Origin: Fibrobacteria bacterium
GTDB lineage: Bacteria; Fibrobacterota; Fibrobacteria; UBA11236
Assembly: GCA_025360005.1 (NCBI GenBank)
Contig: JANYDA010000062.1
Location: 1-52,603 of the forward strand
DNA: 52,603 nt
Reading direction: 5' to 3'
The notes below the pieces were generated by a model that searched no databases, was not told the origin of the DNA, and saw only the letters and a program-made list of their open reading frames with translations. A program made the translations under genes and the position numbers. Of this stretch, positions 1 through 52,603 are shown one piece after another; the first letter of the stretch is position 1; each line of letters begins with the position of its first letter.

Positions 1-232
1 TCGAGGGATCTGCGCTAAATATAGTCGAGACCCGAAAAAAGGCAAAAAAAAAATCGCTTATTTTCCCCCTGGGCGGAGCCTGGGTCGGAACCCTTCGTTC
101 CTATTTGGAGCATTGGCCTGCAAGGGGATTTGTGGGTTTAGGATTAAAGTATCGCGAACGGAATGAAAACCCCGGTCCCGTAGCGTCAGAGCAAGCGTGG
201 TCCCAAATCCATTACTTTATTTAGCCATCGAT
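1..232. other. non-coding start of window
   Basis: No gene is visible here. The stretch contains an A-run near 44-53 and AT-rich sequence near 145-230, downstream of the helicase stop. I see no convincing terminator hairpin. Confidence 0.5.
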
Positions 233-1585
233 TCAGTCCGGTAAACCCTGTTCCCGGCGAATACGGATTTTCCGTTCTTCCTGCTTTACCAACTGGTCGT
301 GATTGCGTTTGGCGTCGATGAACCACTTCTCCCTCTGGGCAAAAGCGGGATGGATGGGCATGGGTCCGGGGAATTCCTTTTCCAGATTCCGCATGGGCAG
401 GTATTCTTCCGGCCCGGCAAAGCTGACGCAGCGTCCGGCGCGTCCCTGGCGGGCGGTCCGTCCCGTTCGATGCACGTAGTCCTTATAATGCTTGGGAAGA
501 TCGTAATTCACGATCAACTCCACTTCCGGCATGTCCAATCCGCGCGAGGCCAAATCGGTGGCCACCAGCACCCGGAATCCTCCTTGGCGGAAATCCTGAT
601 AAGCTTCCGCCCGTTCTTCCTGCGGCAAATGGCCGTGCAAAACGCGCGCGCCGATGCCGCGCAATTTCAGGAGTCCGTTCAGATGGTTGGCCTTGTCCCG
701 GTTGGCCACGAATACGATGGCCTGGCCTTGGATACCCACCAGCTCGGTCAAAAGCAGATCGCCTTTCTTCTTGTTGCTTTTCAGGAAGAAGAAGGATTCT
801 TCCATCTTGCGGCTGCCGGCTTCCCGCTCCACGGGGATCATAGGGAGGTTGGACAGCCCCATGGACTTGGCCGCGGCGGAGAGCTTGGCACCGGCTCCGG
901 CTCCCTTTTTCAATTTCTCGGAGCCGCCGGGAGGCCCGTCCCCATTGGCCCCGGAGGTTTCGCCCGTATCCATTGCGCGAGGGTCCGAAGGAGATTCCTC
1001 CCCGGCCGTTTCATCCGTCCCGGGAGCGTCCTGATCGGTGGCGGAGAGCAGCAGCCTTTGCCCGCCCGCAGGCACGCGCTTGAGGATGCCGGCTATCTGT
1101 TCCTCGAAGCCCATGCCGATGAGCTTGTCGAATTCGTCCAGTACCGTGAGGGTTACGTGCTTGAGGGAAACGGATTTTTCGTCCAGCATTTCCAGGAGCC
1201 GGCCCGGGGTGGCGACCATGATGCGCCAGCCTTCGCGGATGCGCTTGAGCTGGGAATCCTTGGGATGCCCGCCGATGGCCAAGGCCACCTCGTCGCGGAG
1301 GGACGGTTCCAGCGCCTGTAACATCTGGGATACCTGGTAGGCCAGCTCGCGCGTGGGGATGAGGATAAGGGCGCAGGCGGCGCCTTTGCCTACCAATTGC
1401 CAGGCTGGAAGCATGTAGACTAGGGTCTTGCCGGTGCCGGTGGGAGCCACGGCGCGGAAGCTTTCGCCGGCGAGCGCCTTGGGCAGGCAGGCCGATTGCA
1501 CCGGGGTGGGTTTGGCGAACCCCAACCGATCCAGGGATTTCCGGAAGGCGGGCGGGAGGAAGCCCCAAGGGCCCCCGGAGGTCAC
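233..1585 (-). CDS. DEAD-box-family ATP-dependent RNA helicase (DEFD variant)
   Basis: Predicted cytosolic ATP-dependent RNA helicase of 450 residues, probably remodelling rRNA or mRNA. Visible motifs in order are the Q motif (GFAKPTPVQ, 22-30), Walker A (APTGTGKT, 47-54), PTRELA (78-82), GG, TPGR, Walker B DEFD (150-153), SAT (181-183), then in RecA domain 2 VATDLASRGLD and HRTGRTAR. Two things are odd: Walker B reads DEFD instead of DEAD, and an acidic/Gly/Ser-rich insert of about 60-75 residues directly follows SAT, between the two RecA domains. The start is GTG and overlaps the TGA of the DAHP synthase gene by 4 bp (GTGA), so the two are probably translationally coupled. The family is certain; the subfamily (RhlE/SrmB/CshA-like) is not. 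Confidence 0.93.
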   Translation of the reverse strand: MTSGGPWGFLPPAFRKSLDRLGFAKPTPVQSACLPKALAGESFRAVAPTGTGKTLVYMLPAWQLVGKGAACALILIPTRELAYQVSQMLQALEPSLRDEVALAIGGHPKDSQLKRIREGWRIMVATPGRLLEMLDEKSVSLKHVTLTVLDEFDKLIGMGFEEQIAGILKRVPAGGQRLLLSATDQDAPGTDETAGEESPSDPRAMDTGETSGANGDGPPGGSEKLKKGAGAGAKLSAAAKSMGLSNLPMIPVEREAGSRKMEESFFFLKSNKKKGDLLLTELVGIQGQAIVFVANRDKANHLNGLLKLRGIGARVLHGHLPQEERAEAYQDFRQGGFRVLVATDLASRGLDMPEVELIVNYDLPKHYKDYVHRTGRTARQGRAGRCVSFAGPEEYLPMRNLEKEFPGPMPIHPAFAQREKWFIDAKRNHDQLVKQEERKIRIRREQGLPD

Positions 1586-2637
1586 GATGCCGTGGCCTTG
1601 GGCGCGTAATGCTTGGCGAACCCGTGGATCTCGCGGGTGTCCTTGACGATCTGGGCCAATACGTCCGGGGTCACGGCCTGTTTGGGGTCATCGCCCATGC
1701 CCTTTTTGGGTTGGCAATGCGTTTCCACCAGGATGCCGTCCGCGCCGTAGCCGGCCGCAGCCAGGCAGGCATTCGGCACATAAACCGCCTTGCCCACGCT
1801 ATGGGATGGATCCACCACCACGGGCGCCCAAGTCCTCTCCTTCAGGAGCAAGGTGATGCTCTCATCGGGGGAGTTGCGGAAGCCTTCGATGGTGGGAACG
1901 GTGCCGCGCGGGCACAGCATCACGTTGGGATTGCCTTGCGCCACGATGTATTCCGCGGCCAGGATGAATTCGGAAACCGGCCCCATGTGCATGCTCCGCT
2001 TCAGGAGCACCCGCGTCTGGGTATTCTTGGTGAGTTCGCCCACCTGCTGGAGCAGTCGGTAATTGAGCGCGCTGCGGGCGCCGATTTGCAGGCAATCCAC
2101 CTTGGCGTCCACGCATAGCTTGAGCTGCTCGAAATCCATGACTTCAGTATTGATGGGAAGGCCCGTGCGTTCGCGCGCTTCCACCAGGATTTCCAGACTC
2201 TTGGCATCGCCCTGGAAGGAATGGGGAGAGGTGCGGGGCTTCCAGACGCCGCCCCGGATCATGTCCGCGCCGGCTTCCTTGACGGCGAAGGCCGTTTCCA
2301 GGAACATGGCTTTCTGTTTGGGATCGATGGTGCAATGCCCGGCGATGACGCAGAAATCCCCGGGCAGGATCTTGTCGCCCACCTTGACGCGATGGCTGCT
2401 GAGCTTGCTTTCCCGGGACATGAGCTTGTAAGGCGCTTGGATGCGATCGACGCGCTCCACGAAGGCCAATCCCTCAATCCGGTTGATGAGGTCCTGGGAG
2501 GTTTCGTCGCCCAGGATAGCGTAGATGGAGCGCTCATTTCCGTGGATGGGCTGGATGCGCACCCCGAACTCGAGGGTGATCTCCTCCAGCTCGCGGAGCT
2601 CGTTATCTGTCAGGCGGGGATGGATTGGGATTATCAT
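1582..2637 (-). CDS. aroF: 3-deoxy-7-phosphoheptulonate synthase (DAHP synthase, AroF/type I-beta-like)
   Basis: Catalyses the first step of the shikimate pathway, condensing phosphoenolpyruvate with erythrose 4-phosphate. The 351-residue protein has an N-terminal ferredoxin-like regulatory segment (about 1-70) and a TIM barrel. Barrel motifs include RGGVWKPRTSPHSFQG, the CPRG motif, VVVDPSHSVG and GILVETH, which match the single-domain AroF/TIGR01361-type enzymes. The metal-binding Cys is C102 in AGHC; most family members have AGPC, so His101 is unusual. An ATG 14 codons upstream is possible, but starting at MIIPIHPR matches the family. A TTGGAA-N17-TATTTT promoter lies only 13 nt before this ATG, and no Shine-Dalgarno is visible. 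First gene of a two-gene unit with the helicase. Confidence 0.92.
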   Translation of the reverse strand: MIIPIHPRLTDNELRELEEITLEFGVRIQPIHGNERSIYAILGDETSQDLINRIEGLAFVERVDRIQAPYKLMSRESKLSSHRVKVGDKILPGDFCVIAGHCTIDPKQKAMFLETAFAVKEAGADMIRGGVWKPRTSPHSFQGDAKSLEILVEARERTGLPINTEVMDFEQLKLCVDAKVDCLQIGARSALNYRLLQQVGELTKNTQTRVLLKRSMHMGPVSEFILAAEYIVAQGNPNVMLCPRGTVPTIEGFRNSPDESITLLLKERTWAPVVVDPSHSVGKAVYVPNACLAAAGYGADGILVETHCQPKKGMGDDPKQAVTPDVLAQIVKDTREIHGFAKHYAPKATAS

Positions 2638-2650
2638 ATGGAAAGGGGGT

Positions 2651-2679
2651 AAAATAGCCAAAGCCGTCCCCATTTCCAA
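2651..2679 (-). promoter_or_regulatory. putative sigma70-type promoter of the DAHP synthase gene
   Basis: On the minus strand, TTGGAA (2674-2679) is followed by exactly 17 nt and then TATTTT (2651-2656). The predicted start of transcription (near 2644) is only about 7 nt before the ATG at 2637, so the message would be almost leaderless. This agrees with the absence of a Shine-Dalgarno. Confidence 0.45.
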
Positions 2680-2791
2680 CTGGCCCGGCCTTTACCGGAT
2701 AGGGCGCGTGGGGCTGTGGAAAATCGGCGGGAGCTATGCAGGGCAAGGCTTTTTGGGGTTTGATCCGGGTTCCCCGATCGAGGCCGCCGGG

Positions 2792-2819
2792 CTTGCGGTA
2801 AGTTATGGGAAGCTATATT
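2792..2819 (+). promoter_or_regulatory. possible promoter of the signalling operon
   Basis: TATATT at 2814-2819 is a good -10 box. The upstream CTTGCG/TTGCGG (2792-2798) is a weak -35 at 15-16 nt spacing. It lies in the divergent gap between the DAHP synthase and the next plus-strand operon. Confidence 0.3.
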
Positions 2820-2878
2820 TATTGGCTTTGGTCCGCTTGACCGCCCGCATGGGAGATCGAAGGCGTACCGGCGATTCA

Positions 2879-5524
2879 ATGCGCAGAGCGGGGAATTCAG
2901 TGGCCATCGGCGTTAAGGAAACACAAGAAATCATCCGGCAGGCCGCGGTCATATCCCGCACGGAACCGGCCGTTCCCGTGAAGCTGGACCCGCAAGAAGT
3001 GGGTATGGCCACCGGGCCAAGGCATCGGAAGCGAGCCCTGTTACGGATCGGCCCGACTCCGGATTACCTCCATCCCGGCGAAGCCAATGCCGACGAATGG
3101 CAAAAGCTCGACGACGATATCTACAAGTTCCTGCAGGTCCGCAAGGATCAATTCGGGCGCATGCCGGCGCCGCCGTCCCAGCAATTCATCTCCGAAATGG
3201 AAGCGCAGCTCAAGCTTTCCGACGGCGAATACGAATTGGGATCCTTCCTGGGCCTGTTGCGCCAGGCGGCGGACCTGGACCAGACCCGGCAAACCTATGT
3301 GACCGCTTCCGAGAAGAATACCTTCCACGCCTTCGCCCGCCGCATCACGGACGGCCGCAAGAGCGGCGAGACCTTCGATCCCGGGATGGTCAAGCGCTAT
3401 CGCGACCTTTTGGAGGCGAACCATCCCACCACCAACCGAGGCCTGGCGGATTTGTTCCGCCTGGTATCGCGCGCCGCGCGGCTCCCGCTTATCGGCAGCC
3501 TGCGGGAGGCGCCTTCCCTGTCGGTGGCGGTGCTCTTGCAAGTGGTGGATCTTTCCACCCGCTTCAACCAGCGCAGCCAAGGCAACCTGGAATTCCAGGT
3601 GGGACCCATGGACGTGTTCCTGGGCGCCCGCACGGTGCTGTTCAACCGCAGCGTGGTCAATCCCACCCTTTCCATCGTCAAGGAACTGGTGCTGGACGAC
3701 CACGGACTCTATCATGACGATTTGATCGAGCTGCTCCAGAACGTGGGCGTGTTCGGATCGGAGTTGACCTTGCTGATGCCGGAGAGCCTGACCGAGGACG
3801 GTTTCGCTTTGCAGGGAGGCACCTATTCCGCCGTGGAACTGGTGATGGCCGCCGGGGCCAAGCTCGCCAAGGGCGAGGCGCCGGTGCAACGGGCCATGAC
3901 CACTCTGGCCGATGCCATCGTGCATAAGGTGCAGCAGCAGGACAGCCATAAGGACAAACAGATCCAATCCATCCTTTCCCATTTCAACCGGCTCCTCCTG
4001 GGCGAGCGCCGTTCGGCCTCGCGCGTGACCGAGGAACGCCAACAGGCCCGCTTCGATTATATGACGGCCATCCAAAAGGCGAGCCAGTTGGCGCAAGGCA
4101 TGCAGAGCGGACAATTCCCCGCCATGCTGTCGGGGGAAACCGCCGCGCGCCCGGTGCTCGCGCCGCGCGCCTCCCCCAAAGCCATGGACGCCAAACGGGG
4201 TCCCGTCGCGGGGTTGTCGGCGGAAAGCATGGGAGTCCCGGCCGCTCCCGGCGCTCCCCTGCTGTCCGCGGCGGCGGATCCGGCTGCGTTGCCGGCCAAT
4301 GCGGAGGCTGCCGCTGCGCCGTCGATCTCTCCGGCCATGCCCGTTTCCGCTCCGGATGACGATCGTTCCCCTTTGCACAAGCAGCGCATGAAGGTTTCCG
4401 CCGCGTCCGCTGCCAGGGATCCCGGCTATCACTTGCTTCCGCTCCCGCCCTTGCCTGCCGCCGCCGTGGTGGGCCGCATCTCCGCGGGAGAATACGAAAC
4501 GCTGTTGGGAGTCTGGGATCTGTTGCTGGTGCGTCTGCGCAAGAAGCTCACCACCAAAGCCCCCGCCTTCAAATCGCTGGCATCGCAACTGGCCAAAGTC
4601 CGCGCGTTGGATACCAGCCTGGCGTATGGCCTTACCCCGGCGGGCGGGCGCGCCGCCAGTCGCCTGGCCAAGTTGATCCAAAGCGAGGAATTGCGCGGCC
4701 GCCTGGGCGTCCCGGCGGACATAGCCGAGGGGATGGAAGACGCCTTCAGCATGGATTATCCCGGCTTCCTGGCTTCCATCGAATCCCTGATCGGCGCGAT
4801 GTACGAGTTCCGTCCCATCCTGCATTCGGTCCAGTTCCGCTTGCGTGATCGCATGCCCGCCGTGCGGCCCGGCCTGGTCGACATGGGCCGCAACTCGCAA
4901 AGCAAAGGCGATGGCGCCGATGGGCGCGAGACTACCATGTGGGCGGATGCCGCCGAACTCGATGAAGTTGCCTTGCGGCTTCTGCTGGGCTGCATTCTGC
5001 TGGGGCTGGAAATGGCAGGCGGCCTGAACGGATCCAAATCGGTGCCTCAATTCCAGACGGATGGCAAGCTGCGCTTCCCATCGGCCGAAGGCCTTTCCGC
5101 GCTGGGCGATAGCGATCCCTTCCTCGCTTTCTGCACCTTGCTGTGGGTGGGCAAGAAAACCATCGGCGTGGCGTCGCCGGGGGACATGGAAACCAACCTG
5201 ATGCTGCTCATCCGGCTCACCCCCGATGAACGCCAGGCGATGAAAAAGAAATACCGGGAATGGATCGGCACGGGCAACCGGCCCGCGCCTTTGATGCCCG
5301 GCTTGGGCGGGACCCGGGTGCGGGAGGGCTGGCTGCGCGGATTCGAGCGGGGTTTCATGGCGGAGGTGCAGGCGCTTTACGATGAAACGGAAGGGTCGCT
5401 CTTGGAAGCAAGGCTGCTGGATTCGCTTACGGCCATCCAGAGCGATATCGAAAATGCGAGCGGGATGCTGGAAGGGGAGAAGTTGCGCCTGACGCGCGAA
5501 CGCGTCTCCCGCATCCTGGAGTGA
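2879..5524 (+). CDS. large uncharacterised cytosolic protein, first gene of the kinase/sigma54 operon
   Basis: I do not recognise this protein. From ATG 2879 it has 881 residues, with no signal peptide or membrane segment. It appears to be two mostly helical domains (about 1-420 and 530-881) joined by an Ala/Pro-rich linker (about 422-530). The N-terminal part is rich in charged helices. The start is uncertain: the frame is open from 2525, where it overlaps the divergent DAHP synthase gene, and ATGs at 2849 and 3005 or GTG at 2900 are alternatives; none has a strong Shine-Dalgarno. It is followed after 43 nt by a TPR lipoprotein, a Ser/Thr kinase and a sigma54 activator on the same strand. 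A role as scaffold or kinase target is inference from position only. The long minus-strand frame opposite it looks like a shadow. Confidence 0.8.
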   Translation: MRRAGNSVAIGVKETQEIIRQAAVISRTEPAVPVKLDPQEVGMATGPRHRKRALLRIGPTPDYLHPGEANADEWQKLDDDIYKFLQVRKDQFGRMPAPPSQQFISEMEAQLKLSDGEYELGSFLGLLRQAADLDQTRQTYVTASEKNTFHAFARRITDGRKSGETFDPGMVKRYRDLLEANHPTTNRGLADLFRLVSRAARLPLIGSLREAPSLSVAVLLQVVDLSTRFNQRSQGNLEFQVGPMDVFLGARTVLFNRSVVNPTLSIVKELVLDDHGLYHDDLIELLQNVGVFGSELTLLMPESLTEDGFALQGGTYSAVELVMAAGAKLAKGEAPVQRAMTTLADAIVHKVQQQDSHKDKQIQSILSHFNRLLLGERRSASRVTEERQQARFDYMTAIQKASQLAQGMQSGQFPAMLSGETAARPVLAPRASPKAMDAKRGPVAGLSAESMGVPAAPGAPLLSAAADPAALPANAEAAAAPSISPAMPVSAPDDDRSPLHKQRMKVSAASAARDPGYHLLPLPPLPAAAVVGRISAGEYETLLGVWDLLLVRLRKKLTTKAPAFKSLASQLAKVRALDTSLAYGLTPAGGRAASRLAKLIQSEELRGRLGVPADIAEGMEDAFSMDYPGFLASIESLIGAMYEFRPILHSVQFRLRDRMPAVRPGLVDMGRNSQSKGDGADGRETTMWADAAELDEVALRLLLGCILLGLEMAGGLNGSKSVPQFQTDGKLRFPSAEGLSALGDSDPFLAFCTLLWVGKKTIGVASPGDMETNLMLLIRLTPDERQAMKKKYREWIGTGNRPAPLMPGLGGTRVREGWLRGFERGFMAEVQALYDETEGSLLEARLLDSLTAIQSDIENASGMLEGEKLRLTRERVSRILE

Positions 5525-5567
5525 ATCCGGTCCGCGAACGCCGGCATAGGATATCGCCTTCTTGAAG

Positions 5568-6272
5568 ATGGAAATGATTCGCGCAAGTCTTCCGAGACGC
5601 GAGCCGTTGCCGGCCGCGCTTTGCGTCCTACTCGCTTTTTTCGCCCTGTGCGGGTGCAACGGCGATCTCAAGCGGGCCCGGGAAAGCTATCGCGTAGGGG
5701 ATTATCCGCGCGCGCTGCGGTTGTACCAGGCGGAATTGGATCGGCATCCCGCTTCGCCGGAAGCCCGCTTCGGGTACGCCGTGGTGCTCCAGGAAATCAG
5801 CCTGGAAAAAAAGGCCCGGGGCCAGGATGATGAGACGGATTGGTCCGCAGTGGTGGAAGCTTACGAAGTCTGCGCCCGCCTGGGCGACAGCGCGAACATC
5901 GCCGGGAATTACGCCATCTCCCTGTTCCATCTGGCCAACAAGCTCTATCTCATGGGCAAGTTCGCGCCCGCGCTGGAACACCTGGAAACGGCCCGCCGCA
6001 TGGATCCCAAGAACAAATACGTCCTCAACCTGGCGGGCATCGTGCAATACAGCCTGGGCAAGTACCAGGAGGCGCAGGAGACTTTCGAATACCTGATCGC
6101 GGAAGACCCCGGCTTTGTGAGCGCCTACCTGAACCTGGGCAACGTGCTGTGGGAATCCGGCAGCGAGGACGCGGCGCTGGTCACCTGGAAACAGGCATTG
6201 GCGGTGAGTCCGGACAACAAGGCCGTCATCAACCGCATCGAGATCGCCCTCAAGAAGATCGCGGGATCCTGA
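5568..6272 (+). CDS. TPR-repeat lipoprotein
   Basis: Predicted lipoprotein with a hydrophobic signal segment ending in a lipobox (ALCGC; Cys near residue 28). The mature part is made of tetratricopeptide repeats, for example the segments beginning ARESYRVGDYPRALRLYQ, GKFAPALEHLETARRMDP, GKYQEAQETFEYLIAEDP and SEDAALVTWKQALAVSPDN. TPR domains usually hold protein complexes together, here on the periplasmic side. Starts at ATG 5568 or 5574 are both possible, and a TTG at 5562 is in frame. Its TGA shares one base with the ATG of the kinase gene (TGATG at 6270-6274), so translation is probably coupled. Likely part of an envelope complex linked to the kinase, by context. Confidence 0.88.
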   Translation: MEMIRASLPRREPLPAALCVLLAFFALCGCNGDLKRARESYRVGDYPRALRLYQAELDRHPASPEARFGYAVVLQEISLEKKARGQDDETDWSAVVEAYEVCARLGDSANIAGNYAISLFHLANKLYLMGKFAPALEHLETARRMDPKNKYVLNLAGIVQYSLGKYQEAQETFEYLIAEDPGFVSAYLNLGNVLWESGSEDAALVTWKQALAVSPDNKAVINRIEIALKKIAGS

Positions 6273-7834
6273 TGTCCTTTGCCACCGGCGATTTCTCGGA
6301 TTGGTCGCTGCTGGGCGAGGGCGGGGAGGCCCAGATCTTCCGGGCCCGCCAGGTGAGCCTGGATCGCATGGTGGCGATCAAGCGCCTCAAGCTGGCCAAC
6401 ATCGGCGATGAAGAGGAGATCAAACGCTTTGAACGCGAGGCGAAATTGTGCGCCTCCCTGAGCCATCCTTCCCTGGTGCAGGTCAACGACTACGGCAGCG
6501 ACGGGAAGTTCTACTACCTGGTGATGGAATACGTGCAAGGCGTGGACCTGGGCAAGATGGCCGAGCTGGGATCGGCCTACGTCTCCTCGGGTAACTTGAG
6601 TGTTACCGGCGAAACCGGCCGTCCCGGGCTGCCGGAATCCCTGAAAGTGCACTTGGCCCGCCAGATGGTCGAGGTGGTGGATTTCATCCACCATAAGGGC
6701 GTGCTTCACCGGGATTTGAAGCCGGAGAATTTCATGGCCGATCTCACCGGACGGCTCAAGCTCCTGGACTTGGGGATGGCGCGCGCGCATTCCCACGGCT
6801 TTACGCAAACCGATTCCAAGGGCGGCGCCATCAAGGGCACGCTGGCTTATATCCCTCCGGAAATCCTGCGCGGCCAGGGACGGATGGAAAAGGTCTCGGA
6901 ATATTACTCCCTGGCCCTGGTCCTGCTGGAGCTCTTCTCCGGGGCGCGCTATTATCGGGGCAAAACCGCCGAAGAGGTTGTGGGGCTTATCCAGTCGGGG
7001 ATTTCCGTCGCCAAGATCTCAGGGGTGCCGGCTTCGGTCGCGTCCTTGCTGTCTCCTTACCTGAATCCGGATCCGGCGCGCCGCCCCCAGAATCTGGAGC
7101 CTTTGTTGAAGGGCTTGAAGGCCATGCAAAGCAATACCCTGGCTTTGGCGGGCGGCCGCGAAGCCCTGGAAGAGATGATCCGCCGGGAACAGAAGTCCTG
7201 GCTATGGGCCATGGTGCGGGCTTCCGAAGGCACCGGCGAAATCGAGGAGGCGTTCGCGCGGCTGCGTGAGCTTTTGGAGGCGGACCCGGAAAACGCGGAA
7301 GTCCAGGCCAAGTTCCAGGAGTTGGGCGTGCGCATGAACGACGTCCAGGAGCCCTCGCCTTCACCCCCGCCCGCGGAAAAGCGCTGGTCCTTGCGCCGGC
7401 AGCCTGACGGGCGGGGGGCGGGAGCGCGCTCGGCCGCTTTGGCCGCCTTGGTAGCCGGCGTGGTGGGGGCGGGCGGGTTTTTTTACCTTCACAGCGGGCC
7501 CCGGGAAGACGATTTGGGCCGTGACCTGGTTGCGAGGGAAATGAATCTGTTGTCCAAGGAAAATGACGTGGGCATTTCCTCCGCCGCGGCTACCGCCGCA
7601 AAACCCGCCTTGCGGCCTTACGGCATCCTGATCGTCAAAGGCGTACCCAAGAATTACCGCTTGCTGATCAACCGCGTCAGCTACCCCGCAGGAGGGGAAA
7701 TCCATTTGCCCGCCAGCCGCCACCTCATCGAGGTGGAGGATGCCGGCAACCGTCCGGTGCTGCGGGATTCCGTAGCCGTCGGGGGCGGAGAACCCACCGT
7801 ATACGATTTCACGAGGAGGGCCGGCAAGCCGTGA
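6272..7834 (+). CDS. transmembrane Hanks-type serine/threonine protein kinase
   Basis: A 520-residue PknB-like kinase. The kinase domain (about 9-285) shows a glycine loop (GEGGEAQIF, third Gly replaced by Ala), VAIK, the HRDLKPEN catalytic loop, DLG in place of DFG, GTLAYIPPE and a final RRP. The usual Asp of subdomain IX is Glu in SEYYSLALVL. The key Lys, both Asp and Asn are present, so activity is likely. After a charged region there is one membrane segment (about 388-410) and a PEGA-like beta domain (about 449-510) that would lie outside the membrane. It starts at the ATG overlapping the TPR lipoprotein stop, and its TGA overlaps the GTG of the sigma54 activator. In-frame sequence upstream of 6272 is a shadow of the TPR gene. 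Confidence 0.92.
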   Translation: MSFATGDFSDWSLLGEGGEAQIFRARQVSLDRMVAIKRLKLANIGDEEEIKRFEREAKLCASLSHPSLVQVNDYGSDGKFYYLVMEYVQGVDLGKMAELGSAYVSSGNLSVTGETGRPGLPESLKVHLARQMVEVVDFIHHKGVLHRDLKPENFMADLTGRLKLLDLGMARAHSHGFTQTDSKGGAIKGTLAYIPPEILRGQGRMEKVSEYYSLALVLLELFSGARYYRGKTAEEVVGLIQSGISVAKISGVPASVASLLSPYLNPDPARRPQNLEPLLKGLKAMQSNTLALAGGREALEEMIRREQKSWLWAMVRASEGTGEIEEAFARLRELLEADPENAEVQAKFQELGVRMNDVQEPSPSPPPAEKRWSLRRQPDGRGAGARSAALAALVAGVVGAGGFFYLHSGPREDDLGRDLVAREMNLLSKENDVGISSAAATAAKPALRPYGILIVKGVPKNYRLLINRVSYPAGGEIHLPASRHLIEVEDAGNRPVLRDSVAVGGGEPTVYDFTRRAGKP

Positions 7835-9606
7835 TCCTGAAAAACAAGAACTCGGGCGAAGCCCATATGATGGCCCATAACGTTTTCACCGCCGGCAGCG
7901 GCGCCGTGAACAACCTGATGCTGACCGGCGATCTCGTCCGTAAGATCCATTTCCAAATCCTCAAGCAGGGGAGCCAGTTCAAGCTGATGGCCATGAACGG
8001 GACCGTGGAGATCAATGGTGAACTGTTGGGAGAGCGCGTGCTGGCCCAGGGGGACGAGATTAAGGCGGGGGGCGAAACCTTCGTGGCGGAATTCCCGCAG
8101 GCCGTTCCGCCGCCCGTTCCGGAAACCGGCCCCACGGCGGGGAACCCCTATGAACGCCTCCTGGACGGGGTCATCCGCTTGCTGGACAATCCCGACAAGC
8201 GGCGCTCATCGGAGGAGATCCTCTCCCTGGGCATGGAACTTATGGAAGCGGACGGCGGTTTTCTCTTTTCAGTGGAAGGCGGCAGCCTGAGCCTTTTATG
8301 CTCGGTGCCGGAAGACAACGACAGCTATTCCAACTCCGCCGTCAACGCCGCCCTCAAGAACCGGGAGACCCTCATCTGGTCCACCGTGGACGGCTCTTCC
8401 GGCCCGGCCGGGGAAGTCAGCGCCCAATCGATCGCGCATAAGAACATCCACTCCATCCTGGTCTCGCCCTTGCTGAACCGCGTCAGCGGCCAAATCATCG
8501 GCCTGCTGTACCTGCACCGCAAGCGTCCGGACTCTCCCTTCTCGGAACCTCAGCGCAAATTGTTCGCGCAAATCAGCCAGGTGCTGGGCGGCGTGCTGGG
8601 CAGCAACCAGACCCAGATCGAACAAGCGGAACGCATCGAAACCCTGAAGGAAATCAAGGGCAGCGGCGATCTGGTCTACTCCTCCCCGGAAATGGGGCGT
8701 GTAGTGGAGGCGGGCAAACGCGCCGCCGTCAGCAACGTCCCCGTACTCATCACCGGCGAGACGGGCACCGGCAAGGACGTGCTGGCAAGCTTCATCCACG
8801 CGCACTCCACCCGCCAGGGAAAGCCTTTCATCGCTGTCAATTGCGGCGCCATCCCGGAGAACCTGATCGAAAGCGAGCTGTTCGGGCACGAGAAGGGAGC
8901 TTTCACCGGCGCTTCCGCCTTGCAGCGCGGCTTGTTCGAGCAGGCCAACGGCGGCACCCTGTTCCTTGACGAGGTGGGGGAGCTGCCCCTGCTGATGCAG
9001 GTCAAGTTCCTGCGCGCCTTGCAATCGGGCCGCATCCGCCGCGTAGGGGGTAACGAAGAGGTTCCCGTGGACGTGCGCATCATCGCCGCCACCAACCGCG
9101 ATCTCACCGCCGAGATCCGGGAAGGCCGCTTCCGCGAGGATCTCTATTATCGCCTCAATCTGGTGCAACTGCGCCTGCCGCCTTTGCGGGACAGGGAAGG
9201 CGATACCTTGGTGCTGGCCACGCATATCCTCAAGAAGGCTTGCGCGTCCTTCAACATGAACGCGGCTGCGCTCACGCGCGCGGCCGAGAAGGCTTTGCTG
9301 AAATACACCTGGCCCGGCAACGTGCGCGAGTTGGAGAACAAGATCCAGAAGGCGCTCCTGAATTCGAGTTCCCGCGTCATCGACGTGGAGAGCCTGGACC
9401 TGCCCGAAGATCCCGATCGGGAATTGTTGTCGCTGAAGGCCGCGCGCGAACAGGCGGAAGCGCAAGCCATCAATCTGGCTTTGAGCAAAGCCCGCGGCAA
9501 CCTGACCTTGGCGGCTTCTTTTCTGGGCATCGATCGCAAGGTCTTGCGCGATATCATGGAGCGCCTGGGCATAAAGAAAGAGGATTTCAAAGGCGCCAAG
9601 GAGTGA
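7831..9606 (+). CDS. FHA-like/GAF/sigma54-interacting AAA+ transcriptional activator with Fis-type HTH
   Basis: A 591-residue enhancer-binding protein. Domains in order are a degenerate FHA-like fold (about 1-90), GAF (about 110-270), a sigma54-interaction AAA+ domain (about 290-510) with Walker A GETGTGKD (near 309) and an intact GAFTGA loop (356-361), then a Fis-type HTH (about 550-585). In the FHA-like part the usual GR and SR signature residues read GSG and VR, with only His kept, so phosphothreonine binding is doubtful. The GTG start overlaps the kinase TGA (GTGA) and has GGAGG 11 nt upstream; an ATG at 7867 is an alternative. The context suggests the kinase signals to this activator, which drives sigma54 promoters, possibly the one just downstream at 9791. 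Confidence 0.94.
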   Translation: MILKNKNSGEAHMMAHNVFTAGSGAVNNLMLTGDLVRKIHFQILKQGSQFKLMAMNGTVEINGELLGERVLAQGDEIKAGGETFVAEFPQAVPPPVPETGPTAGNPYERLLDGVIRLLDNPDKRRSSEEILSLGMELMEADGGFLFSVEGGSLSLLCSVPEDNDSYSNSAVNAALKNRETLIWSTVDGSSGPAGEVSAQSIAHKNIHSILVSPLLNRVSGQIIGLLYLHRKRPDSPFSEPQRKLFAQISQVLGGVLGSNQTQIEQAERIETLKEIKGSGDLVYSSPEMGRVVEAGKRAAVSNVPVLITGETGTGKDVLASFIHAHSTRQGKPFIAVNCGAIPENLIESELFGHEKGAFTGASALQRGLFEQANGGTLFLDEVGELPLLMQVKFLRALQSGRIRRVGGNEEVPVDVRIIAATNRDLTAEIREGRFREDLYYRLNLVQLRLPPLRDREGDTLVLATHILKKACASFNMNAAALTRAAEKALLKYTWPGNVRELENKIQKALLNSSSRVIDVESLDLPEDPDRELLSLKAAREQAEAQAINLALSKARGNLTLAASFLGIDRKVLRDIMERLGIKKEDFKGAKE

Positions 9607-9654
9607 AGGCGCGGCATTGCTCCGGGTTAAATCGTTCCTGGACGCCGACTCGGC

Positions 9655-9683
9655 CCTAAGTGCGCGCTTGGTTGCCACTTAGG
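9655..9683. promoter_or_regulatory. inverted repeat, candidate activator-binding site
   Basis: Perfect 8-bp arms CCTAAGTG (9655-9662) and CACTTAGG (9676-9683) with a 13-nt spacer, about 120 bp upstream of the -24/-12-like element. The hexamer CTTAGG recurs at 9789-9794. The position suits an upstream activating sequence for the sigma54 activator encoded just before it; a transcript hairpin is an alternative. Confidence 0.4.
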
Positions 9684-9749
9684 TCTCCGGTCCACAGGCG
9701 ACGCGGAAAGTTTGGAACGAAAGGTGTCGTTTTTATGCCGATTTGCGAT

Positions 9750-9781
9750 CCCGTATCCTCCGTTTTCACCCTGGATACGGG
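9750..9781. promoter_or_regulatory. inverted repeat between the sigma54 activator gene and the next gene
   Basis: Perfect 9-bp arms CCCGTATCC (9750-9758) and GGATACGGG (9773-9781) with a 14-nt spacer. Outer arms ATGCC (9735-9739) and GGCAT (9781-9785) extend the symmetry imperfectly. It may be a protein-binding site or an RNA hairpin; no U-tract follows it directly. Confidence 0.4.
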
Positions 9782-9790
9782 GCATAATCT

Positions 9791-9808
9791 TAGGCGCAAA
9801 TCTTGCGT
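9791..9808 (+). promoter_or_regulatory. candidate sigma54 (-24/-12) promoter
   Basis: TAGGCGCAAATCTTGCGT has GG (9793-9794) and GC (9805-9806) separated by exactly 10 nt, as the sigma54 promoter class requires, and it keeps the TTGC half. The -24 half is imperfect (AGGCGC against TGGCAC). CGCAA/TTGCG within it also forms a 5-bp hairpin ahead of a T-rich run (9811-9821), so a terminator of the upstream operon is the competing explanation. Confidence 0.4.
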
Positions 9809-9844
9809 GGTTTTTATTTTTAAATGCTAACGAACGGTAACATC

Positions 9845-10483
9845 ATGGCTACGGTAAGGAAGTTGATTTCGATCGCGGGGCTCTTGGGCCTTGCGATCGT
9901 GCATGCCGCGCCCAAGGAGGAAGCCGGGTCCAGGGCACCCGGTAGCGCCAAGGTTTCCCCCTCCGCCAAGGCCGCGCCGGTTTCCGGGAAGATGCAGGTC
10001 GAAGAGCCCAACGTGGCCGCGCCGCTGAATTCGGCCCGGGAATCCAAAGCCTGGCAGAAGAGCCATGCCCATGGCCTTACGGAGGCTCAGAAGCAGGCAT
10101 TCCGGGATCGCAAGAAAAAGATGGAGAGCCTCATCGCCGTCATCAAGGAGAAGCGCAAGGCCATGGCAGCCGCCAAACCGGAAGAACGGGCCGCCATCGC
10201 CCGCGAGTTGCACAGCCTGATGCTTGAGAAGGATCCCGGATCGACGCTCAACGCCACCGCCCGCGTGGCATCGGAAAAACCGGTGGCTGGCGGGGATGAT
10301 AAGGTCACCGATGAAGCGGCCAAGGAGAACGTGGCCGCTGAATCCCACCGGCGCCAGACCGAATGGCGCCAACAACAGGCGCGCAAGGAAGAGCTTCTCA
10401 GGATTCGGCAGGAACGCATTAAATCGCAACAGGATAATTCCGCAAACCCCGCCGCAGCCGGCCACGACGGCGATCAAGACTGA
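9845..10483 (+). CDS. exported charged/Ala-rich helical protein of unknown function
   Basis: Not recognised. From ATG 9845 it encodes 212 residues with a clear signal peptide (about 1-22, ending near VHAAP). A Pro/Ala/Ser-rich stretch follows, then Lys/Arg/Glu/Gln-rich helical segments around 70-125 and 160-200 that look like coiled coil. An in-frame ATG at 9824 would put seven polar residues before the signal peptide. The gene follows the sigma54 activator after a structured gap with a -24/-12-like element, so it may be a target of that regulator (inference). It converges on the next gene; a small GCGC-TTCG-GCGC hairpin lies in the gap near 10487-10498. Confidence 0.75.
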   Translation: MATVRKLISIAGLLGLAIVHAAPKEEAGSRAPGSAKVSPSAKAAPVSGKMQVEEPNVAAPLNSARESKAWQKSHAHGLTEAQKQAFRDRKKKMESLIAVIKEKRKAMAAAKPEERAAIARELHSLMLEKDPGSTLNATARVASEKPVAGGDDKVTDEAAKENVAAESHRRQTEWRQQQARKEELLRIRQERIKSQQDNSANPAAAGHDGDQD

Positions 10484-10532
10484 ACATGGCGCTTCGGCGC
10501 TTAACGGACCCTTTGGTTCTTACGGCGGCGTT

Positions 10533-12365
10533 TCAACGCATCACCAATAGAAGCCTGAGCGGATCCTCATTCAGCCGGTAATAGTAGACTCCCGCTTTTA
10601 CAAGCTGCTTGCCGGCATCCATCAGATCCCAAGTCAGCACCTGCTCGGCCGAAGGGAAATCCAGGCCGACGACTTCCCGTCCGTCCTCCCCGTAAATCCG
10701 CACCCGGGACGGGAAGACCATGCTTTTGGCCTGGGAGAAGTAGAGGACGGCACCGGTTTGCGCGCGCACCGGATTGGGGAATGCGTAGAACACGGCGTCC
10801 GCTTCCTTGATTTCCACGGCGGCCTTTTCCGTAAAGGACGGGTTGGGCAGCACCAGATAATATTCGCCGTAGCCGGAATGCGGCGCCGCCAGGGGGAATT
10901 GGGTTTCCCGGAGATGTTCCACCTCGAAGCCCGCGGCATCCGCGTGGATGCGGGTGATGCCGGAGGCCACCTTGGCCTGTAGGATCCGGGTAGCGGGAGC
11001 GTTACCCCATTTCACCTTCAGGATGCCGAAAGTAAGGGCGGGGAGCGTCACCACCTTGTGCGGGTTGCTTCCGCTCATGTCGATGGAATCCATGGACACG
11101 TTCGGCCAACGGTCCATGTCCGGAGAGAACAGCCCGTCCGGCATCTTGAAACGGTTCCCGCTGAAAAAGAGCTGGGAAACGTAGTCCGGGTAGAGGCTTG
11201 CCATGGTACGGCCGTATTTTCCGAAAGCGGTTTCCAATCCGTCCTGCAGCGCGTCCCCGTTGCGGCGCAACTGCTCCCATACGCGTACGTCGAAAGCGGA
11301 ATCCAGGGCTTTGCTCAGGTATTGATGGAAGATGCTGTGTCCGTACATTGGGTAATGCGTGCAGGGGCCCTGCAACAGAGAGTTGAGCGGCACCTGGTTG
11401 TGGTAGTTGAGCACGCAGGGCAGGTATTGCAGGTAATCGTCCACCTCGCCCGCATTGCGCTCTTCCATGCCCGTGGCGGAAAGCTCGTACCATGCATGGT
11501 ATGTCACCACCCGCGGTATGTAGGTGAATTGCACGGCGTGGTAGAACTCGTGGAAGGCCGTCACCTTGATGCCCAGCTCCCATTCGCGGGAATAATCATG
11601 GATGACCTTGCCTGCGAGCCTGCTGGCGATGGGATCCCCGACGATGTTCCCATTGTCATCCAACTTGGTGCGGCAGAGGAAATCATTTTCAAAGGTGATG
11701 GAAAGCTGCGGGGGAGGGTAGGTGATGCCGTAGGTTTCGCCTGCGTAGAGATTGTCCGCCGTGCCTATGTCCACTATGTCCACGGGGAACTTATTGCTGA
11801 GGGAGGCGGGTACCTGGTACTGCACGGAACGCACGGATGAGACGGGCGCCAGCATCCCCAGCCTATCCACGTAGTAGGCGCGCGCGGCTTCGAAATACTG
11901 CGCGGTTTTCCGGATGTAGACCGGATGCGCCAGATGGGCCGAGTCGAGGCGGGCGTAGGCGGCCGAGTCGCGTTGGGGATCGGCCATGTCCTTGAACGCG
12001 GCGAAAAGCGAGTCCGCCGTCCGGACCAGGGTGGAATCCTCCGGTTCGGTATGCACGCGGTGCAGTCCGCGCAGGGAGTAGTGGAACAGGAAGTGATCCG
12101 TTTCCAGGGTGCGGGCCCGGTTGGCCGGCTCGCCCGCGGCCACCCGCAAGGCGCCTTGGGCCGCCGTCGCCGATTGCCTATGCTTTTCAAAGTAGATGGC
12201 CGTTCCGCATTGGCCCGCTTGCGTCCGGCCCGCTGCGGCCAGAATGAGGCCCAGCATGGCTCTCCGGATCACCGGCCACTGCGGGCGGGGGAAGGCGCGG
12301 ATGAAGGCGATGCGCCCGCTATTCAAGCCGCCACCCGGAGCCCGGTCCATCGAATCCCAATGCAT
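10533..12365 (-). CDS. exported zinc-metalloprotease-like protein with C-terminal sorting-type Ig domain
   Basis: Predicted secreted protein of up to 610 residues. The central region carries HEFYHAVQF, an HExxH zinc motif, followed by WYELSATGMEER, where a downstream Glu could be the third ligand. This arrangement resembles the MXAN_6640-type putative metalloproteases. The C-terminus (AFPNPVRAQTG, then VRIYGEDGREV, then AGVYYYRL) looks like the FlgD-Ig/T9SS type A sorting domains of FCB bacteria. The start is uncertain: beginning at ATG 12365 puts about 30 residues before the hydrophobic segment, while GTG 12272 gives a compact signal peptide (MLGLILAAAGRTQA core). Substrate unknown. Confidence 0.85.
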   Translation of the reverse strand: MHWDSMDRAPGGGLNSGRIAFIRAFPRPQWPVIRRAMLGLILAAAGRTQAGQCGTAIYFEKHRQSATAAQGALRVAAGEPANRARTLETDHFLFHYSLRGLHRVHTEPEDSTLVRTADSLFAAFKDMADPQRDSAAYARLDSAHLAHPVYIRKTAQYFEAARAYYVDRLGMLAPVSSVRSVQYQVPASLSNKFPVDIVDIGTADNLYAGETYGITYPPPQLSITFENDFLCRTKLDDNGNIVGDPIASRLAGKVIHDYSREWELGIKVTAFHEFYHAVQFTYIPRVVTYHAWYELSATGMEERNAGEVDDYLQYLPCVLNYHNQVPLNSLLQGPCTHYPMYGHSIFHQYLSKALDSAFDVRVWEQLRRNGDALQDGLETAFGKYGRTMASLYPDYVSQLFFSGNRFKMPDGLFSPDMDRWPNVSMDSIDMSGSNPHKVVTLPALTFGILKVKWGNAPATRILQAKVASGITRIHADAAGFEVEHLRETQFPLAAPHSGYGEYYLVLPNPSFTEKAAVEIKEADAVFYAFPNPVRAQTGAVLYFSQAKSMVFPSRVRIYGEDGREVVGLDFPSAEQVLTWDLMDAGKQLVKAGVYYYRLNEDPLRLLLVMR

Positions 12366-12413
12366 GCATCCATTTTAATCCACATGGATCCCAATATCCA
12401 AGGACAGGGCCGG

Positions 12414-13100
12414 TCAGCCAACAAATTTATATCCGGAACCGTGGATGGATAGGATGAGCTTAGGATGCTTGGGATTCTCCTCGAAGATTTTCCGGAGCTG
12501 GACGATATGGTTGTCCACCGTGCGGCTCTGGATATAGCCTTCGATTCCCCACACCTTTTGCAAAAGCTCTTCCCGCGTGATCACCTGGTTGCGCTTTTCC
12601 CAGAAGAGCTTCATGATCATGGCTTCCTTATAGCTCAAGCGCACCTGTTTGTCAGCCACCTCGGCCTCGAAGGTTTCAAAGTTGATATGGGCATTGCCGA
12701 AACGCGCCTCCTGCTGGGCTTCCTTTTGGCTGAGCCAGGCGCGGCTTCTGAGCAGGGAGCGGATGCGGGCCATGAGGATGTTGAGATCGAACGGCTTGGC
12801 GAGGTAATCGTCAGCGCCGCTGTCGAGGCCTTCCACGATGTCCTCTTTGGAATCGCGCGCGGTGAGCAGGAGTACGGGCACGGAGACGTTGCGGCCCCGC
12901 AATTGCCGCAGCACGTCCAGGCCGTCCAGGCCGGGAAGCATCCAATCCAGCACCAGCAGATCGAATTCCTTCTCCGCCATCGCCGCCAGGCCGGACTCTC
13001 CATCCATGCAATGGGTCACCTCGAACCCTTCGGAATTCAGATTGAACACCAGCCCCATGGCCATGTTCCTATCGTCCTCGATCAACAGGATCCGGTTCAT
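12414..13100 (-). CDS. OmpR/PhoB-family response regulator
   Basis: A 228-residue DNA-binding response regulator. The receiver domain has acidic residues at 9-10, phospho-acceptor Asp52 in LVLDWMLPG, Thr80 in LLLTARD and Lys102 in LAKPFDL. The C-terminal winged helix (about 135-228) ends with the characteristic RTVDNHIVQLRK and SIHGSGYKFVG. The ATG overlaps the TGA of the histidine kinase gene (ATGA), giving a coupled cognate pair. Targets cannot be read from the sequence. A longer in-frame extension to 13622 is a shadow of the kinase gene. Confidence 0.95.
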   Translation of the reverse strand: MNRILLIEDDRNMAMGLVFNLNSEGFEVTHCMDGESGLAAMAEKEFDLLVLDWMLPGLDGLDVLRQLRGRNVSVPVLLLTARDSKEDIVEGLDSGADDYLAKPFDLNILMARIRSLLRSRAWLSQKEAQQEARFGNAHINFETFEAEVADKQVRLSYKEAMIMKLFWEKRNQVITREELLQKVWGIEGYIQSRTVDNHIVQLRKIFEENPKHPKLILSIHGSGYKFVG

Positions 13101-14026
13101 TTCGCCCTCGGGATGCTCAAGGTGAAACGGTTGCCTTTCCAGCCATCGACTTCCGCCATGCCGGTAGTGAGTTCGACGCTGCCCTGGTGCAGCTTGGCGA
13201 TGGTTTTGACGATGTATAGGCCCAGCCCCACGCCGTTCTGCCGGCGGGTATCCCGGTTGGGCATGCGGAAAAAACGCTTGAAGATCTTCTTGGCGTATTT
13301 CTTGGGGATGGGAGCGCCGGCGTCGCGGATGCTGATGCGCACGCGGTCGGAGTCGGTTTCCAGCACCACTTCGGGGGTGCTGCCCTTGCCGTATTTTTCC
13401 GCGTTGTTGACCAGATTGGTGATGGCCAGTTCCAGCAAGACCGGATCCACTTGCGCTTCCGCGTCTTTGATCATGCTGAGCTTGAGCGGCCGCGGCCATT
13501 TCCTTGCGAAATCCGTCACGAATATTCCGATATCCTGGCGGCGCAGGCTGACCGGAAGGCGCCCCCTTTCGATCTGCTGGGATTTCAGGAGATGATCCAA
13601 CAGCAGGTTGAGGCGCGCGCAATCGTTGAGGATGGCGTCCAGGAAGCGCTCGCGATCCTCCGGGCCGGTACTGCGCAGCTTCAGGGTCTGGGCGAACATC
13701 TGGATGGAGGACATGGGGAGCTTGAGTTCGTGCGTCATCATGTTCACGAAATCTTTTTGCTGTTGCTTGAAGCGGGCCCCCCGCAGGAAGGTGACGAAGT
13801 AGAAGGACAGCACCACCAGCACCAGCGAGAGGAAGGTGATCCCCACCGCCAGCACGGTCCAGCGCCCTGCCGCGGGCACTTCCGGGGTACCGTGGGTCAC
13901 CATGTAGAGTTCTTTGATGGTGTGGTAATCGGAGATGATGTAAACGTTCCAGAACACGAGCAAGGTTACCACCATGCCCGCCGCCAGGACGAAAACCACG
14001 ATCGAGAACGCGGTCTTGAGGCTCAT
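13097..14026 (-). CDS. membrane sensor histidine kinase
   Basis: A 309-residue orthodox kinase with two membrane segments (about 6-29 and 57-80) and a periplasmic loop of only about 27 residues, so it may sense the membrane or a partner instead of a soluble ligand. HisKA has His99 in MMTHELKLP. The HATPase domain shows the N box (NLVNNAEKYG), a DAGAPIP box in place of DxGxG, and GVGLGLYIVK. It is transcribed before the response regulator with a 4-bp overlap and follows the YkgJ gene by 42 nt, so the three may form an operon. Confidence 0.95.
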   Translation of the reverse strand: MSLKTAFSIVVFVLAAGMVVTLLVFWNVYIISDYHTIKELYMVTHGTPEVPAAGRWTVLAVGITFLSLVLVVLSFYFVTFLRGARFKQQQKDFVNMMTHELKLPMSSIQMFAQTLKLRSTGPEDRERFLDAILNDCARLNLLLDHLLKSQQIERGRLPVSLRRQDIGIFVTDFARKWPRPLKLSMIKDAEAQVDPVLLELAITNLVNNAEKYGKGSTPEVVLETDSDRVRISIRDAGAPIPKKYAKKIFKRFFRMPNRDTRRQNGVGLGLYIVKTIAKLHQGSVELTTGMAEVDGWKGNRFTLSIPRAK

Positions 14027-14068
14027 GCGGATAATACTAACAAGATGCGCATCGGGTCCGCCGTTTCC

Positions 14069-14869
14069 TCAAGCCTGCGGGGCTGCCTTTTCCTTGCCGC
14101 CGGTGGTGCCCAGGAACTCCACGAGCGAGGCCAGCAGGAATGCCGCATCGTAACGCTCTCGGCCCGCTTCCCGGTTGGCCATGGCCCATTCCAAGGCCAG
14201 CGTCATGGGGATGACGCCCGGCTCGCCGCCCAATACCAAAGCGGAGAGTTTGGAAAGGGCCTCGGTGAGGCTGCCCGCGGTGGGCACGGATTGGATGGGC
14301 TTGTTCGCCGGGTCCCCGCAATGGGCGGCGGGAGAGGTGACCAGGTATTCCCGGCAGGCGGAGGGACGGTTGGGATGGATGGAGCAGGATTCTTCGACCA
14401 GGAAGGGGCAGGCGATCCCCAATCGGAAATAATCCAGTCCTAAGCCCAGCACCTGTTCTTCGCTGGCCGCGCCCCCCAGCGAGCGGTCCCCGAATCCATG
14501 GGCTTGCAGGCTTTCCTTGGCGGCCGCGAAACGTCCCAGAGTCGCCAGCTTGCGATCGGGCGGCATGGCGGCCACCACGTCCGCAATCATGAAGGCTTCC
14601 GCCGGGGAAAGGGGAACGGCCTGTCGGCAGCAAGCGCCGCAGCCTTTTTGGCAGGAGACCAGGCGCCCTTGTTTGGCCTCCGCGGCCACGGCCATGCCCA
14701 CCAGCTTCTCATCGATGGCCATGGCGTTCCAGGCGAGCTCGGAAAGCCGGACGCTTCCGGGAGGAACCGCCAGGTTACCCTTGATCGAACCGTACGGCGT
14801 CTGCAATTCTATCTGGAGCGTGCGCGGGCCTTCTCCATCCTGCCCTGCTGCTGGTTTGGCTTCCGGCAT
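14069..14869 (-). CDS. YkgJ-family cysteine-cluster protein
   Basis: A 266-residue protein with the CxxxCxxCC cluster of the YkgJ (putative zinc- or iron-chelating) family at Cys73, 77, 80 and 81. Further cysteines follow in CPFLVEESCSIHPNRPSACREYL. The role of the family is poorly defined; some members act on or near metal-containing proteins. No signal peptide is seen, so it is probably cytosolic. It lies just upstream of the two-component pair on the same strand and may share its transcript. Confidence 0.85.
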   Translation of the reverse strand: MPEAKPAAGQDGEGPRTLQIELQTPYGSIKGNLAVPPGSVRLSELAWNAMAIDEKLVGMAVAAEAKQGRLVSCQKGCGACCRQAVPLSPAEAFMIADVVAAMPPDRKLATLGRFAAAKESLQAHGFGDRSLGGAASEEQVLGLGLDYFRLGIACPFLVEESCSIHPNRPSACREYLVTSPAAHCGDPANKPIQSVPTAGSLTEALSKLSALVLGGEPGVIPMTLALEWAMANREAGRERYDAAFLLASLVEFLGTTGGKEKAAPQA

Positions 14870-14914
14870 GGGGAAAAACCTACCAAAAGATCCCGCGTTC
14901 CCAAATCCCTCCGC

Positions 14915-14943
14915 TTGTCGAGGCCGGGGTTTGCAAGTATATT
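14915..14943 (+). promoter_or_regulatory. putative sigma70-type promoter of the lipoprotein gene
   Basis: TTGTCG (14915-14920), 17 nt, then TATATT (14938-14943). The expected transcription start (near 14950) is about 4 nt before the ATG at 14954, and no Shine-Dalgarno is present, so the message may be leaderless. Confidence 0.5.
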
Positions 14944-14953
14944 GGCTAGCCAG

Positions 14954-15739
14954 ATGCTGCGGAAAACCGGCCTAGTATGCGTGGCGGCCGCGCTCTTGTG
15001 GGGCTGCGACTTATTCACCACGCGCGAGTTCCGCTCCAAGCCCCCTGAAATCCGATCCCTGGCCGGCCTGGCGAAAGCCGGCGACAGCGTCGCCTATCGC
15101 GTCCGGGAATCCCTCTGGAACGCGTCCGCGAATACCCTGGTCAAGGAACTTTCCCGGCGTCGCATGGTCTTCTCCTTCGTGAAGGATTCCCTGGACGGCG
15201 GCGATACCCTCAAGGTCCTGGCCGTGCGCATCAGCGATGACTCCACCGGAATCGTTTGGGAAAAAAGCGTCCGCGTGGTCCGCTTTTCCAAGGACGGGAT
15301 CCGGTTGGCTTCGGTCAGCCCCGGGGGCGGCGCGCGTTTCTTTCCGCTCAAGGTGAGTTCCCAAAGCGCGGGCGCTTCCGCTTCCGCAGCGGCATCCCTT
15401 ACCAAGGCCGATTCAGCCGCTTCCGACAGCGCGGCTTTCCTGGCCTTGCCGGCTTTGCTCGTGGAAGGGTGGAGCGAGGTCCGCGGCATGGGCATTTTCC
15501 AAGTGCGGCGCGAACAAACCGGCACCGACACCTTGAAGTATCAAGGCCATCTGGAGGAAACCTGGGTGATCGAAGAATCCATCCTGGACGGCGCGGCCAC
15601 GGTCTCCCGAGGCACTTATCGTTACGGCAGCTCCGGCCTGTTGCAGGCGGATCAGGCCTGGCCCGGATTCGATTGGCGCGATGAAAACGGATCCAAACCC
15701 GCCGAGGTGGAATTGCGGCGCGCGTTGGTGAGGTTATAA
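14954..15739 (+). CDS. lipoprotein of unknown function
   Basis: A 261-residue predicted lipoprotein: a short positive N-terminus, a hydrophobic core and a lipobox LLWGC (Cys near residue 18). The mature part is beta-rich and contains an Ala/Ser-rich stretch near 137-157. No known domain was recognised. The start is fixed by the signal peptide; the frame is open further upstream but there overlaps the divergent YkgJ gene. It is followed after 2 nt by the ABC transporter ATPase gene, so it probably belongs to the same operon and might work with that transporter (inference). Confidence 0.8.
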   Translation: MLRKTGLVCVAAALLWGCDLFTTREFRSKPPEIRSLAGLAKAGDSVAYRVRESLWNASANTLVKELSRRRMVFSFVKDSLDGGDTLKVLAVRISDDSTGIVWEKSVRVVRFSKDGIRLASVSPGGGARFFPLKVSSQSAGASASAAASLTKADSAASDSAAFLALPALLVEGWSEVRGMGIFQVRREQTGTDTLKYQGHLEETWVIEESILDGAATVSRGTYRYGSSGLLQADQAWPGFDWRDENGSKPAEVELRRALVRL

Positions 15740-15741
15740 GC

Positions 15742-16491
15742 GTGGCCATGGGAGAGGCGATGCCGGAGACACCGGGGGCATCGCGCGTTGCGGCGGCGAT
15801 AGCTTGCGAAGGATTGGAGTTGGATTATGGCCGCGGCAGCCGCATAGGCCCCTTGACCTTGGAAATCGGGGCGGGGTCCTGCGTAGCTTTGGTGGGAGAA
15901 AACGGGGCCGGTAAAAGTTCCTTCATCAGCATGGTCCTGGGCTTGCGGCCGCCCACGCGGGGATCGCTCAGCCTCTTCGGCGAGCATTGCCATTCGACCG
16001 CGTCGCGCCGCGGCATCGGCTACCTGCAGGAGTCGGTGGATTTCCCCGAACGCGCCCGCGCGCAGGATCTCATGGCCCTGCATTCGCGTCTCACCGGTCT
16101 GGACAGGAAAAAGACGTCGCGCGAGTTGGAAGGGTACCTGGACGGTTTCGGCCTGGAGCTGACCTCCAAGCCCACGCGCGCCTATTCCAAAGGCATGAAA
16201 CAGCGCTTGGCTCTGGCCATCGCCATGCTGGACTGCAAACGCATGCTCATCCTGGACGAACCCAACAGCGGCCTGGATCCCGTCGGCATCGCCATGTTGC
16301 GCGCCAAGCTGGATGCGCTCAAAGCGGAAGGCACCACCTTGCTGATTTCCACCCATCGCCTGGCGGAAGTGATGCACCTGGCCGATCGAGTGCTGGTGCT
16401 GCACCAAGGCAAGGTGGCGGGAGCCAGCCCCATGAGCGAATTCCATGATTTCCCCGCTTTTGAAAAATATTTCCTGGAGCGGGTGAAATGA
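15742..16491 (+). CDS. ABC transporter ATP-binding protein
   Basis: A 249-residue ATPase subunit with Walker A GENGAGKS, Q-loop in GYLQES, signature YSKGMKQRL, Walker B MLILDEPNSGLDP and H-loop STHR. The signature reads SKGMKQR, as in ABC-2 type exporters such as NatA/CcmA-like ATPases. The start may be GTG 15742, ATG 15748 or ATG 15760. The stop overlaps the permease ATG by 4 bp. Substrate unknown. Confidence 0.95.
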   Translation: MAMGEAMPETPGASRVAAAIACEGLELDYGRGSRIGPLTLEIGAGSCVALVGENGAGKSSFISMVLGLRPPTRGSLSLFGEHCHSTASRRGIGYLQESVDFPERARAQDLMALHSRLTGLDRKKTSRELEGYLDGFGLELTSKPTRAYSKGMKQRLALAIAMLDCKRMLILDEPNSGLDPVGIAMLRAKLDALKAEGTTLLISTHRLAEVMHLADRVLVLHQGKVAGASPMSEFHDFPAFEKYFLERVK

Positions 16492-17285
16492 GTTCCGCGC
16501 CCGTCATGCGCTTGCGCGCCATCATCCTGTTCGAGCTGGCCCCTACCCTCAAAGGGCCGCTGCCCTGGGCCGCGCTGGCGGGCCTGATGATCACCGTCAT
16601 CCCCATCCGCTTCATCATGGTAGGGGATCTGCGCGTCAACGGGGAGCTGGTGGGCCAGGCTTTGCGCCTCAACTACGTGGTCGCCATCGGCTATTCCACC
16701 ATCGCCTTCCTCGCCACCTTGTTCACCTTGTGTTTCTGCCTGGATCGCACCGGCCCCCATTTCCTGCGCAACAACGATCTGCTGATCCTGTCCCGGGCGG
16801 TGGGCCGCCCCCAATTCTACCTGGCCAAGATGGTGTCCGTGCTCATCCCTTCGCTCATCTACGAGAGCCTGGCCGTGATCCTGTTCTGGGAGGAGCTCTA
16901 CCGCGTGGCCGGCGTCAACCTGTCCCACGTGTTCATCCTCATCCTGCCGCTGGGCCTGAGCATGCTGTGCCTGGTGAGCCTGTATTTCCTGATGCGGAAT
17001 TTCCTGGGCAACTTCATGATCTTCTTCCTATGGTTGCTCCTGCTCCCGGTCATCTACGTGGCCAACCTCTGGGGCATCTATGCCGGAGTATTGAGGGAAA
17101 GCGGCGCCTTCGCCCAGACCATCAACCTTCTGCCGCAATTCGGCGGCATCCACGCCTGGTCCATGGGCACGGTGAGCGACTTCTTCATGCGGGATCAGTC
17201 CTGGCACGCGCTTATCAACGGGGCCGTATGGACCGTGGCGGCCCTGGCCGCGGGGTTGTTCATATTCGCCAGGAAGCGCCTGTAG
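16488..17285 (+). CDS. ABC-2-type transporter permease
   Basis: A 265-residue integral membrane protein with about six hydrophobic segments (around 25-45, 65-85, 110-130, 145-165, 170-200 and 240-262). It is coupled to the ATPase by an ATGA overlap, making a simple half-transporter pair that would dimerise. Sequence alone does not show the substrate. The gene converges on the coiled-coil protein gene ending at 17335. Confidence 0.88.
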   Translation: MSSAPVMRLRAIILFELAPTLKGPLPWAALAGLMITVIPIRFIMVGDLRVNGELVGQALRLNYVVAIGYSTIAFLATLFTLCFCLDRTGPHFLRNNDLLILSRAVGRPQFYLAKMVSVLIPSLIYESLAVILFWEELYRVAGVNLSHVFILILPLGLSMLCLVSLYFLMRNFLGNFMIFFLWLLLLPVIYVANLWGIYAGVLRESGAFAQTINLLPQFGGIHAWSMGTVSDFFMRDQSWHALINGAVWTVAALAAGLFIFARKRL

Positions 17286-17334
17286 CGCCTGTAGGCGGCG
17301 CGCTCGCGCCCAGGACGCCGGGCTTCGGCCGGGG

Positions 17335-19155
17335 CTAGGATTTCCCGCCCGGAGCGGCGACCTTCATTTCCGGATCGATTCCGTTCAGGTAGATATGCTG
17401 CCGATCGGCGGAATAGTTGAGGAACTTGTAGTAGAGTTTCCCGCCCACCAGATCGCTCCCGCGGATGGCGACCTCGTCCACGCCCGCGAAGGATTGGTAG
17501 CGGATGATGGACCCCTGGGGATCGAAGATCACGATCATATTGGCGGGCAGGTTCATGGTGGATTCGCCGCGGTTGCTCCCCACCGCGCGCTTGCGATGCG
17601 CGTCCACCACCAGGTCCACGTAGCTGAATTCGCGATCATGGGCTTCCTTGTCGCGGCCCCTGTCCGGAATCCATTGCACGGATCGGCCCGCGCTCCAGCG
17701 GTTGGGCACTAGGTAGGACAGGAAGCTGTAGTACGTGCTGAAGGATCCCAGCGCCACCTCCGCCACGAAATTCTCCAAATCCCCTTGGCTGGTGCGGCCT
17801 GCCGGCGAGGCGTAGGTATAGGCGCTCTGGTTGGAGCGTTCCTGCAGGGACATCTTGGAGAAATCCACCTGCCCTTCTTCCACCGAGAATTTCTGCGCCA
17901 GCGATAAGGTGTCGTTGAACAGCGCTTTGTCCACCTTGAGCTTGTTCACCCCGGAACGGACATAGCTGGTCTTGAGGAATCCGGATTTGGTCCCCAGCGC
18001 CTTCTTGGAGTCGTCGTCCAGCTCCACGGTGGTTTCGCTCTTGAAGGTGAAGGTCCGCAGCGCGGTCAGGGTTTGCTTGAATTTCTCCCGTTGCTCCTTC
18101 TCCATGCGCTGTTGCTCTTCCTTCAGGGCGTCCATGCGGTCGCGCTCCTTGCGATCCTCATCGGCTTTGGCCAATTGCTGGCTCTGCTGGTTGCGGGCCA
18201 ACGAACCGGCCTCTTGCAGGCGTTCCCGCAACGATGAGGCCAAGGCTTTCCACAAGACGATGCGCTCCTGAATGGGAGCCAAGGTGGATTGGTTCCTCTC
18301 CTTCAGGGAGGCTTCGATCCTGTCCTCCACGTCCATGGTGAAGTCCACCTTCTGCTTACGGGCGTACTCAAGCAGGTCGCTGAAGAGGAAATCCGTATTG
18401 AGGCCTTCCAACAAGCTTTCCAAATCCTGCTTGAGCCACCCCTTGTTCTCCTCGAACTTGCGGGAAAGCTGCTGCAACTGTTCCTGGGTCTGGGCGGCGT
18501 TGGCCTGCAATTGCCGGTTCCAATAATCCAGCTGCAGGGAATAGTCATCGTAGAGCGATTCGATCTTGGCCAGATTATGGGTGCGCAAGTGCTCTTCCAC
18601 GCGGCGGCCCAGGAAGTCCTGCGCGAACGCGTAGAGCCAGGCCGATTGCAGGGCGGTGAAATCCCGATCGATACCGGCCACCGTGGCCTGGAAGTTCAGC
18701 TTGGGCTTTAGGCTCCCGGCTTCGTAAGGCATGAGCGCGCGTTGGAAGGAGAGCTTGGCGTCGGCATCCCAACGCTTTCCGTTCCGGAAAAAAACGCCGT
18801 CGATGCGGGCCACCAGGTTGGAGACGTAGAGTTCCTGGATCAGTTTGTCGGTATCGGCGCGGTGCCGGAGCAGGTCCTGGACGTCCTTTCCCACCGGATC
18901 CAGCTGCGCATAGGCCCCGCGGTCGAAGTTGCCGCCGGAAAATCCCGATCCGGATCGGAGCCGATCGAGTGCTGCGCGGCATTGGGCCGCCTGTTTCTCC
19001 CAATCGGAAAAGGGATATTTCTGGTTCACCTGTTTCAGGTAATCCTTGAGATAGGCCTTGGCCTGGACCAAATCCCCGTCCCCTTCCGCATGCGCGGGGA
19101 TGGTGGAAACCAATATCAGCCCTAGGCTCAGGGCCGGCCAGAAATTTGCTTTCAT
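17335..19155 (-). CDS. exported coiled-coil protein of unknown function
   Basis: Not recognised. From ATG 19155 it encodes 606 residues with a clear signal peptide (about 1-23, ending IPAHA). The middle (about 200-375) is long charged helix, with a strong coiled coil rich in Arg/Glu/Gln/Lys around 330-375. The C-terminal third is more beta-like. The in-frame ATG at 19206 adds 17 residues before the signal peptide and is less likely. A TTGACC-N17-CAAAAT promoter lies just upstream. No membrane anchor or sorting domain is seen, so the periplasm is the probable location. Confidence 0.8.
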   Translation of the reverse strand: MKANFWPALSLGLILVSTIPAHAEGDGDLVQAKAYLKDYLKQVNQKYPFSDWEKQAAQCRAALDRLRSGSGFSGGNFDRGAYAQLDPVGKDVQDLLRHRADTDKLIQELYVSNLVARIDGVFFRNGKRWDADAKLSFQRALMPYEAGSLKPKLNFQATVAGIDRDFTALQSAWLYAFAQDFLGRRVEEHLRTHNLAKIESLYDDYSLQLDYWNRQLQANAAQTQEQLQQLSRKFEENKGWLKQDLESLLEGLNTDFLFSDLLEYARKQKVDFTMDVEDRIEASLKERNQSTLAPIQERIVLWKALASSLRERLQEAGSLARNQQSQQLAKADEDRKERDRMDALKEEQQRMEKEQREKFKQTLTALRTFTFKSETTVELDDDSKKALGTKSGFLKTSYVRSGVNKLKVDKALFNDTLSLAQKFSVEEGQVDFSKMSLQERSNQSAYTYASPAGRTSQGDLENFVAEVALGSFSTYYSFLSYLVPNRWSAGRSVQWIPDRGRDKEAHDREFSYVDLVVDAHRKRAVGSNRGESTMNLPANMIVIFDPQGSIIRYQSFAGVDEVAIRGSDLVGGKLYYKFLNYSADRQHIYLNGIDPEMKVAAPGGKS

Positions 19156-19170
19156 GATGTTGGAACTCTG

Positions 19171-19199
19171 ATTTTGTCCTAAAATGACGCCGCGGTCAA
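19171..19199 (-). promoter_or_regulatory. putative sigma70-type promoter of the coiled-coil protein gene
   Basis: On the minus strand, TTGACC (19194-19199), 17 nt, then CAAAAT (19171-19176), with the ATG 16 nt further on. The -35 is near consensus and the -10 is moderate. Confidence 0.45.
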
Positions 19200-19375
19200 T
19201 CCTCATCCACCGAGAGGAAATGTACCATCGCCAAGCATGGGATGCTGTGGGAGCTTGGGAAACTGGGAGCGCAAACGGGGAGCCATGGCCCCGTCGGCAG
19301 AGGTCGGCCCTTTCCGGTAAGCTTAAGCGCGTTGTGATGGAATCCCGGGCGGAAACGTTCCGCCAGGAATGGGGA

Positions 19376-22300
19376 TCAATTGGAGAGCGCTATTTTCCGG
19401 GTGAGGCGGGTATTGATGCCGGCGCCCTGCACTTCCAGGCTTAAGAAGTACATGCCGGGGGCCAGGCGGGCGTTCCGCTTGCGGAAATCGGTGTCCCAGG
19501 AGAAACGGTAGAATCCTTGCGAAAGCGGGCCCATGGCCAATTCGCCTTTGCGGGTTCCATCGATGCCCCAGAGTACGGCCCGGAAGCGGGCCTTGGACGG
19601 CAAGGACATTTGCATCGCGAATCCGCCGTTGCGCGCGGAAACGCGCATGTCCAAGGACGCGGCGGCCACGGCCATGATCTTGAGGGGGCCGAATTTGGCC
19701 AGGTTTTCTTTGCTTCCGGAATAGATGATCAAGGTGTCTTGCGCCAACCCGGAAGCGGGGATTTCCGCGCCGGCATCGACCTTGAATTTCATTCCCCGCG
19801 CCGGCGAGACGGCCCAGGTTTCAAATTCCGCTGGCAAGTCCTGGGCCAACACCTTGAGGGGCGGTAGCGAATCGCCGGTTCCGCCCAAGGCCACTTTCCA
19901 TTGCTGGATTCCGGAAGGCTTCATCCGGATCCAATCCGATGTCAGGGAGTGGCCGCCGCGTAATGCATGCATGAATAAACCGCTGTTCCGCTGAGGCAGG
20001 GAGAATTCATCCTCGATCCCCAAGTCGTCGGCGGAAGTCCAATCGGCACCCAGATGCAAGGTGCGGGCGGCGCCCCAGCCCATGGAGAGGCTGATGCCGC
20101 TTTCCGCGCCGGTTTTCTTCATCGCCAGCACGGTGACGGGGTGCTGGAACAGGGTGATGGTGGTGTCCTGGAGGTAGTTGTATACGTAATAGCCCCGCCA
20201 GGGTTTCATGGATTCCGATTCCACATAGTTCACGATGGCAGGGGAATATTCCCATAGGCCTTTGACGGCGAAGGTCTTGTACGCGTCGCCCAGGTTGCGT
20301 GAGGATGGCCAGTAGAGCTCTTCCAGATGGGGATTGCCTATCTGGTTCCAGCCGTGGTGCAAGTCTACCGTGAAGGCCACGGAGCCGCGGCCGCTGGTAT
20401 TTGCGGACGGCAATGAAAGGGACGTGACCGGTAAATGCGAGCCGATCCAATACCCCTTGCCGGGCAACAGGGCCGTGGAGGCATCCAAGCGAAGGTAGGT
20501 GGTGTCCGAATTATAGTCCCAGCCCGCGCCTTCGATACCGGCGCCTGGATTTGCGCTCTGCAAGTCCTTCAAGGTAAGGGGAGGATTCAGTGCCAGGGGA
20601 ACGCTGATCAAATCGTACGGGGACCCCTTGGTGCCGATGCCCCAAGCGGGAGGCCCTCTGAGCGGCCCCAATCTTTGGGATAAGGACAGCATGGCGGTGG
20701 GATCGGGAGGGAAGAAGGCGGCCTGCTGGTAATCGCTCACCACCACCTGGACGTAGAGCGGTTTCAGAGTGCCGGTGGGATGTTTCAATTTGACCGAGAG
20801 ATCGACGCCGCTGGAAATAAATACGCCGCTCACGTTACGGGCAGGATCATCGTTGCGCTTCAGATCGTAGGACAGGTTGGCGATATTGTCCGTGATATGG
20901 AAGTTGACGCGGGTGGAGTCCCCCTCGAAAGTCTCGTTGAGGTAGGTGATGACGGGCGGAGCGATATCGATCCCCATGAAGTAGACGCCTGCCTGGATCA
21001 GCGTGACCGTATCGGCGCTGGATACGAAGTAGATCTTCCCGGAAGGATCGATCTTGTACATGGAGCGCTTATCGGAATTGGAACTGGTAAAGGTGACGGT
21101 GGGAAATTCCGCCCCAGTGAAGGCTTCGGTGGAATCCAGGGCCAGGATGAAGGCGTATTGGACGCCATCGAAACCAACCAGGTGCAACGGCGCGGTATGG
21201 ATGGTGCGGAGTTCCACTTTGGAAGTCTGATCCTCCGGAACACGGACGGAATAGCCGCCAGGCAAGGGAGACGTCACTCCGGGCATAAGGGTTCTAACGA
21301 TGTCCCCGGTGATGGAATAGGTTTCCTCACGCACGGGACTCGCCTCATTGCCGGCAACGGCCACGGCTTTCAGAACGCTGCTGACCTGGATGGGGATGGA
21401 ATCTCCGGGAGCATAGGGAGTCCTGGAGTCCGGAGTGGGATCGGATCCGTCCAAGGTATAGAAGAGGGAGGCGCGTTTGGACGAGCAGGAAAGCTTGGCG
21501 TAAATCGTGGACGTGGAGATTCCGCCCGGGGGGGAGACGGTAGGCATGTCCGGAACCAAGGTAAAGGTGGAAACCAGCAGCCGGCTGTTCTCGAAACCCT
21601 TTTGCACGGCGATTACTTCCAGGGTGGTGGTGGTGTCCATGGGGATGGGCCCGGAATACTTGTCGCTTTTGACGGTCGGCTGCGTTCCATCCTTGGTGTA
21701 GTACAGAAGGGCGTCGGGGGTGGGAGGCGTCAACCATACCCGCAGGCTATCCTTGAAAGTGGTCTGGCCGGTGGAGGTGGTGATGGCGGGGGTGGCCAAC
21801 TGGGTTCCTTTCAACGTATATCCGAAGGAATATACCGCGCTGGAAACGCTGTCCAGGATGGCGATGGCGGAAATGGTGCCGGTCCCTCTCAGCGCAAGGC
21901 CATCAACAGGGAATACCGGCGAGTCCGAAGTGGGCGTTCCATCCACGATGTAATGGATTTCCGCATTGGCGGGTAAGGCAGAAAGCGTTACCGTAGTCAC
22001 GCTATCGAATACCCCCGGGGCCGGTTTGGCGCTGATTGGGCCGGGGATAAGCTTATAAGTCTCGGAAACGATATCGCTGTTGATGAAATTGGTGCGGGTG
22101 GCTACCACTTTGAGGGTGGTCGTCTTGGAGATGGAGATGGGTTTGCCCTGGTATAAGCTATGCGTGGAGGACGTATCCGGGGAGCTTCCGTCCAAAGTGT
22201 AGTAGATAGCGGCGGCCGTATCCGCTGGGCTGGAAAGGATCACGTAGGCCTGGCCGCTGAAAGTCCCTCCCGCGGGGGAAATCTTGGGGGCCAGCACCTT

Positions 22301-25300
22301 GCTGGGATTCTTTTCCAATATATAGGTCATCTGGAGCGTATCGCTGTCGATCATGCCCGTTACCTTGGCCACGGCGATGACGGTGGTGGTGCCCGTTATG
22401 GTAATGGGTGTTTTATTAAAGAGCCTGGGGGATCCCGTCAGGGGGTTGCTACCGTCGGTGGTGAAATAGATCCTGGCGCTGTCGGTCGCAGAGCTGAGAC
22501 TGAATGTCAACGTGTTCTGGAAGTTAGCCGTGGTTGGATTGATGACGGGTTTGATGACTTTATCCTTTACCGTCAAGGTGTAGGTTTCAGTCGTGACATC
22601 GCTGGCTTGGTATCCCGTCTTGAATGCCCTGGCCTTAAGGACCGTGGTGGCGGTGATGGGAATGACATCCCCGGGATTATACAGCTGAGTGCTTGTCCGG
22701 GTCGGCGTCGCCCCGGTCAAGGTGTAGTAGATATCGGCTCCGGAAGGATTGGGGTTCAGCGTGACTTTGGTATCCGGAAAGAACGGGCCGCCGGCAGGCG
22801 TCGCCACCGGCTTGGTGAGTTTCGGCAGTTCAACCACGAGTTTGGCCGAGTCACTGAAGGCGAACGTGGACGGATCGTTGTCGACGGTGTAGGAATTGGT
22901 GACGCGAAGCCGGTAAAAGCCGCTGTCTGCCAGCGCGGCGGCCGCGATGGTGAATATGGAGTCGTCCGGCTTCGGGGCGGTAGTAACAGCGATGTTACCC
23001 TTGTACCATTGGTACATGAGCTTCGGTTCGCCCGTAGCCGAGGAGATGAAGGTCACCATTTCGCCTACCACGGCTTTGCCGCCTACGGGCTGGGTGCTGA
23101 TCCGGATGGGCAAGGGCAAGGGTTTGATGATAAGGTGGCGCACCTTGCTGGTCACGTCCGGTCCGACGCCATTCTTGACGATCACCCGGTAATAGCCCGC
23201 GGAAGAAGAAGAAACGGGATCGATGGTATAGGTGGCCGCATTGGGCCCGGTATTGGTATAGATTCCGGTGGCTTTCGGGTTGTATTGCCATTGGTAGGTG
23301 ACGGCCGGGAATCCGGACGCGGAAACCTTGAATGTCACCTTGGACTTGTCGAACACCGTGATACCCGTGTCCAGGTCCAGGTTTATCCTGGGATCCGCGT
23401 TGATGGTGATGGCTAGCACCTTGGTGTCCTTGCCATATGCGTTGGTGGCGGTGAGGGTAACGCTGAAGGTACCCGAGGCGGTGGGTGAGCCGGTGATGAC
23501 GGATCCGGAAAGGGAAAGCCCGGCGGGCAAGGCAGTGGTGGCGAAAGCAATGGGGGATGTCCCCGTGCTGGTGATGGAGTAGGCGAATGCGGTTCCTGTC
23601 TTGCCGGTTTTCGAGACAGCGCTGGTAATGGCCGGCTTTACGGTGGAATCGCTGATGGAGATGCTCAAGGTGGCGGTATCGCTGCCTTGGGTGTTGGTCG
23701 CCGTCAGCTTGATGGAGTAATTGCCTTTTGCGGGCGGCTTGCCCGTCAACGATCCCGTGCCGCCGGGACCGGGAGTCAAGGTGAGCCAGGCCGGACCGGC
23801 GGAAGCGGAAAAGACGGGGGCAGGATTTCCGTTGGCGGAAACGGAATATTGAAACGGTATGTTCACGGTTCCGGATGCGGGAGTCAAGGTTGCGATGTTG
23901 GGAGGCGCAGGGGCCAGCACTATGGTAAGGACAAACGTGGCGGTGTCGGTGCCTTGGGTATTTTTGGCGGTAAAGAGAATCGGAAACTGGCCCGCGGTAG
24001 GCGGGTTGCCTCCGGGGGGTGAGGATAAGACCCCGGAGTTGAAGGTCAACCAGGCCGGAAGTGCGCTTCCATTGGGACCGCCGGCGCTCACCACGGGCGC
24101 GGGGTTTCCTGTAACGGTAAGCGAAGCACTGAACGGTTGTCCGGTGATCCCTTGCTGGGAAGAAAGGCTCTTGATATTCGGGGCGGTAAGGGCCGCTCCA
24201 ATATTAATCGTCACCGGTTTGGTCGCTGTACCCGATACGCTCGTCGCTGTGAAAGTAACGGGGAAGGACCCGGCCACCGTAGGGGTCCCGGTAATCGTTC
24301 CGTTGGTGTTGAGAACCAGACCACCCGGCAACCCGGAAGCGGCCAGTGCCGGGGCCGGGTACCCCGTGGTGGTGACAGTGTAGAATGGGGCCGTTAAGGC
24401 GGTGCCTACATTCCCCGAGGGAATGGTTCCGCTGGTTTTGATGCCTGGCGGCTGGTTGATGATGATGTTCAGGGATGCGGAATCGCTGCCCTGGCTGTTT
24501 GTGGCTTTCACCGATACTACGGTGGAGCCACCCGCCGTGGGCGTGCCGGATATCTGCCCAGGTCCGGTGACATTGATTGACAGTCCTGGTGGAAGACCGG
24601 TTGCCGTAAAGGTGGGAGCGGGATTGCCCGTAGCGGTCACCTGAAAATTAAAGGGAACTGTTACCGCGCCCGAAGGGGGCTGACCGCTGGTGATGACAGG
24701 AGTAGCCACCGGATCTTTGATGGTAATGGTGAGGGTCTTGGGATCCGTCCCCACGGTGTTAGCGGCCGACAGGGCCACGGAGTAGGTGCCAGCCAGGGTG
24801 GGAGTGCCGGAGAGGATGCCTCCGCTGAATGACAGCCAGCCCGGGAGCGGCCCCCCGTTGAGCCCGGTTGCAGATAACGTGGGCTGCGGAAATCCAGAGG
24901 CGGTCATGGTATAGGTAAAGGCCGCATTGGTGAGTCCGGATTTACTGCTCGCGCTGGTGATGGCGGGCGGCTGATTGATGTTGATAGTCAGGGGTTTTGT
25001 ATCGCTGCCTTGGCTGTTCGTGGCTTTCACGGATACCACGGTGGATCCGCCCGTCGTGGGTGTGCCGCTTATCAGCCCGGCGGTACTGATCGAAAGTCCT
25101 GCTGGAAGACCGGTTGCCGTAAAGGTGGGGGCGGGATTGCCCGTAGCTGTTGCCTGAAAACTAAAGACTGTAGCCACCGCGCCAGTTGTCGTTTGGGCGC
25201 TGGTGAGGACGGGGATGGTCAATGCGTCGCTGATGGTAATGGTGAGGGTCTTGGAATCCGTTCCCACGCTGTTGCCGGCCGACAAGGCCACGGAGTAGGT

Positions 25301-26422
25301 GCCCGCCAGGGTGGGAGTGCCGGAGAGAGCGCCTCCGCTGAACGACAGCCAGCCCGGGAGCGGCGCCCCGTTGAGCCCGGTGGCCGAGAGTGCGGGCAGG
25401 GGAAATCCGGAGGCGGTCAAGGCATAAGTGAAGGCCGCATTGGTCAGCCCGGACTTGCTGTCCGCGCTGGTGATGGCCGGTTTGGCATTGACGCTTACGG
25501 ATATCTGATTTATCGAGGAAAGCGGCGGGGATCCTTGGTCGGTCACTTTCAGACTTATGTTGTAAACGCCCTGTCCGGAAAAAGTAGCGGTGGGATTGAC
25601 GGTATTCGCGCCGGTGAAACTGACGCCGGCGGGTCCGCTCCATTGGTACTTGAGCGTGGTCCCGGCGGGATCATCCGGATCGGAGGACGCGGAACCGTCG
25701 AGGGCGACCGTGTTGTTGGGCAATACGATGGCCGTGTCCGCGCCCGCGTGGGCTACCGGGGGCTGGTTGGCCGCGATGCTGAGGGTAACATTGTCGCTAC
25801 CGGTAAGACCTCTTCCGTCCATGGCGATGGCGCGGATGGTGTTGGTTCCGGACGCGGTTCCGTCGGGAATGATTCGATCGAATTTGTAAGTGGGACCGGC
25901 TCCATCGCCGAGGAAGGTGAGGCCGCCGGAGCCAACCAGATAATATTTCACCGTGACTGGATCCGGACCATCGTTGTCGGTAACCGAAGCGGTCATGGAG
26001 ACGGTGCCGCCGGTATGGTAGATCTGTCCGGCGGAAGGGGTGAGGAAGTTGACAACCGGCGCCGCATCCAGGTTGTACTGCCAAGTGGAAACGTCGCTCG
26101 TTCCCAAGTCGCCATAATCAGCCATGGCGCGCAAAGTGGTGGTTGCGGAAATTACGATCGGTCCATTCGCAGGGTCGTATTTTTGGGCCTGGGCAATCTT
26201 GAATTTATTCGAGTTGCTATTGGTATCGAAATAGATGGCCACAAGCGATGGGTCTGTCCCGGGAACGGAAAGGGTGACCAACAAAGGGTTCACGAAAGGA
26301 TTGACCGATGGGGGATCCTGATCGCTGACGGGTGGCTGCAATAGTCCCAGCGGAGGCTGTGCATTTGCCATGGGAATCAGAAGCAGCAGAAGTGCGATAA
26401 AGAATGTCAGTTGTTTTTTCAA
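19376..26422 (-). CDS. giant exported multi-domain protein (PKD, putative-Ig and chitobiase-C-like repeats)
   Basis: A 2348-residue surface or secreted protein. It has a signal peptide (1-21), a chitobiase-C-like domain, an Ig-like domain, a PKD domain (about 220-310) and eight putative-Ig (He_PIG-like) repeats of 80-90 residues (about 310-1010). Two Ig-like domains and six chitobiase/hexosaminidase C-terminal-like repeats with the YYTxDGSxP signature follow. From about 1707 to the end it has a C-terminal region homologous to that of the neighbouring giant protein (26673-30455), ending in a sorting-like tail (LAPGMYFLSLE). No catalytic domain is recognised, so adhesion, polysaccharide binding or a structural role is likely (inference). 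The start codon is TTG, placed directly before MKKQLTFF-type signal sequence, with a weak Shine-Dalgarno. Confidence 0.9.
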   Translation of the reverse strand: MKKQLTFFIALLLLLIPMANAQPPLGLLQPPVSDQDPPSVNPFVNPLLVTLSVPGTDPSLVAIYFDTNSNSNKFKIAQAQKYDPANGPIVISATTTLRAMADYGDLGTSDVSTWQYNLDAAPVVNFLTPSAGQIYHTGGTVSMTASVTDNDGPDPVTVKYYLVGSGGLTFLGDGAGPTYKFDRIIPDGTASGTNTIRAIAMDGRGLTGSDNVTLSIAANQPPVAHAGADTAIVLPNNTVALDGSASSDPDDPAGTTLKYQWSGPAGVSFTGANTVNPTATFSGQGVYNISLKVTDQGSPPLSSINQISVSVNAKPAITSADSKSGLTNAAFTYALTASGFPLPALSATGLNGAPLPGWLSFSGGALSGTPTLAGTYSVALSAGNSVGTDSKTLTITISDALTIPVLTSAQTTTGAVATVFSFQATATGNPAPTFTATGLPAGLSISTAGLISGTPTTGGSTVVSVKATNSQGSDTKPLTININQPPAITSASSKSGLTNAAFTYTMTASGFPQPTLSATGLNGGPLPGWLSFSGGILSGTPTLAGTYSVALSAANTVGTDPKTLTITIKDPVATPVITSGQPPSGAVTVPFNFQVTATGNPAPTFTATGLPPGLSINVTGPGQISGTPTAGGSTVVSVKATNSQGSDSASLNIIINQPPGIKTSGTIPSGNVGTALTAPFYTVTTTGYPAPALAASGLPGGLVLNTNGTITGTPTVAGSFPVTFTATSVSGTATKPVTINIGAALTAPNIKSLSSQQGITGQPFSASLTVTGNPAPVVSAGGPNGSALPAWLTFNSGVLSSPPGGNPPTAGQFPILFTAKNTQGTDTATFVLTIVLAPAPPNIATLTPASGTVNIPFQYSVSANGNPAPVFSASAGPAWLTLTPGPGGTGSLTGKPPAKGNYSIKLTATNTQGSDTATLSISISDSTVKPAITSAVSKTGKTGTAFAYSITSTGTSPIAFATTALPAGLSLSGSVITGSPTASGTFSVTLTATNAYGKDTKVLAITINADPRINLDLDTGITVFDKSKVTFKVSASGFPAVTYQWQYNPKATGIYTNTGPNAATYTIDPVSSSSAGYYRVIVKNGVGPDVTSKVRHLIIKPLPLPIRISTQPVGGKAVVGEMVTFISSATGEPKLMYQWYKGNIAVTTAPKPDDSIFTIAAAALADSGFYRLRVTNSYTVDNDPSTFAFSDSAKLVVELPKLTKPVATPAGGPFFPDTKVTLNPNPSGADIYYTLTGATPTRTSTQLYNPGDVIPITATTVLKARAFKTGYQASDVTTETYTLTVKDKVIKPVINPTTANFQNTLTFSLSSATDSARIYFTTDGSNPLTGSPRLFNKTPITITGTTTVIAVAKVTGMIDSDTLQMTYILEKNPSKVLAPKISPAGGTFSGQAYVILSSPADTAAAIYYTLDGSSPDTSSTHSLYQGKPISISKTTTLKVVATRTNFINSDIVSETYKLIPGPISAKPAPGVFDSVTTVTLSALPANAEIHYIVDGTPTSDSPVFPVDGLALRGTGTISAIAILDSVSSAVYSFGYTLKGTQLATPAITTSTGQTTFKDSLRVWLTPPTPDALLYYTKDGTQPTVKSDKYSGPIPMDTTTTLEVIAVQKGFENSRLLVSTFTLVPDMPTVSPPGGISTSTIYAKLSCSSKRASLFYTLDGSDPTPDSRTPYAPGDSIPIQVSSVLKAVAVAGNEASPVREETYSITGDIVRTLMPGVTSPLPGGYSVRVPEDQTSKVELRTIHTAPLHLVGFDGVQYAFILALDSTEAFTGAEFPTVTFTSSNSDKRSMYKIDPSGKIYFVSSADTVTLIQAGVYFMGIDIAPPVITYLNETFEGDSTRVNFHITDNIANLSYDLKRNDDPARNVSGVFISSGVDLSVKLKHPTGTLKPLYVQVVVSDYQQAAFFPPDPTAMLSLSQRLGPLRGPPAWGIGTKGSPYDLISVPLALNPPLTLKDLQSANPGAGIEGAGWDYNSDTTYLRLDASTALLPGKGYWIGSHLPVTSLSLPSANTSGRGSVAFTVDLHHGWNQIGNPHLEELYWPSSRNLGDAYKTFAVKGLWEYSPAIVNYVESESMKPWRGYYVYNYLQDTTITLFQHPVTVLAMKKTGAESGISLSMGWGAARTLHLGADWTSADDLGIEDEFSLPQRNSGLFMHALRGGHSLTSDWIRMKPSGIQQWKVALGGTGDSLPPLKVLAQDLPAEFETWAVSPARGMKFKVDAGAEIPASGLAQDTLIIYSGSKENLAKFGPLKIMAVAAASLDMRVSARNGGFAMQMSLPSKARFRAVLWGIDGTRKGELAMGPLSQGFYRFSWDTDFRKRNARLAPGMYFLSLEVQGAGINTRLTRKIALSN
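24455..25490 (-). repeat. 513-bp in-frame tandem duplication of a repeat pair
   Basis: Inside the giant gene, a unit encoding two putative-Ig repeats is present twice in tandem. Matching landmarks lie 513 bp apart (for example AGTAGGTGC at 24781 and 25294), which equals 171 codons, so the frame is kept. The copies are very similar at DNA level, suggesting recent duplication; the other repeats in the gene are more diverged. Confidence 0.75.
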
Positions 26423-26672
26423 AAGCCCGATTTTCAGTTAAGGATAGATACCAGGATTTCACCACCGGCATTAGACGTACCAACACCTGACGGGGTACCG
26501 TTTATTTTCCGAATCCCAAATAAAAGCGCGAAATGACGAACCCAAATATAGCTGAATCTCATCCGCTTCCCCATCCCACCAGAGGTCCAGACAGTCAAAC
26601 TAGGCTTTTGAAAGGAGGGTTGGGAGAGATTCTGTTCCCGGAATCGGCCTTAGCCGTTGGGCTTTTTTGAGG

Positions 26673-29600
26673 TTACCACAACACTTTTTGCGAGAAAACC
26701 TGCAATCCTTTTTCGGTTTTCAGCCGCAATCGCAGGAAACCGATTTGCGATTGCGATCCGACGGCCATAGGCAAGTGGTAGATTCCCTGATTCAACATTC
26801 CCGGCCGCGAAGCCCCCAGCAGGCGTCCCGCCGGCGACCATACGCTTGCATCCACCTCGGCTGGCCAGGGCAAAGCTAATTGGAGCGTTCCGCCGTTCCT
26901 GCTCCGTTCCAGCTTAAAAGACAGTTCCCCGACATAGGCGGCCGCTTTGGCGAAAGCGGAGAGGCCGGAGAGCTTATCCAAGGGACCTGCGTATACCGAA
27001 AGGGTGTCTCCCGCCAATGCGGACAACGGCATTTCCATTCCCGTTTCCAACTGGAATTTCATGCCGCGCAGGCTGGAAACGGCCCAGGCTTGGTAACCGG
27101 CCGGTAACGTACCCGCCAAGACGCGGAACGTTCCGGAAGCGGAGACTTCCTTCGCGAGGGCGCCATCCTTGCCGATCACCACGTCCCAGCGCAAAGGCAT
27201 ACCGGCCGTGTAGTGGACGATGTCCGTGAGCAAACGGCCATGGCCCCGTTGCGCCCATGCGGGGAATCCGCGCGCCAAACCGGGCAGCACCGGTTCGTCT
27301 TCCGCTCCCATCCCATCCTGAGCGTCCGTTTGCGCGCCCAGGTTCAAGGGAACGGCGCGCCCAATGTCCAGATTCAGGTCCACCGAACGGGCGGTTCCCT
27401 CCACCCATCCCGTAGCCGCCTTTGGCACGGGGCGCAGGGCTGGGTCGGTGACAAGCGTGATAATCGTATCGCGATTCGATTTGCTGAAATAGTTGACGAA
27501 ATATCCCCGCCAGGGTTCCAGGGAATCCGAATGCACATAGTCATCCGTCTCCGGAAGGTAGCGGAACGGGGCCTTGAGCAAGGTGCCGGACAATTTGCTC
27601 GCGGCGGTGCTCACCGGCCAGTAGACTTTGTCAAGAGAGGGGCTGGTGATCTGGTTCCAACCGGGATGCAGCAGCATCCGGTAGGTGCCGTCGGTCCCCG
27701 ATGGCCCTGTCCGGAAAGTGCTCAGGATGACGTTCGCCACCGGAACACGGCTGCCCAGCCAAATCGCCTTTCCGGGCGTAATAATGCTGCTGTCATTGAG
27801 GTAAAGATATACCCCATTCGATTCGCTCCAGACTGCTGCATCCAGATTGTCTTCCGGATTATCGAGGCGCAGTTGGTTCCAATGGATGGGGACGGCCTCT
27901 CCGGTGGGGAAGCCCACCATGTCCCAGGATGAGTTCTTTCGCCCCAGGGAAATTACCGAGGGCGTATTGAGGCGGTTCCACAACTGGGAGAGATACACCT
28001 TTCCGGTAGCCTCCTTCGGCAACCGGCCGGTATTGAAGAAATCCCCCGCCGAGGCGCGGAACCAAAGCCCGCGCAGCTCCGTCCCGCTTATCTTGAGCGG
28101 CACCGATATTTCCCCGTTGCCATCCGGCTTATAGGTCCCGCGATCCCCGCTCAGCCCGGGGCTTTGGATTTCGCATGTCACATTGCTCACGTTATCCTTG
28201 ACCGAGAGCCTCAACTGGGTGGCGTCCCCGGCCTTGGGCACTTCCGAAAGCAAGGTGATGACGGGAGGCATGGTATCCACTCCCAGGAAATAATCCCCTG
28301 CCACGGTCAAATCCTTCTGGCTGTCCGAGGTGATGAATTCCACCAGGCCGTTGGCGTACCGGTAAAGGCCCAAGTTCGCATCGACGGGTTTGGTGAGGGT
28401 TACCTTGAAGACCTGCCCGGATTGCGCCGGTTGCAATTGTACGGCCAGGGAAACGTCCCGGAATCCGATCAGATTGAAGGCATCCGTGGTATGCGTCTTG
28501 GCGATGATGGGAAGGCTGGATTGATTGGTGAAGGCGAAACCGCCAGACAGCGACCGCGTGGAGCCGGGCGCCAAAGTGTCCGAGGGAGTGCTGGTGTATA
28601 TCTGGTAGTTCACGTCCAAGAGGCTGCTGGAGAGGGTGACTCCGCCGATGGCCAGGGTGGTCCACGCTTTCAGCCGCGTAGTGGACGTTAGCAGGATGGG
28701 CTTGCTGTCCGAATAGACGACGGCTTCCGTGAGGGGCGCATCGGCAAGGGTGTAATTGATGATGCCAATCTTTGTTCGCGTACTCAGGGTCACCAGCACG
28801 CTGTTGGCGTACGGTAGCGTGGCCGCCGGGCTGGCGGTGGGCTGGGAAGGAAGCAACCCGTAGCGTTCTTCACGGATCACGCTGGGTTCCTTGCCGCCGG
28901 CGAGGGGAAACGATTGCGCTCTGACCACGGTGGATGATTCCAGATGGAGGGGAATGCCGTCGAACTTGGGGCTGGCAAGGGAGGGGTCGCTCCCATCCGT
29001 GGTGTAATGGATCTCCGCATCCGTTTCGGGCGTATGCATGGTCAAGCTTATGCTATCCTCGAAGTCCCGCGTAGCGGGCTCGATGATGGGTGCGGCGAAT
29101 TTTTTGATGACGGCTTTTTTGCTATAGGTGGCCGTAGCCACCGAACTTTGGATTCCGTCCTTTACGGCGATGGCCTTAAGCACGGTCGAATCAATCCCCT
29201 GGATGGTGATCACCCCGCTCGAATCCAGCGGGAAACCGGTTTTAAGAGTGGGATCGGTTCCGTCCAGGGTGTACAGGATCGCAGCCTTAGGGGACTTGGC
29301 TTTAAGCTGAACCTTAAGGGAGTCGACGAATTGCTGGGAAGGCTTGTCGATGTCCGGCGGCGTCAGGCGTAACGTGTATGATACTGAGAGGACGGCGCTG
29401 TAAGGCTGGGGAGGATTGTAGGCTCGCGCTTTCAGGGTCGCCGAGGTGGTAAGTAAGATGGGTTGGGATCCATCCGCAGAATTTTCCGTGAGCGGCGAAT
29501 TGTCCAGTACATAGTGGATGCTCGCTCCATCGGTGCTGCCGAGGAATACCGTTGCCGAATCGTAGAAGATACCGGCCGGTCTGGAAATGAGCGGCGTGGC

Positions 29601-30455
29601 GACGGCGGGAAGATAGACGTACTTTTCCGTAAGGACAGCGCTGGGAGTGGAGCCGGTTTTGAACGCCCGGCAGCGCACGGTAACCGTATCTCCGATTTTC
29701 CCCCCGACGATGGACAGGGAGTCGCCGGAAAGTAAGGCCGCCGTGGTGTCCAATGTTTTTTTGGTGCTGTTGAGAGAGTAGCGGAAGTACGCTCCGGGTG
29801 CTGATACGAAATGGATTGTCAATGTGTTTGTGGGGAAGCTTTCGCTCTTGGGAGTGGCGACCGGCGTTGCCAGCGGTGGCAGCAAGGTGAATGCGGCTTG
29901 CATGGGATCGCTGTCATCGTAGCCGGGAGCCGTGGCGTACGCTTTTACGGTGGTGGATTTGGCGATGGGGAGGGGACCACTATAAACGGGACTGTTGGAG
30001 CCAGGGTCGGTTCCATCCAGGGTGTAATAGATGGTGGCTTCAGAGGCGGGTTTGGCTACTGTCAAGGTGCATATGACGGAGGGGTAGAAATCCGCTTTGC
30101 CGCCCGTGTTTGCCTGGGGAGCGGAAACCTTGGCGCGGGTGAACACGCCGGTTACCACTTCGCTGGCGAAGCCGGCGAGATAGTGGACGGCATTCACGGT
30201 GGTAGTCTGGTAGAAGACCAGTACGCTTCCCTCCTGATACTGGAGGCTTTTGTTGGTAGGGAACGTTCCATCCACGGTATAAAAGATCCTGCCATTGTTG
30301 ACCTTGTGGAAGGATACGGAGGTTGACCCTACGAAATCATTGATGCCCGCGGGTACCATGACGGGCGACGGCACCAGCCCCACGGCTTGGGCCGAAGCGG
30401 AATGTGAAGCGAAAGCCAAAAACAGCAGTCCGAAAGCGCAATGGTTACGCATCAT
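26673..30455 (-). CDS. giant exported protein with seven chitobiase-C-like repeats
   Basis: From ATG 30455, 1260 residues: a signal peptide (about 1-23, FASHSASAQ), seven chitobiase/hexosaminidase C-terminal-like repeats (about 25-620; examples IFYTVDGTFP, IYYTLDGTDP, IHYTTDGSDP), then a C-terminal region of about 635 residues homologous to that of the 2348-residue neighbour. Shared blocks include HPGWNQI, YWP, PWRGY and RGMKF. AGGAA lies a few bases before the tandem ATGs at 30455 and 30452, which supports this start; the open frame reaches 30626. No enzyme domain was seen. Probably a cell-surface or secreted carbohydrate- or protein-binding protein, and a tandem paralogue of the neighbouring gene. 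Confidence 0.9.
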   Translation of the reverse strand: MMRNHCAFGLLFLAFASHSASAQAVGLVPSPVMVPAGINDFVGSTSVSFHKVNNGRIFYTVDGTFPTNKSLQYQEGSVLVFYQTTTVNAVHYLAGFASEVVTGVFTRAKVSAPQANTGGKADFYPSVICTLTVAKPASEATIYYTLDGTDPGSNSPVYSGPLPIAKSTTVKAYATAPGYDDSDPMQAAFTLLPPLATPVATPKSESFPTNTLTIHFVSAPGAYFRYSLNSTKKTLDTTAALLSGDSLSIVGGKIGDTVTVRCRAFKTGSTPSAVLTEKYVYLPAVATPLISRPAGIFYDSATVFLGSTDGASIHYVLDNSPLTENSADGSQPILLTTSATLKARAYNPPQPYSAVLSVSYTLRLTPPDIDKPSQQFVDSLKVQLKAKSPKAAILYTLDGTDPTLKTGFPLDSSGVITIQGIDSTVLKAIAVKDGIQSSVATATYSKKAVIKKFAAPIIEPATRDFEDSISLTMHTPETDAEIHYTTDGSDPSLASPKFDGIPLHLESSTVVRAQSFPLAGGKEPSVIREERYGLLPSQPTASPAATLPYANSVLVTLSTRTKIGIINYTLADAPLTEAVVYSDSKPILLTSTTRLKAWTTLAIGGVTLSSSLLDVNYQIYTSTPSDTLAPGSTRSLSGGFAFTNQSSLPIIAKTHTTDAFNLIGFRDVSLAVQLQPAQSGQVFKVTLTKPVDANLGLYRYANGLVEFITSDSQKDLTVAGDYFLGVDTMPPVITLLSEVPKAGDATQLRLSVKDNVSNVTCEIQSPGLSGDRGTYKPDGNGEISVPLKISGTELRGLWFRASAGDFFNTGRLPKEATGKVYLSQLWNRLNTPSVISLGRKNSSWDMVGFPTGEAVPIHWNQLRLDNPEDNLDAAVWSESNGVYLYLNDSSIITPGKAIWLGSRVPVANVILSTFRTGPSGTDGTYRMLLHPGWNQITSPSLDKVYWPVSTAASKLSGTLLKAPFRYLPETDDYVHSDSLEPWRGYFVNYFSKSNRDTIITLVTDPALRPVPKAATGWVEGTARSVDLNLDIGRAVPLNLGAQTDAQDGMGAEDEPVLPGLARGFPAWAQRGHGRLLTDIVHYTAGMPLRWDVVIGKDGALAKEVSASGTFRVLAGTLPAGYQAWAVSSLRGMKFQLETGMEMPLSALAGDTLSVYAGPLDKLSGLSAFAKAAAYVGELSFKLERSRNGGTLQLALPWPAEVDASVWSPAGRLLGASRPGMLNQGIYHLPMAVGSQSQIGFLRLRLKTEKGLQVFSQKVLW

Positions 30456-30771
30456 GTTCCTGAGAACCTCATAGTCTGGCCTAGTCCAATCATGAATTTG
30501 AACCGGAATCCGGAACTCCCCTTTTAGGACTCCGGATCGATGAATAATCCCCCAGGCTAAAAATAGGCAGAAAATTGGGAATGCAGGCGGAAAATTTATT
30601 GCGCTGTGAGAACAATTTGTCCTCAACCTTGCGTTTTCGCACTTTGGTTTGGGGGCTTTGAGCGGTAAAAGCGGGACCTTACATTGCTATTTTCAGCGGC
30701 GGGGATTGCAGAAACCCTAGGGCCGGGGACACTTCTAGTGGCCCCAAACTTGTAGCCCGTCTTTATCAAGA
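30456..30771. other. divergent intergenic region
   Basis: A 316-bp AT-richer gap that must hold promoters for the giant protein gene (minus) and the small protein gene (plus). TCCGGA palindromes recur near 30507-30538. I could not assign a convincing -35/-10 pair. Confidence 0.4.
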
Positions 30772-31281
30772 ATGGCTGGGTGCATGCAGAATCAGGACGC
30801 GGAAATCAGATGCTGGGTGTTCGGGAGTTCCCGTCCGCTATCCGAGGATGACCCCGCTTTGGCGTCGCGTCTGACACGTTTCTTTTCACAGTGGAATTCC
30901 CATGGGGTGCCCGTTTCCGGACGTTGGCGGATCCTGGAAAACCGGTTTCTGGTGGTCCTGCGCGAGCCGGAAGGCGCGGAAGTATCCGGATGCAGCATCG
31001 ACTCCATGGTGGGAGAAGTGAAGCTTTTGGAAAAGGAGTTGGATACCAGGTTGCTGGACTCCAGCCGTATCTTCTATCGCAATGGCGACGGTGCCGTGGA
31101 ATCGGTCAATCGCCTGGAGTTCAAGGCCTTGGCCGCGGAAGGCGAGATCCGACCCGAGACCTTGGTCTTCGATACCACTCTCACCCGCCTCTGCGATTTG
31201 GTTCCGGGGATTTTTTCCAAACCCCTGAAGGATTCCTGGCACTCCGTCCTATACGGCCAGGCCGTCAAACAGTCGCATTGA
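30772..31281 (+). CDS. small FCB-type conserved protein (often mislabelled 'ABC transporter ATPase')
   Basis: A 169-residue protein (165 from ATG 30784). Its pattern matches, from memory, a conserved Bacteroidetes/FCB family of about 150-170 residues: W(V)FxSxRPL, a FxxxWxSHGxPVxG block, RFLVxxxE, SGCSIDSMVxxxKxLE, RLLDxSxIxYRxGD, an EFxxLxxxGxI block, TLVFDT and a final SWH. Public records often call these 'ABC transporter ATPase', yet no Walker A, signature or Walker B motif is present, so the name is wrong. Function unknown, probably cytosolic. Its 3' end overlaps the convergent thiD by 17 bp. Confidence 0.82.
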   Translation: MAGCMQNQDAEIRCWVFGSSRPLSEDDPALASRLTRFFSQWNSHGVPVSGRWRILENRFLVVLREPEGAEVSGCSIDSMVGEVKLLEKELDTRLLDSSRIFYRNGDGAVESVNRLEFKALAAEGEIRPETLVFDTTLTRLCDLVPGIFSKPLKDSWHSVLYGQAVKQSH

Positions 31282-32110
31282 AGTTAAGCGGCCCCCGGCC
31301 GCTTCCCAATCCGGGATTGGTCCGGATGGCTTCGCGCACATAGGCGCGCGCTCGGATCACCGCGTCTTCCACTTCCATTCCCAAAGCCAGATTGGCCGCG
31401 ATGGCCGAAGCCAAGGTACAGCCCGTGCCGTGGGTATGCGGCGTATCGATGCGGGGAGCGGAGAAGTTCCGCACCTGCCGGCGATGGTAGAGGAAATCGA
31501 TCGGATCCCCGGGGAAATGCCCGCCCTTGAGGAAGATGGCATAGGGCTTGTCGCGCCCGAACGCCAGGAGATGGGCCGCGGCGTTGGCTTCCGTGGTGGG
31601 CTTGCCGGTGAGGAGGTCGAACTCCATTACGTTGGGGGTGACGATGAACGCGCGCGGCAGCAACCTATCGATGAAATCCGCCAGGCCGCGCATATCGAAC
31701 AAGCTGGCCCCGGAGGTGGAGCTCAACACCGTATCCACCACCACCTTGACCCCGTCCATGCGCTGCTGGGAGAGGATGCGGATCAGCGCTTGCAGCATGC
31801 GTCTGTCGCCGATGGCGCCGATCTTGATGACGGAAGGGAACAGATCCTGGAGCAGGAAGTCGACCTGCTCTTCAAAGAAATCAGGCTCCAAGGTCTTAAC
31901 CCTGCGGACTCCGGTGGAGTTCTGCACGGTCAATAAGGTGGGAACGGACATGCCGTACACCCCGTGCCGCTGGAAGGTTTTCAAATCCGCCTCCAGGCCC
32001 GCGCCGCCGCTGGGATCCGATCCGGAAAAGCTGAGGACGATGGGTTGCGGGATCGCGGGGCCTATTGGGCTTGTGGGACCGGATGGAAAGGATTCGGCCA
32101 AAGGGTGCAT
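31265..32110 (-). CDS. thiD: hydroxymethylpyrimidine/phosphomethylpyrimidine kinase
   Basis: Phosphorylates HMP and HMP-phosphate in thiamine synthesis. A ribokinase-like fold with N-terminal SGSDPSGGAGLEADLKTF, a central VTPNVMEFDLLTG and the C-terminal anion-hole motif HTHGTGCTLASAIA. From ATG 32110 it encodes 281 residues, close to family length; an upstream ATG at 32158 adds 16 residues. No other thiamine gene is nearby. Confidence 0.93.
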   Translation of the reverse strand: MHPLAESFPSGPTSPIGPAIPQPIVLSFSGSDPSGGAGLEADLKTFQRHGVYGMSVPTLLTVQNSTGVRRVKTLEPDFFEEQVDFLLQDLFPSVIKIGAIGDRRMLQALIRILSQQRMDGVKVVVDTVLSSTSGASLFDMRGLADFIDRLLPRAFIVTPNVMEFDLLTGKPTTEANAAAHLLAFGRDKPYAIFLKGGHFPGDPIDFLYHRRQVRNFSAPRIDTPHTHGTGCTLASAIAANLALGMEVEDAVIRARAYVREAIRTNPGLGSGRGPLNFNATV

Positions 32111-32222
32111 CCGGAAATCGACGCGGGGGCAGTCCCGCGTTTCCGAAAAAATAGTCAAAAGGCGGCGGCCGGCCCTTGCGATGGCGGCTGGGCAATCCCC
32201 GTCCGCGCGGATGGATTGGCGT

Positions 32223-32798
32223 TCAGCCCAGGGAATTCAGCAAGCCGCCCAGGCCGGGATTGCTGAGGCTGGGATTGGAAAAGTAGGGGGAAGCGGATGA
32301 AGTTGACGGAGCCGCGGCCGCGGCTTGCGGGAAGAAATCCGTTTGCAGAACGAAGGGATCTTTTTCCGCGGCCACGAAGCCATCTTCCTTGAGGATGGCA
32401 TCCAATTGGGAATTGCCGTGCGCGACGGCCACGGGAGCCGCGGCTGGGGTAGCGGCAGGGTTACCTTGGGGGCTCACTGTGCCTCCATCCTGTTTCGCGG
32501 CGGCGGCATCCGTTCCAGCCGCCGGATCGGATGCCTTCATGTCTATGCCCAGGGAGATGTTCGCGATTTCCAGCGCGGTCAAACCGCCCGACAGTAAACC
32601 CTGCGATTGGGAAGTTACCGCGGCATAGATATCCAGGTTCAATCCCAGGCCGGGCGAAGAGGAGGAGGAGGAGGAGGAGGATGGCAGCAGGGAAAGCAAT
32701 TGGCCGCCCTGTTGGGCCTTGAATTGGGACAGCGAAGCGGTCGGGTTCTTGGCCGGGTAGCCCGCTTGGGTGCTGGAAGAAAGACTGGTGATATCCAT
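32223..32798 (-). CDS. low-complexity Ser/Ala-rich protein of unknown function
   Basis: Not recognised. 191 residues, rich in Ser, Ala, Gly and Pro, with a nine-Ser run encoded largely by seven TCC triplets. The C-terminus is Asn/Pro/Ser/Leu/Gly rich. There is no clear signal peptide or membrane segment. The composition is reminiscent of hook-length or flexible linker proteins but offers no real evidence. It lies between thiD and the MoxR-associated genes on the same strand, with 141 bp of non-coding sequence upstream. Confidence 0.6.
   Translation of the reverse strand: MDITSLSSSTQAGYPAKNPTASLSQFKAQQGGQLLSLLPSSSSSSSSSPGLGLNLDIYAAVTSQSQGLLSGGLTALEIANISLGIDMKASDPAAGTDAAAAKQDGGTVSPQGNPAATPAAAPVAVAHGNSQLDAILKEDGFVAAEKDPFVLQTDFFPQAAAAAPSTSSASPYFSNPSLSNPGLGGLLNSLG
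32661..32681. repeat. (GGA)7 trinucleotide microsatellite
   Basis: Seven perfect GGA units on the plus strand (TCC on the coding strand) encode most of the poly-Ser run. Length change would add or remove Ser without shifting the frame. Confidence 0.85.
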
Positions 32799-32939
32799 GG
32801 GATGGCCCTCAACTTCACATATCGGCAGGTTGGGCCGCGGACTTTAACGGGAAGTTGAAGTGAAGCCTGAAGTTTGTGGAGAAGATCCGCGAAATTGTCG
32901 GAATTTGATCTTTACTTCCCTGGGGCCGGAGGCCCGCCC

Positions 32940-34793
32940 TTATTCAGGAATGAAGCGGGATGCCCAGGCCCGCACGTGCTTGCCGTTGAGGATGTGGAAT
33001 TTCCGCAGGCGGCGCAGGGTTTCCGTGCTGAAGGATGCCAGAGGCACCCAGACCAGCCGCTTTTTGAATCCGGCAGCCATGCGTTTCATGCGCAGGCCGG
33101 GTTTGCGATCGCTGACATAGGCCACCGATTTCTCTTCGCTGTTCAGCAGGGCCCCGTAAACCAGTTGTTCGGAGAGGCTGCGCAACCCCATTTCCTCCGC
33201 GGGCGCGGCGAAGACATTGCGCACGGGCCGGGGCGGGAACAGCAGGCTGAGACCGCCGTATTCCGATTCCGCGATCCCCGGACCGATCAATTTGGCCAGG
33301 GGATCGGTGGCGAAGAAAGTCAGGGTGGATTCCTCTTGGTGCTCCGCGTACCAAGTGGTGCGGGAAGGGTAGCGATCGTCATTGTCCTGATCGAAGAGGA
33401 TGACCACCGTATCCATGCGGCCCTTGGCAGGAGGGATCTCCCGGACATAAATACCGCCTGTGGTCCAATTGCGGAGGGTTTCGCGGATATCGATGCCGTC
33501 TTTGAGCGAGGAGGTGAGCTTTTCCGTGCGCGCGAAGCCCTGCAAGTCAAGGTCCTGGGAGCGGCGGCGGACGGCGCGGTTGAAGCCCTCGATGCGTTCA
33601 TCCTCGGGGGTATGCGAGCACATCCCCTGGGGATCCCACGCGTAACGGTAACTCCGCTGTTTCTCCCGATCCGGTTCCTTCTTCAGGTTGATGGCCTTCC
33701 AGACCTTGGGTTCATCCTCCAAAAGGTTGAAGGCCGGGGCGGGTTCGCTTTCGCCCGGCTCGCGCAGGGAGTCCCTGCCGATCTCCAATTGATCCTCTTC
33801 CAATTCCGCCGGGTCGAAGAAGGGATAGAAGCGGGCGGCTTCCAGCACCTTGGCCGCGAAGGCATTGCCGAAGACGCCCTTGGCCGCGTTCACCACGTCC
33901 AGCAAATCCGGAGTCAGGCGGCCCTGTTGCACGGCCAGGTTGCGCAGGAAGATCAGCGCGGACTGCACCTTCTTGATCGAGATGGCCCCAGCTTCTCCGG
34001 GCCTCGCCAGGAACTGGTTGCGGGTCTCGATGAAAATGCGTTTGACCAGGTCCAGGTAGTCCATGGGCTCGGCGATCGGGTTCCGCCTTTCCTTCTCCAT
34101 CTCCCCGGCATAAAAGGGCAGTTCCCCCAAGGCGAAGAAAACCAAGCCGGGTTTGACCGGATAGGAACGGATGTCCAGGCCGCCGCTCCCGTCCCATCCG
34201 GAATCGCGGCCTTCCGTTTCCGCCAACAGCCCCGCGATCGATCCCTCTTGGAAAAGCTCCTGCAACTTTCCCAGCAAAGGGAAATCGCACAGGAACAGGA
34301 TCTTGGCGAAGCGCTTCTCCATGCGCCGCAATCCCGCCAAGACCAGGTAACCGCGGTGTTCCAGGCGATCGTCCACGCCCTGTCCGGCCAGGATTTGCTT
34401 GGCCACCTGTTGGTATTTTTCCAGACCGATGCCCTTGGCCAGGTAGGCGTCCGGCAGGGATTGGATCAAGGGTCCTTCCAGCAGGGAATCGTCCTCCAGG
34501 AACTCCACCGGCAACCGCCGCTGGCCCGCCTGCCGCAGGGCCTCCACATACGCGTCGCAGGGATCGAAGGGGAAGTAGGCGCGCACGGCGCCGTCCACGC
34601 GGATCACCAGGGCCCGGATGGAAGGCAACGCCTCCGCGCCTTCCAGGGCGTCCTGCCGCAACCCGGCGGGCAATGCGAAAGCGATGGCATCGAATCTCCG
34701 TTCCCACAACAGCTTGCGCAACTCCATGGCGAAAGGCGCCTTGCCATGGCGCACCGGAAAGGCGGAGATGCGGGGGGTGAGAGAGAGGGTCAT
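32940..34793 (-). CDS. MoxR-associated protein, possibly with a TraB/ChaN-like N-terminus
   Basis: A 617-residue cytosolic protein with no confident family. The N-terminal 120 residues (FPVRHGKAPFAMELRKLL, then AIAFALPAGL, AYFPFDPCDAYVEALRQAG, LPVEFLE) resemble in layout the start of DUF5682-type proteins, which carry an RHxGP-like motif and often sit beside MoxR and vWA genes. This is a weak resemblance noted by eye. The rest is mixed helix/strand; the acidic FDQDNDDRY near 480 is not a MIDAS motif, so it is not a normal vWA protein. It follows the MoxR-like gene by 73 bp on the same strand and probably shares its transcript. Confidence 0.8.
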   Translation of the reverse strand: MTLSLTPRISAFPVRHGKAPFAMELRKLLWERRFDAIAFALPAGLRQDALEGAEALPSIRALVIRVDGAVRAYFPFDPCDAYVEALRQAGQRRLPVEFLEDDSLLEGPLIQSLPDAYLAKGIGLEKYQQVAKQILAGQGVDDRLEHRGYLVLAGLRRMEKRFAKILFLCDFPLLGKLQELFQEGSIAGLLAETEGRDSGWDGSGGLDIRSYPVKPGLVFFALGELPFYAGEMEKERRNPIAEPMDYLDLVKRIFIETRNQFLARPGEAGAISIKKVQSALIFLRNLAVQQGRLTPDLLDVVNAAKGVFGNAFAAKVLEAARFYPFFDPAELEEDQLEIGRDSLREPGESEPAPAFNLLEDEPKVWKAINLKKEPDREKQRSYRYAWDPQGMCSHTPEDERIEGFNRAVRRRSQDLDLQGFARTEKLTSSLKDGIDIRETLRNWTTGGIYVREIPPAKGRMDTVVILFDQDNDDRYPSRTTWYAEHQEESTLTFFATDPLAKLIGPGIAESEYGGLSLLFPPRPVRNVFAAPAEEMGLRSLSEQLVYGALLNSEEKSVAYVSDRKPGLRMKRMAAGFKKRLVWVPLASFSTETLRRLRKFHILNGKHVRAWASRFIPE

Positions 34794-34866
34794 GGGGAAT
34801 CAGGAAAGGGATTGCAATTTGCAGCTTTCAATCCGGTTTTAGCGTGGTACCAGACCGCACGGCGCT

Positions 34867-35781
34867 TCAGTCCCGGTCCGGATTCAAAGGATTATCCTCA
34901 TCGAAGAAAAAATCCCCTAATTGCATGTTGGGGAGGCGGCCTTCGCGGCGGCGCTTTTCGGCCAGGCTTTCCATGTCCAGGGCCTCTTCGCCCAGGATCT
35001 GCAGGATGGCCTTGGTAAAGAGGGCTTCCCATTTGTCAGGCCGCAGCTCATTCAGCTTTTGCGAATAACGGATGGCGTTGAGGCCGTCGCGGATGGAGTA
35101 GGGGAGATCCAGGCCGTGCGCTTGCTGCAGGAATCCCACGCAGATGCGGAGCAGATCCTCCGGCGCGCTGGGCAGGTTGTAGCGCAGGATGCGCAGTTCC
35201 TCTTCCGCTTTTGGAAAAGGCAATTCGATGGCGGGCTGGATGCGGGACATGATATAGTCGGGGATCTCGAAGGTGGAATCATCCTCGTTCATCGTCACAA
35301 CGCAGCGGAAATCCCTGTGGGCCTTGATATTGATCCCCGCCACCAGCGAGTCCACAGATCTGCGATCGTCAAGCAAAGGGGCCAGCGAGGCCCAGGACTT
35401 CTCCGACATACGGTTGCCTTCGTCCAGGATCACGGCGCCGCCGGTGATCATCGCAGTGACCAGGGCCGAGGCCTGGTATTTGATGTTGCCTTTTTCGCCC
35501 AGCACGGGAGTGATGATCAAATCCTCCGGACGCGTGTCCGCGGTGCATTGCAGGATATAGACCGCTTGTCCGCGTTTGCGCGCCGCGGCTATACCCAAGG
35601 TAGTCTTGCCCAGGCCCGGATGACCCACCAGGCGCGGGCACAGGGGCTGGTCGCCGGGATTCAGGGAGAGCCAGCAGGCCAGCAATTGGGTCAGCGGTTC
35701 TTCCTGGCCTATCCATTCGACCTTCATCTCAACCGGATTGGCGAGATGGATTTCCACGTTATCGATTTGGGTCTTGTTCAC
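34867..35781 (-). CDS. MoxR-like AAA+ ATPase
   Basis: From GTG 35781, 304 residues. Walker [10 protein letters not shown] (53-61), Walker [11 protein letters not shown] (Asp120, Glu121) and the following sensor region (CVVTMNEDD, then [14 protein letters not shown]) identify a MoxR-type AAA+ ATPase. MoxR proteins act as chaperone-like motors, normally with vWA partners. The GTG start is chosen because the segment before WIGQEEPL aligns with the usual MoxR N-terminus; ATG 35727 is an alternative and neither has a strong Shine-Dalgarno. The open frame upstream to 36096 overlaps the next gene and is a shadow. Neighbours are a 172-residue protein upstream and the 617-residue protein downstream; no vWA gene is visible. 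Confidence 0.88.
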
Positions 35782-35848
35782 GGAATCAATGTAAACGGCG
35801 GAGGGGAAAAGATCAAAAGCCCCATGCCGGGACCGCGTGAGGGTTAAA

Positions 35849-36367
35849 TCAAACCGCTTTCCCGGCTTGCGCCGCTTTTGCCGGCTCGATTTCCGTTGCG
35901 GCCGATCCGGCGGGAATCGCGACGGCCGATATCGCGGCCGATGCATTGGCGGTAACCGGGACCTCCGCGGATGCGCCAGCGGCAAATTCCGGGGCGGCGA
36001 CGGCGGGAGTTGCCGGCCCTGCGCTTGCAGGAGCGGGCGGGACGGACTTATCCGGTTCGGCAGGCTTATCCCGTTTCCGCCAAATGGCCACCACATCGGA
36101 AATCCGGAAGTCCCCGGCGGGTTTTCCCATGGAGGTGGGGCTGATCAGTTGGCGGAATTCGTCCTGGCTGATCTCGAACCCGCTTTCCATCGGGAGCACG
36201 GGCCTGAACCGCCCCATGCGATCGATATGGCCCTTTACGCGCTTCACCTGGATGGGCGGGAAGGCGTAGGGCACTATCGTATAGCAATAGGCTTCATGGG
36301 TAAGGCGGATCTTGCCTTCGGGCGTAATGATTTCCTGCGCCACTTCCAATGCCCTGAGTAATGACAT
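35849..36367 (-). CDS. uncharacterised protein with Ala/Pro-rich tail, upstream of the MoxR gene
   Basis: Not recognised. 172 residues: a folded-looking N-terminal part (about 1-97) and a long Ala/Pro/Glu-rich, probably disordered tail (about 98-172). The start [13 protein letters not shown] is plausible and GGTAACCCC lies upstream, with no perfect Shine-Dalgarno. First gene of the minus-strand group with the MoxR-like ATPase, 67 bp away. It may be an adaptor or substrate of that ATPase (inference from position). Confidence 0.7.
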
Positions 36368-36461
36368 GCGGGGTTACCTCCCGGGTATCTTACCAGGGGG
36401 AAGGGCGATTTGAAACGGAAATCATTCCGGAGGTTAAATAAGGAACCGGACGAACGCAAGG

Positions 36462-36485
36462 AGTACACTTATGAGTACAGTTATG
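36462..36485 (+). repeat. 12-bp tandem direct repeat in the trxB leader
   Basis: AGTACACTTATG (36462-36473) is followed directly by AGTACAGTTATG (36474-36485), one mismatch in 12. The first ATG of the pair (36471) has AAGGAG 8 nt upstream and opens a 56-codon frame that ends at 36641 inside trxB. It is either an operator-like repeat or the start of a leader ORF. Confidence 0.5.
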
Positions 36486-36549
36486 GGCCTTCATTCCGTC
36501 CCCGTCATGGGATCTTTTGTAATTTTTAGGGTCAAACAGGAGTCCATCC

Positions 36550-37497
36550 ATGGAGCAAGTCGTCATCATCGGGTCCGGACCGGCCGGCCATACGGCCGCC
36601 ATCTATGCCGCCCGCGCGAATCTGAAACCCCTCATGTTTGAAGGTTTCATGGCGGGCGGGGTGGCCGCGGGCGGGCAGTTGACCACCACTACGGAGGTGG
36701 AGAATTATCCCGGATACGTCAGCATCGATGGCACGGAACTGATGACCAAGATGCGCGAGCAATCCTTGCATTGCGGTACCCGCATCCGGACCGAGACCGT
36801 GGTAAAGGTGGACTTCGGCAAACGCCCCTTCAAGCTATGGACGGAAGACGAGATGATCGAGACCAGGACCGTCATCATCGCCACCGGGGCCACCGCCAAG
36901 CGCATGCATGTCCCGGGCGAAGAGCAACTCTGGCAACGCGGCATTTCCGCGTGCGCGGTATGCGACGGCGCGCTGCCCGCGTTCCGCAACCAACCCCTGG
37001 TGGTGGTGGGAGGGGGCGATACCGCGGTCGAGGAAGCCACCCACCTCACCAAATTCGGATCCAAGGTTTATCTGGTGCATCGCCGCGACTCCCTGCGCGC
37101 CAGCATGGCCATGCAGCAACGCGCCTTCAAGAATCCGAAATTGGAAATGGTATGGGACACGGTGCTGTTGGACGCGGAGGGCGAGAACGGCCTTGAGCGC
37201 GTCAAGTTGCAAAATGTCAAGACCGGTAAAGACTCCTACCTGGAAGCCCGGGGCCTCTTCTATGCTATCGGCCATACGCCCAACACATCCTTCCTGGACG
37301 GCCAATTGGAAACCGACGAGCAGGGCTATATCGTGACCGTGCCCGGCAGCACCCTCACCAGCGTGCACGGGGTCTTCGCCGCCGGGGACGTGCAGGATAA
37401 GAAATACCGCCAGGCCGTGACATCGGCCGGGACGGGCTGCATGGCCGCCCTGGATGCGCAGGAATTCCTCCACTCGGATGAACATGCCCATGCATGA
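36550..37497 (+). CDS. trxB: thioredoxin reductase
   Basis: NADPH-dependent FAD enzyme that reduces thioredoxin. It has 315 residues, the usual length. The FAD-binding [16 protein letters not shown] is at the N-terminus, redox motif CAVCDG is at 135-140 (Cys135 and Cys138; most relatives have CATCDG), NADPH-binding [12 protein letters not shown] follows, and [15 protein letters not shown] near the C-terminus binds FAD. AGGAG lies 8 nt before the ATG. The leader contains a 12-bp direct repeat and an overlapping small ORF. Divergent from the MoxR group. Confidence 0.96.
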
Positions 37498-37550
37498 CGG
37501 GGAAGAGTAGCCCCTTCTCCGCAGCACTCCGGCGGCCCATCCCGGAGCCA

Positions 37551-38585
37551 TCAGGCCGCCGGCAGGAGGAGATCGGCCATCCGCCGCGCGAAGGAATGGT
37601 CCCGGAGCACCCGCTCCCGATTGGCCGCCAGGATTTCTTCCCCAAAACCTTCCGCCAGAGCCGAGCGCGCCGCGTGCACCGCCCCGGCGGGTCCGCGGAA
37701 TTCCCCGATGACGCAACCGCGCAGGGTTTCCGCGATCAGGGGCGCCTCTTCCGACAACAATAGGCAGCCCGCCGCCAGGATGTCGAACACCCTGGGGCTC
37801 ACGTGGCTGTTCCCGCGATCGGGTCCCGGATCTTCGGAGGGCAGGTGCAGGCCGATGCGGGAGTTCTCCAGGAGCTTGAAGGCTTCCTCGGGCCCGAACC
37901 AACCGCGGCCGGTAAGGTTCGCTTCCAAGGGACCGCGGTATTTTTCCCAGCCCAGTCCCGCCACCTTCAATGGCAATCCTTCCCGGGCCAGGGCTTCCAG
38001 GACCTCTACCCGGTATTTGCTCGGGAAGCCGATGAAGGCTATGCCGCCGCTGCGCTCGCTCCAGGTTTTCACGCTGGCGCGCGGCTTCAGGATGGCCGCC
38101 GTGGGCAGGTAGCCGAAAGGCACGCCCGCGTCCGCGCAGGCTTTCTCCACCGGCCCGCGCTGGATGGCCAGGAAGCGGGAGTACGCGGGCAATACCTCGC
38201 GCCAATATTTCGCTTCGCGAAAATCCTCGATGAACCAGTGGATGGTTTCCATCCCCCGGCGGCGCAGCAAATCCGCGGTGAAGCGCGTTACCGGGCTCAG
38301 GGCCATCACCAGCACATGGGTGGCGCCGAAGTCCAGACATTGCACCACCAGCGCCTGGTTGGTAAGGTCCACCACCATGTCGTCGGCGGGATTCTTGAGC
38401 AGGCGATCGAATGCGTCCAGGTACGACTTGGTGTCGAAGAGTTTGCGGTTGCCGGCCGGGAGCAGTTCGCCCAGGGCCTCCCAGGCTTTTTCGCCTACGT
38501 TGCGCGCGGCCCCTTCCGGCGGCAGCACCAGCAGCCATTTATCGGTGGCGTTCGCGGTTATCCCGGAGAGGGAGGCTTCCATCAT
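37551..38585 (-). CDS. CgeB-like glycosyltransferase family protein
   Basis: About 344 residues from ATG 38585. The GT-B-like layout and motifs match the CgeB/DUF3880 group: WFIEDFR in the middle, IAFIGFPSKYR beginning the second domain, and HVSPRVFDILAAGCLLLSEEAPLI, the sugar-nucleotide-binding block where the function of the domain usually sits. It probably adds sugars to a protein or polysaccharide; acceptor unknown. The open frame extends to 38624 but the extra residues look non-coding. It lies alone between trxB and glpK; not obviously in an operon with either. Confidence 0.8.
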   Translation of the reverse strand: MMEASLSGITANATDKWLLVLPPEGAARNVGEKAWEALGELLPAGNRKLFDTKSYLDAFDRLLKNPADDMVVDLTNQALVVQCLDFGATHVLVMALSPVTRFTADLLRRRGMETIHWFIEDFREAKYWREVLPAYSRFLAIQRGPVEKACADAGVPFGYLPTAAILKPRASVKTWSERSGGIAFIGFPSKYRVEVLEALAREGLPLKVAGLGWEKYRGPLEANLTGRGWFGPEEAFKLLENSRIGLHLPSEDPGPDRGNSHVSPRVFDILAAGCLLLSEEAPLIAETLRGCVIGEFRGPAGAVHAARSALAEGFGEEILAANRERVLRDHSFARRMADLLLPAA

Positions 38586-38646
38586 GCTATGCCTATTATC
38601 CTTGCAAGGAGATCGACGGGGCAACTTTTATGGAAAACTTTCCGGG

Positions 38647-40122
38647 TCATTCCGCCCAGGCCAGGGATCGCTTGACCGCTTTATGCCAGCGATCCACCAG
38701 CAGCTTGCGCCGCGCAGCCGCCATGGCGGGCTTGAAGATGTGCAGGCGCAGGTCCAGCTTGAGCAGATCCTGCTGCGAGGCCACCAGGCCGCAACCCAAG
38801 GCCGCCAACATCGCCACGCCCAGGGCGGTGACTTCCGGGCTATCGTTGACTCGCACTTCCGTCCCGGTGATGTCCGCCTGGAATTGCATTAAGAGGCGAT
38901 TGGCGCTGGCGCCGCCGTCAACGTTCAGGGACTTGATGGCGCCGCCGAAGGCATGGCACAGGTCCAGGCTCTGGAAGGCGATCGATTCCAGCGCGGCCCG
39001 CGCCAGGTGGGCGCGCGTGGTCCCGCGCGTTAGGCCTATGATGAGGCCGCGCGCGTTGGGATCCCAGTGGGGCGTCCCCAAACCCGCGAAAGCGGGAACG
39101 AAGTAGACGCCTTCATTGTCCGGCAGCGCGGCCGCCATGGCTTCCGAGTCTTCCGCACGGTCCAGGATCTTCAGGCCGTCGCGCAGGAATTGCACCACTG
39201 CGCCGCCGATCATCACCGCGCCTTCGTGCGCATAAGTGGTTTTGCCCTTAAGGGTCCAGGCCACCGTGCCCAGCAGGCCTTTGCGAGGAGCGGCATATGC
39301 GGCCCCGGCGTTCCGCAACAGAAAGCAACCGGTCCCATAGGTGTTCTTGAGGGAACCGGCCTTGAAACATCTATGCCCGAACAGGGAGGCTTGCTGATCG
39401 CCGGCCACGCCGTGGATGCGCACGCCTTCCAGGCCGGGCACTACGGCTTCCCCGAAGTCCGCATCGGAAGGCAGGATTTGCGGCAGGGTCCCGGCGGGAA
39501 CTCCGAATAGCTTTAACAGGCTTTTGTCCCAGGCCAGCGTCTTCAGGTCCATCAGCAGGGTCCGCGAAGCGTTGCCGACCTCGGTAACATGCCGGTTTCC
39601 CCCGGTCAGTTTCCAGATGAGCCAACTGTCGATGGTGCCGAAGGCCAGGCGCTTTTCCGCCGCGGCCTTGCGCACGTCCGGGTTGTGCTTGAGAAGCCAA
39701 TGCATTTTACTTCCGGAGAAATAAGGATCGAGCACCAGTCCGGTTTTGCGCCGCACGCCCGCTTCCGCGCCCTTGCGCTGCAAGGCCCGGCAGAAGGCCG
39801 CCGTGCGCCTGTCCTGCCACACGATGGCCGGCGCCAAGGGCTTGCCCGTAAATTTGTCCCAGGCCACCACGGTTTCGCGCTGGTTGGTGATGCCCAAGGC
39901 GGCCACGGCTTCCGCCTTCACGCCGTTGCGTTCCATCAGTTCGCGGAGCGTTCCCCATTGGGACTCCCAGATTTCCCCGGCGTCGTGTTCCACCCATCCC
40001 GGCTGCGGGAAATACTGGGTGAATTCTCTTTGCGCCTGATCGATCTTGTGCAAGCGGGAATCGTAGAGGACGGAGCGGGAACTGGTGGTGCCCTGATCCA
40101 GGGCGATGATGACTTTTTCCAT
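38647..40122 (-). CDS. glpK: glycerol kinase
   Basis: Phosphorylates glycerol to glycerol 3-phosphate. From ATG 40122 it has 491 residues, normal for GlpK. Motifs are DQGTTSSRSVLYD at the N-terminus, GITNQRET, VWQDRRT, GDQQASLFGHRCF, YGTGCF, PAFAGLGTPHWDPNARG and NVDGGASANRLLMQFQAD. GGAGA lies 5-9 nt before the ATG. The longer frame to 40935 overlaps hemJ and tyrS and is a shadow. No glycerol facilitator or glpD is in the window. Confidence 0.97.
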   Translation of the reverse strand: MEKVIIALDQGTTSSRSVLYDSRLHKIDQAQREFTQYFPQPGWVEHDAGEIWESQWGTLRELMERNGVKAEAVAALGITNQRETVVAWDKFTGKPLAPAIVWQDRRTAAFCRALQRKGAEAGVRRKTGLVLDPYFSGSKMHWLLKHNPDVRKAAAEKRLAFGTIDSWLIWKLTGGNRHVTEVGNASRTLLMDLKTLAWDKSLLKLFGVPAGTLPQILPSDADFGEAVVPGLEGVRIHGVAGDQQASLFGHRCFKAGSLKNTYGTGCFLLRNAGAAYAAPRKGLLGTVAWTLKGKTTYAHEGAVMIGGAVVQFLRDGLKILDRAEDSEAMAAALPDNEGVYFVPAFAGLGTPHWDPNARGLIIGLTRGTTRAHLARAALESIAFQSLDLCHAFGGAIKSLNVDGGASANRLLMQFQADITGTEVRVNDSPEVTALGVAMLAALGCGLVASQQDLLKLDLRLHIFKPAMAAARRKLLVDRWHKAVKRSLAWAE

Positions 40123-40172
40123 GCGTCTCCTCAGTCTCGATAAAGGAAGAACGGGAATGCGCCGGAACGGAC

Positions 40173-40703
40173 TCAGTTCTTTTTGCGGCGCAGCATCTTC
40201 ATCGCGGCCACCGATACGGCCGCGAATGCGGCCACGCCCAGCATGCCTTTGCCGGCGGCCGAGGGGCTTTTCAGCACGGCAGTGAAGACGATGGCGAACA
40301 GGAGCAAGGTGGCCCCTTCGTTCCAGACGCGCAATTGCACCGAAGTGAGCGCGCAGCGGCCCGCCAGCAGGTCCTTGCGGATCTTCCCACAGTAGAGATG
40401 ATAGCCGATCAGCAGCAGCAGGAACACCGCCTTGAGCTGGAACCAGGCCGCCTCCCAAGCGCGGATGCGAACCATCATATAGAGGCCGCAGCCGGCGGCG
40501 ATGATCATGGCCGGCCAGGTGATGGCGTACCAGAGGCGCTTTTCCATCAGGGCGAATTGGGCCGTCAGGATGGAACGATCCGGTTCCGGCCGCGCCAGCG
40601 CTTCCACGTGGTAGATGAACAGGCGCACGATATAAAGCAATCCGGCGAACCAACTGACCACGAATACCAAGTGCAAGGCTTTGATGTAGAGGTATGCGTC
40701 CAT
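40173..40703 (-). CDS. hemJ: protoporphyrinogen IX oxidase, HemJ type
   Basis: A 176-residue membrane protein with four or five hydrophobic segments. It matches HemJ (formerly UPF0093): KALHLVFVVSWFAGL with His11, LMEKRLWYAITWPAM, then QLKAVFLLLLIGYHLYCG with Lys91, and NEGATLLLFAIV. His and Lys of this pattern are the residues known to matter in HemJ. It oxidises protoporphyrinogen IX in haem synthesis. Transcribed ahead of glpK with a 50-nt gap and divergent from tyrS. Confidence 0.9.
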   Translation of the reverse strand: MDAYLYIKALHLVFVVSWFAGLLYIVRLFIYHVEALARPEPDRSILTAQFALMEKRLWYAITWPAMIIAAGCGLYMMVRIRAWEAAWFQLKAVFLLLLIGYHLYCGKIRKDLLAGRCALTSVQLRVWNEGATLLLFAIVFTAVLKSPSAAGKGMLGVAAFAAVSVAAMKMLRRKKN

Positions 40704-40743
40704 GGCTTGCCTTAAAGGTACTTTTTTTAACTTTGGGCAAAGC

Positions 40744-40764
40744 CGGCGCCTCTATGGGGCGCCG
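40744..40764. promoter_or_regulatory. inverted repeat in the hemJ-tyrS divergent gap
   Basis: CGGCGCC (40744-40750) and GGCGCCG (40758-40764) form a perfect 7-bp stem with a 7-nt loop, 47 nt before the tyrS start. It could be a leader hairpin or an operator. No T-box features (such as the AGGGTGG-type antiterminator) were seen. Confidence 0.35.
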
Positions 40765-40810
40765 TCCGCGCCGTAAGCGCAGCGTCCGATTCGGGCGCCG
40801 GAAGGAACGA

Positions 40811-42004
40811 ATGTCGGATACCGCAGCCTGGAAAACCATCGCCCGGGGCGTCCTGGAAATCATCGAAGCGGATGATCTCCGCAAGAAGCTTTCCAAGGGA
40901 ACCCCTCTCAACATCAAGCTGGGCATCGATCCCACTTCGCCGGATGTTCATTTGGGATTCACCGTTGTCATGCGGAAGCTCCGCCAATTCCAGGATCTGG
41001 GCCATCGCGTCATCCTCATCGTTGGGGACTATACCGCAACGGTGGGCGATCCTTCCGGCAAGAACAAGACACGCCCCATCCTGACCCATGAGGACGTGCT
41101 CAAGAACGCCGAGACCTACAAGCAGCAATTCTTCAAGATAGTGGATCCGGCCAAGACCTCCGTGATCTATAACGGCGAGTGGTTTTCCAAGCTCACCTTC
41201 ACCGAGGTGACCAAACTGATGTCCCAGATCACCGTGGCGCAAATGCTTGAGCGCGAGGATTTCCAGAAGCGCTATCGCGGCGGCCAGCCCATCAGCCTGC
41301 ATGAATTCCTGTACCCGATGATGCAGGCCTACGATTCCGTGATGATAGACGCGGACGTTGAGCTGGGCGGCATGGATCAGAAGTTCAACGTCCTGCGCGG
41401 CCGCGAATTGCAACGGAGCCTGGGCAAAGAACCCCAGGTGGGGCTTTTCATGCCCATCCTGCTGGGGACGGACGGCAAGGAGAAGATGAGCAAGAGCCTG
41501 GGCAATTATATCGGCGTGAACGAGGCGCCTCAGGCCATGTTCCATAAGATATACGCCCTGCCCGATGCCTTGGTGGAAAGCTATTTCCAATTGCTCACGG
41601 ACATCCCGCTGGAATCCATTCAGGCCAAGCTGGCCCAGGTGGCGGCGGGGACCCTCAACCCCAACGCCCTGAAGGAAGAGCTGGCGCGCGATATCGTCAG
41701 GCAATACCACGGCGCGGATGCGGCCGAGATGGCGGCCATCCAGGAAAAGCGCATCCATGCGGGCGAAGCCTTGCCGGAAAACATCCCCGTCTTCGCCGTA
41801 CCCGCCGGCGAGCATTGGCTGCCGGAATTGATCGTCAAGGCCGGCATGGCCAAGAGCAACGGCGAGGCCCGGCGCTTGATCGAAAACGGAGGCGTGTCTT
41901 TCGACGACGCGAAGATCGGAGATCCCAAGGCCAAGGCCATGGTCAGCGGCAGGCATCTGTTGAAATGCGGGAAACGGAACTTCGCCAGGATCGAAGCGGA
42001 GTAA
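40811..42004 (+). CDS. tyrS: tyrosyl-tRNA synthetase
   Basis: Charges tRNA-Tyr. From ATG 40811 it has 397 residues. The class I HIGH motif is VHLGF (HLG at 47-49) after GIDPTSPD, KMSKS is at 225-229, and a C-terminal S4 domain (LPELIVKAGMAKSNGEARRLIENGG) is present. This order fits the shorter TyrZ/type 2 bacterial TyrRS. AAGGA lies 5 nt before the ATG. The gene is convergent with the rplS operon and ends before a bidirectional terminator. Confidence 0.97.
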   Translation: MSDTAAWKTIARGVLEIIEADDLRKKLSKGTPLNIKLGIDPTSPDVHLGFTVVMRKLRQFQDLGHRVILIVGDYTATVGDPSGKNKTRPILTHEDVLKNAETYKQQFFKIVDPAKTSVIYNGEWFSKLTFTEVTKLMSQITVAQMLEREDFQKRYRGGQPISLHEFLYPMMQAYDSVMIDADVELGGMDQKFNVLRGRELQRSLGKEPQVGLFMPILLGTDGKEKMSKSLGNYIGVNEAPQAMFHKIYALPDALVESYFQLLTDIPLESIQAKLAQVAAGTLNPNALKEELARDIVRQYHGADAAEMAAIQEKRIHAGEALPENIPVFAVPAGEHWLPELIVKAGMAKSNGEARRLIENGGVSFDDAKIGDPKAKAMVSGRHLLKCGKRNFARIEAE

Positions 42005-42030
42005 CTTCCAGGTTACCTCGCAGGGATATG

Positions 42031-42063
42031 AAAAAGGCATCCTTGCGGGATGCCTTTTCCTTA
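42031..42063. terminator. bidirectional intrinsic terminator between tyrS and rplS
   Basis: AAAAGGCATCC and its complement GGGATGCCTTTT surround a 4-nt TTGC-like loop; the A-run on one side and T-run on the other let it work on both strands. It sits in the 85-bp convergent gap. Confidence 0.85.
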
Positions 42064-42089
42064 TTTCCCTTTTCCGGCGCCGCCGGGAA

Positions 42090-42566
42090 TCAGACGGACG
42101 CTTCGACCTTCGCTCCCGCCATTTTGGCGGCGGCGGCTTTGGCGGATTTGATCTTGGAGGATTTGGTCGGCGCGGAAGCCGTGCCTGCGGGAGGTTCGGA
42201 CCGGGGGGCCACGTCCACCTTGACGCCGCGTTCCTTGATGCGTGCGGCCTTGCCGGAGAGATCGCGCATGTAGAACAGGCGGGCGCGGCGGACCTTGCCC
42301 AGGCGGTTCACCTTGATGGCGGCGATGCGCGGGCTATTGAGGGGAAAGATGCGCTCTACCGGGATGTTATTGGAGATCTTGCGGACCGTGAAGGTCTCGG
42401 AGACTCCGTTGCCGCGGCGTTGGATCACAACTCCGGTGAAGGTCTGAATGCGCTCTTTGGCGCCTTCGATAACCTTGAAGTCAACGCTTATGGTATCGCC
42501 GGCGCGGAACTCGGGGATGTCGGTACGGAGATTCCCGTGATGGATGGAGGATACGATCGGATGCAT
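42090..42566 (-). CDS. rplS: 50S ribosomal protein L19 with extended C-terminus
   Basis: L19 stabilises the 30S-50S interface. The core (1-115) has the expected [49 protein letters not shown] and RARLFYMRD blocks. The protein is 158 residues; an Ala/Lys/Pro-rich tail of about 40 residues goes beyond the usual end (about 115-120). Last gene of the ffh-rpsP-rimM-trmD-rplS group. Confidence 0.96.
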
Positions 42567-42600
42567 GATGATTCCCTTTCAAGTACTTTGTCGAAGCCGA

Positions 42601-43326
42601 TCACGGGCTTCCTAAAATCTTTTTTTCCTCATCCGTCAGTTCCAATGCTTGGAACAAGTCCGGGCGATTCTTTCTCGTCAATTCCAGGCTGGCCTTGATG
42701 CGCCATTTCCTGATGTTCTCGTGATGGCCGGAAACCAGCACATCCGGAACCGTCCTGCCTTCAAAATCCTGCGGCCTCGTGAACACGGGCCAGCCCAGTC
42801 GATTGGGAAGATAGAAGGAATCGGTTTCCGCCGAAGCCATGTCTCCGAGTACGCCCGGCAAAAGCCTGGCTACCGCATCGATAACGGTCATGGCCGGAAG
42901 CTCGCCTCCGGAAACGACGAACTCACCGATGCTGAGTTCTTCATCCACATAAGCATCGGCGAAACGCTGATCGACGCCTTTGTAATGCCCGCAAATAATA
43001 AGAAGATTATCCAATTCGGCCAATTCCTTGGCCCTTGCCTGCGTGAAAATCCGGCCCTGGGCGCTCATGGCCACCACATGCGGCTTGGCTGAACCCAATT
43101 CCCCCAAAATATGCTCCAGCCCTTTTTTCAGGGGTTCGGGGCGCAGTACCATGCCGGCTTCCCCTCCGAAAGGAATATCATCCACCTGGCCATGTTTATT
43201 AATGGCGAAATCCCGCAGATAATGGCATTTCAACAGCAGCGATTCGGCCTTGCGGGCGCGCCCGGGAATGCTGGCGTCCAAAGCCGCGAACATTTCCGGG
43301 AATAGGGTGAGTACATCGATCCTCAT
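42601..43326 (-). CDS. trmD: tRNA (guanine-37-N1)-methyltransferase
   Basis: Methylates G37 of tRNAs with S-adenosylmethionine, preventing frameshifts. 241 residues, with the SPOUT trefoil-knot motifs: DIPFGGEAGMVLRPEP, IICGHYKGVDQRFADAYVDEE and SIGEFVVSGGELPAMTVIDA. The ATG overlaps the rimM stop by 4 bp (ATGA), so the two are coupled. Confidence 0.97.
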   Translation of the reverse strand: MRIDVLTLFPEMFAALDASIPGRARKAESLLLKCHYLRDFAINKHGQVDDIPFGGEAGMVLRPEPLKKGLEHILGELGSAKPHVVAMSAQGRIFTQARAKELAELDNLLIICGHYKGVDQRFADAYVDEELSIGEFVVSGGELPAMTVIDAVARLLPGVLGDMASAETDSFYLPNRLGWPVFTRPQDFEGRTVPDVLVSGHHENIRKWRIKASLELTRKNRPDLFQALELTDEEKKILGSP

Positions 43327-43850
43327 AGCAGGCTGCGCAGGGTGGAGATATCCACCAGGACCTTGCGTTCGGTCTTATCGATCCGCTTTACGAAATGGTC
43401 ATTCCAGGGAATCAGCAAATCCTGTTTGCCGGTGCCCACCACCAAAAGCTCCTGCGGCCCCTGCTCCAGGACTTCCACCACCTTGCCCAGGGCTTTGCCT
43501 TCTTCGTCGATGACCAGCATGCCGGGCACGTCGGAAACGTAGACCATATCCTCCGGCAATTCCAGCCGTTCTTCCGACGGGATCAGCAATTGGCCCCCGC
43601 TCAGGCGGGCCACGGCTTCCGGCGTGCGCAGATCCTTGAATTTCAGGTACCAGTTTTCCGCGTCCGCACGCGTGGCCCGGATTTCCAGGGCTTCCGGAGC
43701 ATCGCCGTCCTTTTTGCGGAAGTAGACGGTGGTGAGGCTGCTGTGGCGATCGAAATCGAAACTGGCGGGACTCACCTTCAATTCGCCCAACAAACCGTAG
43801 GGCTTTTGCGTGTATCCAACGAGGATCAGGTTTTCAGGAGCGGGTTTCAT
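43323..43850 (-). CDS. rimM: 16S rRNA processing protein RimM
   Basis: Assists late 30S assembly near helix 33 and S19. 175 residues, with N-terminal VGYTQKPYGLLGELKVSP and C-terminal PRC-barrel segments around LVIDEEGKALGKVVEVLEQGPQELLVV and IPWNDHFVKRID. Followed by trmD with a 4-bp overlap. A gap of 113 bp separates it from rpsP; I see no khpA-like gene there, which many relatives have. Confidence 0.95.
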   Translation of the reverse strand: MKPAPENLILVGYTQKPYGLLGELKVSPASFDFDRHSSLTTVYFRKKDGDAPEALEIRATRADAENWYLKFKDLRTPEAVARLSGGQLLIPSEERLELPEDMVYVSDVPGMLVIDEEGKALGKVVEVLEQGPQELLVVGTGKQDLLIPWNDHFVKRIDKTERKVLVDISTLRSLL

Positions 43851-43963
43851 GAGCTGGACTTGCGAGCCACCCCTTCATGCGGAAAGGGCGGCGCTGGAAT
43901 GGGAGAAAAGGCCACCGTATCTTCGCGAGCGCGGCCGGGCCGCGCTTTCGCATTGCAAAGATG

Positions 43964-44386
43964 TTAGGCTGCGGGAGCGGCGTCGGCGGCGGGAGCTGCT
44001 GCTGCAGCCTTGGCGGCGGCCTCCGCTTCCTTGGCGAGCACTTCCTTTTGCTTCTTGTGGATCTTCGGCTTGCGGACTTTCCAAGCTACGACTTTGCCCG
44101 CGGTCTCCGCCGTGGCTTTGCCCTGGCGGATCTTGGCGAACTTGTCCATGATCCCCTGATGTTGGAACAGGGAACGGATGGTATCCGAAGGCTGCGCACC
44201 CACCTGCAGCCACTTCAGGGCGCTGGCTTCATCCACCTTGAGGGCGGGAGGGTTGGCGGCGGGATCATAGTAGCCGATATGTTGGAGAAATTTTCCGGTG
44301 GCCGCTTTGCGCTGATCCGCCACTGCGATGCGATAGAAGGGAAGATGGCGGTGACCCTGCCTGGACAATCTGATTACTACGGACAA
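43964..44386 (-). CDS. rpsP: 30S ribosomal protein S16 with Ala-rich tail
   Basis: S16 helps early 30S assembly. The core has MSVVIRLSRQGHRHLPFYRIAVADQR, then IGYYDPAANPPALKVDEASALKWLQVGAQPSDT. The protein is 140 residues because of a Lys/Ala-rich C-terminal extension of about 55 residues. The start codon is TTG (44386), with a strong GGAGG placed 7 nt before it; no nearby ATG or GTG keeps the conserved N-terminus. Confidence 0.95.
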   Translation of the reverse strand: MSVVIRLSRQGHRHLPFYRIAVADQRKAATGKFLQHIGYYDPAANPPALKVDEASALKWLQVGAQPSDTIRSLFQHQGIMDKFAKIRQGKATAETAGKVVAWKVRKPKIHKKQKEVLAKEAEAAAKAAAAAPAADAAPAA

Positions 44387-44510
44387 AAGTGTTCCTCCAA
44401 GGGAATTTTCAAGATGGGCTAATTTAGCAAGGAAGCTAATGATTTTAAAGGGAAGCCATGAAAATGCCGGGAGAATTTCATTTCCGGCCGAATTTCACCG
44501 GTTTCCGGAT

Positions 44511-45863
44511 TTACATCCCCATGCCCCGGCCCTTTTGCATCATCTTCTGCATCTGGCGCATGCCGCCCATCTTCCCGGCCATCCCGGAGAACTGCTTCAT
44601 CATCTTCTGCATCTGCTCGAATTGCTTGAGCACTTGGTTCACTTCCTGGATGCTGGTGCCGCTGCCCAGGGAAATGCGCTTGCGCCTGCTGCCGTCGATG
44701 ATCTTGGGCGCCGTGCGCTCCTTGCGGGACATGGAGCTGAGGATGGCTTCCACGCGCGTCAATTGCTTGTCGTCCACCTTCGCGTCCCCCAGCTTGCTCA
44801 TACCGGGGATCATGGAAACCAGATCGGTGAGCGAGCCCATCTTCTTGACTTGGCGCAACTGGTTGAGGAAATCGTCCAGATCGAATTTGTTCTGCTTGAA
44901 CTTCTTCTCCAGGACCTTGGCCTGCTTCTCATCGTAAACGGCCTGGGCCTTTTCCACCAGGGTGAGCACGTCGCCCATCCCCAGGATGCGGGAGACCATG
45001 CGATCGGGATAGAATACTTCCAGCGCATCCGGCTTTTCGCCCGTGCCCACGTAACGTATGGGTTTCCCCGTGATCGACTTGATGGACAGGGCCGCGCCGC
45101 CGCGGGCATCCCCATCCATCTTGGTCAGGATCACGCCGGTGAAATCCAGGCGGTCATTGAAGGTCTTCGCCACGTTGACGGCTTCCTGGCCCGTCATCGC
45201 ATCCGCGACGAAGAATTTCTCTTGCGGCTTTACGGACTCGATGATGCGTTCCAGCTCGCGCATGAGCTCATCGTCCATTTGCAGGCGGCCGGCGGTATCG
45301 TAGATCACCAGATCATGGCCGTTGTCGCGCGCGAACTTGCGGCCGTTCTCGGAAATCTTCACCGGATCGCCCAGGCCTTCGTCATAGACGGGAATGCCTA
45401 AGGATTTGCCGATGGTCTTGAGCTGATCGATGGCGGCGGGCCGGTACACGTCGCAGGCCACCAACAGGGGATTCTTCTTGCGGGTATTGCGCAGATGCAG
45501 GGCCAGCTTGCCGCAGGCCGTGGTCTTGCCGGAACCTTGCAGGCCCATCATCAGGATCTGGAACGGCGGCGATCCCTGGAAGGCGGGCTCTTCGGCCTGG
45601 CCGCCCAGCAAGGCCACCAGTTCGTCGTGGATCACCTTGACCATCACCTGCCCGGGGGAAAGCGAAGTCAACACCTCCGCGCCGATGGCCTTTTCCTTCA
45701 CCGCATTGATGAATTCCTTGGTGGTCTTGAAATTGACGTCCGCGGAAAGCAGCACCACGCGGATTTCCCGCAAGGTTTCGGAGACGTTCTCTTCGGTAAG
45801 CTGGGATTGCCCGCGCAGGCGTTTGAAAATGCCTTCGAGCTTGTCGGAAAGTTGTTCAAACAT
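44511..45863 (-). CDS. ffh: signal recognition particle protein Ffh
   Basis: The GTPase of SRP, which binds signal sequences and 4.5S RNA. 450 residues, the usual length. N domain at the start, then G domain with GLQGSGKTTACGKLA, VACDVYRPAAIDQL, DTAGRLQMDDELM and TKMDGDARGGAALS, and an M domain with GSGTSIQEVNQVLKQFEQM and a Met/Gly-rich end (MQKGRGMGM). First gene of the ribosomal-protein group; the ffs RNA gene was not seen in the window. Confidence 0.97.
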   Translation of the reverse strand: MFEQLSDKLEGIFKRLRGQSQLTEENVSETLREIRVVLLSADVNFKTTKEFINAVKEKAIGAEVLTSLSPGQVMVKVIHDELVALLGGQAEEPAFQGSPPFQILMMGLQGSGKTTACGKLALHLRNTRKKNPLLVACDVYRPAAIDQLKTIGKSLGIPVYDEGLGDPVKISENGRKFARDNGHDLVIYDTAGRLQMDDELMRELERIIESVKPQEKFFVADAMTGQEAVNVAKTFNDRLDFTGVILTKMDGDARGGAALSIKSITGKPIRYVGTGEKPDALEVFYPDRMVSRILGMGDVLTLVEKAQAVYDEKQAKVLEKKFKQNKFDLDDFLNQLRQVKKMGSLTDLVSMIPGMSKLGDAKVDDKQLTRVEAILSSMSRKERTAPKIIDGSRRKRISLGSGTSIQEVNQVLKQFEQMQKMMKQFSGMAGKMGGMRQMQKMMQKGRGMGM

Positions 45864-45959
45864 GGGCTAGAAGATAAAAAAAGCGGGGCGGGGGCGGCTG
45901 GGGCAAACGGCGGGGCGTTCCTTAGCCGCTTCCAGGCGGTCGTGCTCGGCGAACGTCGC

Positions 45960-46475
45960 CTAAAGATCCCTGCCGGGACGGATTATCCCATGCCCGTTGG
46001 ATTCCTGAGCGTTCCCAAGGCCCGCAATCGATTTGGCGAAGTGGAACAGCGTGGTCATCTTTTTGGAGGCCACATCCCAATATTCCGCCTCATCCACATC
46101 CACCCGCAACAGCGCCAGTTCCGGATCCTCCATTCCTTTGGGAAACCAAGCCTTCATCAACGGATTCCAGAGCTTTTCAACCCGGGCAGGGTCATCCACC
46201 AAATGGGCTTCCCCCGCCACGGAGAGATAAGTGTCCTTGTCCCCGGCGATGTAGGAAAGGTTGACGCGCGGATTGCGATCGATTTCATGGGACTTGTGGC
46301 TGGATTTCCCCATGAAGAACCAGAGTGATCCCTCTCCATCTTCATCCAAAGTGGCCATGGGCCGCGAGTGGAGGAACCCGTCTTCGTCCTCCGTGGTCAG
46401 CATGGCGAATTTGATATCGTGGATTTTCTCCAGCAGCTGGGACCATTGCTTGCTCTTGTCATCGCGATTGTCCAT
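45960..46475 (-). CDS. pyridoxamine 5'-phosphate oxidase-fold protein (general stress protein 26 type)
   Basis: A 171-residue split-barrel flavin-binding protein. AMLTTEDEDGFLHSRPMATLD, LWFFMGKSSHKSHEI, VNLSYIAGDKDTYLSVAGEAH and the closing VDEAEYWDV match the general stress protein 26-like PPOX-fold group. Those bind FMN or similar flavins; substrate not known. It lies upstream of ffh on the same strand but 96 bp away, and divergent from ilvC. Confidence 0.88.
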   Translation of the reverse strand: MDNRDDKSKQWSQLLEKIHDIKFAMLTTEDEDGFLHSRPMATLDEDGEGSLWFFMGKSSHKSHEIDRNPRVNLSYIAGDKDTYLSVAGEAHLVDDPARVEKLWNPLMKAWFPKGMEDPELALLRVDVDEAEYWDVASKKMTTLFHFAKSIAGLGNAQESNGHGIIRPGRDL

Positions 46476-46771
46476 GGATCCTCCTGGTTTAAAAGGGGGC
46501 GGCGCGCCCTTGGATCAATAAATGCTTTGCGGGTCCCCGGATCCAGGGCTATTGCCTGGGCGTGGGGCCTTTCCAAAGGCATGCGTGTGAAAGTTTGGAC
46601 GGTCCTACCCTCCCAATAATATTCGTCCCGGGGAAATAGGGTGGGTGTCGCCCAAAGGCAATTTTTGCTAATTTCCCGCCCTGCTTTGAAATCGACGGCC
46701 GCGGAATTCGGCCTGTACCGCAAGCGTATCGGGACCGTACCGGATTCTCGAGGTTTAGAAAGGACCACGCA
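46476..46771. other. divergent gap between the PPOX-fold gene and ilvC
   Basis: 296 bp without a credible gene. AT-rich segments near 46610-46625 and 46660-46680 (TGCTAATTT resembling an extended -10) may hold the ilvC promoter. I saw no clear leader-peptide attenuator or riboswitch. Confidence 0.35.
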
Positions 46772-47776
<1,005 letters not shown>

Positions 47777-47840
47777 GGGTCTTCCCGATTGCCGCGAGCC
47801 GTAAATCCGGCCCGGTACTTCTTGCGACCGTAGCACCAGA

Positions 47841-47875
47841 ACCCGTCCGCCGCCAGGCAGGCGGGTTTTTTTTTC
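47841..47875 (+). terminator. intrinsic terminator after ilvC
   Basis: ACCCG (47841-47845) pairs with CGGGT (47862-47866), with an inner GCC/GGC stem, followed by a run of nine T. Confidence 0.85.
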
Positions 47876-47942
47876 GTATCTTGGATGTTACGTCCGCGTA
47901 CGGGCTATGCCGCCCCGCTTCCGCGGTCCCTTGGAGGACGCC

Positions 47943-48515
47943 ATGTCCAAGCACGATGCCTTGCTGAAAGCCGCCGATTCCGTTCTGCTATTGGTCGACA
48001 TCCAGGAAAAATTCCGTCCTACCATTGCGGGCATGGAAGCGTTGATCGATAGGAGCGAGATCCTGGTTCGTTCGGCCATGCGGCTGGGCATTCCGGTGCT
48101 GGCCACGGAGCAGTATCCCAAGGCCTTGGGCGATACCGTTCCGGAATTGCGCGAGCGGCTGCCGGACAAGCAGGCCTATTTCCCCAAGCTGCGTTTCAGT
48201 TCTTACGGATGCGATGCCCTGCGCCAAAGCCTGGAAGCCAGCAAGCGCAAGCAGGTATTGCTGGCCGGGATAGAAACGCATGTCTGCGTGCTCCAGACCG
48301 GATTGGAAATGCTGGCGGCGGGCTTCTCCGTCTACGTGGTTTCCGATGCGGTGTCTTCGCGCAGCCTGGCGGATAGGGAAGCCGCGCTGCGGCGTTTGGA
48401 AAAGCACGGCGCAGAGCTGATCACGTCGGAAATGGCCGTGTTTGAGTGGCTGCGGGAAGCGGGCACTCCCGAGTTCAAAGAACTGCAGTCCCTGATCAAA
48501 CAGGCAAGCCGATAA
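47943..48515 (+). CDS. isochorismatase-family cysteine hydrolase
   Basis: A 190-residue member of the isochorismatase/nicotinamidase fold. Catalytic triad is visible as Asp19 in LLLVDIQEKF, Lys82 in FPKLRFSS and Cys115 in AGIETHVCVLQT, with the usual cis-peptide region before the Cys. This length and the short N-terminus resemble YcaC-like hydrolases; the substrate is not known. TTGGAGGA lies 7 nt before ATG 47943, which beats the frame's earlier start at 47907. Monocistronic after the ilvC terminator. Confidence 0.93.
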   Translation: MSKHDALLKAADSVLLLVDIQEKFRPTIAGMEALIDRSEILVRSAMRLGIPVLATEQYPKALGDTVPELRERLPDKQAYFPKLRFSSYGCDALRQSLEASKRKQVLLAGIETHVCVLQTGLEMLAAGFSVYVVSDAVSSRSLADREAALRRLEKHGAELITSEMAVFEWLREAGTPEFKELQSLIKQASR

Positions 48516-48590
48516 TCGGCGCATAATCCCGCCTTCAAATCTCGGCTTGAACGGCCGATCCGGCCATCGGATAATCAGCCATGTTTGCCG

Positions 48591-48948
48591 ATGCGACGCC
48601 GGGGCGATACCGCGGCCTTTCCTTCTTCCGCTCCTTCCGCGCGCTTGGCCGCAGCGGGGATTTGGGCCTGGTGGCTGGGTCTGGGCGCCTGGTCCCCTTC
48701 CGGAACGGGACTGAAGGCAGGGGCTCTCCTGGGTATCTTGGGTGTTACCCTGGTTGCGACCCGGGGAAAACCGGCCTGGCCTCGCGCCGGGCCTCTGTAA
48801 CCTTGGCGTTACTGGGGGCGTTCAATGCCTGGTTCGCTTTCGGCGCGTCGCTCCGCATCCGCTGCATGAACGTCGACTATTGGGACCTGCCCAGCTTCTT
48901 CTGCGTCAGGCCGGCGGGAACCTCGAACAGGCTGGCCGGCAGATTCTC
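48591..48948 (+). pseudogene. possible frameshifted small membrane protein gene
   Basis: From ATG 48591, one frame encodes 69 residues with two hydrophobic stretches (GIWAWWLGLGAW, GALLGILGVTLVA) and stops at 48800. An overlapping frame then continues with another hydrophobic stretch (TLALLGAFNAWFAFGASL) and MNVDYWDLPSFFCV. Together they would make one membrane protein of about 120 residues if a single base were gained or lost near 48790. No homologue is recognised; the region could also be non-coding. Confidence 0.3.
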
Positions 48949-49650
48949 CTATTTGGCATCCTTGATCTGGCTCATGAAATGCGGCTTGCCGTCCTTATAG
49001 CTGATCGATTTCACCGGGAATCCCTGGAAACCTTCCGGCGAATCCGCATGCGCGATCCAATCCATGTTCTTGGCGAACTTCTCGAAGAACTTGCCCATGT
49101 CCTTGATGGATTGGAAATCCGCATCCTTGATATCCAGGTTCTTGGGCGCGGTGGTCCATAGCTCCGAATGCTTTTCGCCGTTCTGGGTGCCTTCGTATTT
49201 ATCCGTGGCCCAGGCGCCCACGTTCCCGCCCGATCCGACTTTCTTATATACCGTCTTGGCTCCCGGGGCTCCGCCCGGCATCAGCTTGGCCATCATGTCT
49301 TCCATCGTTTTCTTTTGCTCCGGGGGCAGCTTGGCCATGGTCTCATTCATCTTCTTCATGGCCTCGTCCATCTTGGCCATCATGTCCTGAAAATCCTTTT
49401 CCGTCATTTCCATGTAGGACTTCTCCTTGAGATTGACGGTGTAGAACGATTTCCTGTCCCCGCGATAGATGAAATAGGTATCCGGGCTGATACCCGCGTC
49501 TATGCGTACCCGGTCCTTATCGAGATGGATGGTATTGGTGGTGGCGGGTTTCTGGCCGCCGATTTCCTCGTAGCTTTGGATGAGAGTGACGCCGGCATGC
49601 GCGGACAAGGCGAGGGCGAGGATCAATGCGGAGGTTTGCGCGGAAGGCAT
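48949..49650 (-). CDS. exported DUF4412-like protein
   Basis: From ATG 49650, 233 residues: a signal peptide (about 1-18, ALALSAHA), a beta-rich N-terminal part, a Met/Lys/Glu-rich helical stretch (about 80-125), and a beta-rich end. The layout (TNTIHLDKDRVRIDAG, then SYMEMTEKDF and YKKVGSGGNVGAWATDKYEG) resembles periplasmic DUF4412 proteins of unknown role. AGGAG is 9 nt before the start; upstream in-frame sequence is non-coding. Possibly lipoprotein-carrier-like (LolA-type) fold, as suggested for related families, but this is not shown here. Confidence 0.82.
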   Translation of the reverse strand: MPSAQTSALILALALSAHAGVTLIQSYEEIGGQKPATTNTIHLDKDRVRIDAGISPDTYFIYRGDRKSFYTVNLKEKSYMEMTEKDFQDMMAKMDEAMKKMNETMAKLPPEQKKTMEDMMAKLMPGGAPGAKTVYKKVGSGGNVGAWATDKYEGTQNGEKHSELWTTAPKNLDIKDADFQSIKDMGKFFEKFAKNMDWIAHADSPEGFQGFPVKSISYKDGKPHFMSQIKDAK

Positions 49651-49830
49651 CTTTATGGCTCCTGAAAAGAGTAGTGCTTTCGTGTCCCCCGAATCGAGCG
49701 GGGAGAATGGATAGGGAAGGTAGTAATTATGGGATTTTAAGATTGCGGGGCGATTGCAAATGGAAAAATCGGTTGGGTGAGCGGGAAAGGAATAGACGTC
49801 CACGGAAATTTTATTACTCTAGATAGGATT

Positions 49831-49848
49831 GCGAATTCAGGAATTCGC
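49831..49848. promoter_or_regulatory. 18-bp palindrome, candidate operator
   Basis: GCGAATTC-AG-GAATTCGC: perfect 8-bp arms with a 2-bp spacer, 70 bp upstream of the exported RCC1-type gene and just after an AT-rich promoter-like stretch (TTTTATTACTCTAGATAGG). It fits a dimeric repressor site. Confidence 0.45.
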
Positions 49849-49917
49849 GCCCACCGCGATTTCGATCACGGAAATGGCGAACCGCGCCTTCATATCAGCC
49901 TTCAGGGGGAAGTCAGC

Positions 49918-50418
49918 ATGCCCGTCCAACCTACGCTTGGAATTTCATTTGCCATGGTCAGGTATGGTCTTTTCACCTGCTTGTTCGCGGTTGCTTCCGT
50001 CTTTGCCCAGCCGGGCCCGGTTACCGTAGTTCCCGGCGGTGGAAGTTACTTCGCCGCAGTAACCGCGGTGTTAACCTGCCCCACTTCGGGAGCCACCATC
50101 CGCTATACCACCAACGGCGCCACGCCCGCGGTTACCGATGCCGGCGTAGCTTCGGGCGGGTCCATTCTGGTGGATCACAGTCTGCAACTCCGCGCGGCGG
50201 CATTCCTGTCCGGAGTCTCCGGGGCCGTCACGGCCGCGGATTATCTGGTGCAAGGCAAATTAGCTTCCGGCTACAATAATTCCTTCGCCGTTTTCGCGGA
50301 CGGAAGCCTGCGGGGTTGGGGCGGCAATGGCTACGGCCAACTGGGATTGGGAGCGGGCGGGGACCGGAGCTTCCCCGTTCTCATCAATACCGTCACGAAC
50401 GTGGCGGACATCGGATAA
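49918..50418 (+). pseudogene. exported chitobiase-C/RCC1-repeat protein, broken after one RCC1 repeat
   Basis: From ATG 49918 (AGGGGG upstream) it encodes a signal peptide (FTCLFAVASVFAQ), a chitobiase-C-like domain (SGATIRYTTNGATP) and one RCC1-like repeat (FAVFADGSLRGWGGNGYGQLGLG). It stops at TAA 50416-50418 exactly where the next RCC1 repeat should begin (after VADIG). RCC1 propellers normally have seven repeats, so this is a fragment of 166 residues. The following DNA encodes an Rhs core in another frame. The break is either a real deletion/fusion or an assembly error between repeat-rich genes. Confidence 0.7.
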
Positions 50419-52477
50419 GAACGCCAAGAACGAAACCACAACCTACACGTACGATGCCAAAGGGTATCTGATCAAGGCCACGGGAGCCAATGCTGCGGAC
50501 AGCACCAAGTACACCTACGATACCTTCGGCCGCGTGGCCACAATGCTCCGCAACGATGGATATAAGTTGACCTATGGGTACGACGCGCTGGATCGCCTGA
50601 TCCTGATCACCTATCCGGACGCGACCACGGAACAATTCACCTACAATCGCTTGGATCTGGAGCAAACCAAGGATCGCCTTGGCCGCATCAGCAAAACCGT
50701 TTTCAACCTGGTGCGGCAACCGGTGGCGTTCCAGGACGCCCTGGGCCGGACCACCAATATCGATTGGTGCGGTTGCGGGAGCGTAGGCTCCGTGACGGAT
50801 CCTTCCGGCAAGACCACCACCTGGACCCGGGACGGCAGCGGACGGCTCATTGAAAAGGCCTATGCGGACGGTAAGAAAACCCAGTACGCCTACGAAGCGA
50901 GCACCGGCCTCTTGAAAACCGTCACGGACGGGAAAGGCCAGAAAACCAACTACACCTATTTCGCCGACGATGCCGTCAAACAAATCTCGTACACCAGCGC
51001 GGTCATCGCCACACCTTCGGTTTCCTTCACCTACGATCCGGTTTTCGATCGCCTCGCCACCATGACCGATGGCACCGGTCTTACCCAGTACAACTACAAT
51101 GCCATCGCGGTGCCGCCGACGCTGGGAGCCGGCCGCCTCGCCAACATCAACGGCCCGCTCAGCAATGACGTCATCGCCTTCCAATACGATGCATTGGGCC
51201 GCGTATCGACCCGTTCCATCAACAGCGTAGCCGAAACCTACGCCTACGATAACATCGGACGTTTAACCAGCGATGCCAACGCCCTGGGTACCTTTACCTA
51301 CAAGTACGTTGGGGCCACTGGGCGCCTGGACAGCTTACTATACCCAAATGGCCAAAAAAACAAATACAGCTATGCCTCTAATACCGGCGATTTCCGTATG
51401 TCGCAAATAAAGGACCTCAACCCGGCGAAGGCTTCGCTTTCCCAATTCGATTATACTTACGACGTGGTTGGCCAAATCAAAACCTGGACGCAAAAACCCG
51501 GCACTGCAAATGCCGCCATCCATGCCTTTTCCTACGACGCCGTGGATCAATTGCTCGATGATGAAGTGAAAAGTTCCGCCACCGGCAATCCCATCCTCAA
51601 GCATTACAGCTACGCCTATGATTCCTCCGGCAATCGTACCAGTTCCCAGGAAACCAACGTCGTCAACTCCTATGTCTATAACAACGTCAACCAACTGACC
51701 TCGCAGGCCGCCGGCGGCAAAATGCGCTTCCTGGGAAGCCTGAACGAAGCGGCCACGGTGACCTTGGACGGCAAGGCCGCGCCGGTTTCCTCCGCCAACA
51801 AATTCGACGGCAAGGTTAAAGTTCCGACGGGAACCTATACCGTGCCCGTCATCGCCAAGGATTATTCCAACAACAGCAAGACCACCAAATACCAGGTCAC
51901 CACTTCCGGAACCGCCGCCACCTTCACCTACGATAACAATGGCAACATGACGGGCGACGGCACCCGCACTTATGAATGGGACGCCTCCGATCGGCTGGTC
52001 GCGATCAACAAAGGCACGACCCGCAGCGAGTTCACCTATGATGGCTTGAGCCGACGCGTACGGCTGGTGGAGAAGACCGGGTCCACGGTCAACTCGGACA
52101 TCCGCTTGCTATGGGTGGGGGACAATATCGCGGAACAGCGCGACGCTGCCGGCGGCACGGTGGCCAAGAAGTATTTCGCCAACGGCATGCTGAGCGGGAC
52201 GACCAAGTATTTCTATACGCGGGATCACCTGGGGTCCATCAAGGAGATGACGGATAATACCGGGGCCATCGTGGCACAGTACGAGTATGATCCCTATGGG
52301 ACGCGCACGCGGGTGGCGGGGGCTTTGAATGCGGACTTCGGGTTTACGGGGCATTACCTGCACACGGTGAGCGGGTTGTATTTGACGAAGTACCGGGGGT
52401 ATAGCGCAGGGTTGGGGCGGTGGATATCTAGGGATCCGATTGAGGAGAAGGGTGGGAATAATCGGGTGTTCTCTTGA
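50414..52477 (+). pseudogene. Rhs/YD-repeat core protein, lacking its start and C-terminal tip
   Basis: The frame enters mid-repeat at NAKNETTTYTYDAKGYL and carries many YD repeats (YTYDTFGRV, YGYDALDRL, YAYDNIGRL), a CGCGSVGSVTDPSGKTTTW block and the Rhs-associated core near the end (RDHLGSIKEMTD, YEYDPYGTRT, GLYLTKYRGYSAGLGRWISRDPIEEKGG). Normal family members continue into LYGYVxNxPVNxxDPxG and a variable toxin tip; here it ends 6 residues after EKGG at TGA 52477. No start codon or signal peptide belongs to it: the frame is open from 50327, but that part is a shadow of the RCC1 repeat. The last 250 bp use GGG-rich codons unlike the rest. Confidence 0.8.
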
Positions 52478-52526
52478 CATGATGTAACGTGTGAGTTACC
52501 TTTGATTCTGAAGGAGACCCATTTGC

Positions 52527-52603
52527 ATGTCAGCAGAAGTTTTGTCACGGAGTAACGACGAGATCATCTTGAATATTCGGATTCCTCTGAAACGATCCCT
52601 TCT
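52527..52603 (+). CDS. 5' end of a gene of unknown function, cut by the window edge
   Basis: ATG 52527 opens a frame of 25 codons that runs off the window, beginning MSAEVLSRSNDEIILNIR. AAGGAGA lies 9 nt upstream, so it is probably translated. Base composition is AT-richer than the window. It could be an immunity, transposase-related or unrelated gene; too short to assign. Confidence 0.45.
   Translation, partial: MSAEVLSRSNDEIILNIRIPLKRSL

Follow-up and report, generated by a model that had tools for sequence, protein, structure and literature searches.

A shared C-terminal module with a tandem conserved core and a tail resembling T9SS sorting domains in two putative giant exported proteins of a Fibrobacteria bacterium

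Among described systems, the closest to what is considered here are the C-terminal sorting domains of T9SS cargo. In P. gingivalis a loop glycine and a beta-7 lysine are reported to be conserved in them, within motifs that were shown to matter (PMC11285876). For Fibrobacter succinogenes a basic terminal domain has been proposed to be both T9SS signal and surface anchor (PMC6851124). A further point of reference is the Ig-like domain of FlgD (PF13860). How do the tails of two giant proteins from a Fibrobacteria bacterium compare with these? They are like the T9SS type A sorting domain (TIGR04183/PF18962) in C-terminal place, Ig-like fold, loop glycine, near-end lysine and basic character, but unlike it they do not open with PNPF, and the family models do not detect them. 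They may be likened to the F. succinogenes basic terminal domain/Fpm-1, as a basic C-terminal domain in the same phylum, though that domain is on lignocellulose enzymes (PMC6851124). With the FlgD domain the similarity is one of profile and fold; however, FlgD is part of flagellar hook assembly, whereas the tails considered here end giant, putatively exported proteins.

The window, i.e., the whole stretch of 52,603 nucleotides analysed (GCA_025360005.1, contig JANYDA010000062.1), has the genes for these two proteins adjacent on its minus strand, both reading frames being open as the preliminary description had stated, with a third gene of conserved position beyond them.

17335..19206, minus strand: P0003, 623 aa, immediately follows P0001 on the strand they share in 6/6 genus genomes
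19376..26422, minus strand: P0001, putative giant exported protein, 2348 aa, TTG start; PKD/He_PIG/Ig/CHB_HEX_C_1, then the shared module
26673..30455, minus strand: P0002, putative giant exported protein, 1260 aa, ATG start; CHB_HEX_C_1/Fn3_assoc repeats, then the shared module

The N-termini of P0001 and P0002 were judged by eye to be signal-peptide-like (MKKQLTFFIALLLLLIPMANA; MMRNHCAFGLLFLAFASHSASA). The TTG from which P0001 is read has no evident ribosome site, so that the exact beginning of this protein is uncertain. Pfam and NCBIfam searches of both whole proteins labelled only the regions upstream of the shared module: PKD, He_PIG, Ig and CHB_HEX_C_1 in P0001, and CHB_HEX_C_1/Fn3_assoc repeats only in P0002, so the repeats preceding the module do differ, as had been noticed earlier. 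A DUF499_antiphage match on the P0002 repeats was far below cut-off and was judged spurious. P0003 has a signal-peptide-like start and a charged middle, probably coiled-coil, and matches no Pfam or NCBIfam model. Elsewhere in the window are, at its right end, a protein with RHS/YD repeats and an Rhs-associated core domain (50327-52477, plus strand), a putative metalloprotease like the MXAN_6640 family at a score below the curated cut-off (10533-12365, minus strand), and a reading frame (38647-40935, minus strand) whose match to glycerol kinase GlpK begins at residue 272, so that the true GlpK start is probably internal to the listed frame.

Is the likeness of the two C-termini real? The last 642 residues of P0001 (1707-2348) and the last 636 of P0002 (625-1260) align with 32% identity (198/617 columns) and 48% positives at a blastp E of 9e-82, and the Smith-Waterman score of module against module is 709, where 200 shuffles gave 43.7±6.3 with a maximum of 68, so that chance similarity is ruled out. 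Thus the proposal of a common module of ~640 residues is borne out, and the possible failure of the two regions to align significantly did not occur; the AGVYF/AGDYF, GWNQI, YWP, PWRGY and RGMKF blocks keep their order in the alignment of both proteins. The preliminary description knew no name for the module, and it has none in Pfam or NCBIfam; no published description of it was found in the open-access library searched.

19379..21292, minus strand: shared C-terminal module of P0001, 638 aa as aligned; AF2 model of the whole module with mean pLDDT 89.3
26676..28577, minus strand: shared C-terminal module of P0002, 634 aa as aligned
20678..21292, minus strand: N-terminal part of the P0001 module, boundaries approximate
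20129..20683, minus strand: tandem GWN core of P0001, two repeats, module residues ~204-388, pLDDT 93.2
27432..27992, minus strand: tandem GWN core of P0002
19664..20098, minus strand: third domain of the P0001 module, mainly beta, module residues ~399-543, boundaries approximate
19379..19663, minus strand: terminal Ig-like domain of P0001, module residues 544-638, pI ~11; putative diverged T9SS C-terminal domain
26676..26957, minus strand: terminal Ig-like domain of P0002, pI ~10.4; putative diverged T9SS C-terminal domain

From the AF2 model and the alignments the order of parts is an extension, an Ig-like stretch, two GWN domains, a beta-domain and a terminal Ig-like domain. In P0001 the extension, module residues ~1-104, is present in genus copies only, and the Ig-like stretch, ~105-205, has GIDxAPPVI and a conserved DN; distant relatives mostly match from hmm position ~105 onward. 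The third domain is predicted to be a beta-sandwich with an LGADxxSADDxGxEDExxxP motif (the ED/PP motif). A Foldseek search with the whole module gave beta-sandwich chains with TM on query of at most 0.14, which is not informative.

The name GWN was coined in this analysis after GWNxxxNP. In P0001 the repeats are YDLISVPL...PGKGYWIGS and GWNQIGNP...PWRGYYV, and the two halves align in register with P 1.9e-4, the best of 15 slice pairs, modest evidence which supports a possible origin of the pair by internal duplication. Its structure was predicted separately, from 106 sequences, to give the pLDDT listed above. No Pfam or NCBIfam model matches the core, a sequence search of PDB gave no credible match, and comparison of the model with PDB structures gave nothing at E<=0.001 and a best VIA Z of 2.6. 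It does not follow from this that the fold is new, and a new fold is not claimed. In the libraries searched just one entry matches the GWN pair at an E below 0.001, A0A8D9C8P8 of an uncultured marine phage (Foldseek E 1.1e-6, TM 0.59 on query, 16% identity), which is itself a predicted structure and whose label, ‘putative hemin binding protein’, is unproven.

The module is not confined to P0001 and P0002. A third copy is present on contig C31 of the same genome, five other genus genomes give 3-8 module matches each, and three more distant genomes of the class give weak ones; named close relatives with it are the Fibrobacteres/Fibrobacteria MAGs RYN_348, RYN_349, nzgw217 and Chersky_265. An iterated profile yielded 28 full-length genus copies, in reading frames of 934-2353 aa, and in every one of them the module is C-terminal. 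As to whether it always follows repeats, CHB_HEX_C_1 repeats are in 24 of the 28, with Ig_3 in 16, LamG in 7 and DUF2341 in 7. The P0001/P0002 pair is beside thiD and P0003 with the order kept in 6/6 genus genomes, and each paralogue forms one well-supported group across the six, so that the duplication predates the genus members and is not recent. Two irregular loci were met: a module split over two frames (L052 5788-10631), suggesting a frameshift or assembly error, and a partial second module copy at a contig end (L049 11353-12543).

Further afield, genome contigs were searched with a closer alignment (A2), as A1 was too diverse, and of 110 relatives found 80 loci were kept. They include relatives from KSB1, Calditrichota, Bacteroidota, Ignavibacteria, Latescibacterota, Krumholzibacteriota and Eisenbacteria; in these groups the profile mostly ends 20-38 aa before the stop codon and most copies finish in PNPF-type sorting domains. 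Such distant relatives carry the GWN pair, the beta-sandwich and the terminal Ig-like domain at near-constant distance from the stop codon. But since the A2 patterns and query include the tail, might copies placed elsewhere have escaped? A search with the core only, without the tail, gave matches in 9 of ten genomes, and in 28 of the 30 loci read the core match ends 246-273 aa before the stop codon, these 28 spanning Bacteroidota, Calditrichota, KSB1, Ignavibacterium, Armatimonadota, WS1 and Fibrobacterota of another family. The Armatimonadota/WS1 copies have the same order, with mostly 246-269 aa from core to stop. Recognition of the GWN pair, and of its fixed place across phyla, including bacteria in which SprA was not found, is new here. 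Two side observations are that DUF2271 (PF10029) matches 5/62 distant modules (alignment A3; best E 9.3e-6), and that a contig binned as uncultured Alphaproteobacteria (L138 6933-9305) has a module with a T9SS-type tail, in a bin where no SprA was found; mis-binning is possible.

For the distant modules the identity of the tail is direct: at E<=0.01 TIGR04183 matches 54/62 and PF18962 50/62. Neither matches the window proteins or their modules at E<1, and TIGR04183 matches just 3/33 members of A1, with none of the 28 genus copies among them as far as tail sequences show. However, profile against profile (hhalign), genus tails match distant tails at E 2.2e-14, where other module slices reach at best E 2.7e-4. 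A comparison with sorting domains fetched from genus TIGR04183 hits, E 2.8e-7, is rough and counts for little here, some reads of that set having been in the wrong frame. In an order-level relative (G010) module copies carry TIGR04183 or PorU-tail matches at their ends. The AF2 model of the terminal domain has seven strands between residues 548 and 636 in an Ig-like beta-sandwich, and compares with the PorU C-terminal domain (6za2) at Z 9.0, rmsd 3.1 over 91 aligned residues, a score tied with other Ig folds; folds of this Ig/Fn3 type are common, and equal or higher scores are reached by many beta-sandwiches that are unrelated. As to the motifs, the counterpart of the loop glycine, G43, is invariant in 28 genus tails (A5) and that of the beta-7 lysine is in both window tails (RKIALSN, QKVLW), the equivalence with P. 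gingivalis being by eye in both cases, and tail pI is 9.9-11.5 in 12 orthologues of the window pair. Run against the genome of the window, the tail profile picks up another 17 stretches, of which 13 have a stop codon within 16 aa; the other four are well inside long reading frames and may be other Ig-like domains. PF13860 has no match at E<1 in either window protein and matches 2/33 A1 members, and in a PDB sequence search with the A1 alignment the end matches FlgD, not sorting domains. Part of the module is thus already known, as in profile comparison its last ~95 residues match T9SS sorting domains and most distant copies match the type A model. The possibility that nothing but a known T9SS or Ig set was involved proved true of the tail and untrue of the tandem GWN core, which is without a Pfam, NCBIfam or solved-structure match.

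Does the organism have the machinery? SprA is present in 10/10 Fibrobacterota tested, including the genome of the window, where PorV is also above cut-off and a PorU-like reading frame scores 412.7 bits, just below the cut-off of 420. GldM matched in no genome searched, making that search uninformative. Among 26 genomes holding distant modules, SprA is in 14/16 of those outside Armatimonadota/WS1, the two lacking it being a 2.8-Mb Bacteroidetes MAG and the bin labelled Alphaproteobacteria, for which incompleteness or mis-sorting is possible. In Armatimonadota/WS1 it was found in 0/10, and since the PorV search in Armatimonadota matched nowhere and so is uninformative, absence of T9SS there is argued from SprA alone.

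What, then, is the module for? It is probably a C-terminal export and surface-presentation unit of T9SS cargo, with a conserved unnamed spacer or base. What speaks for this is homology, architecture, the GWN-to-stop distance, the relation of the tail to sorting domains, and the SprA, PorV and PorU-like genes; for the window proteins themselves, as the family models failed to match, T9SS membership is argued from remote homology, position, fold and gene content. It could instead be that in the genus the tail is now just a FlgD-like/Fn3-type structural domain whose role as a signal has been lost, the proteins taking another export route or being periplasmic. The failure of the T9SS models with the window tails even at E<1 and of TIGR04183 with the 28 genus copies, as far as their tail sequences show, the FlgD match of the A1 end and the commonness of the terminal fold would all suit such a loss, which is nevertheless unlikely given the hhalign link to T9SS tails, the strict C-terminal place, the conserved loop glycine and lysine with high pI, and T9SS genes in the genome. 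Nor need the core be a passive spacer: the aromatics conserved in GWN, PWRGY and YWP, and the LamG or DUF2341 domains of some genus copies, would befit binding of a ligand, e.g., polysaccharide, which is compatible with T9SS export. However, the best conserved G, P, W and N are found throughout both repeats, as they would be in the core of a fold, the place next to the terminal domains is constant while the heads vary, and there is no solved relative from which to assess a binding site; a binding role is rather unlikely.

The Armatimonadota raise a different issue, as they have the same architecture in genomes where SprA was not found, so that the spacer possibly does not belong to T9SS only. 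Is the ~440-residue unit of GWN pair, beta-domain and FlgD-like tail a general C-terminal surface unit, to which T9SS recognition was added, or from which it was lost, in one branch? Armatimonadota/WS1 keep order and spacing, and their seven tails tested are FlgD-like in look with 0/7 matching TIGR04183. But the prevalence of SprA in module-bearing genomes elsewhere, the lack of any other export machine identified, the possible incompleteness of metagenome-derived genomes where SprA is the single marker, and possible gene transfer of the unit make this a rather improbable account. With similar reserve one might regard GWN pair plus beta-domain as an uncatalogued surface unit across FCB phyla and Armatimonadota, served by T9SS in some and by another export route where SprA is lacking.

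To return to T9SS, we infer that the module is recognised, that the proteins are exported, cleaved and anchored, and that part of the module is a spacer, and for export, cleavage and anchoring the model is the P. gingivalis and F. succinogenes work (PMC11285876, PMC6851124). The proteins would reach the periplasm via a Sec signal peptide, the SprA/PorV translocon would recognise their basic terminal domain with its seven-stranded Ig-like fold, and the chain would then cross the outer membrane, after which a PorU-like sortase may cut off the tail and link the protein to a surface lipid. The GWN pair and beta-domain would be a folded conserved base or spacer ahead of the tail, holding the long variable array (CHB_HEX, PKD, Ig or LamG) off the membrane. 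To that extent the early surmise of a secretion or anchoring unit of a surface-protein family largely stands, as the tail does resemble T9SS sorting domains, though export and anchoring themselves are deduced.

The module ends very large proteins, is widely shared and has been left blank by the family libraries. Tails of the T9SS type can diverge until current models no longer detect them, and in phyla that have been little studied the module is a constant feature by which T9SS cargo could be traced. With the Armatimonadota copies, whose genomes gave no SprA, it becomes testable whether the unit needs T9SS.
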